Made by a program: the position numbers and the translations under genes
The notes under the pieces: model-generated
The model's input: only the letters and a program-made list of their open reading frames with translations
The model's database searches: none
What the model was told of the DNA's origin: nothing
Assembly: GCA_900320515.1 (NCBI GenBank)
Contig: ONSJ01000006.1
Span: forward strand, 1-64,000
Direction of reading: 5' to 3'
Source of the DNA: an uncultured Methanobrevibacter sp.
Lineage (GTDB): Archaea; Methanobacteriota; Methanobacteria; Methanobacteriales; Methanobacteriaceae
Length of the DNA: 64,000 nucleotides
Shown: positions 1 to 64,000 of the stretch, one piece after another
How the letters are laid out: each line of letters opens with the position of its first letter
Numbering within the stretch: position 1 is the stretch's first letter

Positions 1-99
1 CTAGCTTAAAATCAAAAATAAAGACAATTTTGCCACGATAATAAGAAAAATAAGAAAAACTATCAATAATCTAAATTATTGACAAAGTCCTTAAAAAAA

Positions 100-131
100 G
101 GAAGTTAGAGAATCTAACTTCCATTTTTTTT
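100..131. terminator. Bidirectional hairpin terminator
   Basis: A perfect 10-bp stem (100-109 with 113-122) closes a 3-nt loop. An A-run lies on the left and a T-run on the right, so either transcript ends in a U-tract. It sits just past the stop of the leftward SDR gene and could also end a rightward gene outside the window. Confidence 0.7.
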
Positions 132-136
132 GATAT

Positions 137-880
137 TTAAATTTCGAATCCGCCGTCCACTTTAATAATTTGGCCGTCAATGAATGATGAGTCGTCGCTT
201 GCAAGGAACAGTGCAATGTTTGCGATGTCTTCAGGTTGGCCGCATCTTTTTACCGGACATTGGTCAATCATTTGCTGCAATGCAGCAGGGCCTCCGATAC
301 TGTCCACCATTGCGGTGTGGATTAGTCCAGGTGCAATACCGTTGCATCTGATTTCAGGACCTAATTCCCATGCCATGGATCTGGTAAGTCCCATCATTGC
401 GTGTTTGCTGTCTACGTATGCTGCGAATCCGTGGTGTGCTCCAAAGGATGCTACGGAACAGGTGTTTACAATTGTTCCTTTTCCTTTTTCTTTCATTACA
501 GGTGCAACAAGTTGTGTCAGAAGCAATGCGGAAGTCACGTTAACGTTGAACACTTTTGTCCATTCTTCAAGGGTCACTTCCATCAATGGGGACATGGACA
601 ATACTCCTGCATTGTTGAACAGGACATCAATGGTTCCGTATTCGTCCATGGTTGCATCGAATATTTTTTGAACGTCATCCAGGTTTGCCATGTCTGCAAT
701 TACAAAAATTGCTTCTCCGCCGGCAGCCTTGATGTCATCCACTACGGCTTTTGCCCTTTCTTCATTTCTTCCGGTCACTACAACTTTTGCTCCTTCAGCC
801 GCAAATAATTTGGCTGAGTCTCTGCCCATACCTGAGGTTGCTCCGGTTACGATTGCTACTTTGCCTTCTAGTTTACCCAT
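137..880 (-). CDS. SDR family oxidoreductase
   Basis: This is a cytoplasmic NAD(P)-dependent short-chain dehydrogenase of the classical type, about 247 residues, the usual family length. The N-terminal TGATSGMG glycine-rich motif binds the cofactor, NNAG follows in the middle, a serine precedes the catalytic YVDSK (YxxxK), and the C-terminus has the typical DGQIIKVDGG. The substrate cannot be told; it resembles glucose/3-oxoacyl reductase-type members. An upstream in-frame GTG at 889 is part of the ribosome binding site AGGTGATTGAA, so the ATG at 880 is the better start. The gene stands alone, with a terminator just downstream and an inverted repeat in its promoter region. Confidence 0.9.
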   Translation of the reverse strand: MGKLEGKVAIVTGATSGMGRDSAKLFAAEGAKVVVTGRNEERAKAVVDDIKAAGGEAIFVIADMANLDDVQKIFDATMDEYGTIDVLFNNAGVLSMSPLMEVTLEEWTKVFNVNVTSALLLTQLVAPVMKEKGKGTIVNTCSVASFGAHHGFAAYVDSKHAMMGLTRSMAWELGPEIRCNGIAPGLIHTAMVDSIGGPAALQQMIDQCPVKRCGQPEDIANIALFLASDDSSFIDGQIIKVDGGFEI

Positions 881-911
881 TTCAATCACCTTTCATGCAA
901 CACCATGAAAA

Positions 912-928
912 ATCATGATGTTCATGAT
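912..928. promoter_or_regulatory. Inverted repeat upstream of the SDR gene
   Basis: ATCATGA-tgt-TCATGAT is a perfect 7-bp inverted repeat about 32 bp before the SDR start, close to where transcription would begin downstream of an AT-rich TATA-like stretch. It is a plausible operator; no regulator is identified. Confidence 0.35.
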
Positions 929-1016
929 TAAAGATATAATGTAAAATATATTTAATATTATCTAAAAAAAGTTAAAAAATGTGTTTAAAATTTAAAAATA
1001 AAAAAAGGTAAGAAAT

Positions 1017-1448
1017 CTATAAGTTATAGACTTCTTCAGCGGAAACGAGGGGAATGTTGTTTTTGCTTAAAACATCAATCAGCTTGTCGATGTCGTCGGC
1101 ATGAAGCAATAGTATTGCCTTGTCTTCTTTTTTATGGGAGAATGCATAAAGGTATTCTAAATCAATCAGATTGTCTCTGATTACATCCAATACGCTTGTC
1201 AGACCCCCCGGAGTGTCGTTCATTTCAATTCCTATGATGTCTGTGATTTTGACAAGGAAATTGTTTTCTTCAAGTGCTTCCTTTCCTTTCATTGGGTCAT
1301 CAACGACAAGTCTCAGGATTCCGAATTCGGAAGTGTCTGCCATGCACATTGCCCTGATGTTGACATCGGCAACGGTAAGCACTTCAAGGGGTTTTGCAAG
1401 ACTTCCCATCTTATTCTGTAAAAATATTGATAGTTGTTTGATTTTCAT
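1017..1448 (-). CDS. Tandem ACT domain protein
   Basis: A 143-residue cytoplasmic protein made of two ACT-type small-molecule-binding domains (about residues 3-70 and 72-140). The first begins KQLSIFLQNKMGSLAKPLEVL, the typical ACT beta-strand and helix; the second contains the TPGGLTSVLDVI turn. Such proteins usually bind amino acids and act as regulatory or sensory subunits. It starts 8 bp after the stop of the phenylacetate-CoA ligase gene on the same strand, an arrangement common in methanogens, which suggests it regulates aryl-CoA or aromatic amino acid metabolism (inference). The ATG at 1448 is preceded by TTAGGTG. Confidence 0.85.
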   Translation of the reverse strand: MKIKQLSIFLQNKMGSLAKPLEVLTVADVNIRAMCMADTSEFGILRLVVDDPMKGKEALEENNFLVKITDIIGIEMNDTPGGLTSVLDVIRDNLIDLEYLYAFSHKKEDKAILLLHADDIDKLIDVLSKNNIPLVSAEEVYNL

Positions 1449-1456
1449 GTTAACAC

Positions 1457-2758
1457 CTAATGTAAGTTTCTTTTATCAATCACTCTTTTTGCTTTTCCTT
1501 CAAATCTTGGCAGGGTTTTCGGTTCCACAAGTGTTACCTTTACCCTGATTCCTGTTTCATTTTCAATTGATTTTGCGATTTTTGTCTGAACATGCATCAT
1601 GTCCTTTACGCCGTCAAAGAAGATTTCCTGTGACACCTCTACCTTTATCTCGATTTCGTCCAGGGTTCCAGGTCTTGTAACTATAATCATATAATGAGGC
1701 TCTGCATCACCAACCTTAAGCAATGCTTTTTCTATTTGTGATGGGAAAACAGCTACTCCTTTCACCTTGATCATGTCATCGGATCTTCCGGTTATTCTGC
1801 TCATCCTTGCATGTGTCCTTCCGCATTCGCATTTTTCATAGGTAAGCTTTGTCAGATCCTTTGTTCTGAATCTGATGACAGGCATTCCTTCCCTTTCAAG
1901 GTTTGTCAATACCAGCTCTCCCGGAGTGTCTCCGCCTATGACTTTCTGGGTATCCGGATTGATGATTTCGGGATAGTATATGTCTTCTGCAATGTGAAGG
2001 CCCTTCTGGGCACAGCATTCGACTCCGACTCCAGGTCCCATCAGTTCTGTCAATCCATATATGTTATATGCTTTGCATCCAAAGAGTTCTTCCACTCTTT
2101 GCCTTATCTCTTCGGTCCATCCTTCTGCTCCAAATCCGATTGCCCTGATTCCCAGTTCCTTTGGATCAATTCCATCTTCAAGAGCGACTTCCGCAAGATG
2201 TATTCCATATGATGGGGTAAAAATAAGTCCTGTTGCTCCGAAGTCCTTCATTATTTCGATTTGCCTTCTTGTTTGGCCGGTTGAAATTGGAATGATTGCA
2301 GCTCCAACCTTGTGGGATCCGTAGTGGACTCCAAAACCTCCGGTAAACATTCCGTAACCGTGTGTGTTCTGCAGGATGTCGTCTTCGCCGATGCCCATCA
2401 TTGTAAGCCCACGGGCTATGGTTTCGGCCCATGTGTCCAGGTCCTTTTCGGTATATCCTGACACCACAGGTTTTCCGGTTGTTCCTGATGAGGAATGCAG
2501 CTCCTTGATTTCCTTGATGTCAACTGCAAACAGTCCGAAAGGATAGCTTTCCCTTAAATCATCCTTTGTAATGAAAGGAAGCTTTTCAATATCCTTCAAG
2601 GTTTCGATGTCCTCTGGATAAACTCCAATTTCACTGTATTTTTTATTGTAATACGGTATTTTTTCAAATGCCCTCTTGACGGTCGCCTGAAGCTTTTTCA
2701 ACTGTAACTCTTCAAGGTCTTGCCTCGGCATGGTTTCTATTTCCTCGTTCCAAAACAT
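1457..2758 (-). CDS. paaK: Phenylacetate-CoA ligase (adenylate-forming)
   Basis: An AMP-forming aryl-CoA ligase of about 433 residues, the normal length for the PaaK family. It activates phenylacetate or a related aryl acid with ATP and CoA. The phosphate-binding SSGTTGKP motif lies near residue 90, YGLTE near 235, and the C-terminal hinge and lysine region (TGRSDDMIKVKG) near 325. In methanogens these enzymes are thought to work next to indolepyruvate/phenylpyruvate oxidoreductases in reversible aromatic amino acid metabolism. An ATG at 2770 is in frame, but GAGG six bases before the ATG at 2758 favours the latter. It forms an operon with the downstream ACT gene. Confidence 0.9.
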   Translation of the reverse strand: MFWNEEIETMPRQDLEELQLKKLQATVKRAFEKIPYYNKKYSEIGVYPEDIETLKDIEKLPFITKDDLRESYPFGLFAVDIKEIKELHSSSGTTGKPVVSGYTEKDLDTWAETIARGLTMMGIGEDDILQNTHGYGMFTGGFGVHYGSHKVGAAIIPISTGQTRRQIEIMKDFGATGLIFTPSYGIHLAEVALEDGIDPKELGIRAIGFGAEGWTEEIRQRVEELFGCKAYNIYGLTELMGPGVGVECCAQKGLHIAEDIYYPEIINPDTQKVIGGDTPGELVLTNLEREGMPVIRFRTKDLTKLTYEKCECGRTHARMSRITGRSDDMIKVKGVAVFPSQIEKALLKVGDAEPHYMIIVTRPGTLDEIEIKVEVSQEIFFDGVKDMMHVQTKIAKSIENETGIRVKVTLVEPKTLPRFEGKAKRVIDKRNLH

Positions 2759-2945
2759 ATTTTGCCTCATTAAATTTTCAGTATATTATATATTATGTCA
2801 TTAGTAACATTAAAGTTTTCACTTTATCGAAAATTTTTTATTAATGAAGTTTTCATATATACAAATGTAATGCTATTTTGCATTACCGTAAATCTAAAAG
2901 TGGGTATAATTAAGCAATTGATTATATATTTTAGGTTAGGAGTTT

Positions 2946-4532
2946 ATGAAAAAACATGCTTTAAGTATGGTTTTTTTGTTAATTATAGCTCTAAGTTTAA
3001 TCGGTGCTGTATCTGCAAGCGATAACATAACGCTTTGCGATGATACGCCATTATTGGACAGTCAATATGACGGCGAGGTTGAGTCGACCTGTGAATGTGA
3101 ATCGGTTGGCGAAATTTCAATCGATTGCGATGATTCGCAGATGATTTGTGAAAGTGACGATTCATCTCATGGCAGTCTTTCTGCCTTTGAGAGTGAAGAA
3201 GTCTCTCCTCGGGAATATGACTCCAATTATGAACTTGGATATGAGATAACTGCAGACTTCACAGATATTGTCGAAATTGAAAATTTGGACGATATCCTGA
3301 TAGTTACAAATGCAGGTGTCCTGATTAATAATCAAACCACAGAGAATGTTTTAAATGGAATACTAGATGCTTCTAACGGATGTATAACTTATGAAGATGG
3401 TAATCTTATTACAATATCTTCAACTGCTGATTCAGTAAATGTAGCCTTTGTTTACAAAAATCAAGAATCACTAACAATTGCATTATATAAGGATAGTAAA
3501 GATCATATATATTACAACGAAATCGGTCCAGAGATATCCGCTAGTCATTTGGAAAAATTGGAGTTGGGTGATGAAGATTTGGCTTCGTATCTGACGATAA
3601 TTCAATCTTGGACTAACGGGCATTTAAGTGATTTAAATCTTTTAGCATTTAAAAGGAATGTTCCTTATGGACTTTTAGGGGTTAGTGATAAGCTTCAAAC
3701 TGTTAAATATTATCCACATGAATTTGATTTGCCCCTTGCTGATGCTTTAGGTGTCTCAAGGGATTTCGATGATGATGCGTTCATTTTGGAGAAGTCAAAT
3801 TCTTCAGGTGAAAGGGCGTCCGTCGATGTTGGTATGGTAGGTAGATCTATGGAGGAATCTTCAAGCTTAGACCTTTATGATATAGGTATTGATGCAAGTA
3901 AAAAAGCTTTAGATTACTTAAAATCAAAAGGTGTTGATATTCCCAAAGATTATCCATATTTATACGTTTTAACATCTGCAGGCCATGTCAGGGTCAACGG
4001 TTTAAAGACCGATGAGGTTCTTGACGGACTTCTGGAAGGTTTGGGACCAAAATTTGATCCGGACCATTTGATATCTGTAGATGATCCATCCTGGAAGGAT
4101 TTAGTATTTTATTTCATATTGGTAAAAAATACTAAAACCATTTCATATGCTTTAAAATATGATTCAGCTACTGGCAAGTTGATCAAATCCAATAAGGTCA
4201 AAGAACAGGGGGATAATATGGCAGAAAAGATGGGATTATTTTCAAGCCATTCATCACATGATGATGGTGGCTCACATAACTTCAATCGTGAAGTTTGTCA
4301 TGAAATCTGTTCCAATGGCTCTTCAAAGGTTTTGAATCAAACAAAACATGCAAATGTTACTGGTAGCAAGAATTCAACCAATAATGTCAGCAACGCTTCA
4401 AAAGATGCGAACAACTCTGACATTGGCGAAGTGCCGAAAAATTATAATGGAAGTCCATTTAATATATTGTACACTTTGTCATCAATTTTAATAGTGTGTG
4501 GAATTTTTGGTGCTGGATACCGAAAACGTTAG
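2946..4532 (+). CDS. Secreted membrane-anchored protein with duplicated domain
   Basis: I do not recognise this family. The 528-residue protein has a clear signal peptide (residues 1-25, MKKHALSMVFLLIIALSLIG then AVSAS), a very acidic Cys-containing segment (26-90), and a C-terminal transmembrane helix ending in GYRKR, so it is probably exposed outside the membrane. Two stretches, about residues 117-190 and 337-415, are visibly homologous (shared pattern V-x-T-x-AG, T-x-x-VL-x-G-[IL]-L, LI, KN-x-x-T/L, AL-x-x-D), showing an internal duplication. A Ser/Thr/Asn-rich linker precedes the C-terminal helix. The start follows AGGAGTTT. The gene has its own promoter region and a hairpin terminator. 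Confidence 0.8.
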   Translation: MKKHALSMVFLLIIALSLIGAVSASDNITLCDDTPLLDSQYDGEVESTCECESVGEISIDCDDSQMICESDDSSHGSLSAFESEEVSPREYDSNYELGYEITADFTDIVEIENLDDILIVTNAGVLINNQTTENVLNGILDASNGCITYEDGNLITISSTADSVNVAFVYKNQESLTIALYKDSKDHIYYNEIGPEISASHLEKLELGDEDLASYLTIIQSWTNGHLSDLNLLAFKRNVPYGLLGVSDKLQTVKYYPHEFDLPLADALGVSRDFDDDAFILEKSNSSGERASVDVGMVGRSMEESSSLDLYDIGIDASKKALDYLKSKGVDIPKDYPYLYVLTSAGHVRVNGLKTDEVLDGLLEGLGPKFDPDHLISVDDPSWKDLVFYFILVKNTKTISYALKYDSATGKLIKSNKVKEQGDNMAEKMGLFSSHSSHDDGGSHNFNREVCHEICSNGSSKVLNQTKHANVTGSKNSTNNVSNASKDANNSDIGEVPKNYNGSPFNILYTLSSILIVCGIFGAGYRKR

Positions 4533-4537
4533 TTTAT

Positions 4538-4567
4538 AATATTTCACATTTGTGAAATATTTTTTTA
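4538..4567 (+). terminator. Hairpin and T-tract after the secreted protein gene
   Basis: AATATTTCAC-attt-GTGAAATATT is a perfect 10-bp stem directly after the stop codon at 4532, followed by a run of T. Confidence 0.7.
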
Positions 4568-4718
4568 TTTTTTTTTGCCAAAGTTTTTTAACCCTATTAA
4601 TTAAATATATTATTGATATTGTAGGAACTACATATCGAATCTTGATAACTTTTATATATTTTATTAGAGTAATAATAAAATGTAATTAATTAAAATTAAT
4701 TTTATATGGAGAATTACT

Positions 4719-5429
4719 ATGGATATGATGAGTGTATTATGGCAGGTTGGTATCTTCGCTTCCGTTTTGGTATTCGGTATCAAAATAGGGCTGGCTTCAG
4801 GATTGGCCAATTTGTCCAAAAAGTTATTTGCGGTGATTTGTATTGCCTATGGTGGAGGTGTTGTGCTTATTTCTGCTATTGCTTCACTGTATTCAGAACA
4901 GTTGGTTCAGGCAATTTACAGCTACAATACAATATTCTACATCCTTATGGCTTCAATCATGATTATTGCAGGTCTGTTTACAATAAGGGAGTGGAAAATA
5001 CATGATAAGAATACGTCTACTGCAACTTCTCTAGCTATTATTGCTCCTTGTCCATGCTGTTTCGGTTCAATTATTGCAAGTGTTCTCATCGTTGCACCAA
5101 CAATTGGAGTCACTTCACTTGACCTCAGTTGGTATGCGGCTGCAGCACTTGTTGGCGTTATGATTGTAACATATTTTGCATCAAATACAATAGTGAGAGT
5201 GATCAACAGACCTTATCCAATAGTATTGGGTAATTTCATGCTTTTGCTTGGTGCATATTTCTTGCTTTCAGCAATCGTCATACCAAACATTGCAGGAGTA
5301 TTGTCTAAAACTCAAAGTCCTATTACATTGGGTTCTCCTCAGGATATCCTGATGGTCATATTGGCCTTTGCCATTTTGATTGTTGGAGGTATCGTTTTAA
5401 ATAAAAGAGGCAGAAATATTTTAAGATAA
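4719..5429 (+). CDS. DUF2162 family membrane transporter-like protein
   Basis: A 236-residue integral membrane protein with about six hydrophobic helices and a conserved CPCCFGS motif near residue 109, as in the DUF2162 proteins of methanogens. It starts at the ATG following TATGGAGAATTACT. It is followed 12 bp later by an ExbB/MotA-like gene and then an ExbD-like gene, so the three probably form one complex. The family is predicted to be a transporter; the substrate is unknown. Cysteine-rich motifs in membranes often bind metals, but that is only a guess here. Confidence 0.8.
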   Translation: MDMMSVLWQVGIFASVLVFGIKIGLASGLANLSKKLFAVICIAYGGGVVLISAIASLYSEQLVQAIYSYNTIFYILMASIMIIAGLFTIREWKIHDKNTSTATSLAIIAPCPCCFGSIIASVLIVAPTIGVTSLDLSWYAAAALVGVMIVTYFASNTIVRVINRPYPIVLGNFMLLLGAYFLLSAIVIPNIAGVLSKTQSPITLGSPQDILMVILAFAILIVGGIVLNKRGRNILR

Positions 5430-5441
5430 AGGTGAAAAAAT

Positions 5442-6089
5442 ATGGTTTTAAACATTCCGGGTGGAGAGTTTTTAACAGGTTCTCTTGATGTAATTTCACA
5501 AAGCTTGACAATACCTGTATTGATTATTCTGCTTGTCATTGTAATCATTACAATAATTACATTGGGTGGAGTTATAGCGGAGTATACTTCAAGGCGTAAG
5601 GTTCCTGTTGGAACAATCAGGGATTTGATTTATGAAATTAATCGTGCACCGTCAATTGATGCATTAAAAAGCGTAATTGAAAATGCTAAGATTCCCAAAT
5701 CACAAAAGAAGGTTTTGGCGGAAATCGCCTCCTCAAGTGAACTGGGCAATTCTTCAAGGGAAGCCCTCGCACGTAAGCTATTCGAGTTTGAGGAAGAAAA
5801 GACAATGAGTAATTTACAGAGAACAGACATAATTACCCGTATCGGACCTACCTTGGGGCTAATGGGTACATTGATTCCAATGGGTCCTGGTTTGGCTGCA
5901 TTGGGTGCCGGAGACATCAATACATTAGCATCATCCCTTACCGTTGCATTCAACACAACCATTGTCGGTATCGGTTCCGGTGCATTGTGTTATGTGATGG
6001 GTAAAATTCGTTCCGGATGGTATGACAGATACCTGTCCGATTTGGATGCATTGATTGATGCAACACTTGATAAAATGAATAATCAGTGA
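5442..6089 (+). CDS. MotA/TolQ/ExbB-type proton channel protein
   Basis: A 215-residue protein with one N-terminal transmembrane helix (about 20-45), a cytoplasmic helical segment, and the two C-terminal helices typical of MotA/TolQ/ExbB (GPTLGLMGTLIPMGPGLAAL, then a second around LTVAFNTTIVGIGSGALCYV). Members use the proton gradient to drive a partner. The neighbours DUF2162 upstream and an ExbD-like single-pass protein downstream complete a small proton-powered module. The start follows AAAGGTGAAAAAT. There is no outer membrane here, so the powered partner must be a different process from TonB-type import. Confidence 0.9.
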   Translation: MVLNIPGGEFLTGSLDVISQSLTIPVLIILLVIVIITIITLGGVIAEYTSRRKVPVGTIRDLIYEINRAPSIDALKSVIENAKIPKSQKKVLAEIASSSELGNSSREALARKLFEFEEEKTMSNLQRTDIITRIGPTLGLMGTLIPMGPGLAALGAGDINTLASSLTVAFNTTIVGIGSGALCYVMGKIRSGWYDRYLSDLDALIDATLDKMNNQ

Positions 6090-6094
6090 TTCTT

Positions 6095-6415
6095 ATGGTA
6101 AGAAAAGGCGGAAGACGCAGATCAAAACGTGTCGAAGAAGACCCGATGGCCGGTACATCCAACCTTGTGGATGCTATGCTGGTCATTGCAGTCGGCTTTC
6201 TGGTTTTTGTTATCATAAGCTGGAACATGCAGGCGATGATTGACCCTAGTGAGAATGTTCATGAACAGATGCAGCAGAAAATGACGGAAGTGGATCAAGG
6301 CCAACAGTTGAACGACACTCCTGACACTTCTAATTCATCAGGTCAGGGATATACCGAGATGGGTAAGGTTTACAAGGATCCTTCTACGGGCAAGCTGATA
6401 ATGGTGGAAGGTTGA
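6095..6415 (+). CDS. DUF2149 protein, ExbD-like subunit
   Basis: A protein of about 106 residues with a basic cytoplasmic N-terminus (VRKGGRRRSKR) and one transmembrane helix beginning NLVDAMLVIAVGFLVFVI. The Asp at the start of the helix matches the proton-carrying Asp of ExbD/TolR, so it probably completes the channel with the ExbB-like protein. The outer C-terminal part is short and polar. An in-frame GTG at 6086 overlaps the preceding stop but is itself part of the ribosome binding site (AGTGATTCTT), so the ATG at 6095 is preferred. Confidence 0.8.
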   Translation: MVRKGGRRRSKRVEEDPMAGTSNLVDAMLVIAVGFLVFVIISWNMQAMIDPSENVHEQMQQKMTEVDQGQQLNDTPDTSNSSGQGYTEMGKVYKDPSTGKLIMVEG

Positions 6416-6478
6416 CCCTTCCACGAAAAACTTTTTTTTTAAAACTTTTTTATATGTTGACAACTAATATATTAATTA

Positions 6479-6907
6479 ATGTTGGACAGTCACTTATCAA
6501 GGGTCATAATAATAAATTTTATTTCGGCACTAATCATTTCATTGGTGGGATGTTATTTTTTAATGACAATAAATCTCACAGATGTAACTCATATTGCTGA
6601 TTTATTTGGTTTATATTTCCTGGTTATCTTTGGAATTGACATTATGATAGAATCAAGAGACATAAGAAATGACCGCCAGAGGTTTATTCTAGCCATTGCG
6701 CTGATCTTGATATTTGATTTGGTCTTTTTGCTTATTGTACCATTGCTCTTCGGTAATGTTCTTGGCGTAACCGATTCGATGATTTTTGTTTTCAATGGCG
6801 CAAGATTCGATTTTTCATTCAATGTCTATACATATCTGGCGATTTATGCAATACTTATGATAATATTCAACATATTGCTGTATCTAAAGGATAGGCAAAA
6901 GGCATAG
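6479..6907 (+). CDS. Small four-helix membrane protein
   Basis: Unrecognised 142-residue protein with about four predicted transmembrane helices (starting near residues 8, 42, 75 and 118). It has charged loops such as ESRDIRNDRQRF and ends in a short basic tail (LKDRQKA). It has an AT-rich upstream region containing TTTTATATG (about 6449) but no convincing ribosome binding site, so it may be leaderless. It lies between the ExbB-like cluster and transcription factor S; no function can be assigned. Confidence 0.6.
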   Translation: MLDSHLSRVIIINFISALIISLVGCYFLMTINLTDVTHIADLFGLYFLVIFGIDIMIESRDIRNDRQRFILAIALILIFDLVFLLIVPLLFGNVLGVTDSMIFVFNGARFDFSFNVYTYLAIYAILMIIFNILLYLKDRQKA

Positions 6908-6973
6908 TATGGATAATTTTATATAACATTTTGATTAAATTAATATTTTTACGAATTTTTAAGGTGTTTTTTT

Positions 6974-7291
6974 ATGGAATTCTGTCCAGATTGTGGTAAG
7001 ATGTTGATGCCTAACAAGGGCAAGATTAAATGCAGGTGCGGTTATGAAAAGGACCTCTCAAAAGAGGATATTGAAGAGCAGTATCATATGGAAGGCGAAA
7101 AGAATCCTGAAATGAAGGTCATTGTAAAAGAGGGTAATGATGTGGCATTACCTACTACAACAATCACCTGCTATAAGTGCGGCCACACCAAGGGCTACTG
7201 GTGGACAGTCCAGACAAGATCTGCAGATGAGGCACCTACCAATTTTATACGCTGCGCCAAATGCGGCAATACATGGAGAAGTTCCAACTAG
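6974..7291 (+). CDS. tfs: Transcription factor S (TFIIS/RPA12-like)
   Basis: A 105-residue archaeal transcript-cleavage factor that rescues arrested RNA polymerase. The N-terminal zinc ribbon is CPDCGK...CRCGY (residues 4-24). The C-terminal ribbon is CYKCGH...CAKCGN, with the acidic catalytic pair in RSADEAPT between the cysteine pairs, as required to stimulate polymerase cleavage. Length and layout are normal. The start follows AAGGTGTTTTTTT. Confidence 0.95.
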   Translation: MEFCPDCGKMLMPNKGKIKCRCGYEKDLSKEDIEEQYHMEGEKNPEMKVIVKEGNDVALPTTTITCYKCGHTKGYWWTVQTRSADEAPTNFIRCAKCGNTWRSSN

Positions 7292-7813
7292 CATGGGATT
7301 TCCTTTAAAATATTATATTACTGTCAAATATATTTTTCAAAAATCACCGGCTATTTTCACATCTTTGTCAAATTAATCGTTATTTTGACGCTATCATTTC
7401 TAAAATGTTGATATATAAGTTAATTTTAATTTATTTATGAAAATATTCTTTTTAAATTAGTGTTTTTAGGTAGATGCTCATCATCTACTCCCTCTATTTT
7501 TTTGAATTCATCACCTCGCCAAATCCGATTTTTAATCATAATTCGAATGCATTTTAAGCAAAATTCCCTTCAAGTATTTTCATTTGAATGCAGGAAGATA
7601 TCAGATAATGGATTGTTTCTTGAATTATATCAAATAATGCAAAAAAATTCATAAAATAAGATGCATATATGTAGATTCCTCAATAATTTTAAAAGATTTG
7701 CGTCGAAGCGATTCCTATAATTTCTGGTATGATGAGTTTTGGTAACTCAGATGAAAACATATTTTTTATAGTTTTAATATAGTTGATAATGTAATATGTC
7801 TGGGCGTGATTTT
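7292..7813. other. Long AT-rich intergenic region
   Basis: About 520 bp without a convincing gene. The hairpin at 7470-7488 with a T-run is the only clear structure. An open frame at 7460-7654 has no ribosome binding site and a composition like the flanking non-coding DNA. TATATAAG around 7411 and TTTTTTATAG around 7762 are possible promoter elements, the latter placed for the HEAT-repeat gene. Confidence 0.5.
7470..7503 (+). terminator. Hairpin with T-run
   Basis: GTAGATG-ctcat-CATCTAC is a perfect 7-bp stem followed within 10 bases by a run of T. It lies about 180 bp past the transcription factor S gene and may end a readthrough transcript or a small RNA. Confidence 0.45.
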
Positions 7814-9766
7814 ATGGGATTACTTGATAGAATTTTTAAACCAAAATGGCAGCATGATGACCCGAAAGTAAGGCTTGAAGCGATAAAAAAGCTTGACGAT
7901 CAGGAAAAATTAGGTGAAGTCGCTATAAATGACTCTGATGAAACAATTCGCCTCGCTGCTGTTGAACGCATTAGGAAGGATTCTATTTTAAAGGACATTG
8001 TCAGCAATAGCGATGATGTTGATGTTCGCCGGGTCGCTGTTGACCGCATCAGCGATGATTCCATATTAAAGGAAATCGCCCTAAATGATTCTTATGATGA
8101 CATTTCCAACAGGGCACTGGACAGCATTACGGATGGACAGGTTCTTGCTGAAATTGCTGTAAGTGATGAGTCTTCCCGTAACCGTGTTAAATCAGTGGAG
8201 AGAATGACCGATGAAAACCTGCTGGAAGACATTGTAAAAAGTGATGAAAATGCATCTGTGCGTCTGGAGGCTGTAAAGGGAATAAATGATGAAAATCTGC
8301 TTGAGGAAATCGCTTTAAATGATAAGAGTGCCAGTGTCCGTCTGGAGGCAATCTCTGCCATAAGAAATGAGGCCGTCCTTTCGGAAATTTCAAAAACCGA
8401 TAATAATGAGACAGTCCGTCTGAAGGCGTTCAAAAAAGTAAGTCAAAATGACTTGATGGAAGGCATTGCAAGAAATGCCGAGGATTATCTTATTCGAGTG
8501 AAGGCAGTTGAATGCATTGGCGATGAGAAAATACTGATTGACATTGTTAAAAACGATGAGGATTCATGGGTTCGTCTGGAAGCCATAAAAAAGGTTTCTC
8601 GTGAAGACTTTCTGGCTGATGTGGCAAAGCATGATGATGACACATTGGTTCGAGAACAGGCACTGAATGGCGTTAGTGATGAGGAGCTGTTGGCGGACAT
8701 TGCAAAGGATGCCGAGGATTCTTGGGTTCGCCTTGAAGCAGTTAAGGGTGTTTTAAGCGAAGAACTACTTGAGGATATAGCATTGTATGCACTCGATTCA
8801 TGGGTTCGCCTTGAAGCCATTAAGAAGCTGGATGATGAAAGCGTTTTGATTGATGCTGTAAAAACCGATAAGGACATTTGGGTTCGCTGTGAAGCTGTTA
8901 AGGGCATAACCGATGAAGTAATCCTTGAAGACATTGCAAATAATGACAAAAGTTATTTTGTCCGCCTAGAAGCAGTCAAAAAGATTGACGATGAAATCAT
9001 CCTTGAGGATATTGCAAAGAATGACGACAATTTCAATGTGCGCCTTGAAGCCGAGAAAAAGATTTCTGATGAGGACCTCTTAACCGATTTGGCAACCGAT
9101 GCTGATGATTCATGGATACGCCAAGATGCCGTTGATGGAGTTCATGATGAAAATATTCTCATTGACATTGCAAAAAATGATAAGGATGCATGGGTTCGCC
9201 TTGATGCCATCAAAAAGGTTGATGATGAGGAGATCATAGAGTATGTTTCCAAAAACGACAGGAACTATTATGTGCGTCTTGAGGCCATAAAGCGGGTGGA
9301 TAATCAGGAGCTGCTGGTTGACATTGCCGAAAACGATTCCCATCCTTGGGTTCGCCGTGAAGCTTCCAAAAAAATTGAAGATGCTGGTGTCCGTGAAAGG
9401 ATAGAATCGGAACTGGACACAAGGGATATTGAGGAAGCCAGCAAAAACGAATATTACACAAAGGTCACAGATTACAATCTAAGCGAATTTGAGCGTGAAG
9501 AATATCTTGATGAGATAAGGGATGAAAAGATATTGAGGCTGCTTGCCAAGGACAGGTCATTATATGATTTGAGGGTAAAGGCCATTGAAAAGATAACCAA
9601 TCAGGAATTTCTAAAGGATCTCTACTATAATACGCCTGAAAGTCATGTAAGAAGAGCAATCGTAAATAATATAACTGATAAGGAATTTTTAAGGTTCGTA
9701 TACAATAATGATGCCGATATCAGTATTTCCAAGCAGGCTTTCACATTGTTGGGTGATGATTTTTGA
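7814..9766 (+). CDS. HEAT-repeat protein
   Basis: A protein of about 650 residues built almost wholly from roughly two dozen 23-residue HEAT-like repeats with the pattern WVRLEAIKK[LV]-x-D-E-x-[IL]-L-x-D-IAKND. Such solenoids act as protein-binding scaffolds. It has no signal peptide or membrane segment, so it is probably cytoplasmic. An ATG at 7796 is in frame, but GGCGTGATTTT directly before the ATG at 7814 is a good ribosome binding site, so translation probably starts MGLLDRIFKPKW. The acidic repeats resemble a unit at the C-terminus of the DUF285 protein at 12.6 kb. Partners are unknown. Confidence 0.85.
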   Translation: MGLLDRIFKPKWQHDDPKVRLEAIKKLDDQEKLGEVAINDSDETIRLAAVERIRKDSILKDIVSNSDDVDVRRVAVDRISDDSILKEIALNDSYDDISNRALDSITDGQVLAEIAVSDESSRNRVKSVERMTDENLLEDIVKSDENASVRLEAVKGINDENLLEEIALNDKSASVRLEAISAIRNEAVLSEISKTDNNETVRLKAFKKVSQNDLMEGIARNAEDYLIRVKAVECIGDEKILIDIVKNDEDSWVRLEAIKKVSREDFLADVAKHDDDTLVREQALNGVSDEELLADIAKDAEDSWVRLEAVKGVLSEELLEDIALYALDSWVRLEAIKKLDDESVLIDAVKTDKDIWVRCEAVKGITDEVILEDIANNDKSYFVRLEAVKKIDDEIILEDIAKNDDNFNVRLEAEKKISDEDLLTDLATDADDSWIRQDAVDGVHDENILIDIAKNDKDAWVRLDAIKKVDDEEIIEYVSKNDRNYYVRLEAIKRVDNQELLVDIAENDSHPWVRREASKKIEDAGVRERIESELDTRDIEEASKNEYYTKVTDYNLSEFEREEYLDEIRDEKILRLLAKDRSLYDLRVKAIEKITNQEFLKDLYYNTPESHVRRAIVNNITDKEFLRFVYNNDADISISKQAFTLLGDDF

Positions 9767-9829
9767 GCATAATTAAATATCATTAGCAATATAGAATTAT
9801 ATGCTTTCGATTTTTTGAGGTGAAGAAAT

Positions 9830-10312
9830 ATGGTCAATTGTCAAAATTGCGGAGAGGAAGTTGTTGAAGGAGCAAAGTTTTGCAAAAACTGCGGCTCTGA
9901 AATAGTTGTGGAACAAGCCAATGAAAAAGATACCAAATTCTGTTCCAACTGTGGATTTGAAATGCCGAAGGCATCCAAATTTTGTCCTGAGTGCGGAACC
10001 ACTGCTGAAAGGGTGCCACCGGTGATGAACACTACCACTATCGTGGTTCCCTCAAATAAGAGTTCCGGTTTGGCGGCGCTATTGTCATTTCTGATAATAG
10101 GATTAGGTCAGGTCTATTTGGGTTTGACCAAAAAGGGAATCATATTGTTTCTTCTTGCCATCATTTCAGGAGTTCTGATGATGGTCCTAATCGGATGGAT
10201 TACATGGCTGCTTGTATGGGGCTATGCAATTTATGACGCGTACAACTCCTGTGAGAAAATGAAAAAAGGTATTGAAGTTGAAGATACACTGGATTTCAAT
10301 AACCTGTTTTAA
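9830..10312 (+). CDS. Double zinc-ribbon membrane protein, TM2-like
   Basis: A 160-residue protein with two N-terminal zinc ribbons (CQNCG...CKNCG, residues 4-22; CSNCG...CPECG, 38-55), a linker, then a hydrophobic C-terminal half of two or three helices (from GLAALLSFLIIGLGQVYLGL) ending with YAIYDAYNSCEKMKKG. The G-x-G-Q-x-Y-L-G turn and D-A-Y ending resemble TM2-type membrane domains. Zinc-ribbon/TM2 fusions are common in methanogens but their role is unknown. The start follows TGAGGTGAAGAAAT. Confidence 0.8.
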   Translation: MVNCQNCGEEVVEGAKFCKNCGSEIVVEQANEKDTKFCSNCGFEMPKASKFCPECGTTAERVPPVMNTTTIVVPSNKSSGLAALLSFLIIGLGQVYLGLTKKGIILFLLAIISGVLMMVLIGWITWLLVWGYAIYDAYNSCEKMKKGIEVEDTLDFNNLF

Positions 10313-10318
10313 AGGCAT

Positions 10319-10355
10319 TGTGGATGTTTTTTCATCTACATTCATTTTTTTTTAA
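10319..10355 (+). terminator. Hairpin and T-run after the zinc-ribbon gene
   Basis: TGTGGATG-tttttt-CATCTACA forms an 8-bp stem with one G-T pair just after the stop codon, followed by a run of T. Confidence 0.55.
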
Positions 10356-10417
10356 TGAATTGTTTTCCGGTTGGGGACATGTGAAAATAACTTATATGAT
10401 TTTAAACAGATGGTTAA

Positions 10418-11977
10418 ATGATGAAATCTCTTGAAAAAACCTTAAAATCTGTGAGTGAAAACCCTAGATATATCTTTAGATTGACCATTCAGGGAGTTTT
10501 GGTCGGCATATTTGCTGGAATAATGGTTTGTTTGTATAGGTTCCTGCTTGCAGGTTCGGAAAGTGTTTTGAGAGATTATTTGGGTATAATACATGGTAAT
10601 GTATTGTATATTATTTTATTCTTTATTGCATTGGCAGTGATGGGCCTTTTAATCGACAGGCTGACCAAGTGGGAAGTTGACTCTGCAGGAAGCGGAATAC
10701 CTCAGGTTTATGCTGAAGTTAAGGGGCATATGGAAGCCAATTGGGCAAAGGTGCTTTTCTCAAAGATAGTTGCAGGGGTTCTGACAGCTCTTGGCGGACT
10801 GTCACTTGGTCCTGAAGGTCCGTCAGTCCAAATCGGCGGTATGGCAGGAAAGGGAATTGCAAAAATATTCAAGGGATCAAAAACCGATGAGTTGAGGCTG
10901 ATTCTTGTGGGTTCGGCCGTCGGTATTACAGCTGCATTCAATGCGCCATTGGCAGGGGTGATTTTTGTTTTTGAAGAGATAAACCACGGCTTTGACAAGA
11001 CTTTGGTTTTCATTGCACTTGTATCGGCTATAGTATCAGATTTCATTTCAAAAATGATTTTTGGCCAGTCTACAATCCTTAATTTCCCCGTCTTAACCAT
11101 TCCTTTGCCGTCCTATTGGATTTTAGTTGTTTTGGGACTGGTTATAGGATTTTTGGGATATCTCTATAATGTCGGAATGATTAAATCCAGCGACATTGTT
11201 GCAAATTTAAGGATTCCGTCATGGCTTAAGTTCGTTTTGGTGTTCATGGTGTCAGGTGTTGTGGCGCTTTTAATTCCTGAAATAAGCGATGGAGGACACT
11301 TCATGATGGACATTCTGGACATTGCTGTGCCTTCACTTGGTGTTCTTGTATTGCTTCTGGTTTTAAAATACCTGTTTTCAATGTTTTCATTCTCATCAGG
11401 AGCTCCCGGAGGAATATTCCTGCCTATACTGGTATTGGGTGCATATATCGGTGCGGTATTTGGAAGCATAGTCGTTCCTGCATTCGGCTGGCAGCATGAT
11501 GTGATTTATAGGTTTGTCGTAATTTCAATGGCAGGATTTTTCGCAGCCACAGTCAGGTCTCCGATAACAGGCATAGTCCTGCTGGCGGAGATGTCAGGCT
11601 CAACTGAATCTCTGGTGGCCATGATTATAGTTTCTCTCATTGCATATGTCGTTCCAACGCTTCTCGGAAACGAACCGATTTATGAATCATTGTATGACCG
11701 GTTATTGCTGAAGAAAAATCAGGAATATGTTAAAAAGCCTTCAAAGCATGTGATGTCTGAGTATCTGGTACCTCTTGACTGCAATTATGTCAATTTCAAA
11801 ATTAAGGATATTCCTTTCCCAAAAAATGCCATTGTGGTATCCGTAATAAGGAACGGAAAATATATAATTCCGACAGAGGATTTTAAAATAAAATATTCAG
11901 ACCAGATTCAGGTTCTGACGGATTCCAATGACTATCCGTTTGTAAGAGAGGAGATTGAAGAGTTGTTCGGTGATTAG
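10418..11977 (+). CDS. ClC-type chloride channel / H+-Cl- antiporter with TrkA-C domain
   Basis: A 519-residue integral membrane protein of the ClC family. The anion-pore signatures GSGIPQ (about residue 91), GPEGPS (131, with the gating Glu133) and GAPGGIFLP (about 330) are intact. The gating glutamate argues for a working channel or exchanger. After the membrane part (to about 430) a cytoplasmic segment (445-519, ending DQIQVLTDSNDYPFVREEIE) resembles a TrkA-C ligand-binding domain. The start is ATG 10418 or 10421. The stop codon directly abuts the nitroreductase start, so the two are probably co-transcribed. Confidence 0.92.
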   Translation: MMKSLEKTLKSVSENPRYIFRLTIQGVLVGIFAGIMVCLYRFLLAGSESVLRDYLGIIHGNVLYIILFFIALAVMGLLIDRLTKWEVDSAGSGIPQVYAEVKGHMEANWAKVLFSKIVAGVLTALGGLSLGPEGPSVQIGGMAGKGIAKIFKGSKTDELRLILVGSAVGITAAFNAPLAGVIFVFEEINHGFDKTLVFIALVSAIVSDFISKMIFGQSTILNFPVLTIPLPSYWILVVLGLVIGFLGYLYNVGMIKSSDIVANLRIPSWLKFVLVFMVSGVVALLIPEISDGGHFMMDILDIAVPSLGVLVLLLVLKYLFSMFSFSSGAPGGIFLPILVLGAYIGAVFGSIVVPAFGWQHDVIYRFVVISMAGFFAATVRSPITGIVLLAEMSGSTESLVAMIIVSLIAYVVPTLLGNEPIYESLYDRLLLKKNQEYVKKPSKHVMSEYLVPLDCNYVNFKIKDIPFPKNAIVVSVIRNGKYIIPTEDFKIKYSDQIQVLTDSNDYPFVREEIEELFGD

Positions 11978-12478
11978 ATGAGTTTGATTTTTGAAAGAAA
12001 AAGCGTACGCAAATACAAAAACGAAAAAGTTCCAGATGATGTAATTGAGAATCTTCTCAAAGCCGGTATGCAGGCACCTTCTTCCTGCAATGCACAGCCC
12101 TGGGAGTTCATTGTCGTATCAAAGCCCGAAGACAAAAAGGCAATATCTGAAATGCACAGGTTTGCAAAGCCTGCAGAGAATGCATCGCACCTGATAGTTA
12201 CTCTCGGAAATCTCAATGAGGCCAAGGTAATCGGCATGATCGAGCAGGACCTGGGGGCATGCAATGAAAACATACTGCTGCAGGCAACCCATGAGGGATT
12301 GGGTGCAGTTTGGCTTGGTTTTCATCCAATCGAAGATCGGACATTGAAATTGAAGGAGTATCTGAATATTCCTGACCATTGCATTCCTTTTTCCGTCATC
12401 TGTGTAGGCTGGCCTGCCCAAAATGGAGAGGTTAAACTGCGATATGATGAATCGAAAGTGCATTTTGACAGGTATTGA
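11978..12478 (+). CDS. Nitroreductase family protein
   Basis: A 166-residue FMN-dependent oxidoreductase of the compact nitroreductase family. The N-terminal FMN-binding pattern ERKSVRKYKNEKV and QAPSSCNAQPWEF (residues 30-42) are typical, as is GLGAVWLGFHP near residue 108. It probably reduces quinone-like or nitro compounds; the natural substrate is unknown. Its ATG follows the ClC stop codon with no gap, and its ribosome binding site (GGTGATTAG) lies inside the ClC gene. Confidence 0.9.
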   Translation: MSLIFERKSVRKYKNEKVPDDVIENLLKAGMQAPSSCNAQPWEFIVVSKPEDKKAISEMHRFAKPAENASHLIVTLGNLNEAKVIGMIEQDLGACNENILLQATHEGLGAVWLGFHPIEDRTLKLKEYLNIPDHCIPFSVICVGWPAQNGEVKLRYDESKVHFDRY

Positions 12479-12546
12479 ACCGGTTTTAATTTAAACTTTA
12501 AAATTTTAATTTTTAAAATAATTCTTGATTGTAGGTAAATTTTGTG

Positions 12547-12565
12547 ATATGGTTATATACCATAT
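12547..12565 (+). promoter_or_regulatory. TATA-like element inside an inverted repeat
   Basis: ATATGGT-tatat-ACCATAT is a 7-bp perfect inverted repeat whose centre and flanks look like a TATA box about 45 bp before the DUF285 gene start. A repressor bound here would block TBP, so it is a candidate operator/promoter. Confidence 0.4.
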
Positions 12566-12598
12566 TTAACAAAGTTATAAATATCAACGAGGATTAAC

Positions 12599-14407
12599 AT
12601 GGCTAAGACAGACTTATATGATTTTGAACATCTAAACACAACAACTGAAAGTATTTATGAGTTAAGGGAATTTAACGTTTTGATTATCCTAACAAACGGC
12701 ACTAACCTGACCAACTGGAAAGATGTTGAAAATCGTGAAGATATTTTATTCATCAGTGAAGATTTGTTCGGTGAAACATCCATCGAAGGCAGATACAAGG
12801 ATTTGGTTAATCTAAAAGCTGTCGTCACATTCGGTGTTGGAAATATTGCCAGTACCAAGGAAATGTTTTCCGGATGCGAATCCCTGGTAGAAATCGCTGC
12901 TCTTGACAAGTGGGATGTTTCGCTTGTAACAGATACCAGCAACATGTTTGACGGATGTTCCAGCCTGGAGGACATTTCAGCATTGGAAAATTGGAACATG
13001 TCAAACGTTATCGACATGTCATGCATGTTCAGGGGATGTTCCTCACTGGAAGAGGTTTCAGCCTTGAAGGATTGGGATGTAAGTCATGTTGATGATATGC
13101 ACTACCTGTTCGCCGACTGTGTTCGCCTTAAGGACATTTCAGCCTTGAAGGATTGGGATGTCAGCAATGTAAGGGATGCGGCATGTTTGTTTGAGTTTTG
13201 CACATCTCTTGAAGACATTTCCGCCTTGAAAAAATGGAATCTGGTTAATGCATTCAATGTGACCGCACTTTTTAGAAGTTGTGCAAGCCTTAAGAATATC
13301 TCTGCATTGTCCAACTGGGATTTGGGTAAAATGACCAATAATAAAAGTCTTTTGTCATTATTTGCATATTGTTATTCTCTTAAAAGCATTTCTGCACTGA
13401 AAAAATGGGATTTGTCCAACATAACCAGAATTTCAGCTCTTTTTGAAGGTTGCGTTTCCATAAAAAGTGTTTCCGACCTGAAGAAATGGGATGTTTCGAA
13501 TGTCACTTCCTTTGAATATCTGTTTAAAAACTGCTCTTCCCTGACTGACATATCCGCTTTGAAATCATGGGACATTTCAAATGTAAAGTCTCTGAAAAGC
13601 ATGTTTAAGCATTGTGAGGATTTGGAGGATGTTTCTGACCTGAAGGATTGGGACGTAAGCGATATAAGATCAATGGAAGGCATGTTCAAGCAATGCGATT
13701 CTTTGGTTGATGTTTCAAGTTTGTCCCAATGGAATCTGTCGGACAATGTTAATTTGGACCATATTTTCGATGACTGTGAACTGCTGGAAATCTATCCCGA
13801 ATGGTTTAAAGTGGAAGTTATAAAAAATTCCGGCTTTGACAAGCAGTCCCGTAAGAGGGTTATTGAAAATCTGGATGAATCGTTTTTCAAGACAAACAAT
13901 CTGAATGACTTCAGCAAGGAACAGCAATTATATATTGTCCAAGCAACTTCAAACCAGTCTCTTTTGGCATTTATTGTTGACAGAAGTCAGTTCAAGGAGA
14001 TTTCAGGTATCGCTTTCAGTAAGATTACAGATGAAAGCGTTCTGGCAGAAATTGCGCTTCATGACCATAACTATGATGTCCTGCCTTCAAAGGACAGTTC
14101 AAATCCTTTGGATTTAAATTTCTTTTTTTATAATCGTGAAAAGGCTTTCCTGAAAATCGAAAATCAGGCAATGCTTGTAAACATTGCCAAAGAAAGCCCT
14201 CATACTTTAAATAGTATCGAATATCTTTGTGAATATGTTGACAATGAGGATATATGGGTTGACATTACTTTAAATGCAAAATCAAAGGGTGTCAGATTCT
14301 TCGCTTTTACAAAACTTCAATCTGGATCAGCCCTTCAAAAGATTATTGATGAATCATCAGATGAAAAGCTTTTAATCATATCCCGTAAAAGAATTGACAG
14401 CGAATAA
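12599..14407 (+). CDS. DUF285/BspA-type repeat protein with HEAT-like tail
   Basis: A 602-residue protein. Residues about 50-400 hold some dozen repeats of the BspA/DUF285 leucine-rich type, with the core DISALKDWDVSNV and a following M-x-x-[LM]-F-x-x-C (26-30 residues each). Residues about 460-600 hold units like ITDESVLAEIALHD that match the HEAT-like repeats of the 7.8-9.8 kb protein. Most DUF285 proteins are secreted, but this one starts MAKTDLYDFEHL with no signal peptide or membrane anchor, so it is probably cytoplasmic and acts in protein binding. The start follows ACGAGGATTAAC. Confidence 0.85.
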   Translation: MAKTDLYDFEHLNTTTESIYELREFNVLIILTNGTNLTNWKDVENREDILFISEDLFGETSIEGRYKDLVNLKAVVTFGVGNIASTKEMFSGCESLVEIAALDKWDVSLVTDTSNMFDGCSSLEDISALENWNMSNVIDMSCMFRGCSSLEEVSALKDWDVSHVDDMHYLFADCVRLKDISALKDWDVSNVRDAACLFEFCTSLEDISALKKWNLVNAFNVTALFRSCASLKNISALSNWDLGKMTNNKSLLSLFAYCYSLKSISALKKWDLSNITRISALFEGCVSIKSVSDLKKWDVSNVTSFEYLFKNCSSLTDISALKSWDISNVKSLKSMFKHCEDLEDVSDLKDWDVSDIRSMEGMFKQCDSLVDVSSLSQWNLSDNVNLDHIFDDCELLEIYPEWFKVEVIKNSGFDKQSRKRVIENLDESFFKTNNLNDFSKEQQLYIVQATSNQSLLAFIVDRSQFKEISGIAFSKITDESVLAEIALHDHNYDVLPSKDSSNPLDLNFFFYNREKAFLKIENQAMLVNIAKESPHTLNSIEYLCEYVDNEDIWVDITLNAKSKGVRFFAFTKLQSGSALQKIIDESSDEKLLIISRKRIDSE

Positions 14408-14503
14408 TTCTTAAAATCTTTTAGTCAAGTTTAAATAAGAATAACAATAAATTTTTACACAATAACTTAATGTTTTAAGTTAAATTATTTAGAGGTTAAA
14501 ACT

Positions 14504-15475
14504 ATGGTAAGTGTAAATGTAGAAGCTAAAAAAACCGTAGATGTAATGATTGAAAAAGCAGATGAATTAAACATCGCTGTTGCAACTTTAGATAATGGTG
14601 CTACTGTTATCGACTGTGGTGTAAATGTCGATGGAAGCTTTAAAGCAGGAGAACTTTATACTAAAGTTTGTCTTGGAGGACTTGCAGATGTTGGAATTTC
14701 TATTCCTGGAGATTTGTCTGAAAAATTCGCACTTCCTTCTGTAAAAATCAAAACCGACTCACCTTCTATTTCAACCTTAGGTTCTCAAAAGGCAGGTTGG
14801 TCAGTATCTGTCGGTGATTTCTTTGCATTAGGTTCAGGACCTGCAAGAGCAATCTCATTAAAGCCTGCAGAAACCTATGAAGAAATCGGCTACGATGACA
14901 AAGGCGCTGATTTGGCTATCCTGACCCTGGAAGCTGATGTCTTGCCTGGTGATGAAGTCGCTCAATACATTGCTGATGAATGTGACGTTGACGTTAAAGA
15001 TGTTTACTTGCTTGTAGCTCCTACTTCTTCTCTCGTTGGATCCATCCAAATTGCAGGAAGAGTTGTTGAAAACGGAACTTACAAAATGTTGGAATTCATT
15101 AAATTCGATGTTACCAAAGTTAAGCATGCTGCAGGTATTGCACCGATTGCACCTGTTGACCCTGACGGCTTGAAGGCAATGGGTAAAACCAACGATGCAG
15201 TACTGTTCGGTGGAAGAACCTACTACTATGTTGAATCCGAAGAAGGAGATGACATTGCTGCTGTAGCTGCTCAATTGCCATCTTCCGCTGCTGACGGATA
15301 TGGTAAACCATTCTTCGATGTATTCAAAGATGCAGGATTCGACTTCTATCAAATCGATAAGGGAATGTTTGCTCCTGCAGAAGTAGTAATCAATGATTTA
15401 ACTACTGGTAAAATGTATAAGGAAGGATTTGTAAACGCTGAATTGCTCAAAAAATCCTTCGGTGTAGATGAATAA
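14504..15475 (+). CDS. mch: Methenyltetrahydromethanopterin cyclohydrolase
   Basis: This core methanogenesis enzyme interconverts 5-formyl- and 5,10-methenyl-tetrahydromethanopterin in the reduction of CO2 to methane. The 323-residue protein has the family's usual length and highly conserved sequence throughout, including VDVMIEKADELNIAV near the N-terminus, the FFALGSGPARA loop near residue 105, and the C-terminal FYQIDKGMFAPAEVVINDL. It is a soluble cytoplasmic enzyme. It stands alone, with the start after TTAGAGGTTAAAACT and a hairpin terminator overlapping its stop codon. Clean codon use and position suggest high expression. Confidence 0.97.
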   Translation: MVSVNVEAKKTVDVMIEKADELNIAVATLDNGATVIDCGVNVDGSFKAGELYTKVCLGGLADVGISIPGDLSEKFALPSVKIKTDSPSISTLGSQKAGWSVSVGDFFALGSGPARAISLKPAETYEEIGYDDKGADLAILTLEADVLPGDEVAQYIADECDVDVKDVYLLVAPTSSLVGSIQIAGRVVENGTYKMLEFIKFDVTKVKHAAGIAPIAPVDPDGLKAMGKTNDAVLFGGRTYYYVESEEGDDIAAVAAQLPSSAADGYGKPFFDVFKDAGFDFYQIDKGMFAPAEVVINDLTTGKMYKEGFVNAELLKKSFGVDE

Positions 15476-15500
15476 TTTTATTCATCATTTTTTTTCTTTT
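15467..15500 (+). terminator. mch terminator containing the stop codon
   Basis: GATGAAT...ATTCATC (15467-15473 with 15480-15486) pairs across the mch TAA stop at 15473-15475 and is followed by a long T-run. Confidence 0.6.
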
Positions 15501-15610
15501 TTGCAATATTTATTTAACATTTGTTTCATTTTTTAACAACCTTAATATACAGTAATGAATATATTATTTTTGTCGACTCACTTGAGTGATTGATTTTTAA
15601 AGGTGAAAAA

Positions 15611-16441
15611 ATGGAAATAATGGAAATAATTAAGGAAGCCATGGTATTTCCCTCAAAGGATATTGTGAAACTTGCAGTATACATTGCTCTTTCAGTAGTT
15701 TCTGTCCTATTGGGAGCATTTGGAATTATATATTTGGCAATAGGTGTGGCATCTCAATCATTTTGGATTATTATCGGAGTCATTGCATTTATCGCCGCTT
15801 TAATCTTGGGTTTTATAACTACAGGATATATTGTAAGCATTATAAGGTCCGGAATTGAACATGAGGAAAGTGCTCCTCAATTTATGTGGAAAGAAAACCT
15901 TGTAACAGGTATTAAATTTGTGGTTTTAAATATTGTCTACTTCATAATTCCGGGAATAGTCGTTTTAATCCTTGGATGGGTTACAAACTTATTTGGAATG
16001 GCTTCAATAATGTTTACTAGAATGATGTATGCATCAATGGCCGCTCCTGCAAATGCAACAGTGACAATTGCAGATGTCGTTCCACAGTCAATGATTATTA
16101 GTTTCGGAAATTCATTAATCATTGTCGGTATTGTCGCATTCATATTGTTTGTAATCTTCGGATTCCTTGAAATTATGGGTCAATGCAGGCTTGCAAAAAC
16201 AGACAGCCTCGGATATGCCGTCAACATTCCCGAAGCATTCAGGGACATTGGAAGAATAGGCTTTGGAAAGGTAATTGGACTTACAGTCCTCATATTTGTA
16301 ATTATTCTTGTTATCAATTGCATTATATCAGGATTAAATGCTTATATAGCAGGATTCAGTATTTTGTCCATTATAGTAACTCCATACTTGTCATTCTTCG
16401 CTGCAAGGGCATCCGGACTCCTGTATTCAGATATAGCTTAA
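15611..16441 (+). CDS. DUF4013-type membrane protein
   Basis: A protein of about 276 residues with six or so hydrophobic helices and glycine-rich turns, resembling the DUF4013 family common in methanogens and haloarchaea. No catalytic motif is visible and its function is unknown. An in-frame ATG at 15590 precedes the ribosome binding site AAAGGTGAAAAA; the ATG at 15611 just after this site is the better start. The C-terminus ends PYLSFFAARASGLLYSDIA. The gene is alone between mch and the rubrerythrins, with a terminator overlapping its stop codon. Confidence 0.75.
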   Translation: MEIMEIIKEAMVFPSKDIVKLAVYIALSVVSVLLGAFGIIYLAIGVASQSFWIIIGVIAFIAALILGFITTGYIVSIIRSGIEHEESAPQFMWKENLVTGIKFVVLNIVYFIIPGIVVLILGWVTNLFGMASIMFTRMMYASMAAPANATVTIADVVPQSMIISFGNSLIIVGIVAFILFVIFGFLEIMGQCRLAKTDSLGYAVNIPEAFRDIGRIGFGKVIGLTVLIFVIILVINCIISGLNAYIAGFSILSIIVTPYLSFFAARASGLLYSDIA

Positions 16442-16470
16442 ATTTTTTTTAAGCTATCTTTTTTTTTTAA
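16433..16470 (+). terminator. Terminator containing the DUF4013 gene stop
   Basis: ATAGCTTAAA-ttttt-TTTAAGCTAT is a perfect 10-bp stem that includes the TAA stop at 16439-16441 and is followed by about ten T. Confidence 0.65.
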
Positions 16471-16514
16471 AAATTTTCAATAAACTTTTAAATGATAATT
16501 TCCATATATTATAT

Positions 16515-16530
16515 TATTCTATATAGAATA
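16515..16530 (+). promoter_or_regulatory. Palindrome upstream of rubrerythrin 1
   Basis: TATTCTATATAGAATA is a perfect 16-bp palindrome about 35 bp before the rubrerythrin start, in the expected core promoter/start-site zone. It may be a binding site for a redox-responsive regulator (inference). No copy was seen before the second rubrerythrin gene. Confidence 0.4.
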
Positions 16531-16564
16531 GATACTTCAATTATTTATAATGGAGATGTATAAA

Positions 16565-17110
16565 ATGGCTGAATTAAAAGGTACAAAAACTGAAGCAAAC
16601 TTACAAGCAGCTTTTGCTGGTGAGTCCCAAGCACATACTAAATATCAATACTTTGCTGCAAAAGCAAAAGAAGAAGGTTACGTTCAAATCCACGATATTT
16701 TCATGGAAACTTCCAAAAATGAAAGAGAACACGCTAAAATCTGGTACAAATTGTTACACGATGAAGAAATTCCAGACACAATAGCAAACCTCAACGCAGC
16801 AGCAGACGGTGAAAACGAAGAATGGACCCAAATGTACAAAGAATTCGCAGAAACCGCAAAAGAAGAAGGTTTCCCAATGATTGCATTCTTATTTGAAAAA
16901 GTGGGAGCAATCGAAAAAGAACACGAAGAAAGATACAGAACCTTACTCGCTAATGTTGAAAACGATGCTGTATTCAACAAAGAAGCAGAAATCGAATGGA
17001 AATGTGAAAACTGTGGATTCGTATTTTCAGGACCTAACGCACCTGAAAAATGTCCTGTATGTGGACTTCCAAAAGCACACTTCGAAGAAAGAGCTACCAA
17101 CTTCAAATAA
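16565..17110 (+). CDS. rbr: Rubrerythrin 1
   Basis: A 181-residue cytoplasmic peroxide-detoxifying protein. The N-terminal four-helix ferritin-like domain carries the di-iron ligands ([12 protein letters not shown], then EREHAK and EKEHEERY), and the C-terminal rubredoxin-like domain has the iron-binding WKCENCG...CPVCG cysteines. An ATG at 16550 is in frame, but GGAGATGTATAAA lies just before the ATG at 16565, and the paralogue starts with the same MA-LKG, so 16565 is chosen. Rubrerythrins reduce hydrogen peroxide in anaerobes. A palindrome lies in its promoter and a stop-overlapping terminator follows. Confidence 0.95.
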
Positions 17111-17140
17111 GCTCTTTAACTTTTTTTCTTTTTTTTAATT
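17088..17140 (+). terminator. Rubrerythrin 1 terminator containing the stop codon
   Basis: AAAGAGCT (17088-17095) pairs with AGCTCTTT (17110-17117) across the TAA stop, followed by two long T-runs. Confidence 0.6.
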
Positions 17141-17150
17141 TTGTGATTTA

Positions 17151-17483
17151 ATGAACAAAATGGTAGTATTTTTAATCAGACACCCTCGCCATAACGACGT
17201 ATCCATCAAAGGGCTGGTTGATGGGGATTATCTGTTTGATGAGCAGGCAAAGGAGTATGCCGATGGAATTATCCAGTATTATCAGGGGGATAATCTGAGA
17301 TGGGAATTTCCCGCAAACCAGTTCATGAAGCATTCGATTAAATGGAATGCCTATGAGGAGCTGAAGGATTATATTTCAGGCGTTGAAGAGGATTTGGCAC
17401 TGAAAATTTTCGAAGGCGACAGGAATGTCGGCTATATCTCATATGCTGATTTCAAAATTGATAGGGAAGTTCTAACATGGTGA
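17151..17483 (+). CDS. Small unknown protein between two rubrerythrins
   Basis: Unrecognised 110-residue soluble protein without signal peptide, membrane helix or cysteines. It starts MNKMVVFLIRHPRHNDVS and is rich in Tyr, Asp and Glu with paired aromatic residues. The ATG at 17151 follows TTGTGATTTA; an ATG at 17160 is also possible. Its position between two rubrerythrin genes on the same strand hints at an oxidative stress link, but the upstream terminator suggests that it may be transcribed separately. Confidence 0.65.
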   Translation: MNKMVVFLIRHPRHNDVSIKGLVDGDYLFDEQAKEYADGIIQYYQGDNLRWEFPANQFMKHSIKWNAYEELKDYISGVEEDLALKIFEGDRNVGYISYADFKIDREVLTW

Positions 17484-17552
17484 TTTGTAACTGATTGGTA
17501 ACTAAAACTATAAATATCATATGATTAATATTATACAAAAGGAGATGATAAA

Positions 17553-18098
17553 ATGGCAGATTTAAAAGGATCTAAAACCGAAGAAAATTTAAAAGCAGCA
17601 CTCGCTGGTGAATCTCAAGCTCGTGTAAAATATGAATTTTACGCATCCCAAGCTAAAAAAGATGGTTACGTTGAAATTAAAGAAATTTTCCAAGAATCAT
17701 CTGACAACGAAAAGGAACATGCAAAAATCTGGTTCAAATTATTGAATGGTGGAGGAGTGCCTGACACTTTAACCAACCTTGCAGATGCAGCTGCAGGTGA
17801 AAACCATGAATGGACCGTAATGTACAAAGAATTTGCAGAAACAGCACGTGAAGAAGGCTTTGACGACATTGCCGCATTATTCGATGCAGCAGGTGCAACC
17901 GAAAAGGTACACGAAGAAAGGTACAACGCATTGTCCGACAAAATCAAAGCTGACAAAGTATTCAAGAAAGATGAAGAAATCGCATGGAAATGTAACAACT
18001 GCGGATACATCCATTATGGAAAAGAAGCTCCGGAAGTTTGTCCATTATGCGATCACCCACAAGCACACTTCAGAAAACAAGATACTAGTTACATCTAG
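17553..18098 (+). CDS. rbr: Rubrerythrin 2
   Basis: A 181-residue paralogue of the gene at 16.6 kb. It has the same ferritin-like domain ([26 protein letters not shown]) and rubredoxin-like tail (WKCNNCG...CPLCD), so both metal sites are intact. The role is peroxide reduction with electrons from rubredoxin or a flavoprotein. It has its own AT-rich promoter (CTATAAATATC about 17508) and a strong ribosome binding site AAAGGAGATGATAAA. T-runs after the stop probably terminate it. The tandem pair probably arose by duplication. Confidence 0.95.
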
Positions 18099-18130
18099 AT
18101 TCTTTTTTTCTTTTTTCTTTTTTCGTAACA

Positions 18131-18139
18131 TTTATATTA
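18131..18139 (+). promoter_or_regulatory. TATA box for the NAMPT-like/bile salt hydrolase pair
   Basis: TTTATATTA lies about 43 bp before the start at 18174, the usual spacing for an archaeal TATA box with a short leader. Confidence 0.4.
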
Positions 18140-18173
18140 TTCAACTATCTAATATCTATTAAAAAGTGATATT

Positions 18174-19583
18174 ATGATAGAAAACAACATTTGTCTTTTA
18201 ACAGACAGTTATAAGGTAACTCATCACTATTTCTATCCTAAAGGCACTGAAAAGATTTATTCATACCTTGAAAGTAGAGTAGGTGCTGAGTTTAACAAAA
18301 CAATTTTTTACGGACTTCAATACCTCATCAAGAAATATCTTGAAGGCCGTATTGTCACTCAGGAAAAGATTGACGAGGCAGACAACCTGATTGCCAATCA
18401 TATAGGTCATGACATCTTCAACAGGGAAGGCTGGCAATACATTTTGGATGAGCATGACGGCTATTTGCCGATTGAAATAAAGGCGGTCGCTGAAGGAACT
18501 CCCGTTGATGTGGGAAATGCCCTGATGACAGTCGAAAATACTGATGACAAGTCTTATTGGCTGCCGAATTACTTGGAGCCATTGCTTTTGCAGGTATGGT
18601 ATCCTTCAACCGTTGCAACTCTCTCTGCAGAGGTCAGAAAGCTATGCAATTTCTATCTTGAAGTGACAGGCTCCGTAAAGGATAATCTTGACTTCATGCT
18701 CCATGATTTCGGATACAGGGGAGCAACTTCAACCGAATCAGCCATGCTTTCTGGATCAGCCCATCTGCTCAGCTTTTCAGGAACAGACACCATTGCGGCA
18801 TTGACAATGCCTGAAAACTATTACAACGACTCCAACCTATACGGATTTTCAGTCCAGGCAACAGAACACAGCGTAATGACTTCCCTCGGTCCTGATGGTG
18901 AAATTTCACAGATTCTAAATGTAATCGATAATGCAAAGGACGGAGTGCTGTCAATGGTTATAGATTCATACAACTACAGGAACTTCCTCGAAGAAGCGGG
19001 AAAATCCGGAACAGAACTTAATGAGGCCATTCTGAATTTCCTGGATGGTGAGGATAACAAGATAGTATTCAGGCCGGACAGCGGCGAGCCCGTATCCACA
19101 ACCATAGACTGTTTGAATCTGCTTTCAGAAGGCTTTGGAAGCCATCTCACCGACAAGGGCTATAAGGTCTTTGACTTGAACATAGGACTCTTATGGGGTG
19201 ACGGTCTCAATTATCAGAAAATCCGTGACATCCTCTTTGCAATGAAATCCGCAGGATGGGCAGCCCAGAACATCATATTCGGTATGGGCGGAGGACTTCA
19301 CACTGCCGTCAACCGTGACACACAAAGAAACGCATTCAAATGTTCAGCCCAATTGCGTGACGGTGTCTGGCATGACATATTCAAGAATCCTCTTGATTCA
19401 AGTAAAAAGTCAAAGACAGGAAGATTCAAGCTGATAAAGGAGAACAAATCTTTTAAAACAGTTTCAATTGACAGTGAAGGTGAAAATTACCTTCAGACTG
19501 TATTTAAAGATGGGGAACTGTTGGTTGATGATACATTTGCTGATATCAAGCAAAGGGCCTTGAACTATTCAAATTTCTTATAA
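18174..19583 (+). CDS. Nicotinamide/nicotinate phosphoribosyltransferase (NAMPT-like)
   Basis: A 469-residue enzyme resembling nicotinamide phosphoribosyltransferases, which make NMN from nicotinamide and PRPP for NAD salvage. Family signatures are TDSYKVTH near residue 10, LHDFGYRGATSTESA about 178, the substrate-pocket FSGTDTIAAL about 200 with the Asp linked to nicotinamide preference, FRPDSGEP about 300, and GMGGGLHTAVNRDTQ about 370. A nicotinate-using relative cannot be fully excluded. The start follows AAGTGATATT. The bile salt hydrolase gene begins only 9 bp after its stop, so they are probably one operon. Confidence 0.88.
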   Translation: MIENNICLLTDSYKVTHHYFYPKGTEKIYSYLESRVGAEFNKTIFYGLQYLIKKYLEGRIVTQEKIDEADNLIANHIGHDIFNREGWQYILDEHDGYLPIEIKAVAEGTPVDVGNALMTVENTDDKSYWLPNYLEPLLLQVWYPSTVATLSAEVRKLCNFYLEVTGSVKDNLDFMLHDFGYRGATSTESAMLSGSAHLLSFSGTDTIAALTMPENYYNDSNLYGFSVQATEHSVMTSLGPDGEISQILNVIDNAKDGVLSMVIDSYNYRNFLEEAGKSGTELNEAILNFLDGEDNKIVFRPDSGEPVSTTIDCLNLLSEGFGSHLTDKGYKVFDLNIGLLWGDGLNYQKIRDILFAMKSAGWAAQNIIFGMGGGLHTAVNRDTQRNAFKCSAQLRDGVWHDIFKNPLDSSKKSKTGRFKLIKENKSFKTVSIDSEGENYLQTVFKDGELLVDDTFADIKQRALNYSNFL

Positions 19584-19592
19584 GGTGATAAA

Positions 19593-20564
19593 ATGTGCAC
19601 AGCAAGCAATTATATAACTGATAATCATTATTTTGGCCGTAACTTTGACTATGAAATATCCTATAACGAAAGGGTAACCGTTACTCCAAGAAACTATGAG
19701 CTTAAATTCAGAAAAACAGATGATATTAAAACCCATTATGCCATGATTGGAATGGCTGCAGGCATTGACGAGTATCCATTATATTATGATGCATGCAATG
19801 AAAAGGGATTGGCCATTGCAGGTCTGAACTTTGCCGGAAATGCAGTCTACAGGGAATTTGAAGAGGATATGGTTAATATAACTCCTTTTGAGCTGATTCC
19901 ATATCTGCTTGGTACCTGCTCCAGCGTGTCTGAAGCCCGTGAGGCATTGGGCAAGATCAATCTTGTAAACATTAACTTTGCCGACGAGCTTCCATTGTCT
20001 CCGCTTCACTGGATGATTTCCGATGAGGTCGAAGCGATTGTCGTTGAACCGTTGACTGAAGGCCTTAAGGTCTATAACAATCCTGTAGGGGTCCTGACCA
20101 ACAATCCTCCCTTTGACAAGCAGCTGTTTTACCTGAATAATTACAGGGGTTTGTCCAACAAAAATCCTGAAAACAGATTTGGCGTTGATTTGGAGGAGTA
20201 CTCAAGAGGAATGGGTGCAATAGGTCTTCCGGGGGATCTGTCATCTGCTTCAAGGTTTGCAAAGGTCGCATTTACTCGTGCAAACTCCTATTCTGATAAT
20301 GATGAGGCAAGCAGTGTGGGCCAGTTTTTCCATATTCTGGGGTCTGTTGAACAGCAGAACGGCTGCACTTTCATAGATGACCCTGATTTGTATGAGTATA
20401 CCATATACACCTCATGCTACAACACCAACAGGGCAATTCTCTATTACAGGACATATCATAACTCACAAATCACAGCAGTCGATTTGAATCGTGAAAATCT
20501 TGATTCATCCGACTTGATAAATTATAAGTTAATTAATGAAGAGCAATTCAACTTCATTAATTAA
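19593..20564 (+). CDS. Conjugated bile acid hydrolase (choloylglycine hydrolase)
   Basis: A 323-residue Ntn-hydrolase that removes glycine or taurine from conjugated bile acids. Met1 removal exposes Cys2, the nucleophile. Other catalytic positions are visible: Arg16 and Asp19 (YFGRNFDYE), Asn79 (GLNF), Asn171 (LTNNPPF) and Arg221 (SASRF). No signal peptide is present, as in most bacterial enzymes. It shares a transcript with the NAMPT-like gene (ribosome binding site TAAGGTGATAAA). Bile salt hydrolase occurs in gut archaea and was probably gained from gut bacteria. It is a clear sign of an intestinal habitat. A penicillin V acylase activity is less likely. Confidence 0.93.
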   Translation: MCTASNYITDNHYFGRNFDYEISYNERVTVTPRNYELKFRKTDDIKTHYAMIGMAAGIDEYPLYYDACNEKGLAIAGLNFAGNAVYREFEEDMVNITPFELIPYLLGTCSSVSEAREALGKINLVNINFADELPLSPLHWMISDEVEAIVVEPLTEGLKVYNNPVGVLTNNPPFDKQLFYLNNYRGLSNKNPENRFGVDLEEYSRGMGAIGLPGDLSSASRFAKVAFTRANSYSDNDEASSVGQFFHILGSVEQQNGCTFIDDPDLYEYTIYTSCYNTNRAILYYRTYHNSQITAVDLNRENLDSSDLINYKLINEEQFNFIN

Positions 20565-20668
20565 AATTTCTTTTTTTTAGCAATTGATATATAATATTAA
20601 AACAAACATATGCTATAGATACATTTTACATTGTTTTAAGTGTAATCCGTTAATCTTTGGTGAACATT

Positions 20669-23600
20669 TTGAAAAAGTTATCAATTATTGTATTCATGGC
20701 ATTGTCAGTTCTGATGATGATTTCCTGTTGCTTTGCGGCCGATAATGATGCAATACTCAGTGACGGGTTGGAAAATGGAACTGATAGTGTAAATCAGACC
20801 GACTATTACTTTGATGTGGGTCTTGACATTGACGGCAACGGATCGGCTGACAGTCCCTACAACAACTTCACAGATGAGAGGATAAATGACGATTCGGTTA
20901 TCCATTTGGCCAGCGGAGAGTATGTTTTCAATAATTCCAGAATCTTTTCAAACATCTCATTTTATGGTGCGGATGCACAGGATACAGTACTTGACGGTAA
21001 CGGTTCTAATTTAACCGTCAATGGTACAGTCAATTTCAGAAACATTACATTAACCAATTTCATGATTATCAATTGGGGTTCACTTAACGCTTCAAACGTG
21101 ATTTTCAAAAATATGCTTCCGACTTATGTTAAGGACGATTCATATGGGGGTGCAATCTATGCTCCGTCAAACGGGGATATCCATTTGGATAACTGTATCT
21201 TCGTTGGCAATCAGGCGGAATACGGAGGTGCAGTTTATGTCCGGGGAGGCAGCCTGACCATCATGAATTCACTGTTTTACAATAACCTTGCATACAACTA
21301 TGGTGGGGCAATAACTGCCGAATCAAGGGTTAAAATCATCATAAACAATACCTGCTTTTCAAACGTTTCATCAGCAAATGATGCTGGAGGAGCCATCTAT
21401 CTGTTGTCTTCAAGCCTGACCGCTTTCAATATGAATGTTTCCAACTCTTCAGCAACATTCGGTGCTGCAGTCACTTCGATTAATTCTGATCTGGATTTGA
21501 ATAATGTGACTTTAATGGACAACACCGCAAGGTATGAGGGTGGAGCAATCTATCAGATTTACGGTTCACTCTCTTTGAATTCATCCAGACTAATCAATAA
21601 CTCTGCTAGAAACGGAGGGGGACTCTTCATTGATGATGTAAATGTGCATAACATAACATTCAATGAATTCACAAGAAATTCCGCTTCAAATTATGGCGGT
21701 GCTGTCTATTCTCTCCTTTCACACTGCAATATGACAACAAACGCCTTTTTGAATAACTCCGCATTTCTTTTTAATGAGACATACTTCACTTCAGGCATCA
21801 ATCTGACACTTGGCAATGGAAATTATTCAATGTATGTCTTCAATCAGACATCCGTATCAGCATTGCCTTCCCATTATGATCTGCGAGATTACGGTTATGT
21901 CACTCCGGTCAAGGACCAGGGGGATGGGGGAAACTGCTGGGCTTTTGCTGCACTGGCCTCCCTGGAATCATGCATACTGAAGGCATCAGGTGAGGTTTTG
22001 GATCTGTCTGAAGAGAACCTGAAGAACCTGATGGCACACTATTCCAATTATGGATTTAAAGATTGGATGCCTAACGGCGGGGGAAATAAAGGGATGGCAG
22101 TGGCTTATCTCGTAAGCTGGCTTGGTCCCTTAAACGAAAGTGATGACATATATGATGATTTGAGTCACATATCTCCTGTTTTGGAAAGCATCATGCATGT
22201 CCAAAACGTATTGTATCTTAAAAGGAATAATGCAACAGACAATGATGCAATCAAACAGGCCATTTTGGATTATGGGGCCGTTTCAACATCAATGTATTAT
22301 GATATTGCTAGAGTTTATAACGGAAAGATATACCATTACTACACAGGCGATGAGAATGTCAATCATGATGTGGCAATTGTCGGATGGGATGACAATTTTT
22401 ATATTCCTGAAGCACCTGGAAGAGGTGCATGGATTGCAAAAAACAGTTGGGGCGAATCATGGCTAAGCCAATATCACACAGGAGGATATTTCTATATATC
22501 CTATTATGATAAGGCATTTGCAAGGCCTGGAACCTACTCATCACTCACATTCATATTGAATGACACCATCCATTTCGACAGGAATTATCAGCATGAAGTT
22601 TCAGGACCTACTGATTATTTTTATAATACTGTCAACACCGTCATGTATGAAAACGCATATTATGCAATGGATAATGAGTTTTTGGCCGCCGTTTCAACAT
22701 ATTTCAATACAGACACCCAATGGGAAGTTCTCGTTTATGTAAACAGCCTTCTTCAAATCGTCCAAAACGGTTCCGCCACTCCGGGATATTTCACTGTAAA
22801 TCTGGACTATCCGATTCCTTTGGCTAAAGGGGATCTGTTTGAAATAATATTTAGGATTACCGTCGACGGCGATGTAGGATTTCCGATTTCAGAATATATG
22901 TCTCTCAATAAGCTTACATATTCTCCGAATATGTCATTTGTCAGTTATGACGACGGCAAGACCTGGTATGACCTGTATGATTTGATACATTACTATCCTT
23001 CTCCTTATTATTTTAATCATCATTATAACTCCCAGGTTGCATGCATCAAGGGGTTCACTCAATTCATTACCCTAAATTCAACAGTCCAGTCATTGAACGT
23101 TACCTATGACATGCTGGATTTGTATAATGTTACTGCAATGGTTTTGGATGAGAACGGCAATGCTGCAGGCAATGGAAACGTGACATTTTATGTGAATGGA
23201 GCAAACTACACTGCTGAAATATATAGGGGCATTGCATCCGTTAAGGTTCCTTTGTCCTTAGGTCTGAACAGCATATTTGCGGTCTTTGAATCTCCTAACT
23301 ACTATTCATCAAATTCAAGCACAACCTATGAGGTTTCACCGATTGCATTGGATGCGGATATTGTTGTCGTTCAGGATTTAAAGGATGCATATCTCACATT
23401 CACCTTTTCACAAATGATTAATGAGACAATCCTGATTGTCATTAACGGCCAAAATCAGACCGTTAAAACCGTTGATGGAGTCTATCGCTTGAACCTGACA
23501 GATTTGGACTATGGCAGTTACGATGTCAATGTCACTCTCATAAGCGATTATTTCACAGCCGATAATTCAACCAGCTTCTTTGTGGACGTCAAAAGGACAT

Positions 23601-25393
23601 ATCTTAGCGTCAGTGATGTGGAAACATTCTACAGAAGCGGTGATGCTATTGAAATTAAGTTATATGATGAGCTGGGCCAGCCGTTGAATGACACTCAAAT
23701 CAAAATAATTCTTGATGGCGCGGATTTCCAAAATGGCACCGTTCATGACGGAAGGTTCGCTATTCCGGTTCTCTTCAATGTGGGAAACCATACCTTTGAA
23801 GCTGTCTTTGAAGGTGACCAGTCATATGCTGCATCTAAAAACTCTTCATGGGTCAATGTGACCAAATCCCAAACCCGAATCAACATTACACGCATCAGCT
23901 ACAATTCATTCAATCTCTTTGATATTGAGGCTGATGTTTTTGACCAGCTCAACCAAAGCGTCAGCGAGGGGACAATAACCTTCACAGTCAACAATGTGGA
24001 GTATGATAATGGCAGGCTGATACCGCTTGCAGTAGGTAAAAATAACATTTCAGTTGTTTTCAATGCTTCAAATTATTGTCTTTCAGCAGATCATATCTCC
24101 TATGAGGTTCTGCCGGTTGATTTGATGTTGAACATCTCCGTTGTTCAGGACTTCAACAATGCCAATATTCATTTCAAATCTTGCCAACAGGTAAACGAAA
24201 CCCTTATAATCACTATAAACAATCACAGTTCAATGGTTAAGCTAACTGATGGCCAATTTCAGTTGAATTTCACTGGTCTTGATTATGGAAAATATGTCGT
24301 TGAAGCTCAAATGGTCAGCGACTTTTACAAATCAGCTAATTCGACTTCCTTTTTTGTAAATGTTAAAAGAACATCCATTCAGGCAAATGACCTGACAACA
24401 ACATATGACAGCGGCGAATTTTTAGAAATCAGATTGATTGACCAGTTATTCCAACCGGTTGTCGGCCGTGAGGTCAATTGTTCAATTGATGATAATATAT
24501 ATTATACTGATGAAAACGGAACTGCACTGATACCTGTCCGCCTTAGGGACGGAGTTTATCATGTTACCGTCAGTTTTGAAGGTGACGATTCACACATCAA
24601 ATCCCAAAATACATCAACAGTAACAGTCAAATCAACCATTGTTTTTCCTGAAATTAAAAATTATGCACTTAATTCAAATTATGATGTTTGCCTATTGGAT
24701 AGGGATGGCAGTGCATTGGTTAATGCCGTTGTCACATTCACTTTCAATAATAGGGATTATGATGTGGTCAGCGACAGTAGCGGAAAGGCGACATTCATCA
24801 TTCCTGCCGATTCGGGCAGCTATGATGTTTATGTTTCAAATCCCGTTTCCGGTGAGAAACTCTCCCAAAAAATCAATGTCATAAAAAGGATTGCTGAAAA
24901 CAGGGACGCTTCCATTTATTACGGCAATTACCTTACTTATAAAATCCTCCTCTGCAATGATGACGGTGAATTTGCAGGCAACCTTGAAGCAAGAATCACT
25001 CTCAACAAGAAATCCTACCTCATTAAAACAGATAAGGACGGCTATGCGATACTCAGGATAAAATTAAATTCCGGAAACTATGTAATCACTTCAGAATATA
25101 AGGGATTTAAGGTATCCAATAAGATCACTGTGAAGCCTACTTTGATTACCAAAAACGTCAAGGCCAAAAAGGGCAAGGCAGTCAAATTCACAGCCAAGCT
25201 TCTCAGTAAGAATGGAAATGTTCTTAAAAATAAAAAAATCATCTTCAAAATCAAAGGCAAAGTCTACAAGGCCAAAACCAACAAAAAAGGCATTGCTACA
25301 ATCAAAATCAGGAACCTGAAAGTGGGCAAATACACTGTCACCACCAAATACGGCAAGCTTCAAAACAAGAACAGGATAACCGTTAAAAGATAG
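20669..25393 (+). CDS. Adhesin-like protein with C1 peptidase, paralogue A
   Basis: A secreted protein of about 1,574 residues. After a signal peptide (to about residue 25) comes a right-handed beta-helix region with GGAIY/GGAVY repeats (about 60-380), then a papain-like C1 peptidase domain: Gln-x(5)-Cys in QGDGGNCWAFA with Cys423, His566 in NHDVAIVGW, Asn592 in AKNSWG. A galactose-binding-like segment and several Ig-like repeats follow, then a Lys-rich C-terminal domain (last ~90 residues) without a membrane anchor. It probably attaches to the cell surface through the Lys-rich domain. The start is the TTG after TTTGGTGAACATT. It is the first of four tandem paralogues. Confidence 0.85.
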   Translation: MKKLSIIVFMALSVLMMISCCFAADNDAILSDGLENGTDSVNQTDYYFDVGLDIDGNGSADSPYNNFTDERINDDSVIHLASGEYVFNNSRIFSNISFYGADAQDTVLDGNGSNLTVNGTVNFRNITLTNFMIINWGSLNASNVIFKNMLPTYVKDDSYGGAIYAPSNGDIHLDNCIFVGNQAEYGGAVYVRGGSLTIMNSLFYNNLAYNYGGAITAESRVKIIINNTCFSNVSSANDAGGAIYLLSSSLTAFNMNVSNSSATFGAAVTSINSDLDLNNVTLMDNTARYEGGAIYQIYGSLSLNSSRLINNSARNGGGLFIDDVNVHNITFNEFTRNSASNYGGAVYSLLSHCNMTTNAFLNNSAFLFNETYFTSGINLTLGNGNYSMYVFNQTSVSALPSHYDLRDYGYVTPVKDQGDGGNCWAFAALASLESCILKASGEVLDLSEENLKNLMAHYSNYGFKDWMPNGGGNKGMAVAYLVSWLGPLNESDDIYDDLSHISPVLESIMHVQNVLYLKRNNATDNDAIKQAILDYGAVSTSMYYDIARVYNGKIYHYYTGDENVNHDVAIVGWDDNFYIPEAPGRGAWIAKNSWGESWLSQYHTGGYFYISYYDKAFARPGTYSSLTFILNDTIHFDRNYQHEVSGPTDYFYNTVNTVMYENAYYAMDNEFLAAVSTYFNTDTQWEVLVYVNSLLQIVQNGSATPGYFTVNLDYPIPLAKGDLFEIIFRITVDGDVGFPISEYMSLNKLTYSPNMSFVSYDDGKTWYDLYDLIHYYPSPYYFNHHYNSQVACIKGFTQFITLNSTVQSLNVTYDMLDLYNVTAMVLDENGNAAGNGNVTFYVNGANYTAEIYRGIASVKVPLSLGLNSIFAVFESPNYYSSNSSTTYEVSPIALDADIVVVQDLKDAYLTFTFSQMINETILIVINGQNQTVKTVDGVYRLNLTDLDYGSYDVNVTLISDYFTADNSTSFFVDVKRTYLSVSDVETFYRSGDAIEIKLYDELGQPLNDTQIKIILDGADFQNGTVHDGRFAIPVLFNVGNHTFEAVFEGDQSYAASKNSSWVNVTKSQTRINITRISYNSFNLFDIEADVFDQLNQSVSEGTITFTVNNVEYDNGRLIPLAVGKNNISVVFNASNYCLSADHISYEVLPVDLMLNISVVQDFNNANIHFKSCQQVNETLIITINNHSSMVKLTDGQFQLNFTGLDYGKYVVEAQMVSDFYKSANSTSFFVNVKRTSIQANDLTTTYDSGEFLEIRLIDQLFQPVVGREVNCSIDDNIYYTDENGTALIPVRLRDGVYHVTVSFEGDDSHIKSQNTSTVTVKSTIVFPEIKNYALNSNYDVCLLDRDGSALVNAVVTFTFNNRDYDVVSDSSGKATFIIPADSGSYDVYVSNPVSGEKLSQKINVIKRIAENRDASIYYGNYLTYKILLCNDDGEFAGNLEARITLNKKSYLIKTDKDGYAILRIKLNSGNYVITSEYKGFKVSNKITVKPTLITKNVKAKKGKAVKFTAKLLSKNGNVLKNKKIIFKIKGKVYKAKTNKKGIATIKIRNLKVGKYTVTTKYGKLQNKNRITVKR

Positions 25394-25526
25394 GTTTTCG
25401 TGTCCAATTTTGCATTTTTCAATTCTTCAAATGATACCTATTTATATTATAAAAAACTGATATAACTATATTCTATACATTTAGCCAATTTTTTGTGTTC
25501 AAATTGGTGCGATGGGGGTAAATTGT

Positions 25527-28500
25527 TTGAAGAATATAAAATTTATCGCATTAACAACAATATTGATTCTGTTGTTGATTGTGATTCCGACATGTTTTGC
25601 TATGGATAATGAGACCGCTTTTGCGGTAAGCGATGAGGATGCATTATCTATTGTGGATGAGGATGTCCTTGATGCAGATTACTATTTTGATGCTAATGCT
25701 CAAAATGATAATGGTGACGGTTCTCAGGACAATCCCTACAGGAACCTTACATCAAACAGGGTTAAGGACAACTCCATTATTCATCTGAAGGATGGGGAAT
25801 ATCCTTTGAACGCCCAGGTTGGCAGCAAAAACATAACTCTGATAGGTCAAAATCCCCAAAGCACAGTAATCAAATATAATAATCATATAGGGTTTTTTGC
25901 TGATAGCTCAATCACTCTTAAGAATTTGACCTTGGTTGGCCTGTCCATTTCAGACCGTTCAAATTCAATTATTAATGCTACAAATGTCATTTTCAAAGAT
26001 TCCACTGTCGGTTCAATAAGTGTTACCTATTACAATACAGTAGTATACCTTAAAAACTGTACCTTTTTGAATTGTAGTGCAACATCAGGCGGCGCAGTCA
26101 GCATTACCGGAGGCAGTCTGGAAATAGTTGACTCATTATTCATGAATAACTATGCAGAGAGGTATGGCGGAGCAATTTATCTTCGTGAAGCCGAATTTGT
26201 TTGCAGAAACATGGAAATAATCAATTCCACATCCAAAATGGGCGGAGCGATAACTGCACTGTATTCAACTCTTAATATGACTAATGTGACTGCCCGAAAC
26301 AACACTGCAAGGTATGGTGGAGGTGCAGTATATGCGCTTTTCGGTTCCCTTTCACTTAAAAACTCTGCTTTCTATAACAATACTGCAAAAGACGGTGGAG
26401 CACTCTTTATTGATGAGGTGAACAATTTCATACCGTTTAACAATACCTTTGCACGTAACACTGCTGTAAGCATTGCCGGTGCAGTCTACTCAGCAGTCAG
26501 CAGAAATCTGAATCGCACATCAATTTTGAACGAGTCATTAATGAATTCATTTTTCAACAACGCCGCTAGCCTTGAAAATGATGTTTATGAATGTGAAGCA
26601 ATCAATCTTAACTATAACTCTTCTCAAAATTACCTGCTTATACGATCAGGTTCATATTATGATTCCGATTTGCCTTCCAGTTATGATTTAAGGGATTATC
26701 ATATGGTAACTCCTGTTAAAAGTCAGGGGTCCAATGGAAACTGTTGGGCATTCTCTTCACTGGCTTCACTTGAGTCATGTATCCTGAAGGCTACAGGAGC
26801 CACATATGATTTATCCGAAGAGAACATGAAGGATTTGATGGCCAAATTTTCAAGCTATGGCTGTCAGATGGAAACAAATACTGGAGGGTATGACCGTATG
26901 GGTCATTCTTACCTTGCAAGTTGGCTGGGTCCGGTCAATGAAACTCAGGACCCTTATATAGTCGGTGAGGTATTGTCTCCGGTCATGAACAGCATTTTCC
27001 ATGTTCAAAACATTCTGTTTTTAACTAGAACAAATTATACAGATAATGATGAAATCAAAAGGGCAATAATGAGCTACGGTGCCGTTTCAACATCAATTCA
27101 TATGTATCAGTCTTCGGATGGAACCGATTTATACAGAAAAGGATCAAATCTTTATTGGTATAGAACAGATAAGAGCGCAAACCATGCGGTTGCAATTGTC
27201 GGATGGGATGACAACTATTCAAAAGATAACTTCAAAACAACCCCTCCTGGTGACGGCGCCTGGATAATCAAAAACAGTTGGGGTACCGGCTCAGGCGACA
27301 AGGGTTATTATCATGTTTCATATTATGATACCAAATTGGCACAGTTAAACAGTCCATATACCACATATGTTTTCCTTTTCAATGAGTCAATAAAATACGA
27401 TAAGAATTACCAGTATGACGTAAGCGGAAGGACTGACTTCTTTTTAAACGAATCAAACACTGTCTGGTACAAGAACAGATTCACAGCAACTGACAATGAA
27501 TGGTTAACTGCAGTTTCAACCTATTTTGAAAAGAACACTGCATGGGACCTGTCAATATACGTAAATGATGTTTTAAGGCATGTCCAGTCAGGAACTGCAA
27601 CTCCTAGCTATTCAACAATCGAGTTGAGCAGTTTCATTCCACTTGCCATTGGGGATGTCTTTGAAGTCGAATTCAAGATTACTACAGATAAGGAGGCAGG
27701 CGTTCCAATTTCCGAAGGCTTAATCTCCAACGGAATTCCAATAAATAAGAAGATGTTTTATGAAAACATTTCATTCATAAGCTATGACGGTGAAAACTGG
27801 GCTGATCTGTATGGCCTTGAATGGGCATATTCATCACATTCATATGCAACACAGGTTGCATGCATTAAGGCATTCACAGTATTCGATGTAATCAATACGA
27901 CCACCAAATTGTCAGTGGATGTCACTGACGTATTTGAAGTAAGGGCTCATGTTTTAAATCAGTACAATCTTCCGGTAACAGGAGGTGTCGTCACTTTCAC
28001 TTTTAACAACAGCAAATATTTCGTTAATGTTGTTAACGGTTTGGCTATACTTAAAATGCCTTTAAACATCAGTGAGTATGAAGTTTCAGCGGTATTTGAC
28101 AATGAAGGATACATTCCATCAAATGATTCAATCAGTTTCAGCACTTCCTTGTTGAACACCAGCATTTCTCTTGCAATCAATAAGAACAATCCAATCAACA
28201 TCACTGCATATGTATATAATGAATATGGATATCTTATAAATTATGGAAATGTCACATTAACTGTCGATAATGTTCCATACACTATAGATGTCATCAATGG
28301 CACTGCAACTCTCATAAAAGTGCTTGGATTAGGAAATCATAATGTTTCAGCAGTTTTCAATCCAGTCTATTATTATAAATCATCAAGCGCCTATCGGGAG
28401 TTTGACGTCAGTTTGCAAAGGACAAACGTTACCATATCCGTCAGTGATGTTTACAATCCTATTTCCATCAATGTAAATGTCACCGATGAGTTCGGCAATG

Positions 28501-29717
28501 CAGTAACTGCGGGAAATGTCACATTCAACCTTGATGGCGAGATTTTCACACTCAACCTGACCGAAGGGGCAGTCAGCTTTACAAGGGCATTCTCCATTGC
28601 TTTGCATAATGTTTCCGCTGCCTACAATGGTGTTGAATACTATTATAATTCATCGAATGCATTCAGGGAGTTTAATGCTGAACTGGTGGGTACACAGATT
28701 AACTTGACAATTGCCAACGAGTTCAATCCTGTCATCATCACTGTTAACGTTACCGACCAATACGGAAACGCCATTGATGTTGGCAATGTCACTTTCACAG
28801 TTGATGGAACACAGCATGTTGTTAATCTCAGCAATGGAACTGCGCAATTGGAATACTGCTTTAGAAATTTGGGCTTTAATGATATTTATGTGACATATAA
28901 CGGATTGGATTACTATTATGACTTGTCAAACGCATCAACTAATGTTTGCGTAAATACTACGATTTTATCAAATGATGCGACAAGGACCTACGACTCTAAA
29001 TATTCATTTGCCCTATTGGACAATTATGGAAATCCATTGAATCAGACAGCAGTTTTAGTCACTGTAGGATTTAAGAATTATAATGTAATCACCGATGAAA
29101 ATGGTATAGGAATTATCGACATTACTTTAAGCCCTGCTACTTATTCGGCTAAAATCATAAATCCGATAAATAATGAGGTTAAGATTCAAACAATCAAGGT
29201 ACTGCCAAGAATTAATGAAAACAAGGATTTGACAATGTATTATGGTGCAGGAAAATACTATAAGGTTCGAGTATTTGATGATGAAGGAAACATAGCCAAA
29301 AACGTCCAAGTCACTTTCACATTAAATAAAAAGCAATACATAAAAACAACCGATGCAAACGGTTACGCATCAATTAAGATTTCATTAAGCCCTGCCAAAT
29401 ACACAATAACTGCAGAATATAAGGGATTCAAGGTATCAAATAAGATTACAGTCAAATCCACTATAATAACCAAAAACATCAAGGTCAAGAAGGGAAAGAC
29501 CATCAAGTTCACTGCAAAGCTTGTAAACAAAAATGGCAAAATCCTTAAGAATAAAAAGATCACATTCAAATTCAAGGGCAAAACCTATAAGGTAAAAACC
29601 AATAAGAAAGGCAAGGCCACCCTGAAGATTCATAAGAAATACAGGAAGGGAAAATACACCATTACCTCCTGTTATGGTAAATTGAAAATCAAGAATACTA
29701 TTAAAATTGTCAAATAG
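25527..29717 (+). CDS. Adhesin-like protein with C1 peptidase, paralogue B
   Basis: A secreted protein of about 1,396 residues and the shortest of the four paralogues, with fewer Ig-like repeats after the peptidase. The order is signal peptide (ending PTCFA), beta-helix repeats (GGAVS, GGAIY), C1 peptidase with QGSNGNCWAFSS, NHAVAIVGW and KNSWGTGSGDKGYYHVSYYD, Ig-like repeats, and the Lys-rich tail. The catalytic Cys, His and Asn are all kept. The start may be the ATG at 25512 or the TTG at 25527; the latter is aligned with the LKK-type starts of paralogues A and D and has a G-rich site upstream. It is 118 bp after A, so it may have its own promoter. Confidence 0.83.
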   Translation: MKNIKFIALTTILILLLIVIPTCFAMDNETAFAVSDEDALSIVDEDVLDADYYFDANAQNDNGDGSQDNPYRNLTSNRVKDNSIIHLKDGEYPLNAQVGSKNITLIGQNPQSTVIKYNNHIGFFADSSITLKNLTLVGLSISDRSNSIINATNVIFKDSTVGSISVTYYNTVVYLKNCTFLNCSATSGGAVSITGGSLEIVDSLFMNNYAERYGGAIYLREAEFVCRNMEIINSTSKMGGAITALYSTLNMTNVTARNNTARYGGGAVYALFGSLSLKNSAFYNNTAKDGGALFIDEVNNFIPFNNTFARNTAVSIAGAVYSAVSRNLNRTSILNESLMNSFFNNAASLENDVYECEAINLNYNSSQNYLLIRSGSYYDSDLPSSYDLRDYHMVTPVKSQGSNGNCWAFSSLASLESCILKATGATYDLSEENMKDLMAKFSSYGCQMETNTGGYDRMGHSYLASWLGPVNETQDPYIVGEVLSPVMNSIFHVQNILFLTRTNYTDNDEIKRAIMSYGAVSTSIHMYQSSDGTDLYRKGSNLYWYRTDKSANHAVAIVGWDDNYSKDNFKTTPPGDGAWIIKNSWGTGSGDKGYYHVSYYDTKLAQLNSPYTTYVFLFNESIKYDKNYQYDVSGRTDFFLNESNTVWYKNRFTATDNEWLTAVSTYFEKNTAWDLSIYVNDVLRHVQSGTATPSYSTIELSSFIPLAIGDVFEVEFKITTDKEAGVPISEGLISNGIPINKKMFYENISFISYDGENWADLYGLEWAYSSHSYATQVACIKAFTVFDVINTTTKLSVDVTDVFEVRAHVLNQYNLPVTGGVVTFTFNNSKYFVNVVNGLAILKMPLNISEYEVSAVFDNEGYIPSNDSISFSTSLLNTSISLAINKNNPINITAYVYNEYGYLINYGNVTLTVDNVPYTIDVINGTATLIKVLGLGNHNVSAVFNPVYYYKSSSAYREFDVSLQRTNVTISVSDVYNPISINVNVTDEFGNAVTAGNVTFNLDGEIFTLNLTEGAVSFTRAFSIALHNVSAAYNGVEYYYNSSNAFREFNAELVGTQINLTIANEFNPVIITVNVTDQYGNAIDVGNVTFTVDGTQHVVNLSNGTAQLEYCFRNLGFNDIYVTYNGLDYYYDLSNASTNVCVNTTILSNDATRTYDSKYSFALLDNYGNPLNQTAVLVTVGFKNYNVITDENGIGIIDITLSPATYSAKIINPINNEVKIQTIKVLPRINENKDLTMYYGAGKYYKVRVFDDEGNIAKNVQVTFTLNKKQYIKTTDANGYASIKISLSPAKYTITAEYKGFKVSNKITVKSTIITKNIKVKKGKTIKFTAKLVNKNGKILKNKKITFKFKGKTYKVKTNKKGKATLKIHKKYRKGKYTITSCYGKLKIKNTIKIVK

Positions 29718-29726
29718 GTGATTTAA

Positions 29727-32700
29727 TTGCGTGGGAATAAATTATTGCTATTATTTTTAATAGTTTTAATTTCTTTACTGGTTATTCCTTCAGCTTTTGG
29801 TGCGGATAACAAAACAGACAGTCTGGATTCCAGTCTGGACGCTCAACCTATTTGCGATGACATTTATTTTGACTCCAATGCTTCAGATGATAATGGAAAT
29901 GGAACGATTGATAATCCCTATAAAAATATGGGCAATGGAAGAATCACCGACAACTCCGTTGTTCATCTAAAGAACGGAAACTATGACATTTTGCAATTCA
30001 GCTCCTATAGAAACATTTCAATCATTGGTGAGGATGCACCAGATACCGTTATCAGGGGCAGCGGAGGTGTTTTGGTTGCCAATTCACGTTTGTCTTTGGC
30101 GAATGTCACTATCTGCAACCTGAATATATTGAATCAGGGAGATCTGATTGCCTCAAATTCCATTTTTGCCAACTCTTCTGCCTTATCCAACAGCCAAAAG
30201 AGCACAAGCTGCGGGGGAGCCATTTACTGTGCACGCTCTAGCTACAATGTATATCTGACAAATTGTTCCTTTGTAAATAACCGTGCAGCCTGTGGAGGTG
30301 CAATCTATTTGAACGGAGGCATTCTGGAGGCATCTGATTGCAGTTTCATTAAAAACACTGCTTCAGTTTATGGCGGGGCAATTGCATGGGAATCCAATTA
30401 TTTCAACGGCAACAGGATTGTGATTAAGCGTTCAAAGTTCACAGAAGATGTTTCTATAAAGGATGCGGGCGGCGCAATTTATCTCAAGTACGGACAGCTG
30501 GCCGCTGAGGATTTAAACATTTCCAATTGCCAGGGATGTTTTGGAGGAGGATTCACTCTTTTAAGCTGTAACGCTTCATTGACAAACATTTCAGCATTCA
30601 ACAATTCCGCAAAATATGATGGGGGAGCCATATATCAGTTTTACGGTAATCTGACATTGAACAATTCTTTTTTATCAGGCAGTCATGCCAAAAATGGGGC
30701 AGGATTATTCGTCTGCAATTTGGATATGCTTTCTGTCAATAATGTTTCCTTTGTAAATAACACTGCCGATTTGCTTGCAGGAGCCTTTTATTCTCTTGTA
30801 AATGAGTTATATGAATTTAACAATATCACATACCTGAACAATTCCGCTTTGCAGCATAATGATTTGTTCAATCAGGGCAATATATCACTGATATTTTCAA
30901 GCGGCAATTATTCTATGTATTATCATGCCGGTTCCAATTCAACTCTTCCAAGCTATTACAGTTCCTTGGATGAAGGGTATGTAACTCCAGTCAGAAATCA
31001 AATGAATGGGGGCAACTGCTGGGCTTTTGCTGCATTGGCAACCCTTGAATCTGCCATATTGAAGGCTTCAGGCAGGGAGCTTGATTTGTCTGAAGAGAAC
31101 ATGAAGAATTTGGCATCCATCTATTCCTATTACGGCTGGTCAATGGACACCAACAGAGGAGGTTATGATAATATGGCATTCGGTTATCTTACAAGCTGGC
31201 TTGGACCTGTACTTGAAACGGATGATGTATATAACGACCTGAGCGTATTGTCACCCGTATTGGACAGCGTTTTGCATGTTCAAAACATGTTGTTTTTAAA
31301 TAAGACTTCAAATGACAATTTGGATTCAATCAAAAGGGCAATTATGGATTACGGAGCGGTGTTTTCTAAAATTTACATGTATTCCCATTATGATTCTGCC
31401 GTTAAGAAGTATGTCCAGTACTATAATGGATTTCTGTCAGGCAATCATGCGGTTTCACTGGTCGGCTGGGACGATGATTTTTTAATTCCCGGAGCTCCTG
31501 GCAAGGGTGCATGGATAGCAAAGAACAGCTGGGGCGCAAACTGGGGAAATGACGGATACTTTTACGTTTCATATTACGACAGGTCATGCCCTGCCCTTGG
31601 AGAAAGTGAAGGGGCAATCGCATTCGTATTCAATGACACCATAAGGTATGACAAGAACTATCAGTATGATTTGGCAAAAACCGATTACCTTTTTAACAAC
31701 ACCACCACAGTTTGGTATAAAAACCTATTCACAGCAACGGATGATGAATATCTGGCTGCCGTTTCAACATACTTTGAAAAAAGCGCCGATTGGAATATGA
31801 CAATCAACATAAATAATGTTTCAAGGGCAATGAAGTCTGGATTTTCACATCCTGGATACTACACATTCAATCTCGATGAGATGATTCCTCTTGCTGTGGG
31901 GGATGTATTTGAGATAATATTTAAAATTACAGTCAACGGAGATGCAGGAGTTCCTATTTCAGAGATTATAAGCCTTAACAACATTTATTACAGTGAAAAT
32001 ATTTCATTCATAAGTTATGATGGCAATTCATGGACTGATCTCTTTAATTTGACTTGGAAATATCCAAACCACACTTACAACTCACAGGTTGCATGCATTA
32101 AGGCCTTCACTGTTTCAAATCCGATAAACACTACATTGAAATTGTCCATTGAAAACAGAACAGACGACTGCGCAGATATAATCGCCCATGTATTGAACCA
32201 GTGGGGATATCCGTGCTCAGGCAATGTAACATTCACTGTCGGAAATCAGACATATGTCGTCAAATCGGTAAACGGCATAGCTAAAAAGCACATTGATTTG
32301 GTAAATGCAAGCCTGTCTGCAGAATTTGATGCTGTAGGATATGTTTCATCAAGGGTTGACCTTGAACTGCACAATCCATTGGTTGAGACAAACATTTCCC
32401 TCATTATTGATGATTTCTACAATCCGTTGAACGTCACTGCAGTCATACGCGATTCAAACAATGAATATGTAAGATTCGGATATGTGACTTTCATCATTGA
32501 TGGTGAGGAATACGTTGTAAAGGTGTCAAACGGCACTGCAAAACTTGAAAACATCAATGTCTTTCCGCTAAAATTGAATGTTTCTGCATTCTACAGGGAT
32601 TCGTTTTACTATGACTCATGCAATGTCACTCAATCAATCGAAATGTTGAGGATCAATACAAAAATCAAACTCAATATCACTTCACCAAGCGAAGCCAACA

Positions 32701-34214
32701 ATCCAGTAAATGTCAGGGTGGCTGTGCTTGATTTGGATGACAATCCTGTCAATGGCGGCTGGGTGTATCTTGATATGGATGGGGACCTCTATGCAATTGA
32801 AGCTGATGACGGTGTGGTGGAAATCAATCATATATTCTTAAGCACCGGAATCAAGACAATCAAGGTAAGCTTTGATGATGTCTATCTTTACAATTCATCA
32901 AATGCATCTGAAACATTTAACGTTTCAAAAATCAGGGTCACTCCGTCACTAAATTTTGTCATCGATAAAACTCGTGTGGCTTTTGGTGTAGAGCTTGGAG
33001 ATGCAGTAAAGGAATTTGAAGCCATTCTCCATGTAAACGGCACTGACTATAATGCCACATCCAAAAGGGGTCTTGCCATATTCGAGATTATAGACCTTGA
33101 TTATGGAACCTATGACTATAGCATAAGATTCATAAGCGACATCTATGAGGCCAAAGACTTTAACGGCGAGTTTAACATTACCGTTCACAAAACCCGGTTA
33201 AACGCTTCAGATGATTATATATATTATAATGGAGGTTACGTCGTCGAGCTGAAGGACATGCTTGGCCGTGCGGTTGCTGGCAGGCCGCTCAATTTGACTG
33301 TAGGTGGAAAAACATACAATCAGACAACTGACGATAATGGAATTGCAGTTTTCCGCCTTGCTTTGATGAGCGGAGATTATTATGCAGTAATATCATTCGG
33401 AGGGGATGACGATTACAGCAAGTCCAGGCTGACAGCCACTATCCGGTCAAAATCAACAATAGATTTCATCAATAATGTTTATTCATTCAATTCAAGATAT
33501 TCTGCTGTTTTGCTCGACTCCAATGGCAGCGCAATTGCAAACAGGAAGGTTCAGGTGCTTTTAAACGGAGCGATGCATGAAGTCTACAGCGACAACAACG
33601 GCCAAATCTCATTAATCATCAATTTAAATCCGGGAAGTTATGAGGTCAGGATAACTAATCCTGTTTCCGGTGAGGTCAAAACACACTCAATCAATGTCGT
33701 AAAGAGAATATCCCAAAACGGCGATTTGAAAATGTATTACGGTGCAGGCAAGCTCTATAAGGTTAGGGTTTGCGATGACAACGGAAATTTCATTGCCGGA
33801 CTTAATGTCAAGTTTACCGTTGCCGGAAAAACATTTTACTCAAAAACCGATAAGAACGGTTTTGCATCCTTAAAGATTAATCTGAAACCCGGAACCTATA
33901 GGATTTATGCTGAATATAAAGGCTTCAAGGCATCAAATAAGATTGCAGTCAAAACAACATTAATCACTAAAAACATCAAGGTCAAAAAGGGAAAGACAAT
34001 CAGATTTACTGCAAAACTTCTAAACAAGAACGGAAAAATCCTTAAAAATAAGAAAGTCACATTCAGGTTTAAAGGCAAAACTTATAAACTTAAAACTAAT
34101 AAAAAAGGTATTGTTACTTTAAAGATTACCAAAAAATATAAGGCTGGAAAATATTCCATCCTCACTAGTTATGGCAAATTGAAAGTTAAAAACACTATTA
34201 GAATTAAAAAATAG
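29727..34214 (+). CDS. Adhesin-like protein with C1 peptidase, paralogue C
   Basis: A secreted 1,495-residue protein. It has a signal peptide ending near SAFGA, a beta-helix region (GGAIY, GGAIA and similar), and a C1 peptidase with QMNGGNCWAFAA, NHAVSLVGW and AKNSWGANWGNDGYFYVSYYD. It then has an Ig-like repeat series and the Lys-rich tail (KKGKTIRFTAKLLNKNGKIL). The start codon is TTG 10 bp after the stop of B, with AGGTGAT overlapping that stop, so B and C are translationally coupled. It is close in length and sequence to D, pointing to a recent duplication. The surface role (adhesion, protein processing) is inferred from domains. Confidence 0.84.
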   Translation: MRGNKLLLLFLIVLISLLVIPSAFGADNKTDSLDSSLDAQPICDDIYFDSNASDDNGNGTIDNPYKNMGNGRITDNSVVHLKNGNYDILQFSSYRNISIIGEDAPDTVIRGSGGVLVANSRLSLANVTICNLNILNQGDLIASNSIFANSSALSNSQKSTSCGGAIYCARSSYNVYLTNCSFVNNRAACGGAIYLNGGILEASDCSFIKNTASVYGGAIAWESNYFNGNRIVIKRSKFTEDVSIKDAGGAIYLKYGQLAAEDLNISNCQGCFGGGFTLLSCNASLTNISAFNNSAKYDGGAIYQFYGNLTLNNSFLSGSHAKNGAGLFVCNLDMLSVNNVSFVNNTADLLAGAFYSLVNELYEFNNITYLNNSALQHNDLFNQGNISLIFSSGNYSMYYHAGSNSTLPSYYSSLDEGYVTPVRNQMNGGNCWAFAALATLESAILKASGRELDLSEENMKNLASIYSYYGWSMDTNRGGYDNMAFGYLTSWLGPVLETDDVYNDLSVLSPVLDSVLHVQNMLFLNKTSNDNLDSIKRAIMDYGAVFSKIYMYSHYDSAVKKYVQYYNGFLSGNHAVSLVGWDDDFLIPGAPGKGAWIAKNSWGANWGNDGYFYVSYYDRSCPALGESEGAIAFVFNDTIRYDKNYQYDLAKTDYLFNNTTTVWYKNLFTATDDEYLAAVSTYFEKSADWNMTININNVSRAMKSGFSHPGYYTFNLDEMIPLAVGDVFEIIFKITVNGDAGVPISEIISLNNIYYSENISFISYDGNSWTDLFNLTWKYPNHTYNSQVACIKAFTVSNPINTTLKLSIENRTDDCADIIAHVLNQWGYPCSGNVTFTVGNQTYVVKSVNGIAKKHIDLVNASLSAEFDAVGYVSSRVDLELHNPLVETNISLIIDDFYNPLNVTAVIRDSNNEYVRFGYVTFIIDGEEYVVKVSNGTAKLENINVFPLKLNVSAFYRDSFYYDSCNVTQSIEMLRINTKIKLNITSPSEANNPVNVRVAVLDLDDNPVNGGWVYLDMDGDLYAIEADDGVVEINHIFLSTGIKTIKVSFDDVYLYNSSNASETFNVSKIRVTPSLNFVIDKTRVAFGVELGDAVKEFEAILHVNGTDYNATSKRGLAIFEIIDLDYGTYDYSIRFISDIYEAKDFNGEFNITVHKTRLNASDDYIYYNGGYVVELKDMLGRAVAGRPLNLTVGGKTYNQTTDDNGIAVFRLALMSGDYYAVISFGGDDDYSKSRLTATIRSKSTIDFINNVYSFNSRYSAVLLDSNGSAIANRKVQVLLNGAMHEVYSDNNGQISLIINLNPGSYEVRITNPVSGEVKTHSINVVKRISQNGDLKMYYGAGKLYKVRVCDDNGNFIAGLNVKFTVAGKTFYSKTDKNGFASLKINLKPGTYRIYAEYKGFKASNKIAVKTTLITKNIKVKKGKTIRFTAKLLNKNGKILKNKKVTFRFKGKTYKLKTNKKGIVTLKITKKYKAGKYSILTSYGKLKVKNTIRIKK

Positions 34215-34225
34215 GATTGGTCTTT

Positions 34226-37200
34226 ATGCTTAAACGTAAATTGCTGATATTATCGGCAATGTTCCTAATTTTGCTGGTTGTTCCATCAGTATTTGCACAG
34301 GAAAATGCTACCGATAGTCTTGAATCCAGTGCGGATGCTCAAGCACTTTCCAGTGACTTTTACTTCGACAGCAATGCCACAAACGACCACGGCGAGGGAA
34401 CTGTTGACGATCCTTACAGGGAGCTGCGTGATGGCAGAATCCTTGACAACTCAGTGATTCACCTTAAAAATGGGGAATATGAATTTTCACAGATTGACGC
34501 CCATACCAACGTTTCATTCATCGGTCAGGATGCATCAAAGACAATCGTCAGAGGCGATGGAGGAGCTTTAACTGTCAATTCTCCGCTTGTTTTGACAAAC
34601 ATTACCATTTGTAATCTGAACATATTTGTTCAGGGGGATTTCACCGCTTCAAATGTTATTTTTGCCAACACTTCATCAGTCAAGACAAGCAAATACGGAA
34701 ACGGTTTGGGCGGGGCAATCTATTGCGCAAATGACAAAGCCAATGTCCATTTGACCAACTGCACATTCATCAATAACCGTGCCGGCTGTGGAGGAGCCAT
34801 TTATTTTAACGGAGGAGTCCTGGAAATCACTGATTCCACATTCATCAACAACACTGCCATGAATTACGGCGGGGCAATTGCCTGTGAGTCCAAATATTCC
34901 AGGGATATAAGACTGACAGTCAAACGCTCCAAATTCATCAATGACAGATGCATCAAGGATGCCGGCGGTGCTGTTTATATCAAATCAGGAACATTTACAG
35001 GTGAGGATTTGGAAATCTCTTCATGCAATGCTACTTTTGGTGGGGCATTTGCTCTTTTAAAGTCATATGCCAATTTGAACAACATTAATGCCTTTGCCAA
35101 TGTGGCCAAATATGACGGCGGCGTCATCTATCAGATTTACGGAAATCTGACATTAAACAATTCAATATTTTCCAATAACTATGCAAAAAACGGTGGGGGA
35201 TTGTTTGTTGATGCGTCATATCTTCTTGATGCATGCAATAGTTTATTCATAAACAATTCGGCCGATTTGCTTGCAGGGGCATTCTATTCACTTTCAAACG
35301 ATTATTCAGATTTCAACAATCTCACTTACATTAACAATACTGCCGGGGCATATGATGACCTTTTTAAACAGGACAACGAATCTTTAATATTCACCGGAGG
35401 CGACTACACATTATACAATCATGTGCATGATGAATCTCCGCTTCCAAGCTATTACAGCTCTGTTGATGAAGGATACGTCTCTCCTGTTAAAAATCAGCAG
35501 AATGCAGGCAACTGCTGGGCATTTGCCATATTGTCAACTCTTGAATCAGCAGTGTTGAAGGCATCAGGAAATCTTGATCTGTCAGAGGAAAACATGAAGA
35601 ATCTGGCGGCCCTCTACTCCCATTATGGTTGGTCAATGGACACCAATGAGGGAGGATATGACGATATGGGATTCAGCTATCTGACAAGCTGGATTGGCCC
35701 TGCTCTTGAAAAAGATGACGGATATACAGATTTTGGAGTGCTTTCCCCTATTCTGGATGATATTCTTCATGTTCAAAACATTCTGTATTTAAAAAGGTCA
35801 AGCCATTCCGATTTGAATTCAGTCAAAAACGCCATCAGGGATTATGGTGGGGTATATGCTCCAATCTATATGGTTGCATATTATGATTATACTTCTAAGA
35901 AATACGTGCAGTGCTATACCGGAGACCATATCTGCGACCATGCGGTCGTGCTGGTCGGATGGGATGACAATTTCCAAATTTCAGGAGCTCCTGGAAGGGG
36001 TGCATGGATAGCGAAGAACAGCTGGGGCAGTGAATGGGGCGATAATGGTTACTTCTATGTTTCATATTTCGACAACACATGCCTCAAACCGGGCAATGAG
36101 GGCACTGCAATTGCATTCATGTTCAATGACACCATGAAATATGACAAGAACTACCAGTATGATATAGCCAAAACCGATTATTTCCTCAACACTACAAAGA
36201 CCGTATGGTACAAGAACATTTTCAACGCAACAGACAATGAATATCTGGCGGCCGTTTCAACATACTTTGAAAAGAGCACCCGTTGGGAGCTCACAGTCAG
36301 CGTCAACGGCAATCTGAAATTGACAAGGTTGGGGGAGTCTCCTGCAGGTTACCGCACAATTGATTTGGGCCAGTTGCTGCCGGTCAGTGTCGGGGATGTT
36401 TTTGAGGTAATGTTTAAAATCACAGTTGAAGGGGATGCGGGTGTGCCGATTTCAGAAAAAATCAGCCTGAACAATCTCTTCTATCGTGAAAACATTTCAT
36501 ACATCAGCTATGACGGCAGGACATGGAGGGACCTCTTCAATATAACCTGGGATTATCCTGACCATACCTACGAGTCACAGGTGGCATGCATCAAGGCGTT
36601 TACAATTCTAAACCCTATAAATTCAACAATCTCACTGACATTTGAAGAGAGAACCTCAGACAGGATAACTATAGTTGCAAACATATTGAATCAGTGGGGA
36701 TACCCTATTGATCATGGAAAGCTTGATTTTAAGGTGGATGATGAAACCTACACTCTCGACATAGTCAACGGAGTTGCCAAAAAGCAAATAGATCTTAAAT
36801 CAGCAAATGTCACTGTTGAATTTGAAGATGTCGGCTACAGCCATTCCATGGCACATGCCGAACTGCATAATCCGCTCATCAACACTAGCATTGAGCTGAA
36901 CGTTACAGGCGAGCACAATCCTGTTAATGTCACCGCAAAGGTTGTGGATGAATACGGAAATCCTGTAAAATATGGAAATGTCATCTTTGACATTGGAGGC
37001 GTGAAATATGATGTGGATGTAGTTAACGGTACTGCAAAGCTGGAAAATATTATGGTATCACCTTTGAAATGCACAATCCATGCTCAATATGACGATTTGT
37101 TCTTCTATAAGCCTTCCCATGCCGACATGCCTGTGGAGTTGTCATTGATTAAAACAAAAATATCACTTAACATAACAACCAATGGGGCCAATAATCCTGT

Positions 37201-38704
37201 AAATATGGTTGCATATGTCACAGATTTGAACGGCACTCCCGTTGAAAGTGGAAGGATTGCATTTTTCATCTCAGGTGAGCTTTTCGTTTTGGATTTCACT
37301 GATGGAAGAGCATATATCAACCATACCTTCAAACAGACTGGCAACAATACAATTTCCGTAACGTTTTATGACAATGGAATTTACAATTCATCCGTTTATG
37401 CAGAAAGGCTACTTGTTTCAAAACTTAAGGTTAACATGACTTTAGACATTGCCATCGATGAATGTGATGCTTATCTGTCCGTTGGAGTTAAGGACTCCTC
37501 CAGAGGTTTCACTGTCAATCTTAGAGTCAACGGTGAAGACCACTTCTATTCAACAACCGAATCATATGTGTTATGCGACCTCAAAGGCCTCAAAATGGGT
37601 GACTATGATTATGTCATTGAACTGATAAGCCCTATTTATGAGGCGGATGACCTGGCAGGTTCGTTCCACATCAATCATCAAAACACTCGGATTGACGCTT
37701 CGGATGCATCAATTTACTATAACGGCGCTTACTCTGTTGTATTGAAGGATGAAAATGGAAATGCCATTGCGTATAGGGATGTTTACTTAACGGTCAACGG
37801 TCAGACAATCAAAAAGAGAACTGATGGTCAGGGTGTTGCTGTTTTTAATGTTGCTGCTCCTGTCGGATCTAACCAGGCAAAAATCAGTTTCATCGGAGAT
37901 GACGAGTACATAAAATCCTCAAAAACTATAAATATTGTTGTCAAATCTACAATTGAATTTGATTCATATACTTATGCACTTAATTCAAGGTATCTGGCCA
38001 CCTTAAGGGATTCAAACGGCAACCTGTTGATAAACAAGCAGGTAAATATGCTTTTCAATGGGGTTTCTTATAGTTTAATCACTGACGGAAAAGGACAAAT
38101 TTCTATAAACGTCAATCTGAATCCTGGAACATACTCTGTAAAAATAACAAATCCGGTTACCGGCGAGGTCAAAACCCAATCAATCAGTGTGGTCAAAAGA
38201 ATAACACAAAACAAGGACTTGACAGCTTATTACGGAGCAGGCAAGTACTATAAGGTCAAGGTTGTGGACGATTACGGCAAGACAGTTAAGGGATTGAAGG
38301 TCACCTTCAAGATAAATGGCAAAAAGTACTATGCATACACCAATAAAAACGGTTATGCTTCCTTGAAAATCACCCAAAAGCCTGGTACCTACACTATAAC
38401 TGCTGAATATAAGGGATATAAGGTATCAAACAAAATAAAGGTCAAATCCACAATAGTCACCAAAGACATTAAGGTCAAGAAATCAAAAGCCATCAAATTC
38501 AAGGCCAAGCTTCTCAATTCCAATGGAAAAATACTGAAAAATAAAAAAATCACTTTCAAATTCAAGGGAAAGACCTATAAGGTCAAAACAAACAAGAAAG
38601 GCATTGCGGTGTTGAAAATCACCAAAAAATACAAGAAGGGAAAATACACAATCACTTCAAAATACGGAAAATTGACAATAAAAAATAAGATAAGGATAGT
38701 GTAA
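34226..38704 (+). CDS. Adhesin-like protein with C1 peptidase, paralogue D
   Basis: A secreted protein of about 1,492 residues and the last of the four. The layout matches C: signal peptide (ending PSVFA), beta-helix repeats, C1 peptidase with QQNAGNCWAFAI, DHAVVLVGW and AKNSWGSEWGDNGYFYVSYFD, Ig-like repeats, and the Lys-rich tail. Here the residue before the catalytic His is Asp instead of Asn. An in-frame TTG at 34217 is possible, but the ATG at 34226 gives a standard N-terminus. It ends 4 bp from the convergent thymidylate synthase gene, so the two transcripts must overlap or terminate within each other. Confidence 0.84.
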   Translation: MLKRKLLILSAMFLILLVVPSVFAQENATDSLESSADAQALSSDFYFDSNATNDHGEGTVDDPYRELRDGRILDNSVIHLKNGEYEFSQIDAHTNVSFIGQDASKTIVRGDGGALTVNSPLVLTNITICNLNIFVQGDFTASNVIFANTSSVKTSKYGNGLGGAIYCANDKANVHLTNCTFINNRAGCGGAIYFNGGVLEITDSTFINNTAMNYGGAIACESKYSRDIRLTVKRSKFINDRCIKDAGGAVYIKSGTFTGEDLEISSCNATFGGAFALLKSYANLNNINAFANVAKYDGGVIYQIYGNLTLNNSIFSNNYAKNGGGLFVDASYLLDACNSLFINNSADLLAGAFYSLSNDYSDFNNLTYINNTAGAYDDLFKQDNESLIFTGGDYTLYNHVHDESPLPSYYSSVDEGYVSPVKNQQNAGNCWAFAILSTLESAVLKASGNLDLSEENMKNLAALYSHYGWSMDTNEGGYDDMGFSYLTSWIGPALEKDDGYTDFGVLSPILDDILHVQNILYLKRSSHSDLNSVKNAIRDYGGVYAPIYMVAYYDYTSKKYVQCYTGDHICDHAVVLVGWDDNFQISGAPGRGAWIAKNSWGSEWGDNGYFYVSYFDNTCLKPGNEGTAIAFMFNDTMKYDKNYQYDIAKTDYFLNTTKTVWYKNIFNATDNEYLAAVSTYFEKSTRWELTVSVNGNLKLTRLGESPAGYRTIDLGQLLPVSVGDVFEVMFKITVEGDAGVPISEKISLNNLFYRENISYISYDGRTWRDLFNITWDYPDHTYESQVACIKAFTILNPINSTISLTFEERTSDRITIVANILNQWGYPIDHGKLDFKVDDETYTLDIVNGVAKKQIDLKSANVTVEFEDVGYSHSMAHAELHNPLINTSIELNVTGEHNPVNVTAKVVDEYGNPVKYGNVIFDIGGVKYDVDVVNGTAKLENIMVSPLKCTIHAQYDDLFFYKPSHADMPVELSLIKTKISLNITTNGANNPVNMVAYVTDLNGTPVESGRIAFFISGELFVLDFTDGRAYINHTFKQTGNNTISVTFYDNGIYNSSVYAERLLVSKLKVNMTLDIAIDECDAYLSVGVKDSSRGFTVNLRVNGEDHFYSTTESYVLCDLKGLKMGDYDYVIELISPIYEADDLAGSFHINHQNTRIDASDASIYYNGAYSVVLKDENGNAIAYRDVYLTVNGQTIKKRTDGQGVAVFNVAAPVGSNQAKISFIGDDEYIKSSKTINIVVKSTIEFDSYTYALNSRYLATLRDSNGNLLINKQVNMLFNGVSYSLITDGKGQISINVNLNPGTYSVKITNPVTGEVKTQSISVVKRITQNKDLTAYYGAGKYYKVKVVDDYGKTVKGLKVTFKINGKKYYAYTNKNGYASLKITQKPGTYTITAEYKGYKVSNKIKVKSTIVTKDIKVKKSKAIKFKAKLLNSNGKILKNKKITFKFKGKTYKVKTNKKGIAVLKITKKYKKGKYTITSKYGKLTIKNKIRIV

Positions 38705-38707
38705 TCC

Positions 38708-39418
38708 TTATTTGTTCGCTTTAATCAGTTTACGTGCCGCTTTAATGTCGGTGTTGTAGATGTGTCCGGAAGTTGAGTGGTAGTGCACTCCTCCGAAGTT
38801 CAGCTTTTCACCTATTATTTCCTTGTTTACTTCCTCTTTCATCTTAAGGCCAAGATAGGCAATGAAAAACATGTTTGAGTAGAATGCTCCGAAAATGTCG
38901 TTGCTTCTGAATATGCAGTGGATTGTAAGCTCATTGTCACGGACAAGGCATTGCAGGAACTGAAGACATGGAATGTCCTCCTCTTCGGCATCCTCAATAG
39001 GGTTGATTGTAACTGCCACAGCACGGTTTGAACCTGTTGCAGTCAGGATTCTTTTTTTCATGCTTTCGAATTGGTCAACATCAAAATGAGCGAAGATACG
39101 ATTTGGATATGTATATACAAACCCTTGAGTGTTGTTGATGATTGCAGGATCCTCTACAGATTGCACATAGTTGTATAATGCGTCGCTTTTGATTGGGCAT
39201 CCTTCAATATCGAATTTGCCTGCCTTGATGTCTGCCAGCATCATGTCTGTGGTGTAGTTTTGATATTTTGCCCTGAACTTCAAATCCAGAGGGTCGTCAA
39301 TTATATAGAAATTTCCCAAGCTTTCCAACAAGTGATGATTGGAATCCTTATATGTTTCCTTTCCGGTCTTTAGGATTTTATCGACAAAATCCAGGTAGCA
39401 TTGATTAATTGTTAACAT
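38708..39418 (-). CDS. thyA: Thymidylate synthase, archaeal type
   Basis: A 236-residue enzyme that methylates dUMP to dTMP. It is shorter than the bacterial ThyA (about 264) and fits the methanogen form. The catalytic Cys151 lies in IPCLQFLQC, and dUMP contacts are seen in FRSNDIFGAFYSN (171-182) and in the C-terminal HIYNTD. The methyl donor in methanogens is likely a methanopterin-type cofactor (family knowledge). It is a housekeeping gene wedged between two adhesin clusters and reads opposite to them, with only 3 bp separating its stop from paralogue D's stop. Confidence 0.9.
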   Translation of the reverse strand: MLTINQCYLDFVDKILKTGKETYKDSNHHLLESLGNFYIIDDPLDLKFRAKYQNYTTDMMLADIKAGKFDIEGCPIKSDALYNYVQSVEDPAIINNTQGFVYTYPNRIFAHFDVDQFESMKKRILTATGSNRAVAVTINPIEDAEEEDIPCLQFLQCLVRDNELTIHCIFRSNDIFGAFYSNMFFIAYLGLKMKEEVNKEIIGEKLNFGGVHYHSTSGHIYNTDIKAARKLIKANK

Positions 39419-39597
39419 AATAAAACAGTCCTTTAAATTATATCATACTATGTTTTGCATGATATATATTTTTAATTAATCATGATTCTACATGAATATT
39501 CAGTTTCCCTTTTATGTTTGATGAATGTAAACTATTTTTTTTATTTATTGACTTGAGTATATTCAATTATTTTTTCATGTGCATTGATAATGTAAAG

Positions 39598-39606
39598 TTT
39601 ATATAA
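39598..39606 (+). promoter_or_regulatory. TATA box of adhesin E
   Basis: TTTATATAA lies 86 bp before the GTG start of the adhesin at 39684, giving a leader of about 55 nt. The next adhesin has the same element at exactly the same distance. Confidence 0.5.
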
Positions 39607-39683
39607 TGTGTTGTATAGATATAGTTAAGGCTATATTATGTCGTGATTATAGTTTACAAATTAAAAAAGGGAGGTGAAAACGA

Positions 39684-42368
39684 GTGAAAAAAGCGACGAC
39701 TTTGATAATATTTTCCATGTTTTTTGTTTTGATGTCGATGGCAGCAGTTTGTGCCAATGAAAACGCTACTTTTGATGACGCATTAAAGGTTGACGATTCC
39801 ATAAACGATACGGTTGCTGATGATTCTGAAATTGGAACCTTTAATGACCTGTCCGATTTGATTAATGGTAATGATGACGTTATTGAATTAAATAAGGACT
39901 ATAAGTATTCTCCTACGGATACTGTTGCTAAGGATGGAATTGCTATTAACAAGCCTATAACTATTAATGGTAATGGCCGCACTATTGACGCTTCAAATTC
40001 TGTCAGAATATTTATCGTCAATTCATCCAACGTCATTTTGAACAACATCAATTTCATAAATGGAACTGCATCAGATGGTGGAGCAATCCGTGCCAATGAA
40101 TTTGAAAATTTCACTGTAAACAAGTGTAGTTTCTCAAATAACCATGCCGATGAGTCCGGCGGAGCAATCATAAGCAATGCTGACAATACCAAAATCACTG
40201 ACTGTAACTTTGACAACAATCAGGCGGGGATATACGGAGGTGCGGTAAACTTAAAAGAGTGTTATTATCCAACAGTTAAAGACACTACATTCACTTCAAA
40301 TAAGGCATCAAATTCAGGTGGAGCAATATACTCCGACAGTGATTTTGATGTATATGAAAACGTTACCTTTGAAGATAATGAAGCTTACTATTTAGGTGGC
40401 GCTCTTGCATTGAATGGTGTTCATAATCCTAAAGTCAACGACTGTCACTTTGATTCCAATAGTGCAGATCACCTCGGTGGAGGAATCTATTCAAACTCCG
40501 AGGGATGTGGGATAAGCAATTCCACATTTGTCAACGGTTATGCCGCATCAGGTGCAGGGGTATATATGTGTTTCGACGAATTGAATCCGGACAGGGATTC
40601 TCATGAATATATCAGGGATTCAAAGTTCATTGCAAACAATGCCCTTTATGGAGGTGCCGGAGTCACTGCAACTTCCCATGCAAAAATCAGCAATTCTGAA
40701 TTCAGGGACAATAGTGCCGGAAATTACGGTGGTGCAGTGGATTTGGACCATGCGAGTCTGATCAATTCCACACTTGAGAACAATAGGGCCATATATGGTG
40801 GAGCCACCTATATCCATGATTCAGATGTCATAAACTCAACATTCAGGGATAATTCAGCAGAAGTCGGAAATGCAATCTATATTCTGAATTCATCAAATCT
40901 CGAAAACAATGATGTGTCCGACGATGACATATTCTTATATGACGATGACTTCCCGGGCAAAGTGGTGGGAGATGTACATGATAGTGATGATTTAATGCAA
41001 ACTGACAACGGATATTGGGCATACTGCTCAGAAAAATATGCCTTAACTCCATATTCCGGTGTCTATGACACTTCCATGGAGAAACTGAAAAATTCAATCA
41101 ACCACAAGCCTATTAAAGATTATCTTAAAATCCTGATATATTATTATGTTGATGTTTTCGAGGATTTGGACAGGTATGACTTCGCCAAACATGTATGGGA
41201 ATTCACTGACGGACAATATTGGAACTCAAATGATGCTGTTGTACGTGAAGTAATAAGATTATATGATTCCGGACTCAGAGTATCCACCGAAAACGGATGC
41301 AAAGTCCTGGCGAACGGTACCCTGATGTATTTCAATTTCTCATCAATGGTGACACCGTCAGGCGAGCAGAACCTGTTCCTGTTCAAGTTCTCACAGGAGA
41401 ACGTCCTCAATGAAACCTTGACCAAGGAGGCATTGATAAACAAAACAGTTTATCTCGGAGACACAGTTGAATACAGGATTGTAATCAACAATAAAGGTGC
41501 ATCCCCTGTTTATGGCAATTGGATTGAGGATAAGGATTATTCTGCAGGTTTAATATATAAAACCTGGAGGGCTGAAGTGGGAAACTGGACCTATAGCGAG
41601 GAAACCGGCCGCTGGACTTTGGACGTTTTGGAGCCGGGCAAGTCAGCGTCAATTATCCTGACATTCGGCGTGACCATGGAAGGCCTGCTTTACAATAACG
41701 CAACATCAGGTCTTGGTGTGGTAAATGTCAGTAAAAGCGGTGACGGTTTCAAGGCACATACCCGCAATCTGACAGTTGAAAAGAGAACAATAACTCCTCA
41801 AGTCAATCTAAGCGATTTGGCAATATTTGAAATCGTTGTCAGAAATACAGGTGATGTGGATTTGGATAACGTTTTCGTGTGTGAAAGCGAATATGGTTCA
41901 GGTCTTGTTTATCAGGACTTCACTTCCAGGGTCGGGACCTGGAAGCACAGTGTAAATGGTGACGGAAAGCATGTCTTCACATTGGATGGAGTGCTTGAGA
42001 TGGATGAATCAGCAAGTTTCAGGGTAATGTTCAGGACGGTTAAAACCGGAAACTTTACAAACACTGTTACAGCTGGTTTCAACAATACCACTCTTTCAAA
42101 TTCCACCAATAAAACAGAAGTTTTAGAGAAAAAAGATCAGAATACCTCTGAAAACCAAACTGACAATACAACTGATGATAAAATCAACAAGACAACTTCC
42201 GAAGGCAGCAAAACAGACAATACAAGCAACAGTTCTGAAAAAAAGGCCGCTGATGATAAGAAGAAGGTGGTTTTCAAATCAGGAACTGATGAAAAGGCCA
42301 CAGGGAATCCATTGCTGATTCTGATTTTGGCTTTAATGTTTTTACCGTTAAGAAGATTTAAAAAATAA
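39684..42368 (+). CDS. Adhesin-like surface protein E (beta-helix, thioester-like, DUF11)
   Basis: An 894-residue secreted protein. Its order is signal peptide (to about 25, ending AVCAN), a beta-helix with GGAI/GGAV repeats (60-420), a segment resembling a thioester-forming domain with Cys in GYWAYCSEKY (about 451) and a VWEFTDGQYW motif, two DUF11-like repeats (VYLGDTVEYRIVINNKG and NLSDLAIFEIVVRNTG), a Thr/Asn/Lys-rich linker and a tail KATGNPLL, hydrophobic helix, RRFKK. The Gln expected before the VW of a thioester domain is missing. The GTG start follows AAAGGGAGGTGAAAACGA, a very strong ribosome binding site. It is probably anchored in the membrane by the tail. Confidence 0.85.
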   Translation: MKKATTLIIFSMFFVLMSMAAVCANENATFDDALKVDDSINDTVADDSEIGTFNDLSDLINGNDDVIELNKDYKYSPTDTVAKDGIAINKPITINGNGRTIDASNSVRIFIVNSSNVILNNINFINGTASDGGAIRANEFENFTVNKCSFSNNHADESGGAIISNADNTKITDCNFDNNQAGIYGGAVNLKECYYPTVKDTTFTSNKASNSGGAIYSDSDFDVYENVTFEDNEAYYLGGALALNGVHNPKVNDCHFDSNSADHLGGGIYSNSEGCGISNSTFVNGYAASGAGVYMCFDELNPDRDSHEYIRDSKFIANNALYGGAGVTATSHAKISNSEFRDNSAGNYGGAVDLDHASLINSTLENNRAIYGGATYIHDSDVINSTFRDNSAEVGNAIYILNSSNLENNDVSDDDIFLYDDDFPGKVVGDVHDSDDLMQTDNGYWAYCSEKYALTPYSGVYDTSMEKLKNSINHKPIKDYLKILIYYYVDVFEDLDRYDFAKHVWEFTDGQYWNSNDAVVREVIRLYDSGLRVSTENGCKVLANGTLMYFNFSSMVTPSGEQNLFLFKFSQENVLNETLTKEALINKTVYLGDTVEYRIVINNKGASPVYGNWIEDKDYSAGLIYKTWRAEVGNWTYSEETGRWTLDVLEPGKSASIILTFGVTMEGLLYNNATSGLGVVNVSKSGDGFKAHTRNLTVEKRTITPQVNLSDLAIFEIVVRNTGDVDLDNVFVCESEYGSGLVYQDFTSRVGTWKHSVNGDGKHVFTLDGVLEMDESASFRVMFRTVKTGNFTNTVTAGFNNTTLSNSTNKTEVLEKKDQNTSENQTDNTTDDKINKTTSEGSKTDNTSNSSEKKAADDKKKVVFKSGTDEKATGNPLLILILALMFLPLRRFKK

Positions 42369-42390
42369 ATCTTCCACTTTTTTTATTTTT
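42352..42390 (+). terminator. Adhesin E terminator containing the stop codon
   Basis: GAAGATTTA-aaaaa-TAAATCTTC is a perfect 9-bp stem formed by the codons for the final RRFKK and the TAA stop, then T-runs. Confidence 0.65.
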
Positions 42391-42492
42391 TTTCTAATTT
42401 TCATGATGGTGGATAGTTTATTCACTATTTACATTTAAATTTGAATAATTTATATTATTTTTATTTTTTTTAATTATTATGTTAACTTAAAC

Positions 42493-42501
42493 TTTATATA
42501 T
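42493..42501 (+). promoter_or_regulatory. TATA box of adhesin F
   Basis: TTTATATAT lies 86 bp before the GTG start at 42579, the same spacing as in adhesin E, giving a leader of about 54 nt. Confidence 0.5.
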
Positions 42502-42578
42502 CATTTCCTATAAAAATATTAATGCTATATATTTTTGTCTTTAATATAGTTAAAAAATTAAAAGGGGGTGAAAAACAA

Positions 42579-45440
42579 GTGATTAAAAAGACGAAGCTAT
42601 TGATAATTGCTTTATTGCTACTGTTCGTTTCGATTGGAGCGGTCTGCGCTCAGGAAAATGTTACTGCAGATGATATTGCCGGTACTGATAATGTCGATGA
42701 TGCTGTTGATGTTGAAACTCCCAAGTTAGGCCAAGAACAGACAGGAGAGGTTTTATCTGATGATTCTGTTGGAAATTTCACTGAATTGTCAGGTTTAATT
42801 TCTCAAAGTACTAGTGGAAGCACTATTAACTTGACTAAGGATTATAAGCGCCTTCCAAATGAAGGCTATAGTTATGGAATTACTATTGGTAATCAATTAA
42901 CCATCAATGGTAATGGCCATACTATTGATGCTTCTAATGGCGCAAGAATTTTTAGTGTTTATGGGTCTAATGTGGTCTTGAAGAATATTACTTTCACCAA
43001 TGCCTATAACTCTAATTCATTAGGTACTGGAGCCGGAATTTTTGTATCTGAAGGTTCAGGAAACTTTAAGGTAATCAATTCAACATTCAAGAATCTGGTA
43101 GCATCTGGCGCTTCAGCGCTTGATATACGAGGTAGTAATTCTGAAGTATGGGATTGTAACTTCATTGATAATGTGGCATTTAAGCAGTATGCAGCAGCAA
43201 TATTTTTATATGGATATAATGGAAAAATTATAAATACTACATTTACCCACAATGTTGCCCACACCACTTCAAATCAAATGTATAATGATGGTGGAGCGGT
43301 CTATATTTTTTGTAATTATGCCACAATCGATGGCTGTAATTTTACTGGCAATATCCAAAGTGAAAGCGGTGGAGGGGCCCTCTACTGTGGCGGAGGTTAT
43401 GGTACCTTAAAAAACTGTAATTTCATCAACAATTCTGCAAACACTCACGGAGGAGCTGTCTCCATTTTAGGTCCAAGATGGACTCTTTTCAATAATTGTT
43501 TTGAAAATAACACTGCTTCCACTGCCGGAGGAGGATTGTATCACAATGCGCAAAGTGGAAAGTTATCCAACATGACATTCGTTAACAACTCCGCCCATAT
43601 GGGTGGTGGAGCACATCTTTCCTATGATTATTATCGCGTAACTGACATGAATTATGCTTATACTACCTTATCTGATTCAAGATTCATTAATAATCATGCG
43701 ATATATGGTGGAGGGGCACTCAACACAATTTCCCATGTCAATGTTGACAACTGTGAATTTATAGATAATTCAGCGAATAATTATGGTGGTGCATTAAGCA
43801 TCGGGTTTTCCAACATAACAAATTCAAGATTTATAAATAATACAGCCCCATATGGCGGAGCGGTATTTTCATATGCATCAGGGGTGACAGATTCCAATTT
43901 CACTGACAATAATGCCAATTTCGGAAATTCCGTTTATGTTGTCACAAAATCATATCTGAATAATAATAGTGGTGATGACGACGCTTTCAGCAAACCAGCT
44001 ATCGATGGTGGTCAAATTACAGGTTCACACGATGTTGAACATATGCTTGAAACGGAAGCGGGATATTATGGATTCTGTTCTGAATTATATAATTTCAATC
44101 CTTATACCGGGGTGTATGATGATACCATGGATTTCATAAAGAATTCCATCAACGGCGAGCCTGTCAAGGAGTATCTGAAAATTTTGATCTACAGATTCCT
44201 CGATAACTTTGAAGACTTGAAGCAGACAGGATTCCACAATTACGTTTGGGCATTCACTGACAGGGAATACTGGAATTCAGATGACCCTATAGTTCAAAGC
44301 GTAATTGAGCTTTATGATTCAGGATTCAGGGTTCCTAGCGCCAATGCCTGTAAGGTTCTTCCAAACGGAACATTGATGTACATCAACTATTCCTCAATGG
44401 TTACACCGTCTTCCCAGCAGAACCTGTTCCTTTTCAAGTTTGCATACGGTGAAGAGATCAATCAGGTTTTCACTAAGGATGCAATAATCAACAAAACCAT
44501 TTACATTGGAGATACGGTTGACTACAGGCTTGTTATCAACAACAAGGGTAATCTTCCGGTATATGACAACTGGGTTGAGGACAAGGAACATTCCGACGGT
44601 CTGGTCTATCAGTCATGGAGGGCAGAAGTTGGAAATTGGACTTACAACGAGCAGCTGCATCGCTGGTATCTGGACGTTCTGGAACCTGGAAGGTCAGCGT
44701 CCATTATCCTGACATTCGGTGTGACCCTGGAAGGTTTGTTAATTAACAATGCAACCTCAGGTTTAGGGGATAAAAATGTCAACAACAGCGCTGCAGGTTT
44801 GAAAGCTGAAAATCCAAACATGACAGTTAAAAAGAAGACAATTACTCCTCAAGTCAATATTAGCGATTTGGCAATATTTGAAATTGTCGTCACCAACACC
44901 GGTGATGTCGATTTGAATAATGTTTTCGTTTGTGAAAGTGAGTTTGACTCCGAGCTTGTTTATGTGGACTTTACTTCAAAGGTGGGAACCTGGAGGCATA
45001 GCGTAAATAAGGAAGGTAAGCATGTGTTTACCTTGGCCGAGGTTCTTGAACTGGAAGACAGTGCAAGTTTCAGGGTAATTTTCAATACCACTAAAGCCGG
45101 AAACTTTTCAAATACAGTTACAGCCGGTTTCAACGACACAACTCTTTCAAATTCCACTAACACGACAGAGGTTATAGGAAATGACACTCCAGTGGTTCCT
45201 TCCAACGAAACTAATGGAACTAATGAAACCAAGGAAACGGTTGATATAACTCCTGTTGAACCAACAGACAAAGATACAGCTGATGGGGAGGTCGATGATG
45301 AAATCTCTGAAACTCCTCCTCCTGAGGATAGGCGAAAAGCTGTTTCAAAGCATCCGGTAGATGAAAAAGCTACGGGAAATCCTTTGTTGGCTTTGATGTT
45401 GGCTCTGATATTGATACCTATTAGAAGATTTAAAAAATAA
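42579..45440 (+). CDS. Adhesin-like surface protein F (paralogue of E)
   Basis: A protein of about 953 residues with the same domain order as adhesin E: signal peptide (ending AVCAQ), longer beta-helix region with GGA repeats, thioester-like segment (GYYGFCSELYNFNPYTGVYD and VWAFTDREYW), two DUF11-like repeats, Thr/Glu/Pro-rich linker and KATGNPLLALMLALILIPIR with RFKK. The Gln of a true thioester is again absent. An upstream in-frame ATG at 42522 would place the signal sequence behind 19 extra residues; AAAGGGGGTGAAAAACAA just before the GTG at 42579 mirrors adhesin E, so that start is chosen. Confidence 0.85.
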   Translation: MIKKTKLLIIALLLLFVSIGAVCAQENVTADDIAGTDNVDDAVDVETPKLGQEQTGEVLSDDSVGNFTELSGLISQSTSGSTINLTKDYKRLPNEGYSYGITIGNQLTINGNGHTIDASNGARIFSVYGSNVVLKNITFTNAYNSNSLGTGAGIFVSEGSGNFKVINSTFKNLVASGASALDIRGSNSEVWDCNFIDNVAFKQYAAAIFLYGYNGKIINTTFTHNVAHTTSNQMYNDGGAVYIFCNYATIDGCNFTGNIQSESGGGALYCGGGYGTLKNCNFINNSANTHGGAVSILGPRWTLFNNCFENNTASTAGGGLYHNAQSGKLSNMTFVNNSAHMGGGAHLSYDYYRVTDMNYAYTTLSDSRFINNHAIYGGGALNTISHVNVDNCEFIDNSANNYGGALSIGFSNITNSRFINNTAPYGGAVFSYASGVTDSNFTDNNANFGNSVYVVTKSYLNNNSGDDDAFSKPAIDGGQITGSHDVEHMLETEAGYYGFCSELYNFNPYTGVYDDTMDFIKNSINGEPVKEYLKILIYRFLDNFEDLKQTGFHNYVWAFTDREYWNSDDPIVQSVIELYDSGFRVPSANACKVLPNGTLMYINYSSMVTPSSQQNLFLFKFAYGEEINQVFTKDAIINKTIYIGDTVDYRLVINNKGNLPVYDNWVEDKEHSDGLVYQSWRAEVGNWTYNEQLHRWYLDVLEPGRSASIILTFGVTLEGLLINNATSGLGDKNVNNSAAGLKAENPNMTVKKKTITPQVNISDLAIFEIVVTNTGDVDLNNVFVCESEFDSELVYVDFTSKVGTWRHSVNKEGKHVFTLAEVLELEDSASFRVIFNTTKAGNFSNTVTAGFNDTTLSNSTNTTEVIGNDTPVVPSNETNGTNETKETVDITPVEPTDKDTADGEVDDEISETPPPEDRRKAVSKHPVDEKATGNPLLALMLALILIPIRRFKK

Positions 45441-45465
45441 ATCTTCTACTTTTTTTATTTTTTGA
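45424..45465 (+). terminator. Adhesin F terminator containing the stop codon
   Basis: GAAGATTTA-aaaaa-TAAATCTTC, identical in design to adhesin E's terminator, spans the TAA at 45438-45440 and precedes T-runs. Confidence 0.65.
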
Positions 45466-45613
45466 TATGGATGGACCCGTCCAGACTATTTGAATTTCAA
45501 CCTTCTTTTAAAAATTCAACAGATTGGTGTTATTATTTTTATCAAAAATAAGCAACTATAGTTTTAATTGATTCTATTTTTAAGTATATTGCAGGTGATG
45601 GTAGTGGAATTTT

Positions 45614-46180
45614 TCATTCGATTTTTTTGATGAGTTTTGCCGGAACCCCTCCGACAACGGTTTTTGCCATGACGTCCCTGGTTACGACGGCACCTGCCGC
45701 AACGATTGCTCCCTCGCCTATTGTGACTCCCGGCAAAATTGTGGCATTGGAGCCTATCCATGCCTTGTCTTTGATATGCACTGGGCTTGGATGCAGTTCA
45801 GCTCTTTTTTCTATTTCAAAATCATGATTCAAAGTTAATAGGCAAACGTTATGTCCAATCAGAACGTCATCGCCGATAAATACTCCGCCCTGATCCTGCA
45901 TTGTGCAGTTGGAGTTGATGAACACGTTTTCTCCGATATGTATGTTTTTTCCGCAGTCTGTATGGAATGGCGGAACGAGCCTCAATGTTTCATTAATGTC
46001 CTGTCCGGTCAGTTCGGCCATTATCTGTCTGATCTCGTCTTCGGTATGGTACTCGCAGTTCAGCTTCATCTTGATTCTTGTGGCTTCCAGGAGCAAATCA
46101 TCACATAATTCCTGAGCCGGTGATGGGTAATGAACTGTTTTTCCACTGTTTACATGTTCCAAAAATTCTTCTAGATTCAT
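45614..46180 (-). CDS. Sugar O-acetyltransferase (maltose/galactoside type)
   Basis: A 188-residue left-handed beta-helix enzyme of the maltose/galactoside/nodulation acetyltransferase group. It transfers acetyl from acetyl-CoA to a sugar hydroxyl. The N-terminal helical part is followed by hexapeptide repeats ([29 protein letters not shown]). The catalytic His is in [12 protein letters not shown] and the C-terminus has [11 protein letters not shown]. The physiological sugar is unknown. No ribosome binding site is visible before the ATG, and a TATA-like GATATAAAATATT lies close upstream, so the mRNA may be leaderless. Confidence 0.9.
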
Positions 46181-46631
46181 ATTTAATATTTTATATCAAT
46201 TGATTAATAATCATTGCTATAATCATTATTTAAATCATGAACGGAGTTGTTTTAAGTCTCATTCCGATGGGATAAGAGAGAATCCATGATATCAAAATAC
46301 ACCATAACCTATTTAAACAATAAAAGTTAACTATTATTCATATTATGATTTTGCCGATGGCAATTTAAACTTCTATCAATTCAAGTGGGATACTATGTTA
46401 AATTTAAGGATAAATGCCAAAAATAATGTGTTTAACTGTTATAAGCTGTTTTTCAACGTTTCTTAATATGCTGCATTATTCATTTCAAACCAATTTAAAA
46501 ATTGCCGTAATCTCGTTAAATTGAATATATCAATTTGAATATATTTGGAATAGATTGGGAAGACTTTTTGAAAAAAATTATTTATATTTAGCTTGTAAAT
46601 ATAGTTTAATATAAATTTAAAGGTTTTTTCT
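46181..46631. other. AT-rich intergenic region
   Basis: About 450 bp with no supported gene. It holds the divergent promoters of the acetyltransferase and the DUF6932-like gene. A near-direct repeat (AATTGAATATAT / AATTTGAATATAT, around 46519-46543) and TTAATATAAATTT near 46608 may be promoter parts of the rightward gene. Nothing else was recognised. Confidence 0.4.
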
Positions 46632-47105
46632 ATGGATTTGAAATTTAATGATGAAGGCTGTTTGCCTCAGAGGATATATGAATTAACATTGGATGAGGTT
46701 GAAAATGGATTTGTTCAGGAAAACTCTCAACGACGCCAGGAAATATTTGAACATTATAAAATTCATCTGAAAGATATTGAAGAAACAGGTTGCTGTTTAA
46801 ATCATTGGATTGATGGAAGTTTCGTTACTTTAAAGGAAAATCCTGGTGATATTGATACATTAACGGAGTTTGATGGTGTGAAGGTTGCTAAATTGGGAAT
46901 ACATGATAAAATTGAGGACATAATGTATAATGCTCCTTTAAGAACAAATGGGTGCTGTCATTCATTTTTTGTTTACAAGGTTCCCGAATCATTTGGAAAT
47001 GATTATGAACACTATATTAATTCAAAATTTAAATATTTGTATTTGTTATTTCCAAAAATTAGGGGTTCTGATAATCTTAAAGGTTTTATTAAATTAAAAA
47101 GGTGA
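46632..47105 (+). CDS. DUF6932-like nucleotidyltransferase-fold protein
   Basis: A 157-residue protein resembling the DUF6932 family: LPQRIYELTLDEVENGFV at the N-terminus, RRQEIFEHY, then WIDGSFVTLKENPGDIDTLTEF. The GSF plus DID arrangement is like the active site of minimal nucleotidyltransferases (GS...DxD). The protein is cytoplasmic. It lies 6 bp before an unknown gene on the same strand with which it likely works. A toxin-antitoxin or NTase/HEPN-like role is possible but not shown. The two genes look more A+T rich than the flanks, suggesting transfer. Confidence 0.7.
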   Translation: MDLKFNDEGCLPQRIYELTLDEVENGFVQENSQRRQEIFEHYKIHLKDIEETGCCLNHWIDGSFVTLKENPGDIDTLTEFDGVKVAKLGIHDKIEDIMYNAPLRTNGCCHSFFVYKVPESFGNDYEHYINSKFKYLYLLFPKIRGSDNLKGFIKLKR

Positions 47106-47111
47106 ATTAAA

Positions 47112-47753
47112 ATGATTTTTAATACTCTTGAAGAGTATGATAATGAATTATGTGAAATCAAATATCGTTTAGAAGATATGGAAAATCGTATGAAAAAATA
47201 TCCTGAAAGAATATGGATTAAAGGAAATCACGATTCATTGCAAAATATCTGTGACATTATCCTAAAAGATCGTGAAGATTATGTTAAAATGCTTGGGGAA
47301 AATACAAAGGTTCATTTCAATAATGAGGCGAAACATGATTTTTCCCTTCAGTCAATGTCTGAGATATTTGGCGGAGTCAATGATTTGACTTTTTCTCTTG
47401 CGGACATATTGAAAAGTGCAAAAGACTTGAAATCAGATCATATCCCTTCAGTCAGGAAGGTTTCAAGCGGTTCCCTTCATCTGACATTTTCCATGGGGGA
47501 TGAAAAGACCGACTTGAGGGAAGTTCAATTGAACCATGACATATTCAACACGTTATTTGACGTTTTTGAATGTGGTGAGGATGACATTCCAAAATTAAAT
47601 GACAGGTTGGGAGGCAAGTTCATATCCAGCTATCAGAACTTCCTTAATATTCTAATTAAGCATAAGCTGGACATCACTTTGGAAAATTCAGCGAGAAATG
47701 TGACACTCACTCATGAGGATGCCCTAAGGGTATATAACATATTGTCACGCTAA
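47112..47753 (+). CDS. Unknown partner of the DUF6932-like protein
   Basis: Unrecognised 213-residue soluble protein. The N-terminus (EEYDNELCEIKYRLEDMENR) is predicted helical and perhaps coiled-coil. The middle has FGGVNDLTFSLADILKSAK and the C-terminus is helical, ending THEDALRVYNILSR. No catalytic motif is recognised. It follows the DUF6932-like gene by 6 bp, with the site AAAAGGTGAATTAAA overlapping the previous stop, so the two are an operon. It runs into the convergent M14-like gene. Confidence 0.6.
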   Translation: MIFNTLEEYDNELCEIKYRLEDMENRMKKYPERIWIKGNHDSLQNICDIILKDREDYVKMLGENTKVHFNNEAKHDFSLQSMSEIFGGVNDLTFSLADILKSAKDLKSDHIPSVRKVSSGSLHLTFSMGDEKTDLREVQLNHDIFNTLFDVFECGEDDIPKLNDRLGGKFISSYQNFLNILIKHKLDITLENSARNVTLTHEDALRVYNILSR

Positions 47754-47771
47754 AAAAGTGCGGGTAAAATG

Positions 47772-48464
47772 TCAGCTGGTATATCTTACCATCAGACTGA
47801 ATAGCTCCTTTGCCCTGTCGGTGGAATTGACTGCGGTTATGTTTTTGGGTATTTCATATACGAATGTCGGATAGCCTGCCTTTGCAATCGGGCATGATAC
47901 AAGCTGTGATGAAGTTGAATTGTACGCCTCATTGTCTGTTGTAGGATAGTTTTCAAAATCGCTTGTTGCATAAATCTTTCTGGCTATTTCCACTGATGCA
48001 TCATCCATTTCGGGAGTTGCCAGATAGAATCCTTCATCATCACCCTTGTCTTTTGAATGACTGATTATTATACAATTCGCACCGGATTTTGTAACATCAG
48101 GATTTACATAGTCATGAACGAGCTTCTCTCCGTTTGCCCTTCCCTTGTCATAGTTTTTTGCGTCTTTTGTCACGTTTACCTGGTAGTGTATGACGTTGAC
48201 TTCGGAATGCCCGTTTGCATATTCCTTGGCCGCCTGAATTTCAGGACCTATTGAAGCATTTTCCCGTGGATGCATTCCTGTAATCAGTGCAATTGTATCT
48301 TCTGATGTCTCGCATCCGTAAATAATTCTTTCAACACTCCCCAAATCGTTTTTTGCAAGTACCTTATAGGATACATGCTTGTCCTGATAGTTTTCAAGGG
48401 CCATAGCGGCTCCAAGGGCAATCAGGATTACAAAAATGAGAAGCACTTTTGTTCTTCTTTTCAA
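47772..48464 (-). CDS. Secreted M14-like zinc peptidase homologue
   Basis: A 230-residue protein with an N-terminal signal or anchor helix (KVLLIFVILIALGAAMAL). The mature part has the pattern of M14/AstE-type metallopeptidases: His65 and Glu68 in TGMHPRENAS, His136 in IIISHSKDK, and a late acid, Glu204 in TFVYEIPKN. This would form a zinc site outside the membrane, so it may trim peptides or wall stems, but the protein is shorter than usual (about 300). The start is TTG after AAGGTGAAACT. It has no operon partner. Confidence 0.6.
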   Translation of the reverse strand: MKRRTKVLLIFVILIALGAAMALENYQDKHVSYKVLAKNDLGSVERIIYGCETSEDTIALITGMHPRENASIGPEIQAAKEYANGHSEVNVIHYQVNVTKDAKNYDKGRANGEKLVHDYVNPDVTKSGANCIIISHSKDKGDDEGFYLATPEMDDASVEIARKIYATSDFENYPTTDNEAYNSTSSQLVSCPIAKAGYPTFVYEIPKNITAVNSTDRAKELFSLMVRYTS

Positions 48465-48949
48465 AGTTTCACCTTAATTTAATTTTTCGTTTATTCAATT
48501 TATAATTTTTTGGTGAAGTTCAAAATAAAAAAGAATAAGGCCGGATTGCTCCAACCCTATCCGCCAATTTTAGTTGTCTCATAACTAATATGTTTCTCAT
48601 AATTCATTGTAAAGAACGGGGAAAATTCTTTACGTTATACTGTTAGTTTTCAAAATATATATTGTTTTCCTTTGTTTTGAGGTCAATTCAATTGTTTTAA
48701 AGCAATTTTACATAATCAGACTTGTTGAATTTAAATATCATGCTTTTTTCGCTCCAATTTCACAAGGCAAATGCAATCATCCGGCCCCAAAAATCCGATG
48801 AATTTTTTTGAATGAACGGCTACTTTTTTTGATTTAACTTCCCTAAAATTAAATAAACTTTCATTTTTAGGATACTTTTAAATATATTATAAAATATAAT
48901 TATTAATACTTAAATCTTTTAAGTGACAATTCAAAAATGAGTGAAAAAT
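48465..48949. other. Intergenic region with several hairpins
   Basis: About 480 bp with no supported gene. Structures seen are GTAAAGAA/TTCTTTAC (48609-48633), a GGCCGGAT at 48539 that is complementary to ATCCGGCC at 48779, and CCTAAAA/TTTTAGG (48842-48871) just before the TATA-like stretch near 48876. Some of this may be a regulatory RNA or operators; none is a known class. Confidence 0.4.
48842..48871 (+). promoter_or_regulatory. Inverted repeat before the XRE-cupin gene
   Basis: CCTAAAA (48842-48848) and TTTTAGG (48865-48871) flank 16 bp and end directly before the AT-rich TTTTAAATATATTATAAAATA promoter-like stretch. The position suits an operator for the regulator itself. Confidence 0.3.
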
Positions 48950-49522
48950 ATGACAAACGAAAACTTTGCAAAAAAGATAAAGGACATTAGAGAAAGACAG
49001 GACATGTCAATTGAAGAACTTTCCGAGAGAAGCGGAGTAAAGCTTGAAGTTTTAGAGGCTATGGAAGCCGGGGAAGTAATTCCGTCCCTCACCCCACTGA
49101 CCAAAATGGCAAGGGCATTAGGCGTAAGGCTCGGAACATTTCTCGACGACACTCCTGAACTGGGACCTGTAGTCACAAGAGGCGGCGTAACCGAAAACTC
49201 ACTTTATTTCTCAGGAAGGGAAGACGTTACCAATGCAACCAACCTTGAGTTCCACTCCCTGGGTGCAGGAAAGATTGACAGGAACATAGATCCGTTTTTA
49301 ATCGACATAGAATTTGAGGAAGGCGAAAAGGAACTTTCATCCCACGAAGGGGAAGAGTTCATATATGTTCTTGAAGGCGAAATCGAAGTGATTTATGGAA
49401 AGGACACATTCACCATCGGAGAGGGTGACACAATATTTTATGACTCAGTGGTGCCTCACCACCTCCACGCAAGCGGAAATGACAAGGCAAAGATACTTGC
49501 CGTGCTGTACACTCCATACTAA
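48950..49522 (+). CDS. XRE-family regulator with cupin domain
   Basis: A 190-residue DNA-binding regulator. An N-terminal helix-turn-helix of the XRE/Cro type occupies about residues 5-60 (MSIEELSERSGVKLEVLEAM), and the C-terminal cupin (about 110-185, SSHEGEEFIYVLEGEIEVIY and PHHLHASG) binds a small ligand. An upstream GTG at 48941 is in frame, but GAGTGAAAAAT leads to the ATG at 48950. It lies 155 bp before the acyl-CoA synthetase on the same strand and probably regulates it, a pairing known in methanogens. Confidence 0.9.
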   Translation: MTNENFAKKIKDIRERQDMSIEELSERSGVKLEVLEAMEAGEVIPSLTPLTKMARALGVRLGTFLDDTPELGPVVTRGGVTENSLYFSGREDVTNATNLEFHSLGAGKIDRNIDPFLIDIEFEEGEKELSSHEGEEFIYVLEGEIEVIYGKDTFTIGEGDTIFYDSVVPHHLHASGNDKAKILAVLYTPY

Positions 49523-49677
49523 TATGATTGAGGCTTGATAATATGTTTGAAATATCACAAATGACAAAGGACAATGCTGTAATTAAATTTTTCACTCGTG
49601 ATTTGGGATTGTTGCGTTTGCAAAACTATTATTTGAGCCAAAATTTGTTGAATTAAAAAATTAAGGAGTTTATTATT

Positions 49678-51342
49678 ATGAGTGAATTATTTACAGAACT
49701 TCCATTAGGAAAGTTTTTCGAATCAATGGTTGAAAAACAGCCTGACCATGAATTTATCGTTTATCCGGACAGAAACTTAAGATTTACATACAAGGAATTT
49801 GATGAAAGAATTGATAACCTGGCTAAAGGAATGCTGGCAATCGGAATTGAAAAGGGTGACCATGTCGGTATTTGGGCAAAGAATGTTCCAGAATGGCTGA
49901 CATATATGTTTGCAACCGCAAAAATCGGTGCGACAATAGTGACAGTCAACACTGCATACCAGTCCCATGAGCTTGAATATGTGCTTAAGCAATCAGACAT
50001 GAAGGCATTGGCAATGACTGACGGGTTCAGGGACACCAGCTATTTTGACATCATAAATGAGCTTGTTCCCGAACTTAAAAGCTGTGCAAGGGGCCATCTT
50101 GTTGCCGAAAGATTCCCTCGCTTAAAGTTCATTTTCCATGTCGGCCAGGAAAAGCATCGGGGAATGTACAATACCAATGAACTTATTCTCCTTGGTATGA
50201 ACTACGACGATGAGGAATATCAGAGAATCAAGGATTCAGTTACACAGCATGATGTAATCAACATGCAGTACACATCAGGAACCGAAGGTTTTCCAAAAGG
50301 AGTAATGCTCACAAGCCGCAACATCGTAAACGACGGATACTACATTGGGGAAAACATGAACTACACCGCCAAGGACAGGCTGCTCCTGCAGGTGCCGCTG
50401 TTCCACTGTTTCGGTACAGTTTTAGGTGTAATGGCAGTTATCACCCACGGTTCAACCATGGTTGTTCTTGAGGAATATGACCCATTGCTTGCGATATCCT
50501 CAATTCAGAAGGAGAAATGTACCTCAATCTACGGTGTTCCTACAATGTTTATCGGAATGATGAACCATCCTATGTTTGAAATGTTTGACATGAGCTCTCT
50601 TAGAACCGGTATCATGGCAGGGTCAACTTGTCCTGTTGAAACCATGAAGGATGCAATCGAAAAGATGAACATGAAGGAGATTACAAGCGTATACGGCCTT
50701 ACTGAAGCCGCACCGGGTTTCACACAGACCAACGCTGCCGATTCATTCGAGAAGAAAATCAACACCGTTGGCCGCAAGTTCCCTAATATTGAGGTCAAAA
50801 TCGTTGATCCCGAAACCGGTGAGGAACTGGGTCCGGGAGAAACCGGTGAGATAATGTGCAGGGGATTCAACGTCATGAAGGGATACTACAACATGCCTGA
50901 AAAGACCGCAGAGACAATCGAGCCTGACGGATGGCTTCACTCAGGAGACCTTGCAACAGTCGATGAGGACGGATACTACTCCATTGTGGGCCGTATCAAG
51001 GACATGATTATCCGTGGTGGAGAAAACATTTATCCGCGTGAAATTGAGGAATTCCTCTTCACCCATGAATGCGTACAGGACGTGCAGGTTGCAGGAATCC
51101 CTGATGAAAAGTACGGTGAAATCGTAGGCGCATTCATCATCAAGGAAGATGGGTTTGACGATGTCACCGAAGCCGATATCCGTGACTTCTGCATAGGTTC
51201 CATTGCAAGATACAAAGTGCCTAAATACGTGTTCTTCGTGGATGAGTTCCCGCTCACTACAAGCGGAAAAATCCAGAAGTACAAGCTGGGCGATCTGGGC
51301 CTTAAGCTATTGGACGAACGCCGTGAAAGGGGAGAATTATAG
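49678..51342 (+). CDS. Acyl-CoA synthetase (AMP-forming)
   Basis: A 554-residue ANL-superfamily ligase that activates a carboxylic acid to its CoA thioester with ATP. Motifs seen are [20 protein letters not shown] (P-loop, residue about 197), [10 protein letters not shown] (about 340), [21 protein letters not shown] (about 420), [20 protein letters not shown], and the catalytic [10 protein letters not shown] near the C-terminus. The substrate is probably a short- or medium-chain fatty acid. An upstream ribosome binding site AAGGAGTTTATTATT leads to the ATG. The regulator encoded just upstream probably controls it. A hairpin overlapping the stop and T-run terminates it. Confidence 0.92.
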
Positions 51343-51364
51343 TTCTCCTAAACCATTTTTTTTT
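51331..51364 (+). terminator. Acyl-CoA synthetase terminator containing the stop codon
   Basis: GGAGAA-ttatag-TTCTCC is a perfect 6-bp stem with the TAG stop at 51340-51342 in the loop, followed by a T-run. Confidence 0.6.
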
Positions 51365-51404
51365 ACCTTGTCATATCAATATTGTTCCGATTTCATCAAA
51401 AAAA

Positions 51405-51418
51405 CGAAACCTTTATAT
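51405..51418 (+). promoter_or_regulatory. Strong archaeal promoter (BRE plus TATA)
   Basis: CGAAACCTTTATATAT is an archetypal BRE/TATA arrangement about 25-30 bp before a likely start site near 51440. It drives no ordinary gene for the next 320 bp; the transcript would contain a 16-codon frame and a long hairpin. Confidence 0.55.
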
Positions 51419-51536
51419 ATGATATGATACATAAATGTTACTGCACTACAAATTATAGAAATAATTTAACCACATCATTAAAATTGAATTTGAATCCGGA
51501 CTCTGTACGAACTCTTTAACATTGGAGCTGATAAAA

Positions 51537-51587
51537 ATGACACCACAGGTAAAATCAACTACTGCATGGAGCGTAGTATTCTTTTAG
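51537..51587 (+). CDS. Possible 16-residue leader peptide
   Basis: A short open frame (MTPQVKSTTAWSVVFF) begins 6 nt after TTGGAGCTG, a good ribosome binding site, about 100 nt downstream of a strong promoter. It ends 9 nt before a large stem-loop. This layout resembles a leader peptide or the 5' relic of a degraded gene. It is too short to be tested by coding statistics. Confidence 0.35.
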   Translation: MTPQVKSTTAWSVVFF

Positions 51588-51595
51588 ACCATACG

Positions 51596-51635
51596 GTTGC
51601 TTAATCTAAGATATTTCAACCCCCGATTAGGCAAC
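51596..51635 (+). ncRNA. Stem-loop in untranslated leader
   Basis: GTTGCTTAATC pairs with GATTAGGCAAC (11 bp with one G-U) around an 18-nt loop that ends in a C-run. A second small hairpin, GACC-atcc-GGTC, lies near 51717, before the gene at 51765. Together with the upstream promoter this suggests a structured leader or small RNA. No known riboswitch class is recognised. Confidence 0.4.
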
Positions 51636-51764
51636 ATCTTGAATTGATTTGCATTTCCCAGACTATCTTATCGACTATTTACACCGCTGGATATTCTCGA
51701 TTTGTAACCTATACAGACCATCCGGTCCTTAAAATTTAAACTATCATCATTTAGAGGAAATAAA

Positions 51765-52289
51765 ATGGAAATAAAGAGAAATATTAATTTGAACATTAAA
51801 AAGACTGTCGAAAACTCCGTATGCGGAAATGAAGAGTTTCATTTCTATGTGGATGAACTAACATCCAATAATTACATGCCGACTTATGCGGGCATGGCCG
51901 ATGAAAAATACGCATTTGATGAAATGGGCGATGAATTCTTTGAATTTTTAGCTCAAAAAGCCGATGGGGACGGAATCTACATCCGCCTTGTATATGCAAC
52001 TGCCAGTGAAATGGATGGCGAAGCTGTATTCCAGCTGGAATATGGTGAGGCCAAAGAGGAATACAGGACTGAAGACATTGATGATGTCCTGGTGTTTGAA
52101 TTTGCAGACTATGGAATCAAAGTGAAGGGAAACGAGGTGACCTTTGGCGCAACAATAGAAGGAGGTTGCGGACATACTCCCTACTTTGCCGAATTCGGAT
52201 CAAAGAAAGCCAGTGAAGATTTTATTTCACTTGAAAATCCTTTGAACAGAAGGATAATATCGATTATGGAGGGGATGATATATGATTAA
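51765..52289 (+). CDS. Unknown soluble protein, 174 residues
   Basis: Unrecognised acidic protein without signal peptide or membrane segment. Residues 20-110 have alternating strand-like stretches (IYIRLVYATASEMDGEAVFQL, DDVLVFEFADYGIKV) and the C-terminal half has EGGCGHTPYFAEFGSKKASEDF. The start follows TTTAGAGGAAATAAA. Its last bases overlap by 8 nt the start of a small membrane protein, so the two are translationally coupled. It opens a run of small unknown genes reaching to 53.2 kb. Confidence 0.65.
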   Translation: MEIKRNINLNIKKTVENSVCGNEEFHFYVDELTSNNYMPTYAGMADEKYAFDEMGDEFFEFLAQKADGDGIYIRLVYATASEMDGEAVFQLEYGEAKEEYRTEDIDDVLVFEFADYGIKVKGNEVTFGATIEGGCGHTPYFAEFGSKKASEDFISLENPLNRRIISIMEGMIYD

Positions 52290-52437
52290 CAGTTTCATAT
52301 CAGTTTTACAGCTGGTCCTGATATTGATTTTGGCCTGTGTGCTGCTGTACATATTGCTGATTAAGGGGGACAACAACAGAAGCTCCTATTTCATGTTTAT
52401 AATAGATTTGTGCATGTTGTGGATGGTATTGATTTAA
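52282..52437 (+). CDS. Small single-helix membrane protein, 51 residues
   Basis: The frame starts ATGATTAACAG at 52282, overlapping the previous gene's stop, with the excellent ribosome binding site GGAGGGGATGATAT. The protein has one long hydrophobic helix (LVLILILACVLLYILLI), a short charged turn (KGDNNRSS) and a second hydrophobic stretch to the end. No family is recognised. Overlap and ribosome binding site support that it is real, in an operon with the 51,765 gene. Confidence 0.55.
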   Translation: MINSFISVLQLVLILILACVLLYILLIKGDNNRSSYFMFIIDLCMLWMVLI

Positions 52438-52446
52438 AGAGGTTCT

Positions 52447-52809
52447 ATGCTGATTGATTGGGTTAGATATTCACAAGAGGTCGTTGAATTTTTAAATGTT
52501 GAAACGCTGAAGAAGATTGACTATGGAATTTTGGACTTATCCAAAATCAGGAATCATGAGCTCAGGGAAGTTCTTGTCTTCCTTGAAGAGCTTTTAACCA
52601 TGGAGCTGAAGGTAAATTACCTGGAAAATGACACCGGGCTTTTCAGGGTCCATGTTGTTGGGGGCAAATGTTATTATAAGGAATTCGGATATGTGATTGA
52701 AGCTGATTCCGTATGCGAGCTGAAGGAATTGGTTTTGGCAGAAGACAGAATATGGTATGTGTTTGATGAGATTATGGCCTGTAATTATTTGGGGAGCGCT
52801 TCTCCTTGA
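52447..52809 (+). CDS. Unknown protein carrying the shared ~50-residue domain
   Basis: A 120-residue cytoplasmic protein. Residues 1-60 are helical and unrecognised. Residues about 66-114 (from FRVHVVGGKCYYKEF through IEADSVCELKELVLA to IWYVFDEIM) align without gaps with the repeats of the 59,829 protein over its last 27 positions. It starts 9 bp after the small membrane protein gene with AAGAGGTTCT before the ATG. Function unknown. The gene shares its neighbourhood with the next zinc-ribbon gene, which has the same domain. Confidence 0.65.
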   Translation: MLIDWVRYSQEVVEFLNVETLKKIDYGILDLSKIRNHELREVLVFLEELLTMELKVNYLENDTGLFRVHVVGGKCYYKEFGYVIEADSVCELKELVLAEDRIWYVFDEIMACNYLGSASP

Positions 52810-52867
52810 ATAATTAACATTTTTCAATGGACAAGGATGTTGAAAATTAAAGATATGGGGGTTAAAT

Positions 52868-53239
52868 ATGAAAACATGTCCTAACTGCTCCAAAGGATTA
52901 AACGGGAGCTTTAAATACTGCAACGGATGCGGTTCTAATTTGGAAAGTGGAGTTATCGGAGACTTCAAAACAGATTATCTGAATGTATTTAAAATCAATG
53001 ATGAATTTGTCTACCTTTTCTCAGTGAAAGGAAGGCAGATCGTACTGAAGGCAAATTCAATCGATGATTTAAGGGAATTTGTCAAAATCAAGAGGTTCCC
53101 ATGGAGGGAGCCGGAAAGAAACCTGTTGGAACATGAGGTGTCACTGACAAAACCGGCAAATGATGATTATGGGATTATAGGCGTCACAACGCTTGAGAGA
53201 AATCCCGAATATTCAAATCTTGATAAGCTATTCAAGTAA
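52868..53239 (+). CDS. Zinc-ribbon protein with the shared ~50-residue domain
   Basis: A 123-residue protein. An N-terminal zinc ribbon (CPNCSKGLN...CNGCG, residues 4-20) is followed by one copy of the unexplained domain (about 36-92: YLNVFKINDEFVYLFSVKG, LKANSIDDLREFVKI, FPWREPERNLLEHE), then a short tail. The start follows ATGGGGGTTAAAT. It is 58 bp after the 52,447 gene on the same strand. Zinc-ribbon plus a small alpha/beta domain might bind nucleic acid or another protein; this is inference only. Confidence 0.7.
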   Translation: MKTCPNCSKGLNGSFKYCNGCGSNLESGVIGDFKTDYLNVFKINDEFVYLFSVKGRQIVLKANSIDDLREFVKIKRFPWREPERNLLEHEVSLTKPANDDYGIIGVTTLERNPEYSNLDKLFK

Positions 53240-53251
53240 TCACGCTGACTG

Positions 53252-53331
53252 CTGTTTAAGTGGGTTTTTATTTGTTCATATCATTTCACCTTTTAAATTC
53301 ACTCCTTAAATTGCTTTTCCCACTTAAACAG
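53252..53331. repeat. 13-bp perfect inverted repeat spaced by 54 bp
   Basis: CTGTTTAAGTGGG (53252-53264) and CCCACTTAAACAG (53319-53331) are exact reverse complements between two genes, directly before the helicase operon. The spacing is too large for a simple terminator; it may be a long hairpin in RNA, an operator pair or the ends of a tiny mobile element. Confidence 0.55.
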
Positions 53332-53375
53332 TACAAAATTATTTAACTAATTTTAAACAAAAATTATGAACAGTT

Positions 53376-54224
53376 ATGATAAATGAGGTTATGATAAACA
53401 GACTGGATGAACTTATTGGAGACTATAACACTCCTTTTTTCAATTACCTGCTTTACTCTTATGACTTGAGCCTGAATGAATGTGAAAGCATAATCGATGA
53501 GCTGAAGGAGGACATCAGCTCAAGCAAGGTCGTCTCTGACAATATGGTGTCCACTCTGGATGCATATTTCAAGTCAAAAGTCGCAGATTTGGAAAAGCAG
53601 GAAAAGCTTAAATACCTGGATGGCCTCATTAGCGAAGATAATGGCTTTTACATTAAATACCTTAAAAAATATGACCTGCCTGCCGATGACATTTCCCTGA
53701 TTCGAGAAAGGGTCGAGTCCAAAATCATCGCCGACAACATAACAGACTTTGAAATCAAGAGATACCTTGAGTACTACTTTTCAAATTCCCTAAAGCAGAT
53801 TTCCTACATAAACGATCTGAACGGCATTGTCGGAAACAATTACGATACCCTTCTGATTCAAAACCAGAAGAAGACCTATCCGATTTTAAGGGACAAAGAC
53901 ATTGTAGATATCGTCTTTGCCATTCATGGTGAAATCATAGAAGCCAGGGAATTTAAAAACGGCATCAAGAATGAATTCAAAAGGCAGTGCATGATTAGAA
54001 GTGAGGACAAAAAGGCGAAATGCAGAAAAAACCTCAACAGGTTTGTTGTTGACAGTGGAGACTCCTTTTCAAAGCTGGTGGAATTCAAGGGCCTTGAAAA
54101 AAGGGACGGTGAGATAATAGTTTCGCAAATAATGGATGACATCTCAAAAGGTCTCGTTCAGCCCGAAATGATTGACGGTGTTTTCATAACCAGACGTTTC
54201 AACGATTACAATGAGAGACAGTAG
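53376..54224 (+). CDS. Unknown helical protein coupled to the helicase
   Basis: Unrecognised 282-residue soluble protein, mostly helical, with several similar stretches (EDISSSKVVSDNMVSTLDAY; RVESKIIADNITDFEIKRYL; GEIIVSQIMDDISKGLVQ) that may be a degenerate helical repeat. A basic patch (KKAKCRKNLNRF) lies near residue 213. It overlaps the helicase gene by 14 nt, so the two are translationally coupled and probably act together. No clear ribosome binding site precedes the ATG at 53376; a second ATG lies at 53391 with GAGGTT unusually close. Confidence 0.65.
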   Translation: MINEVMINRLDELIGDYNTPFFNYLLYSYDLSLNECESIIDELKEDISSSKVVSDNMVSTLDAYFKSKVADLEKQEKLKYLDGLISEDNGFYIKYLKKYDLPADDISLIRERVESKIIADNITDFEIKRYLEYYFSNSLKQISYINDLNGIVGNNYDTLLIQNQKKTYPILRDKDIVDIVFAIHGEIIEAREFKNGIKNEFKRQCMIRSEDKKAKCRKNLNRFVVDSGDSFSKLVEFKGLEKRDGEIIVSQIMDDISKGLVQPEMIDGVFITRRFNDYNERQ

Positions 54225-57200
54225 CGTTTTTACTTTCCTGAAAAGTAAGTATGAAAATTTATATGACCTGTGCACGGTCATGGAAAAACTGATTGTTCTT
54301 GAAAGATACGGCCTAGCCATGGCTGTAGCCAAGATAATCCTTGATCTGTTCTGCCGCCAGACAAAAAGGGAGCTTGTCTTCACGATTGATGTTTTCAATG
54401 ACGATTCACTGTCACTGAGTCGAAACGATTTGGAAAGCGTCCACAAAATACTTTTTGATTATATCTATAGGGACTATTTTGTCGGCCTTGATGAGTTTTT
54501 AAGGGTCGACTATGAATTCGATTTCACGTATTTGGGCAGCAATCCAAGAATAACCAATGATGACGTTTACCTTATAGTCGACAATCTTGAGGTTGACTCT
54601 GTAGCTCCGGCCCTGGTGGGTCTTGAGGGTGATGATTTGATATCCATTGAGGATCTGGACGCAGAGGATAAGAAGAGGACATTGGATATGGTTGAGGAAA
54701 ATCTCAATCGGTTCATAAGGACTCATATCCTGACACTTGATTTGTTTGACAGCGAGGGAAATCCAATTTCACGGCCGCTCAACTTCGAAGCTGTCAGAAA
54801 GGCCGACAGGTGTGCCGTTCGAGAGATTCCCCCTGATGTCGAGCTTGATGAATTTCAAAGGGATGCAGTGGAATATATTGGAAAGCCCCTGGTGATCAAT
54901 GCGGGACCGGGTGCCGGAAAAACACGGGTGATCATTGAAAGGGTGCTTTATCTGATTGAAAACGGAGCAGAACCCGAATCCATACTTGTTATCACATTCA
55001 CCAACAAGGCCGCCGATGAGCTGAGGGAGCGATTCAAAAAGGACACCAAGCTGGAGCTCAACGTCATAAACCAGATGAGGATAAGCACAATCCACAGCTT
55101 CTGCAGGTCAATCCTATCGGATTTCTGTGACATTCCATATAACCTGCTTAAGAGGGAATCCGAAAGGAACCTCTTTTTCAACAAGCACAGAGGGGACCTG
55201 GGCTTTACGGGTCCCGCATTTCTTCGAAACTACGAATCCGGACAGGTCCTAAAAAAGTATGAGGAATATGCATTGTTTGAGGTTGACTCAAAGGCGCTTA
55301 TAGAATATATCGAATCTAAGTACCGGCCAAGCGAGGAATACCTTGAATACATTGACGGGTATTACCAAACACACTCTCACAACCAGTATCCGACAAAAAA
55401 GGAAATCAAGGCAAGGCACTTTTCATGCGATGTCTACAAGGCACGTTACCTGCAGATTGCCAAATCATACAGGGACTGGATTGAGCTTATGGAGGCGGAG
55501 CACGTCTGCGACCAGAATTATCTTCTCATCAAGGCACTGGAGATACTTTCAGATAAGGACAACCTGAAGCAGGTCCAGTACCGCAATGTCCTGATTGACG
55601 AGTTTCAGGACACCGACGCCATTCAGATGCAGATATTCGAACACTTAAGAAGCATTTCAGACACCTTCACAGTTGTCGGCGATGCGGACCAGAGCATATA
55701 CTCCTTCAGGGCGGCAAATCCGAAATTCTTCAACGACTATGCGAAAAGCGATGAGTTTGAAAACAGGATTCTTGTAAACAATTACCGCTCGACTTCAGAC
55801 ATAGTCGAGTTCAATGAAAGGTTCATAAGCCCGAAGCGTTCAAATCCCAAGGATTTAAAGGCGGTCAACGAATCCAAGATGCCGGTCTACATGCTTGAAA
55901 ACAGGAAGGATGATGAATACCGGGGAATTGCATATATTGTCAAGAACCTGAAAAGCTCCGGAAAGATCGCCAAATACAGTGATGTCTGCATTCTCTTCAG
56001 AAGCCACAAGGACAAAAAGGACATCCTCGAGGAATTCGAAAAGGAAAACATCCCATATTACCTTAAGGGAATTGACGATCTGATTTATCAGGATGAGGTG
56101 AAGGCTGTGCTTGCCCTTCTTTGGTATATGCTCCCATTTGACCCGACACGCATTGCATATTACGGGGATGGGGGCCAGTGGATAAACCTCTCGTCATTCA
56201 CTGATATCTACTATGAATCCTCAAAGGTCTTCAGGCTTTCAGCCAAAACCCAGGACATCCTCAACGACATCGAACGCAGGTTCCATGCAAATGTCGTAAG
56301 CGTCAAAAGCAGTTTCAAGCCCCTTGATTCCTCCTCAAGGTCATCATCGATAATGGACGTGGTCAGGGACTTTGCAGACGATACCTTGGAGGAGATATTC
56401 AGCAGGGTCGGTCCGGTCGATTTGAGCACGTTTTCACGAAGCGAGCTTGCAGGAATCGGAATAACCGACGAGCATGACCTTGACTTCTTTTCGGATTTAA
56501 ATGAGCTTAAATCATCCCTTGGCGAGGTGAGAATGTCCTGCCTTGAAGTGTTTTATGAGCTTATAAGGATAACAGGCTTTGCAGATGAGCTTTTCTCAAG
56601 AAGCGACTTTGAAGCCAAGAAGGCGGCCCTCAACCTTGCGTTGATATCCGAAATAATCTCGGATTATGAAAACATCATGGGAAAATACGACCTTATCGGA
56701 CTTTTCAATTATCTCTACCGTTCGCTCAAGTACTACTCATGTCCGATCAATGAGGAGGAGGACAACTCCCAGAAGGTCCATATCATGACTGTCCACAAGG
56801 CAAAGGGCCTTGAATATCCCGTGGTGATAACCGCTTCAATCAAGGACAGAAGCTTTCCTCTTACATTTTCCCCTCAGAGGAAGAATCATGTATTCAACAA
56901 CTATCCTGTCTATCCGACCCCAAACAGGTTTTTGAAATACAAGATATCCGAAAAGCTGGAGCCCTTCGAGTTCGACCGTGAGGAGGAGAGGGTGGTTTAT
57001 GTTGCAAACACCCGTGCAGAGGAGCTTTTGATACTTTCGACAGTGCTTCCAAGGACAGGTAGCAGAACCCCTCAGGTGCTCAGGGACTATGAAGATGAGC
57101 TGGTCAAAATCGAGCCTTCCGATGTATTTGACATGAAAAAAGTCACATCCCACATGGTCAGGGACACCAATCTCTTCAACCAGATCGATTTTGAAAACAT

Positions 57201-57882
57201 CCTGGAGGATTACCTGTTCTGCCCGCTGAGGTACAACCTCGAAAGCAACCTCAAGTTCAAGAATCCCAAAAACATCGACAAGTTCATCGACTCAAAGCTC
57301 AGGATAATCGTCAACCGGCTGCACAATGAGAATTTCATGACAGAATGGGACAGAAACGCCATTGAAAACCTCGTATCTGAGGTCATCAAATCATACTCAT
57401 TCGCCTCCGGTGAAAAGAACTTAAAAAAGCTCTTCAATCACTTTGCAGACTACTGGCAGGACTACGGCAGGAACTTTGACGTCATAAGGACATCCCATCC
57501 TGTAAGCCTTGAGGTGGGAGGATATGACATAAACGGCGTCATAGACCTGATGGTGAGTGACGGTGACGGCGTGAGCCTGGTTCACTTTATCCGCACACGT
57601 GACGAGATGAAGAACTACCATTCATTTTACATGGAGCTTCTGGGCTATTATGCGCTGGCGCTTAAGGAAAGGGAAGACGTTGACGTTGAAAACCTGATGC
57701 TTTATGTTCTCGATGAGGGAAAGCTCTATGAAAGGGAATTTGTCAAAAGCGAATTCATTTTGGAGTATCTGGCAAGTGTCGTCGACAACATATCCGAGGA
57801 TAACTACTCCAGGCATTACGTAAGCTGCGGGGAGTGTGAGTTCAACGGTCTCCTGTGCCAGAACAGTAATCTATTTAACTGA
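54211..57882 (+). CDS. UvrD/Rep-type helicase with AddB-like Fe-S C-terminus
   Basis: A 1,223-residue superfamily 1A helicase. After an unknown N-terminal region (1-210) come GPGAGKT (Lys237), TFTNKAADELRERF, LIDEFQDTD (Asp463, Glu464), VVGDADQSIYSFR, HTVHKAKG-like MTVHKAKGLEYP and VVYVANTRAEELLIL. The C-terminal domain resembles AddB/RecB nucleases with four Cys placed for an iron-sulfur cluster (Cys1004, 1206, 1209, 1216). Asp in GVIDLM is kept, but the D-x-K motif is replaced in LVHFIRTR, so nuclease activity is doubtful. The role may be DNA repair or defence. It is coupled to the unknown gene upstream and lies 20 bp before a TPR gene. Confidence 0.88.
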   Translation: MRDSSVFTFLKSKYENLYDLCTVMEKLIVLERYGLAMAVAKIILDLFCRQTKRELVFTIDVFNDDSLSLSRNDLESVHKILFDYIYRDYFVGLDEFLRVDYEFDFTYLGSNPRITNDDVYLIVDNLEVDSVAPALVGLEGDDLISIEDLDAEDKKRTLDMVEENLNRFIRTHILTLDLFDSEGNPISRPLNFEAVRKADRCAVREIPPDVELDEFQRDAVEYIGKPLVINAGPGAGKTRVIIERVLYLIENGAEPESILVITFTNKAADELRERFKKDTKLELNVINQMRISTIHSFCRSILSDFCDIPYNLLKRESERNLFFNKHRGDLGFTGPAFLRNYESGQVLKKYEEYALFEVDSKALIEYIESKYRPSEEYLEYIDGYYQTHSHNQYPTKKEIKARHFSCDVYKARYLQIAKSYRDWIELMEAEHVCDQNYLLIKALEILSDKDNLKQVQYRNVLIDEFQDTDAIQMQIFEHLRSISDTFTVVGDADQSIYSFRAANPKFFNDYAKSDEFENRILVNNYRSTSDIVEFNERFISPKRSNPKDLKAVNESKMPVYMLENRKDDEYRGIAYIVKNLKSSGKIAKYSDVCILFRSHKDKKDILEEFEKENIPYYLKGIDDLIYQDEVKAVLALLWYMLPFDPTRIAYYGDGGQWINLSSFTDIYYESSKVFRLSAKTQDILNDIERRFHANVVSVKSSFKPLDSSSRSSSIMDVVRDFADDTLEEIFSRVGPVDLSTFSRSELAGIGITDEHDLDFFSDLNELKSSLGEVRMSCLEVFYELIRITGFADELFSRSDFEAKKAALNLALISEIISDYENIMGKYDLIGLFNYLYRSLKYYSCPINEEEDNSQKVHIMTVHKAKGLEYPVVITASIKDRSFPLTFSPQRKNHVFNNYPVYPTPNRFLKYKISEKLEPFEFDREEERVVYVANTRAEELLILSTVLPRTGSRTPQVLRDYEDELVKIEPSDVFDMKKVTSHMVRDTNLFNQIDFENILEDYLFCPLRYNLESNLKFKNPKNIDKFIDSKLRIIVNRLHNENFMTEWDRNAIENLVSEVIKSYSFASGEKNLKKLFNHFADYWQDYGRNFDVIRTSHPVSLEVGGYDINGVIDLMVSDGDGVSLVHFIRTRDEMKNYHSFYMELLGYYALALKEREDVDVENLMLYVLDEGKLYEREFVKSEFILEYLASVVDNISEDNYSRHYVSCGECEFNGLLCQNSNLFN

Positions 57883-57902
57883 CTGTTTTTAAACTATATC
57901 TT

Positions 57903-58793
57903 ATGAGCTGCAATATTCCCAGTGAACTTGACTGTGAGACTTCAGGCAACCTTATAAGGATTTTCATTGATGGACTGTCCACAAATTGGATTGGCCGTGA
58001 CGATTCGTTTTTTGAAAGAATAGATGAGGATAATCTCAATCATGAACTGCGCATCAAGCACCTTAAAAAGGAAATTCAAATCAAAAACACTCTGGATAAT
58101 GGAATTTCCCTTTTCAAGTCACAAAAATATGCAAAGGCCATTGAAAAGCTTGATGAAGTGCTTTTTTATGACCCAGAATACGGTGAGGCATTGCTTTTCA
58201 AGTCATATTGTCTGTGTTGCCAGGGCCATTACGTCAAGGCATTGAGGCATTACAAAAGAGCGGTCAGGGCCTGCGAATCCCTTAAGGACATCGAATACCA
58301 CAAGGCCCTTTTGGCAAAGGCAAATGATGAAAGATCCAACTTTCCCAAACTCAAACAGAACATCTATGCAGGCGATGAGCATTTTGCAAGGGGCGAGTAT
58401 CAAATGGCCATTGAAAGCTACAGCAGGGCCCTTCAGGATTCCTCCAGATTCAAGCAGAAGATATTGTCAAAGCTTCTAAACAAGAAGGCAACCGCCTATC
58501 TGAAATTGGATGATTTCACCGAAGCTCTTGAATGCTTTAAAGAGTCTCTTGATGTTGAAATGAGCGATTACGCAATCTTCGGCAGGGGAATTTGCGAATA
58601 CGAATTGGATTTGGATATTGACTCTGGGTTTCGAGGTTTTCTGGAGATTTCAAAGCGCCAGATGCTGAAGCAGGCTTCGGTTTTAAAGGAGCTTGGATAT
58701 CATGAGGATTCTATGAGAATCCTGAAGTTTCTACGTGAAAATCATTTCAAAAATGATGAGGTCTACAAAAAGATGGCGATGCTTATGGATTAG
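57903..58793 (+). CDS. TPR-repeat protein following the helicase
   Basis: A 296-residue cytoplasmic protein. The N-terminal 60 residues are unrecognised; residues about 60-270 form tetratricopeptide-like repeats (QKYAKAIEKLDEVLFYDPEY, GHYVKALRHYKRAVRAC, GEYQMAIESYSRALQ, DDFTEALECFKESLD). TPRs form protein-binding scaffolds. It starts 20 bp after the helicase stop and may belong to the same operon, suggesting a scaffold for that complex. No clear ribosome binding site is seen in AAACTATATCTT. Confidence 0.75.
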   Translation: MSCNIPSELDCETSGNLIRIFIDGLSTNWIGRDDSFFERIDEDNLNHELRIKHLKKEIQIKNTLDNGISLFKSQKYAKAIEKLDEVLFYDPEYGEALLFKSYCLCCQGHYVKALRHYKRAVRACESLKDIEYHKALLAKANDERSNFPKLKQNIYAGDEHFARGEYQMAIESYSRALQDSSRFKQKILSKLLNKKATAYLKLDDFTEALECFKESLDVEMSDYAIFGRGICEYELDLDIDSGFRGFLEISKRQMLKQASVLKELGYHEDSMRILKFLRENHFKNDEVYKKMAMLMD

Positions 58794-58902
58794 CCTTTCC
58801 TGTTATACTATTTTTTCACTGCATTTCAAGAATATTAAATATACGTTTCATTATTTTAGTAAAAAATCTATTGTATACACTTTTAATTAAGTCTTCCTTT
58901 AA

Positions 58903-59322
58903 TTATTTTGGATGTTTAATCGGGTCGTCATCAGCATGGATTTCAGCAGATATTTCGAATGTGCCGTCACCGGATCTGATTTCCATACATTCAATGTTTT
59001 CCTCAAGGCCTTCAAATTTGGCCATGAATTCTATTAAATCCTCTTTTTTGATGGAATATGAATATTTCCTAATTTCAGGACTTTCATCCTCTTCTGTTTC
59101 TTCCTCTTTGAGGTGCTGTGAGAGAAAACTGCTGCATGTGAAAATGTCTGTGAGATAATATTTGTCAGAAATCTGATTTTTTTCTATCAGTTCGCATTCC
59201 ATCAGTGATTCTATTGCCTCTTTCGGGTTATCGAAATGATTATAGAGTTCTTCAGGGCTGAATTCACATCCAAAACCAAAAATGTCAATTATTTCATTCA
59301 ATGTTTTTGCAGTATCATTCAT
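58903..59322 (-). CDS. Unknown acidic protein, possible winged-helix N-terminus
   Basis: Unrecognised soluble protein of about 139 residues. The first half (EIIDIFGFGCEFSPEELYNH through SLMECELIEKN) has helix patterns like a winged helix with a short wing (ISDKYYLTD); the second half is acidic and beta-like (FEISAEIHADDDPIKH). An extended frame reaches 59382, but the ATG at 59322 (MNDTAKTL) follows a TATA-like CCTATATTC and fits a leaderless start. It has no operon neighbour on its strand. Confidence 0.5.
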   Translation of the reverse strand: MNDTAKTLNEIIDIFGFGCEFSPEELYNHFDNPKEAIESLMECELIEKNQISDKYYLTDIFTCSSFLSQHLKEEETEEDESPEIRKYSYSIKKEDLIEFMAKFEGLEENIECMEIRSGDGTFEISAEIHADDDPIKHPK

Positions 59323-59554
59323 ACTTGAATATAGGATTTTTTTGTTTAAAAACATTGGCAATACTGTGCTTGAATACAACAAATTTAAATAGGATTAAAA
59401 TATATTATTTAAATGAGGAAACATATCTCATGTTTTCTTTTAAAAAACACAATATATGTTATCAGTATTAAACGGATTATTGCCTGGTTTTACATGATGG
59501 CTGGGCAATATTAATACTGTTTTTGGATTCTTTTTTTATATTAAGGCGATATTG

Positions 59555-59827
59555 ATGGATGATGAAACATTGAAGATATTTGCTTACGTTAATATTTCCT
59601 CGTATAGGGTCAGAAGCGTAAAGGCACTGAAAGGTGAGGTCAAAACTCCAACGGATATTGCAAGGGATGCAGACATCAAGCTTAATCATATCTCCAAGGT
59701 TCTCAGTCAGCTCAAGGACTGCGGCGTTGCGGTCTGTCTGAATGAGGAGGCATACCGTGGAAGAAAGTACAAGCTGACCGGCGTTGGAGAGGAAATCGCA
59801 GATCATCTTGACAATTTGGGGGATTGA
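59555..59827 (+). CDS. Winged-helix transcription regulator
   Basis: A 90-residue DNA-binding protein of the MarR/ArsR-like winged-helix type: VRSVKALKGEVKTPTDIARD leads into the helix-turn-helix, with the recognition helix around KLNHISKVLSQLKDCG and the wing in EEAYRGRKYKLTGVGEEIA. The ATG at 59555 follows TTAAGGCGATATTG. The stop is 1 bp from the start of the next gene, which carries the two-repeat domain, so the pair is one operon and may form a regulator/ligand-sensing unit. Confidence 0.8.
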   Translation: MDDETLKIFAYVNISSYRVRSVKALKGEVKTPTDIARDADIKLNHISKVLSQLKDCGVAVCLNEEAYRGRKYKLTGVGEEIADHLDNLGD

Positions 59828-59828
59828 A

Positions 59829-60203
59829 ATGAAATTTTCAGGATTCATGAACGTGTATCTTTTGGATGACATGAGCTGGGAGTACCAGTTCGCCGACAGG
59901 TCACTTAAGGCTGGGACACTTGAGGAATTGGAGCTTCTGGTAAATCTGTACGGATTGAAATGGAATATTCTCGATGAGAATCTGGCAAAAGAATCCCTAG
60001 AAATCGACAGGAATAATCACAGCGGATTTTTAAATGTCTATTTCAAAGATGATGCATGGTATTACAGGGGTTCGGATTTAAAGGCAACCAGCCTTCAGGT
60101 ATTGAAGAAGAGGGTTCTGGCCAGGGGTTTGGAATGGAAGGAAACCGATAGGGATCTTGCATATAAGACATGGAAACTGGACTTGAGACGCTTTGAAAAG
60201 TAA
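59829..60203 (+). CDS. Protein made of two copies of the shared ~50-residue domain
   Basis: A 124-residue cytoplasmic protein that consists almost wholly of two tandem copies of an unexplained domain (about 3-60: SGFMNVYLLDDMSWEYQF, LKAGTLEELELLVNLYGLKW; and 62-116: SGFLNVYFKDDAWYYRGSD, LKATSLQVLKKRVLARGLEW). The ATG at 59829 follows TTGGGGGATTGAA; an upstream in-frame start inside the previous gene is less likely. The same domain occurs in the 52,447 and 52,868 genes. It is coupled to the winged-helix gene before it. Confidence 0.75.
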   Translation: MKFSGFMNVYLLDDMSWEYQFADRSLKAGTLEELELLVNLYGLKWNILDENLAKESLEIDRNNHSGFLNVYFKDDAWYYRGSDLKATSLQVLKKRVLARGLEWKETDRDLAYKTWKLDLRRFEK

Positions 60204-60366
60204 TTCTTCTTTTTATATTTCATTATTTTTCAGTTTTGAGATGCAGTTTACTTGATTTTAATTTTAAATGCTAAATTTTTTAGATTTTACGATAACAGGT
60301 AAAAAGTTGTCCGAGTTCGTAAAATTGCTCCCGATTAAAACTTGATATTTTATATACTAGGAGGAC

Positions 60367-60397
60367 CAAGTAATATACATTGATTAGGTCAAGTAAT
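60367..60397 (+). promoter_or_regulatory. Direct repeats before the PIN-domain pair
   Basis: CAAGTAAT occurs at 60367-60374 and 60390-60397, about two helical turns apart, a short way downstream of TATTTTATATAC (60348). The layout suits a regulator-binding site near the promoter of the 60,464/60,952 operon. Confidence 0.35.
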
Positions 60398-60463
60398 GAT
60401 GGCTGATTTCTATTTGAAATGTTATTGATTATTTGATTTAACACCATTAATCGAGGTAAAAAA

Positions 60464-60952
60464 ATGATTTCACAAGAAAAAAATGAAACTGTCTCCAATA
60501 TTTTGAGTGATGCGGCTCAAAAGTCGTATGAGAAGATTAAAGCATTGATATTAAGAATATTCACATTGCTTAAAAGACAAAAAAATCAAAAAAATCTTAA
60601 GGAAGAGTTCTATGATTCCTATATAGATTTTGCAAGGAAATTAAAGTCGGAAGGTTATGATAACGAATGCTACAATTATATGGCGATTTGTGAAATGTAT
60701 TATCATTTGATTGATAGGCCTGAGGAATTAATTTCGCATGAAAAATTCTTCAATGATTTGTTCAATGCTTTTGATGGTCTGTTATCATCTACAATTAGCA
60801 AATCTGTTGATTATGATGAAAAATATGATGAATTCTTGTTGTATACTACAAAAATGCAGGAGTATTACTATAAGAATTTAGCAGTTCCTAGCAGGTCTTA
60901 TGATGAGGAGTGTTGTAATAAAATTATTTGCGGGTTATCCGGTGATTTTTGA
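60464..60952 (+). CDS. Unknown partner of the PIN-domain protein
   Basis: Unrecognised 162-residue soluble protein, A+T rich and helical, with a basic stretch (LLKRQKNQKNLKEEFYDSY) near residue 45 and many Tyr/Glu/Lys. The start follows AATCGAGGTAAAAAA. It overlaps the PIN-domain gene by 1 nt (TGATG), so translation is coupled. A toxin-antitoxin arrangement, with this as the antitoxin-like partner, is possible but the protein is longer than classical VapB and lacks a clear DNA-binding motif. Confidence 0.6.
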   Translation: MISQEKNETVSNILSDAAQKSYEKIKALILRIFTLLKRQKNQKNLKEEFYDSYIDFARKLKSEGYDNECYNYMAICEMYYHLIDRPEELISHEKFFNDLFNAFDGLLSSTISKSVDYDEKYDEFLLYTTKMQEYYYKNLAVPSRSYDEECCNKIICGLSGDF

Positions 60953-61620
60953 TGAAAAATGTTTTCTTAGACACTAATGTTCTTATCGCAATAATATTTT
61001 TAATTAATTCTCATTATCTAAAAGCAAAAGAAATATTTGAGTTATATCAGAATTATTACTGGTCAAATGGGGTTGTTAGAGAATTAAATCACCGATTTGG
61101 AGAAAAACAGATTAATCTAACTAAATTCTATATGGATTTAAAATTGTTTTTGGAAAATCCGGAAAAGGATTTGTATTCAAATAGAGATTTGTTAAATTTT
61201 GTAAAGAATCATTATTCAGAAAAATTGTTTGAAGACGCTAAAAATTCAGTTGAACCGTTTTGGAATAATTATATCGGTGTGGAATCAATGGTTCCGTTTT
61301 TTAATATTAAAACATCAATTGATTTTTGTTTAAATGATTTGAGAATTACCTGCGTAGGAAATAAGCAAAAATTAGAAAATAAATTGGTATTGGCACCTCA
61401 AAGAAATAATGATTATTCTCAGATTGATGCCATGCTTGAATCTTTAGGCGTTCATGAGGAGGACAGAAAAATCATATTGGACGGCCATGATTTTGCCTGT
61501 TTTTCCACACAGCCTGTTGATTTTGTAACATTCGATGACGATTGCTTCAATGGGGCAAAAAATATTGATTTGCTGTGCTTCAATTCAGTCAAGGGAAAAT
61601 ATGATTTCAGGGCATCATGA
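60952..61620 (+). CDS. PIN-domain protein
   Basis: A 222-residue protein with the PIN ribonuclease pattern: FLDTNVLIAIIF at the N-terminus (first Asp), VVRELNHRF (Glu) about 35 residues later, HDFACFSTQP near the end, and FVTFDDDCFNGAKNI (C-terminal Asp). PIN proteins cleave RNA in toxins and processing factors; it is longer than VapC (about 130). The ATG overlaps the previous stop and follows GGTGATTTTTG. Like its partner, its DNA is clearly more A+T rich than nearby genes, suggesting recent gain. Confidence 0.75.
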   Translation: MKNVFLDTNVLIAIIFLINSHYLKAKEIFELYQNYYWSNGVVRELNHRFGEKQINLTKFYMDLKLFLENPEKDLYSNRDLLNFVKNHYSEKLFEDAKNSVEPFWNNYIGVESMVPFFNIKTSIDFCLNDLRITCVGNKQKLENKLVLAPQRNNDYSQIDAMLESLGVHEEDRKIILDGHDFACFSTQPVDFVTFDDDCFNGAKNIDLLCFNSVKGKYDFRAS

Positions 61621-61686
61621 TTCTATTTTTTCATTTGCCAACCAGTTATATACAATACGGAACATAATATCAATTAAGGTGATTAG

Positions 61687-62202
61687 ATGAAGAGAAGTAA
61701 ATTAATTTTTGCAGGTTTGATTCTCATTGTTTCAATCCTGTCTGTCGGAATGGTGATGGGAGTCTCCGATTCAAACAAGACAGACACAAAACTAAAGATA
61801 AAGGTCAAATCCCCTGTTCATGAAGGGGATAAGGTCAAAATAACATTGACTGATCTCAACAACACTACTATTGCAAACAAAACAATTAAGATAACCTTAA
61901 AGGATGAGGATAACGAAAAATACACCTATTCCATTGTCACTAACAAGAAGGGCGTTGCAAAGCTGGAGCTCGACAGGGGTGCAGGCGAATATAAAATCAA
62001 ATGCAAGTTCAAGGGTGACGATAGTTATAATCCCTGCAACAAAACCAAAAAGATAACCATTGAGGCAGAGGAATCCGACTATGATGAGGGTGCATTCTAC
62101 AGCGAACAGGCCGGCAGGACAATATACTACGGAGAGATTCAGGAAGGCCCTGACGGCAACTGGTATCAGCATGTCGGTGATAACGAATGGGTCCGCGTAT
62201 GA
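61687..62202 (+). CDS. Small secreted protein with an Ig-like domain
   Basis: A 171-residue secreted protein. A signal peptide (LIFAGLILIVSILSVGMVMG) precedes a Lys-rich Ig-like domain (about 35-130: LKIKVKSPVHEGDKVKITL, TNKKGVAKLELDRGAGEYKI) that resembles the repeats in the four giant adhesin-like proteins. A short C-terminal part follows (YYGEIQEGPDGNWYQHVGDN) rich in aromatic residues. No membrane anchor is present, so it may bind the pseudomurein wall or be released. The start follows AAGGTGATTAG. Confidence 0.75.
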   Translation: MKRSKLIFAGLILIVSILSVGMVMGVSDSNKTDTKLKIKVKSPVHEGDKVKITLTDLNNTTIANKTIKITLKDEDNEKYTYSIVTNKKGVAKLELDRGAGEYKIKCKFKGDDSYNPCNKTKKITIEAEESDYDEGAFYSEQAGRTIYYGEIQEGPDGNWYQHVGDNEWVRV

Positions 62203-62417
62203 TATCTTCCTTTTCAATCAAAAGGTTCTGATTTGAAAATTAAACATTTAAATTGTTGATATTACGGTAACGGCACTGTACTCGCTGCCATATTGTCTGA
62301 GTCATGAGCCCTGCCGTCCTTTTTAATTTCTATTTTTACTTGCATGTGTCTGATTTGAATTTATACACAATGTAATAACAAAAACTTTATTAACAACATA
62401 GTCACATATATAGTATC

Positions 62418-64000
62418 ATGAACGTAGAAGAATTACTTGGAAAATGCGAGATGCTGTCGGTTGACAAGGATTATGACGGCATCCTTAAATTATCACAGAA
62501 GGCCCTGAAATTGGATCCGGAAAATGTTGGAGCATTGTCATACAACGCAATGGCACTTTATTATCTGGGAGAATACCGCAGGACTCTGGAATGCCTCAAC
62601 AGGATATTGGAAATTGAGGGCGAAAACGACTATTTTGAATACTTCAAGGTAAAGGTGCTCATAAAACTCAACGTCAATGAGGCATACGACTTTTATGATG
62701 CCATAGGCAGTGACAGCCCCGACAAGAGTGTTACCCAATCCCTGGCCCATGCACTGATTGATGCTGAGGAATATGATAAGGCCCTTGAATGCCTGGACAT
62801 GCTGAATGAAACAAACTGGCTTTTCAGCTGCAGAATCATAGACGGCTACAAAAGGATTGAAAACCGCACCGGCAGAAATCTGAAGGACCGCTACGCCAGC
62901 GAGTTTCACATGTCCTGGATTGAAATGATAAAGTCCAGAAGCGACAGGGAAATATGTCCATTGTGCGGAGGGGATGACTTCAACAATCAGTTCAGCTTCT
63001 GCAACAACTGCTGTGAAGAGATACAGATGAGCTCCCAGGGCACTCTTATCGAATGCGACGACCTTAAAGTGTATTACTACATCTGCGATAAGCTAACTGT
63101 CCTCAAAAGGTTCCTGAAAGAACATGCCTTTTTGAAGAGCCTGCATGAGGAGATGGATTGCCTGGATGATGAGGAGTTCAGCGCATTCATCGAACACCTC
63201 AAAAGCATTGGTTATATCGTTGAGGCATCCAAGGGATACATCTGGGACGGTGAAATCATGTCATCAACATGCGAAGCCGGAAAGTATGCCGCTCCAAGAT
63301 GGCTGGCGTTTCCGGGATTCAGCGCATGGACAATAGGATGGAGAATGGGTGCAGGAGAGGACTACTGCATGAACCAGCCATATCAGGGAGAGCTCTTCGC
63401 CAAGCTGTTTCCGGAACCTAAAAACTGGAAGTTCAACCCGAGAAATCCGAAATTTAAAAATCTGCCAAAATTCCCATTTCTGGGAGCCGTCTGGGATGAG
63501 GATGTAAATCCAAAGTACTCAAAGATAACTGATGATGCGATTGAAGTCAACGATTTCATCACTTTGGATGCTGAAGGTGAGTTTAGGAATGACGCACATC
63601 ATTTCAATTCAATAGAGCACGCAATTCTCTTTTCAAAAATAGTCTCATACAACCGTAACCTTGACCCTTATAAGGTCACATTCGAGGAGCTCAAAAACGA
63701 TTTCACCATAACCGACGAGCAGCTGGCCGAATGGGAGGTGTTCAAGTATACAGTTTGCCTTAACGCCACATACTACAAGTTCATGCAGGATGATGAGCTA
63801 AAGCAAAAGCTGTTGGACACCGGAGATAAGTGCCTTGTCTATTCTTCAGATGACGAATGGGGAGGCGATGAAAATCTCTTCGGATTTGCACTTATGCAGG
63901 TCAGGGACGAAATCCGCAGATTATGCGAGCATGAGGACCTGATAGACTGGAGATACACCGAGTATCTCAAGTGCGCCTATCCCTACCTCAACCACAGAAG
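62418..64000 (+). CDS. TPR / zinc-ribbon / NADAR fusion protein (truncated at window end)
   Basis: An open frame of at least 527 codons that runs off the window. Residues 1-150 are TPR-like (YDGILKLSQKALKLDPENV, GEYRRTLECLNRILEIEG). A zinc ribbon follows (CPLC, 180-183; CNNC, 195-198). The region from about 375 to 520 matches the NADAR family (YbiA-like): FNSIEHAILFSKIV with the catalytic-type Glu400, YYKFMQDDELKQKLLDTGDK, LVYSSDDEWGGDENLFGFAL, and MQVRDEIRRL. NADAR proteins hydrolyse ADP-ribose adducts on nucleosides. No ribosome binding site precedes the ATG, so it may be leaderless. The end lies beyond the window. Confidence 0.75.
   Translation, partial: MNVEELLGKCEMLSVDKDYDGILKLSQKALKLDPENVGALSYNAMALYYLGEYRRTLECLNRILEIEGENDYFEYFKVKVLIKLNVNEAYDFYDAIGSDSPDKSVTQSLAHALIDAEEYDKALECLDMLNETNWLFSCRIIDGYKRIENRTGRNLKDRYASEFHMSWIEMIKSRSDREICPLCGGDDFNNQFSFCNNCCEEIQMSSQGTLIECDDLKVYYYICDKLTVLKRFLKEHAFLKSLHEEMDCLDDEEFSAFIEHLKSIGYIVEASKGYIWDGEIMSSTCEAGKYAAPRWLAFPGFSAWTIGWRMGAGEDYCMNQPYQGELFAKLFPEPKNWKFNPRNPKFKNLPKFPFLGAVWDEDVNPKYSKITDDAIEVNDFITLDAEGEFRNDAHHFNSIEHAILFSKIVSYNRNLDPYKVTFEELKNDFTITDEQLAEWEVFKYTVCLNATYYKFMQDDELKQKLLDTGDKCLVYSSDDEWGGDENLFGFALMQVRDEIRRLCEHEDLIDWRYTEYLKCAYPYLNHR

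Follow-up and report, generated by a model that had tools for sequence, protein, structure and literature searches.

A small uncatalogued domain shared by viral homing endonucleases, a helix-turn-helix protein and three conserved proteins of gut Methanobrevibacter

The window, a stretch of 64,000 nucleotides from an uncultured Methanobrevibacter sp. (contig ONSJ01000006.1, assembly GCA_900320515.1), carries on its forward strand a group of genes in which three small proteins, here P0001, P0002 and P0003, share a domain of about 55-65 amino acids (Table 1). A first-pass annotation of the DNA had proposed that one such domain occurs four times in these proteins, and the three open reading frames are present where it placed them. 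The zinc ribbon of P0002 is itself a sub-threshold match (E=0.0024).

Table 1. Genes of the island and the domain copies they encode (window positions)
Feature	Positions	Strand	Description
174-aa protein, no family	51765-52289	+	most constant neighbour
Protein P0001	52447-52809	+	120 aa; helical N-terminal region, then one C-terminal domain copy
Domain copy 1 (in P0001)	52633-52785	+	profile E=4.8e-16; leave-one-family-out HMM E=8.2e-7
Protein P0002	52868-53239	+	123 aa; N-terminal four-cysteine zinc ribbon and one domain copy
Domain copy 2 (in P0002), most divergent	52970-53134	+	profile E=2.3e-15; leave-one-family-out HMM E=4.1e-7
282-aa protein, no family	53376-54224	+	overlaps helicase gene
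UvrD/REP helicase with C-terminal PD-(D/E)XK nuclease region	54211-57882	+	1223 aa
TPR protein	57903-58793	+	296 aa; conserved neighbour
Winged-helix protein, ATG start	59555-59827	+	HVO_A0261_N E=6.5e-5, HTH_45 E=2.3e-4, both below cut-off
Protein P0003	59829-60203	+	124 aa; solely two tandem domain copies; AlphaFold2 pLDDT 91.6
Domain copy 3 (P0003 copy 1)	59838-59996	+	profile E=3.7e-18; acidic
Domain copy 4 (P0003 copy 2)	60021-60170	+	profile E=2.6e-18; mildly basic

Pairwise BLASTP among the window proteins is suggestive only: P0003 aligns with P0002 at E=7e-5 and with P0001 at E=6e-4, the latter alignment being ungapped in the C-terminal part, as had been remarked earlier, and P0001 and P0002 gave no alignment with each other. 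Profile comparison carries the identification. An independent HMM was built from 18 copies, all from nuclease-, virus- or HTH-linked proteins and with the window proteins and their orthologs excluded; against the 343 window ORFs it placed the three proteins at ranks 1-3 (E 7.5e-14, 0.0027 and 0.011; next 0.46), with a best value of E=0.075 among 6,860 shuffled control ORFs. Leave-one-family-out HMMs recovered P0001 and P0002 at the values in Table 1, the next window ORF lying at about 0.3, and a profile search of the window's own assembly (84.55% complete) returned the four window copies alone at E<0.05. Alignment of all classes of the domain gives near-invariant positions G2, V6, [WYF]19, Y21, L46, V50, W57 and D61, close to the conserved motifs originally listed. 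At the level of sequence, four copies of one domain in three window proteins are thereby confirmed, borne out by profiles that had been built without each test family.

The surrounding genes form a conserved island. In relatives the genes run from an AMP-dependent ligase through the 174-aa protein, P0001, P0002, the 282-aa protein, the UvrD/PD-(D/E)XK helicase-nuclease, the TPR protein and the winged-helix protein to P0003. The stop of the winged-helix gene lies one base from the P0003 start, and the two probably constitute an operon. In a survey of 26 loci with P0003 (one entered twice), the 174-aa gene was found at 20, P0001 and the TPR gene at 17 each, the winged-helix gene at 10 and the helicase at 9, counts that are approximate lower bounds because many loci stop at contig borders; one additional locus (L076) has P0001 and the helicase without P0003. 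The linkage to a zinc ribbon and a winged helix, already pointed out from the letters, is supported by this survey and by the sub-threshold Pfam matches. Orthologs of P0001 keep the 174-aa gene as a neighbour, and the UvrD-type gene too at loci that have it. The helicase has orthologs at >60% identity in 21 genomes of the genus, and four genomes (G103, G132, G135 and G055) retain P0001 and P0003 with the helicase and 282-aa genes not found between them, so that this pair appears to be a separable cassette. Defence-system labels for the helicase were set aside as reflecting generic UvrD similarity. The C-terminal 'LDKLFK' of P0002, considered as a possible PCNA-binding motif, recurs in few proteins only.

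No model of Pfam, NCBIfam or PHROGs covers the domain, in agreement with the original statement that no named family was known for it, and no known Pfam domain was found over these regions. PADLOC gives it no label, and a PDB sequence search with the domain profile returned no match. The profile found copies in 56 of 67 genomes of the window's genus and, in a sample of the phylum, in 64 of 152 genomes belonging to 3 of 20 genera, all of one family; the many Methanobacteriales occurrences, stand-alone as well as fused, are those that the first-pass annotation had anticipated. Clear P0003 orthologs were found in Methanobrevibacter genomes only. Searches by tblastn with the domain region found none among 50,697 records of phages and 72,556 of plasmids, and a presence in bacterial phages and plasmids was rejected. 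The phage matches listed for nuclease L013 extend to roughly residue 190 of the query and stop short of the domain or just reach into it. No relatives turned up when the L014, L015 and L077 proteins were used in viral scans. As far as searched, the domain thus seems restricted to Methanobacteriaceae and their viruses. The domain is real, lineage-specific and so far uncatalogued, and the role proposed for it is coherent and testable.

The main context of the domain lies outside the window, in viral homing endonucleases and an HTH fusion, beyond the view of the first-pass annotation, and these partners are informative as to what it may do. In GIY-YIG nucleases (L013, L014, L016, L152) the C-terminus bears between one and four copies (four in L014, two in L013 and one in L016), in many cases preceded by NUMOD3 motifs. 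In HNH_3 nucleases a single C-terminal copy is present (L151, L232, L233, L234 with two genes, and L074), as it also is in the HNH-like L078. Catalytic-domain matches beside the domain (PF01541/TIGR01453 or PF13392) were obtained for L013, L014, L016, L074, L151, L152 and L232-L234, and in most nuclease fusions the domain adjoins NUMOD3. Loci L231, L232 and L233 are situated among virus genes, and several of the nuclease loci are IMG/VR contigs. By inspection, neighbours of L231 and L232 resemble terminase genes. An Rfam scan of ten nuclease loci gave no group I intron match, and the nuclease genes therefore look free-standing. Homing endonucleases are of modular architecture with recognition parts (PMC3943268), and presence in two different nuclease families, as here, is what marks a recognition tail as exchangeable.

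Host proteins carry the domain as well. A protein of 236-261 aa with an N-terminal HTH and two domain copies is conserved in a sister genus, and its gene lies between glmS-like and purC-like genes wherever the contig covers the flanks (seven loci of that genus were checked); L077 is an example from the genus of the window. Giant proteins of 870-1,659 aa combine CxxC pairs and HTH-like units with 3-8 domain copies, most of them preceded by an 'ILxPLP' linker. The small host proteins comprise P0001, P0002 and P0003 (the last with three copies in some species), and a third genus has a single-copy protein of 89-90 aa. Since it is the tail of two unrelated nuclease families, stands beside NUMOD3 and is fused to an HTH in the host, the domain is most simply read as a DNA-recognition module. 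Of the nucleic-acid-linked sensing suggested by the first-pass annotation, the nucleic-acid context is upheld by the HNH, GIY-YIG and HTH fusions together with the zinc ribbon and winged helix; the sensing part found no direct support.

Structure prediction covered both P0003 copies and the virus-encoded, HNH-linked copy of L151. AlphaFold2 confidently models P0003 as two similar β-β-β-α-α units, and in the L151 copy (pLDDT 95.3) strands and helices follow one another in the same way, so the differing folds that would have spoken against a single domain were not seen among the modelled copies. Foldseek against PDB and BFVD gave no match at E<=0.001. With VIA-align, the top row for the L151 copy is 1b69, the Tn916 integrase N-terminal domain in complex with DNA (Z 3.6, 47 residues, 2.6 Å), tied with unrelated folds; the AP2 repeat 6sy0 is the next DNA binder (Z 2.9), again tied with unrelated rows, and the arm-type domains 3rmp and 3jtz are lower (Z 2.4 and 2.1). 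For P0003 the rows 2yzt (Z 3.9) and 3bid (Z 2.5) were taken as a common arrangement and set aside as fold relatives. A Tn916/AP2-like fold class is plausible from the models; homology to either is unproven, because VIA Z values below 4 are tied with unrelated folds and hhalign scores fall within those of shuffled controls.

Small beta-sheet/helix domains with aromatic residues are capable of binding RNA, and ribosomal proteins are among the weak structural rows. That the ligand of the module is RNA instead of DNA is nevertheless improbable, as the nuclease and HTH fusions indicate DNA and no RNA-processing partner was seen.

Net charge and conservation bear on whether the window copies still contact DNA. 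Nuclease-linked copies mostly have net charges of +5 to +10, some L014 and L016 copies being near neutral, and giant-protein copies average +3.1. Means for window-type copies are -1.9 for P0003 copy 1, -2.3 for P0001 and -1.6 for P0002, with P0003 copy 2 the sole basic one at +1.9; where nuclease copies have K/R in the sheet, window-type copies frequently carry D/E or a neutral residue. Direct DNA binding by the host proteins is accordingly put forward conditionally, the window copies being less basic than the nuclease-linked ones. One could suppose that the host module has lost DNA binding and become an adaptor between proteins, one that holds together the TPR, winged-helix, zinc-ribbon and helicase-nuclease members of the island. 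The acidic to neutral character of P0001, P0002 and P0003 copy 1, the place of the TPR protein among the most constant neighbours (17/26 loci) and the extreme conservation of P0003 copy 1 ('MKFSGFMNVYxLDDMSWEYQFG') would all suit such a role, but P0003 copy 2 has a basic charge, an invariant R and a helix rich in K, P0002 retains its zinc ribbon, P0003 is coupled to a winged helix and the sister-genus copies are still HTH-fused. On balance an adaptor is possible but rather unlikely.

The window copies are under purifying selection, with dN/dS of 0.04-0.14 for P0001, P0002 and P0003 where dS is unsaturated. These values, together with a gene order kept across many species, intact ORFs and hyper-conserved motifs, strongly disfavour worn homing-endonuclease relics with no function of their own, even though fragments would be expected of a domain so common in selfish nucleases; such an origin for the copies as they stand is highly improbable. 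Transfer of the domain from virus to host is plausible. In a domain tree (76 rows, 57 columns) the classes are well separated, and the split of nuclease, HTH and giant-protein copies from window-type copies has weak support (37/98), for which reason the tree leaves the origin of host copies from nuclease copies undecided.

Domain identity, predicted fold, domain partners, synteny and purifying selection are established, and the reading that we prefer, with a probability of roughly 55%, is that the module is a DNA-recognition part and that the window trio are DNA-binding accessory or regulatory proteins of the island, in which the module is used without a nuclease. In viruses and proviruses it forms the C-terminal module of free-standing HNH and GIY-YIG homing endonucleases, beside NUMOD3; in hosts it is used apart from any nuclease, in the HTH protein with two copies, in giant-protein arrays and in the three window proteins. 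P0003 would act together with the winged-helix protein, whose gene ends one base ahead of its own; the partner of P0001 and P0002 would be the helicase-nuclease operon downstream of them, at loci that have it. Contact with DNA may be made through P0003 copy 2, the zinc ribbon or the winged-helix partner, and the acidic copies may provide protein contacts. The accessory or regulatory role, like DNA binding by the host proteins, is proposed from this context.

These findings suggest that the host has put to use a DNA-recognition part that is known elsewhere from selfish genes of viruses. Viral homing endonucleases, an HTH regulator and three small proteins conserved in gut methanogens are brought together by this uncatalogued domain family, and its definition therefore opens a class of 'hypothetical' genes to simple DNA-binding assays.

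Among known systems, the NUMOD-type recognition modules (PMC3943268) are similar in lying C-terminal to HNH or GIY-YIG domains, adjoining NUMOD3 and being common to unrelated nuclease families. The methanogen domain differs in being larger (about 55-65 aa), in its predicted beta-beta-beta-alpha-alpha order and in its frequency outside nucleases; the nuclease adjacency typical of NUMOD-type modules is found in the L-series nucleases, and the window proteins are without a nuclease domain. NUMOD/IENR models matched only the neighbouring NUMOD3 motif, leaving the domain itself uncovered. By this analogy the domain would work like a nuclease-associated recognition module, presumably by binding DNA.

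The Tn916 integrase N-terminal domain (PF02920, 1b69) is alike in giving the top structural row, and sub-threshold PF02920 matches recur in the W-x-Y-x-Y...S-L region (E 0.008, 0.013 and 0.056). These lie below the curated cut-off, no tyrosine recombinase domain was found in the domain-bearing proteins scanned with Pfam, and homology was not accepted, the hhalign score falling inside the column-shuffled null range. AP2 (PF00847) occupies the same place after HNH in viral nucleases (L242, for comparison, is HNH with AP2) and is likewise used free of a nuclease, and the predicted three strands followed by a helix may correspond to the AP2 sheet and helix; the methanogen domain lacks the AP2 'LG' strand-3 motif and has an extra C-terminal helix. 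Pfam AP2 gave no match in 72 domain copies and none in the window's own genome, and AP2 homology was also rejected by hhalign (9.4 against a column-shuffled AP2 median of 8.7 and best of 17, a comparison of low power with 8 AP2 rows). By the tests run, the domain would thus appear to be a member of neither AP2 nor PF02920.

As a relevant passage of PMC10448857 relates, citing Magnani et al. 2004, AP2 forms tails of HNH homing endonucleases and is the proposed source of plant transcription factors. A more ambitious reading, which we consider quite unlikely, would make the present domain a lineage-specific counterpart of AP2, a homing-endonuclease recognition domain of archaeal viruses adopted by methanogen hosts; in Methanobrevibacter of rumen and gut it would be a small component that recognises virus DNA or has a regulatory task within an island built on an AddA-like helicase-nuclease. 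CapR, a satellite repressor, is derived from the DNA-binding part of a T5orf172 homing endonuclease (PMC10448857); the likeness would lie in a homing-endonuclease recognition part employed alone as a regulator, and the differences in its bacterial satellite setting and in a domain unrelated to the methanogen one. If the host copies do bind DNA, archaea would supply a further, independent instance of what has been proposed for plant AP2 and for CapR, the recognition part of a homing endonuclease working free of its nuclease.

The most constant neighbour of P0001 (helical N-terminus, one copy of the domain) and P0003 (two tandem copies) is a 174-aa protein, present in about 20 of the 26 loci with P0003, one of which was entered twice. 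The gene pair adjoining P0003 was found again with it in four compared loci (L125, L135, L147 and L070), and its 223-aa product appears PIN-like by eye and had no match in Pfam. Between P0001/P0002 and the TPR gene, the genes of a 282-aa protein without family and a 1,223-aa UvrD/REP helicase, which has a cysteine-rich tail as well as a C-terminal PD-(D/E)XK region, overlap and are found or missing together as a cassette.

Features and their positions
Feature	Position
174-aa protein, without any family	window 51765-52289
282-aa protein and UvrD/REP helicase genes	window 53376-57882
Gene pair (162-aa and 223-aa products) adjoining P0003	window 60464-61620
Second P0001-like protein	L128:6920-7555; L055:313-963
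HTH protein of the host, carrying the domain twice	L245-L251; L077:1648-2379
Giant unnamed proteins with the domain	L059:4636-9597; L060:3847-8235; L061:607-3603; L062:2340-5570; L063:2401-5013

In some species P0002 (zinc ribbon, one copy) is followed by a second P0001-like protein of 211-216 aa, whose C-terminal 'IEKMFV' is similar to the ends of P0002 ('LDKLFK') and of L018 ('LDKMFR'). The HTH protein with two copies looks like a conserved unnamed regulator, and across a sister genus it is flanked by glmS-like and purC-like genes wherever contigs reach that far. Giant proteins of the window's genus (870-1,659 aa) combine 3-8 domain copies, most preceded by an 'ILxPLP' linker, with CxxC pairs and HTH-like units, and are possibly large modular DNA-binding arrays.

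What the first reader, a model, noticed from the sequence alone, without database searches (positions are those of the whole stretch)
62418..64000. TPR - zinc ribbon - NADAR fusion in a methanogen
NADAR domains reverse ADP-ribosylation of guanosine or handle NAD-derived metabolites and are usually standalone or paired with a DarT-like toxin. Here a NADAR-like core (Glu400 in the SIEHA-type motif, then KF-x-Q-type motif, WGG and GFALM-x-x-RDE) is joined to TPR and zinc-ribbon modules. No ADP-ribosyltransferase is visible in this window.
Basis: partly seen in the sequence, partly recalled or inferred. Interest (0 to 1): 0.6.

Follow-up and report, generated by a model that had tools for sequence, protein, structure and literature searches.

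The report
NADAR–pseudo-ART fusion beside ADP-ribosyl hydrolase
In a rumen-type methane-producing archaeon, a TPR/zinc-ribbon protein joins a diverged ADP-ribose-processing domain to a domain shaped like an ADP-ribosylating toxin but apparently without its catalytic residues, and the next gene encodes an intact-looking enzyme that removes ADP-ribose, so the pair looks like a device for recognising and undoing ADP-ribosylation rather than a lone oddity.

Summary
The ORF at 62418 is complete on the contig at 701 aa (62418-64523). TPR repeats, a zinc-ribbon-like CxxC pair and a NADAR domain (47.8 bits, cut-off 35.1) are confirmed; the architecture recurs in five other Methanobrevibacter genomes. 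Two things beyond the edge change the picture. (1) The last ~180 aa form a domain whose AlphaFold model matches ART-fold proteins only (top 50 PDB hits; best E 5e-7), although no sequence method detects it; by motif alignment the STS serine and the catalytic Glu are gone (FVDAS; Ile613). (2) Eight bases downstream lies an ADP-ribosylglycohydrolase (ARH, 4e-66) whose best PDB hit is the hydrolase of a Listeria ART-ARH pair. The NADAR keeps Glu400 and Lys407 but lacks the second catalytic acid (Tyr475), as do all 38 relatives aligned. In another genus the same ART-like domain, fused to an SseB-like domain, again adjoins an ARH. DarT is absent. Best reading: an ARH-centred de-ADP-ribosylation module with the 701-aa protein as recognition/adaptor subunit. 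Domains, residues and linkage are shown; function is inferred.

The parts
62418..64000 (+). the 701-aa gene; it continues to 64523 on the contig (L002 4419-6524), and an ADP-ribosylglycohydrolase gene of 298 aa follows at contig 64532-65428 (L002 6533-7429), outside the window
   Evidence: ARH: PF03747 4e-66, PDB 8za7_A 3.3e-70 and DraG 1.1e-30, gap 8 bp
62424..62870 (+). TPR helices, residues 3-151
   Evidence: Pfam TPR_19 1e-7; paired helices, pLDDT mostly above 90
62955..63014 (+). zinc-ribbon-like CPLC...CNNC, residues 180-199
   Evidence: sequence; CxxC pairs conserved in the TPR-bearing relatives; no Pfam zinc-ribbon family above cut-off
63279..63962 (+). extended, divergent NADAR core, residues 288-515 (Pfam-matched part 387-500)
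   Evidence: PF08719 2.5e-12; 38/38 relatives; 8bau 2.8e-8 with the profile
63615..63617 (+). Glu400, equivalent of E43/E88 of characterised NADARs; Lys407 follows at the +7 spacing of K50/K95
   Evidence: alignments; reference residues from PMC11543638
63840..63842 (+). Tyr475, at the position of the second catalytic acid (E125/D171)
   Evidence: alignment with canonical archaeal NADARs; Y 24, F 12, C 2 of 38
63975..64000 (+). first 26 bases of the C-terminal ART-fold domain region, residues 520-701, which runs to 64523 beyond the window
   Evidence: ORF in L002; AF2 pLDDT 88.5; Foldseek: top 50 PDB hits all ART-fold proteins, viral library mostly ARTs

Best explanation
The 701-aa protein and the ARH gene right behind it form a two-gene module that recognises and removes ADP-ribose from macromolecules modified by a foreign enzyme (for example a viral or competitor ART). 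The ARH is the working eraser. The 701-aa protein is the recognition/adaptor subunit: the fast-evolving TPR/zinc-ribbon half selects the target; the ART-fold domain, without its catalytic glutamate and serine, no longer transfers ADP-ribose but binds the modified (perhaps arginine) site or ADP-ribose; the NADAR domain binds, or less likely hydrolyses, an ADP-ribosyl group. Shown: the domains, the residue losses (the ART ones by motif alignment), the gene order, purifying selection. Inferred: the partnership with the ARH, the binding roles, the foreign origin of the modification.
For: 8-bp same-strand spacing and conserved VEF / SDD / DTDT active-site pattern of the ARH in alignment with DraG and Lmo0067. 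ART fold: best E 5.1e-7, top 50 all ART-fold. Independent linkage: in genus g9 the same ART-like domain behind an SseB-like N-terminus starts 16-81 bp after an ARH gene (L123, L124, L125; decayed in L126), in the opposite gene order. ARHs of G000, G056, G066, G072 and G045 form one clade, FastTree support 0.97, and lie beside TPR, NADAR or HTH genes rather than in the usual chromosomal block. dN/dS of the NADAR and ART-like regions is 0.07-0.28, while the TPR half changes faster (pN 0.31-0.33 against 0.11-0.19 in the L002 pairs). XopAI, the top fold match, is an ART fold unsuited to bind NAD+ that captures an arginine peptide instead (PMC6829252). PMC9503650 section 3.8 predicted ARG(=ARH)-centred, ART-free anti-ADPr conflict systems with SseB chaperones and occasional NADAR or Macro. 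Canonical ARTs occur in 31 of 139 genomes of the family, one apparently within a phage-type protein (L151).
Against: Of about 16 NADAR-ART genes only this one has ARH as next gene (in L051 the contig ends there), so the two-gene unit is not general, though 111 of 139 genomes carry an ARH somewhere. No Nudix/WYL regulator or phosphatase was identified here. No binding or activity data. ARH-family domains may also act elsewhere: in genus g12 one is fused to what looks like ThiE.
Confidence: 0.42

Rival explanations
1. An ART-ARH effector/immunity or toxin/antitoxin pair of the Tre1-Tri1 or Listeria (8za7) type: the C-terminal domain is an active transferase with unusual catalytic residues and the ARH protects the producer.
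For: Fold closest to Tre1 and XopAI, and 8za7_B is among the hits; the ARH is closest to 8za7_A; ART-like/ARH adjacency in two genera.
Against: The catalytic-Glu position is hydrophobic and the STS serine mostly Asp; the strand-1 Arg is His, Ser, Ile or Tyr in several subfamilies; most NADAR-ART genes have no adjacent ARH; no export signal noticed, and the TPR/ZnR/NADAR N-terminus is unlike a secreted effector.
Confidence: 0.15
2. An active NADAR hydrolase with a new substrate: Glu400/Lys407 plus a non-canonical acid hydrolyse an ADP-ribosyl base or an NAD-derived metabolite.
For: Glu400 is invariant in the 15 NADAR-ART proteins aligned and kept in 20 of 22 genus-g1 proteins; strong purifying selection.
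Against: Second catalytic acid lost in all 38; position 407 is Lys in 20, Glu in 12, Arg in 5, Gln in 1; in the 16 standalone g12 proteins Glu400 is not conserved although the gene is kept in a stable locus.
Confidence: 0.2
3. Metabolic or regulatory proteins of NAD/ADP-ribose homeostasis unrelated to conflict; the ARH neighbour is coincidental.
For: Standalone relatives of the NADAR core sit in a conserved block beside homoserine dehydrogenase- and phosphoglycerate mutase-like genes in genus g12; most NADAR-ART genes lack an ARH neighbour.
Against: Patchy distribution and shuffled architectures (TPR, SseB-like, no N-terminus); ARH clade tied to such genes; ART-like/ARH linkage in a second genus.
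Confidence: 0.23

Closest known systems
NADAR superfamily (YbiA, DarT1-associated NADARs; PF08719)
   Same: profile match above cut-off, Glu (E43/E88) and Lys (K50/K95) equivalents, N-x-x-G-x-x-L-M-x-x-R C-terminal motif
   Different: about 100 aa longer at the N-terminal side, second catalytic acid replaced by Tyr, fused to TPR, ZnR and an ART-fold domain, no DarT
ART-ARH effector-immunity pairs (Tre1-Tri1, 6dre; Listeria 8za7)
   Same: ART fold next to an ARH of the same family
   Different: catalytic Ser and Glu missing; the ART-like part is the C-terminus of a 701-aa protein with TPR and NADAR; pairing not general
ARG-centred counter-ADP-ribosylation systems (PMC9503650, section 3.8)
   Same: ARH without an active ART; links to NADAR here, to SseB-like and macrodomain-like genes in related loci
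   Different: archaeal; Nudix/WYL regulator and phosphatase not seen; contains a degenerate ART-fold domain
XopAI (PMC6829252)
   Same: ART fold with altered NAD site; top fold match
   Different: plant-pathogen effector; no sequence similarity detected

Membership tests
NADAR (PF08719) | profile score above the curated cut-off | tested here: met
   47.8 bits against 35.1
NADAR (PF08719) | catalytic Glu and Lys (E88, K95 of E. coli C7) | tested here: met
   Glu400, Lys407
NADAR (PF08719) | acid (or His in phage) in the last strand (E125/D171) | tested here: not met
   Tyr475; Y/F/C in all 38
NADAR (PF08719) | NADAR fold in the model | tested here: inconclusive
   good pLDDT, but the 50 Foldseek rows shown for the full model are filled by TPR and ART hits
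DarT1-NADAR toxin-antitoxin | adjacent DarT | tested here: not met
   no DarT in G000; none above cut-off in 139 genomes
R-S-E ADP-ribosyltransferases | ART fold | tested here: met
R-S-E ADP-ribosyltransferases | Arg of strand 1 | tested here: met
   Arg553 (YVRD) by motif alignment; not conserved in all relatives
R-S-E ADP-ribosyltransferases | STS motif and catalytic Glu | tested here: not met
   FVDAS and WGI at the anchor-aligned positions; alignment by eye on the F-K-V anchor
R-S-E ADP-ribosyltransferases | sequence-profile match | tested here: not met
   no ART family even at E 10; hhalign with five archaeal ARTs not significant
ADP-ribosylglycohydrolase (PF03747), the downstream gene | profile match and metal-site motifs | tested here: met
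   4e-66; alignment with 2woc and 8za7_A
ART-ARH effector-immunity pair | catalytically competent ART next to its ARH | tested here: not met
   ARH adjacent, but two of three catalytic residues missing; activity itself not testable here
ARG-centred counter-ADPr systems | ARH without coupled active ART | tested here: met
   no PF03496 or DarT in G000; other ART families not searched
ARG-centred counter-ADPr systems | Nudix/WYL regulator or phosphatase | tested here: inconclusive
   none among the neighbours scanned with Pfam; not all ORFs scanned

The most novel reading that the evidence does not exclude
An archaeal immune-type 'reader-eraser' in which a retired ART domain has become a receptor for ADP-ribosylated (arginine) sites, set beside a retired NADAR in one adaptor that hands the target to an ARH: toxin folds turned into detectors of the damage that such toxins cause.
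Probability: 0.2. Interest if true: 0.8.

Novelty: new variant of a known kind. Interest (0 to 1): 0.55.

Why it matters
Three unrelated ADP-ribose-handling folds (NADAR, ART, ARH) meet in one archaeal locus, two of them apparently without their usual catalytic sets. None of the papers found in the searches made here describes this fusion. If confirmed, it would give a first archaeal example of the predicted ARH-centred defence against ADP-ribosylation, and a test case for ART folds used as receptors. No sequence family covers the ART-like domain, so annotation pipelines will miss it.

Tried and rejected
Pfam, NCBIfam and PDB sequence searches for the C-terminal domain: no ART match. hhalign of the ART-like family against five canonical archaeal ARTs: not significant (E 0.02, probability 1%), thin alignment. 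Viral contigs with the NADAR-ART alignment: none; plasmids with the SseB-ART protein: none. DarT partner: rejected. Assembly chimera: rejected, the architecture recurs. A general NADAR/ARH operon: rejected, only G000 is directly adjacent; in G066 the ARH is the third gene downstream. The PADLOC hit PDC-M42C to the NADAR part is weak (21 bits) and adds nothing. Literature searches for Lmo0067, for the Listeria ART-ARH pair and for NADAR in Methanobrevibacter gave nothing relevant.

Full report
Observation. The ORF starting at 62418 is intact, and the window stops inside it. The contig (C44, 66,237 bases) carries it to 64523, 701 aa. Pfam finds TPR repeats and NADAR (2.5e-12, residues 387-500, above cut-off); CPLCGG at 180-185 and CNNCC at 195-199 give the zinc-ribbon-like pairs. 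Five other genomes of the genus have the same order (L036, L046, L047, L048 at 62-67% and L040 at 50% identity); others have NADAR plus C-terminal domain without TPR (about 420 aa), TPR-ZnR-NADAR without the C-terminal domain (about 570 aa), or the NADAR core alone. Named relatives are Methanobrevibacter MAGs, many from ruminants.

NADAR. All 38 aligned relatives match PF08719, and their profile finds the solved NADAR 8bau at 2.8e-8. Glu400 and Lys407 stand at the spacing of E43/K50 of the solved enzyme (PMC11543638). The second acid, needed there for efficient guanine de-ADP-ribosylation, is Tyr475 here and Tyr, Phe or Cys in every relative. Glu400 is kept in 20 of 22 genus-g1 proteins and in only 2 of the 16 standalone proteins of genus g12, which sit in a conserved block with homoserine dehydrogenase-like and phosphoglycerate mutase-like genes. 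Canonical guanosine-ADPr hydrolysis is therefore uncertain.

C-terminal domain. Residues 520-701 match no family. The full-length model (mean pLDDT 88.6) hit Tre1 (6dre_B, 6.6e-5), XopAI, Certhrax and ExoT besides TPR proteins. The domain alone (pLDDT 88.5) gives 50 of 50 top PDB hits to ART-fold proteins (one of them is an anthrax lethal toxin complex, whose lethal factor carries an inactive ART-like domain, from general knowledge), and mostly ARTs in the viral library. TM-scores of about 0.47 over some 95 residues mean a shared core, not close similarity. Against canonical ARTs of the same archaeal family (L150-L154) the anchors GSRFKV/NTKFKV, AGQIITEKAF/VGMIIDKKEF and YVRD/LYRG line up by eye; then STS is DAS (578-580) and the catalytic Glu is Ile613, while Arg553 is kept. 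Profile-profile comparison did not reach significance, so the residue assignment rests on these anchors. Across the 30 ART-like sequences aligned no glutamate is conserved at that place. dN/dS is 0.09-0.28 for this domain, so it is not decaying.

ARH. Eight bases after the stop starts a 298-aa ADP-ribosylglycohydrolase. Its best PDB match is 8za7_A (Lmo0067), part of an entry titled 'ART-ARH type toxin effector-immunity protein pair of Listeria monocytogenes'. The motifs VEF, WSDD and DTDT align with those of DraG and Lmo0067.

Linkage beyond this genome. A search of 152 genomes with the ART-like domain found it in 31. In genus g9 it is fused behind an SseB-like domain (recognised by eye) and lies directly after an ARH gene in L123, L124 and L125, decayed in L126. 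L127 has a NADAR-ART protein two genes from a macrodomain-like gene. The ARHs of L002, L074, L075, L076 and L078 group apart from the others, support 0.97, and are neighbours of TPR-MORN-like, TPR-NADAR or HTH genes. Against this, of the NADAR-ART genes only the one here has ARH as next gene.

Mechanism. An intact-looking eraser (ARH), two ADP-ribose-type folds without their full catalytic sets and a fast-changing TPR half fit an adaptor that recognises modified targets. XopAI shows that an ART fold can lose NAD+ binding and take an arginine peptide. PMC9503650 predicted ART-free, ARG-centred systems with SseB chaperones and sometimes NADAR or Macro, acting against foreign ADP-ribosylation. 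Canonical ARTs occur in 31 of 139 genomes of the family, one in what looks like a phage-type protein (L151), so a source of such damage exists. Everything beyond domains, residues, order and selection is inference.

Verdict. New variant of a known kind; interest 0.55.

Noticed in passing
window 54211-57882 (+): UvrD-like helicase, 1223 aa, matching PADLOC RTasHel and GajB models (best 4.9e-58), with a Cys-containing C-terminus; possible defence helicase about 4.5 kb upstream
   Followed up: partly
L014 610-1905 (-), G029: canonical NADAR fused to NAD synthase (PF02540 3.3e-53), a NADAR joined to NAD biosynthesis
   Followed up: partly
L100 6567-8144 (-), L101 5393-6964 (+): ARH domain fused behind what reads like ThiE, next to a ThiM-like gene, in genus g12; a warning that ARH need not mean protein de-ADP-ribosylation
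   Followed up: no
L093 1561-2721 and L096 7607-8926 (-): TPR proteins with MORN-like repeats overlapping the start of an ARH gene; a similar one follows TPR-ZnR-NADAR in L067
   Followed up: partly
L151 301-1974 (+), G096: 557-aa protein with phage-like head-protein sequence and a canonical ART C-terminus (STS, ExE)
   Followed up: no
L044-L071 (genus g12 loci): standalone 250-aa NADAR-like protein without the catalytic Glu, with a C-terminal Cys/His cluster, in a conserved housekeeping block; a pseudo-NADAR kept as a core gene
   Followed up: partly
window 20657-38704 (+): four large tandem paralogues (1401-1578 aa) with repeat and papain-like motifs, probably surface proteins
   Followed up: no
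window 18174-20564 (+): by eye a nicotinamide phosphoribosyltransferase-like gene followed by a choloylglycine hydrolase-like gene
   Followed up: no
window 59552-61620 (+): small HTH and PIN-like genes whose relatives recur near NADAR genes in other genomes of the genus
   Followed up: partly
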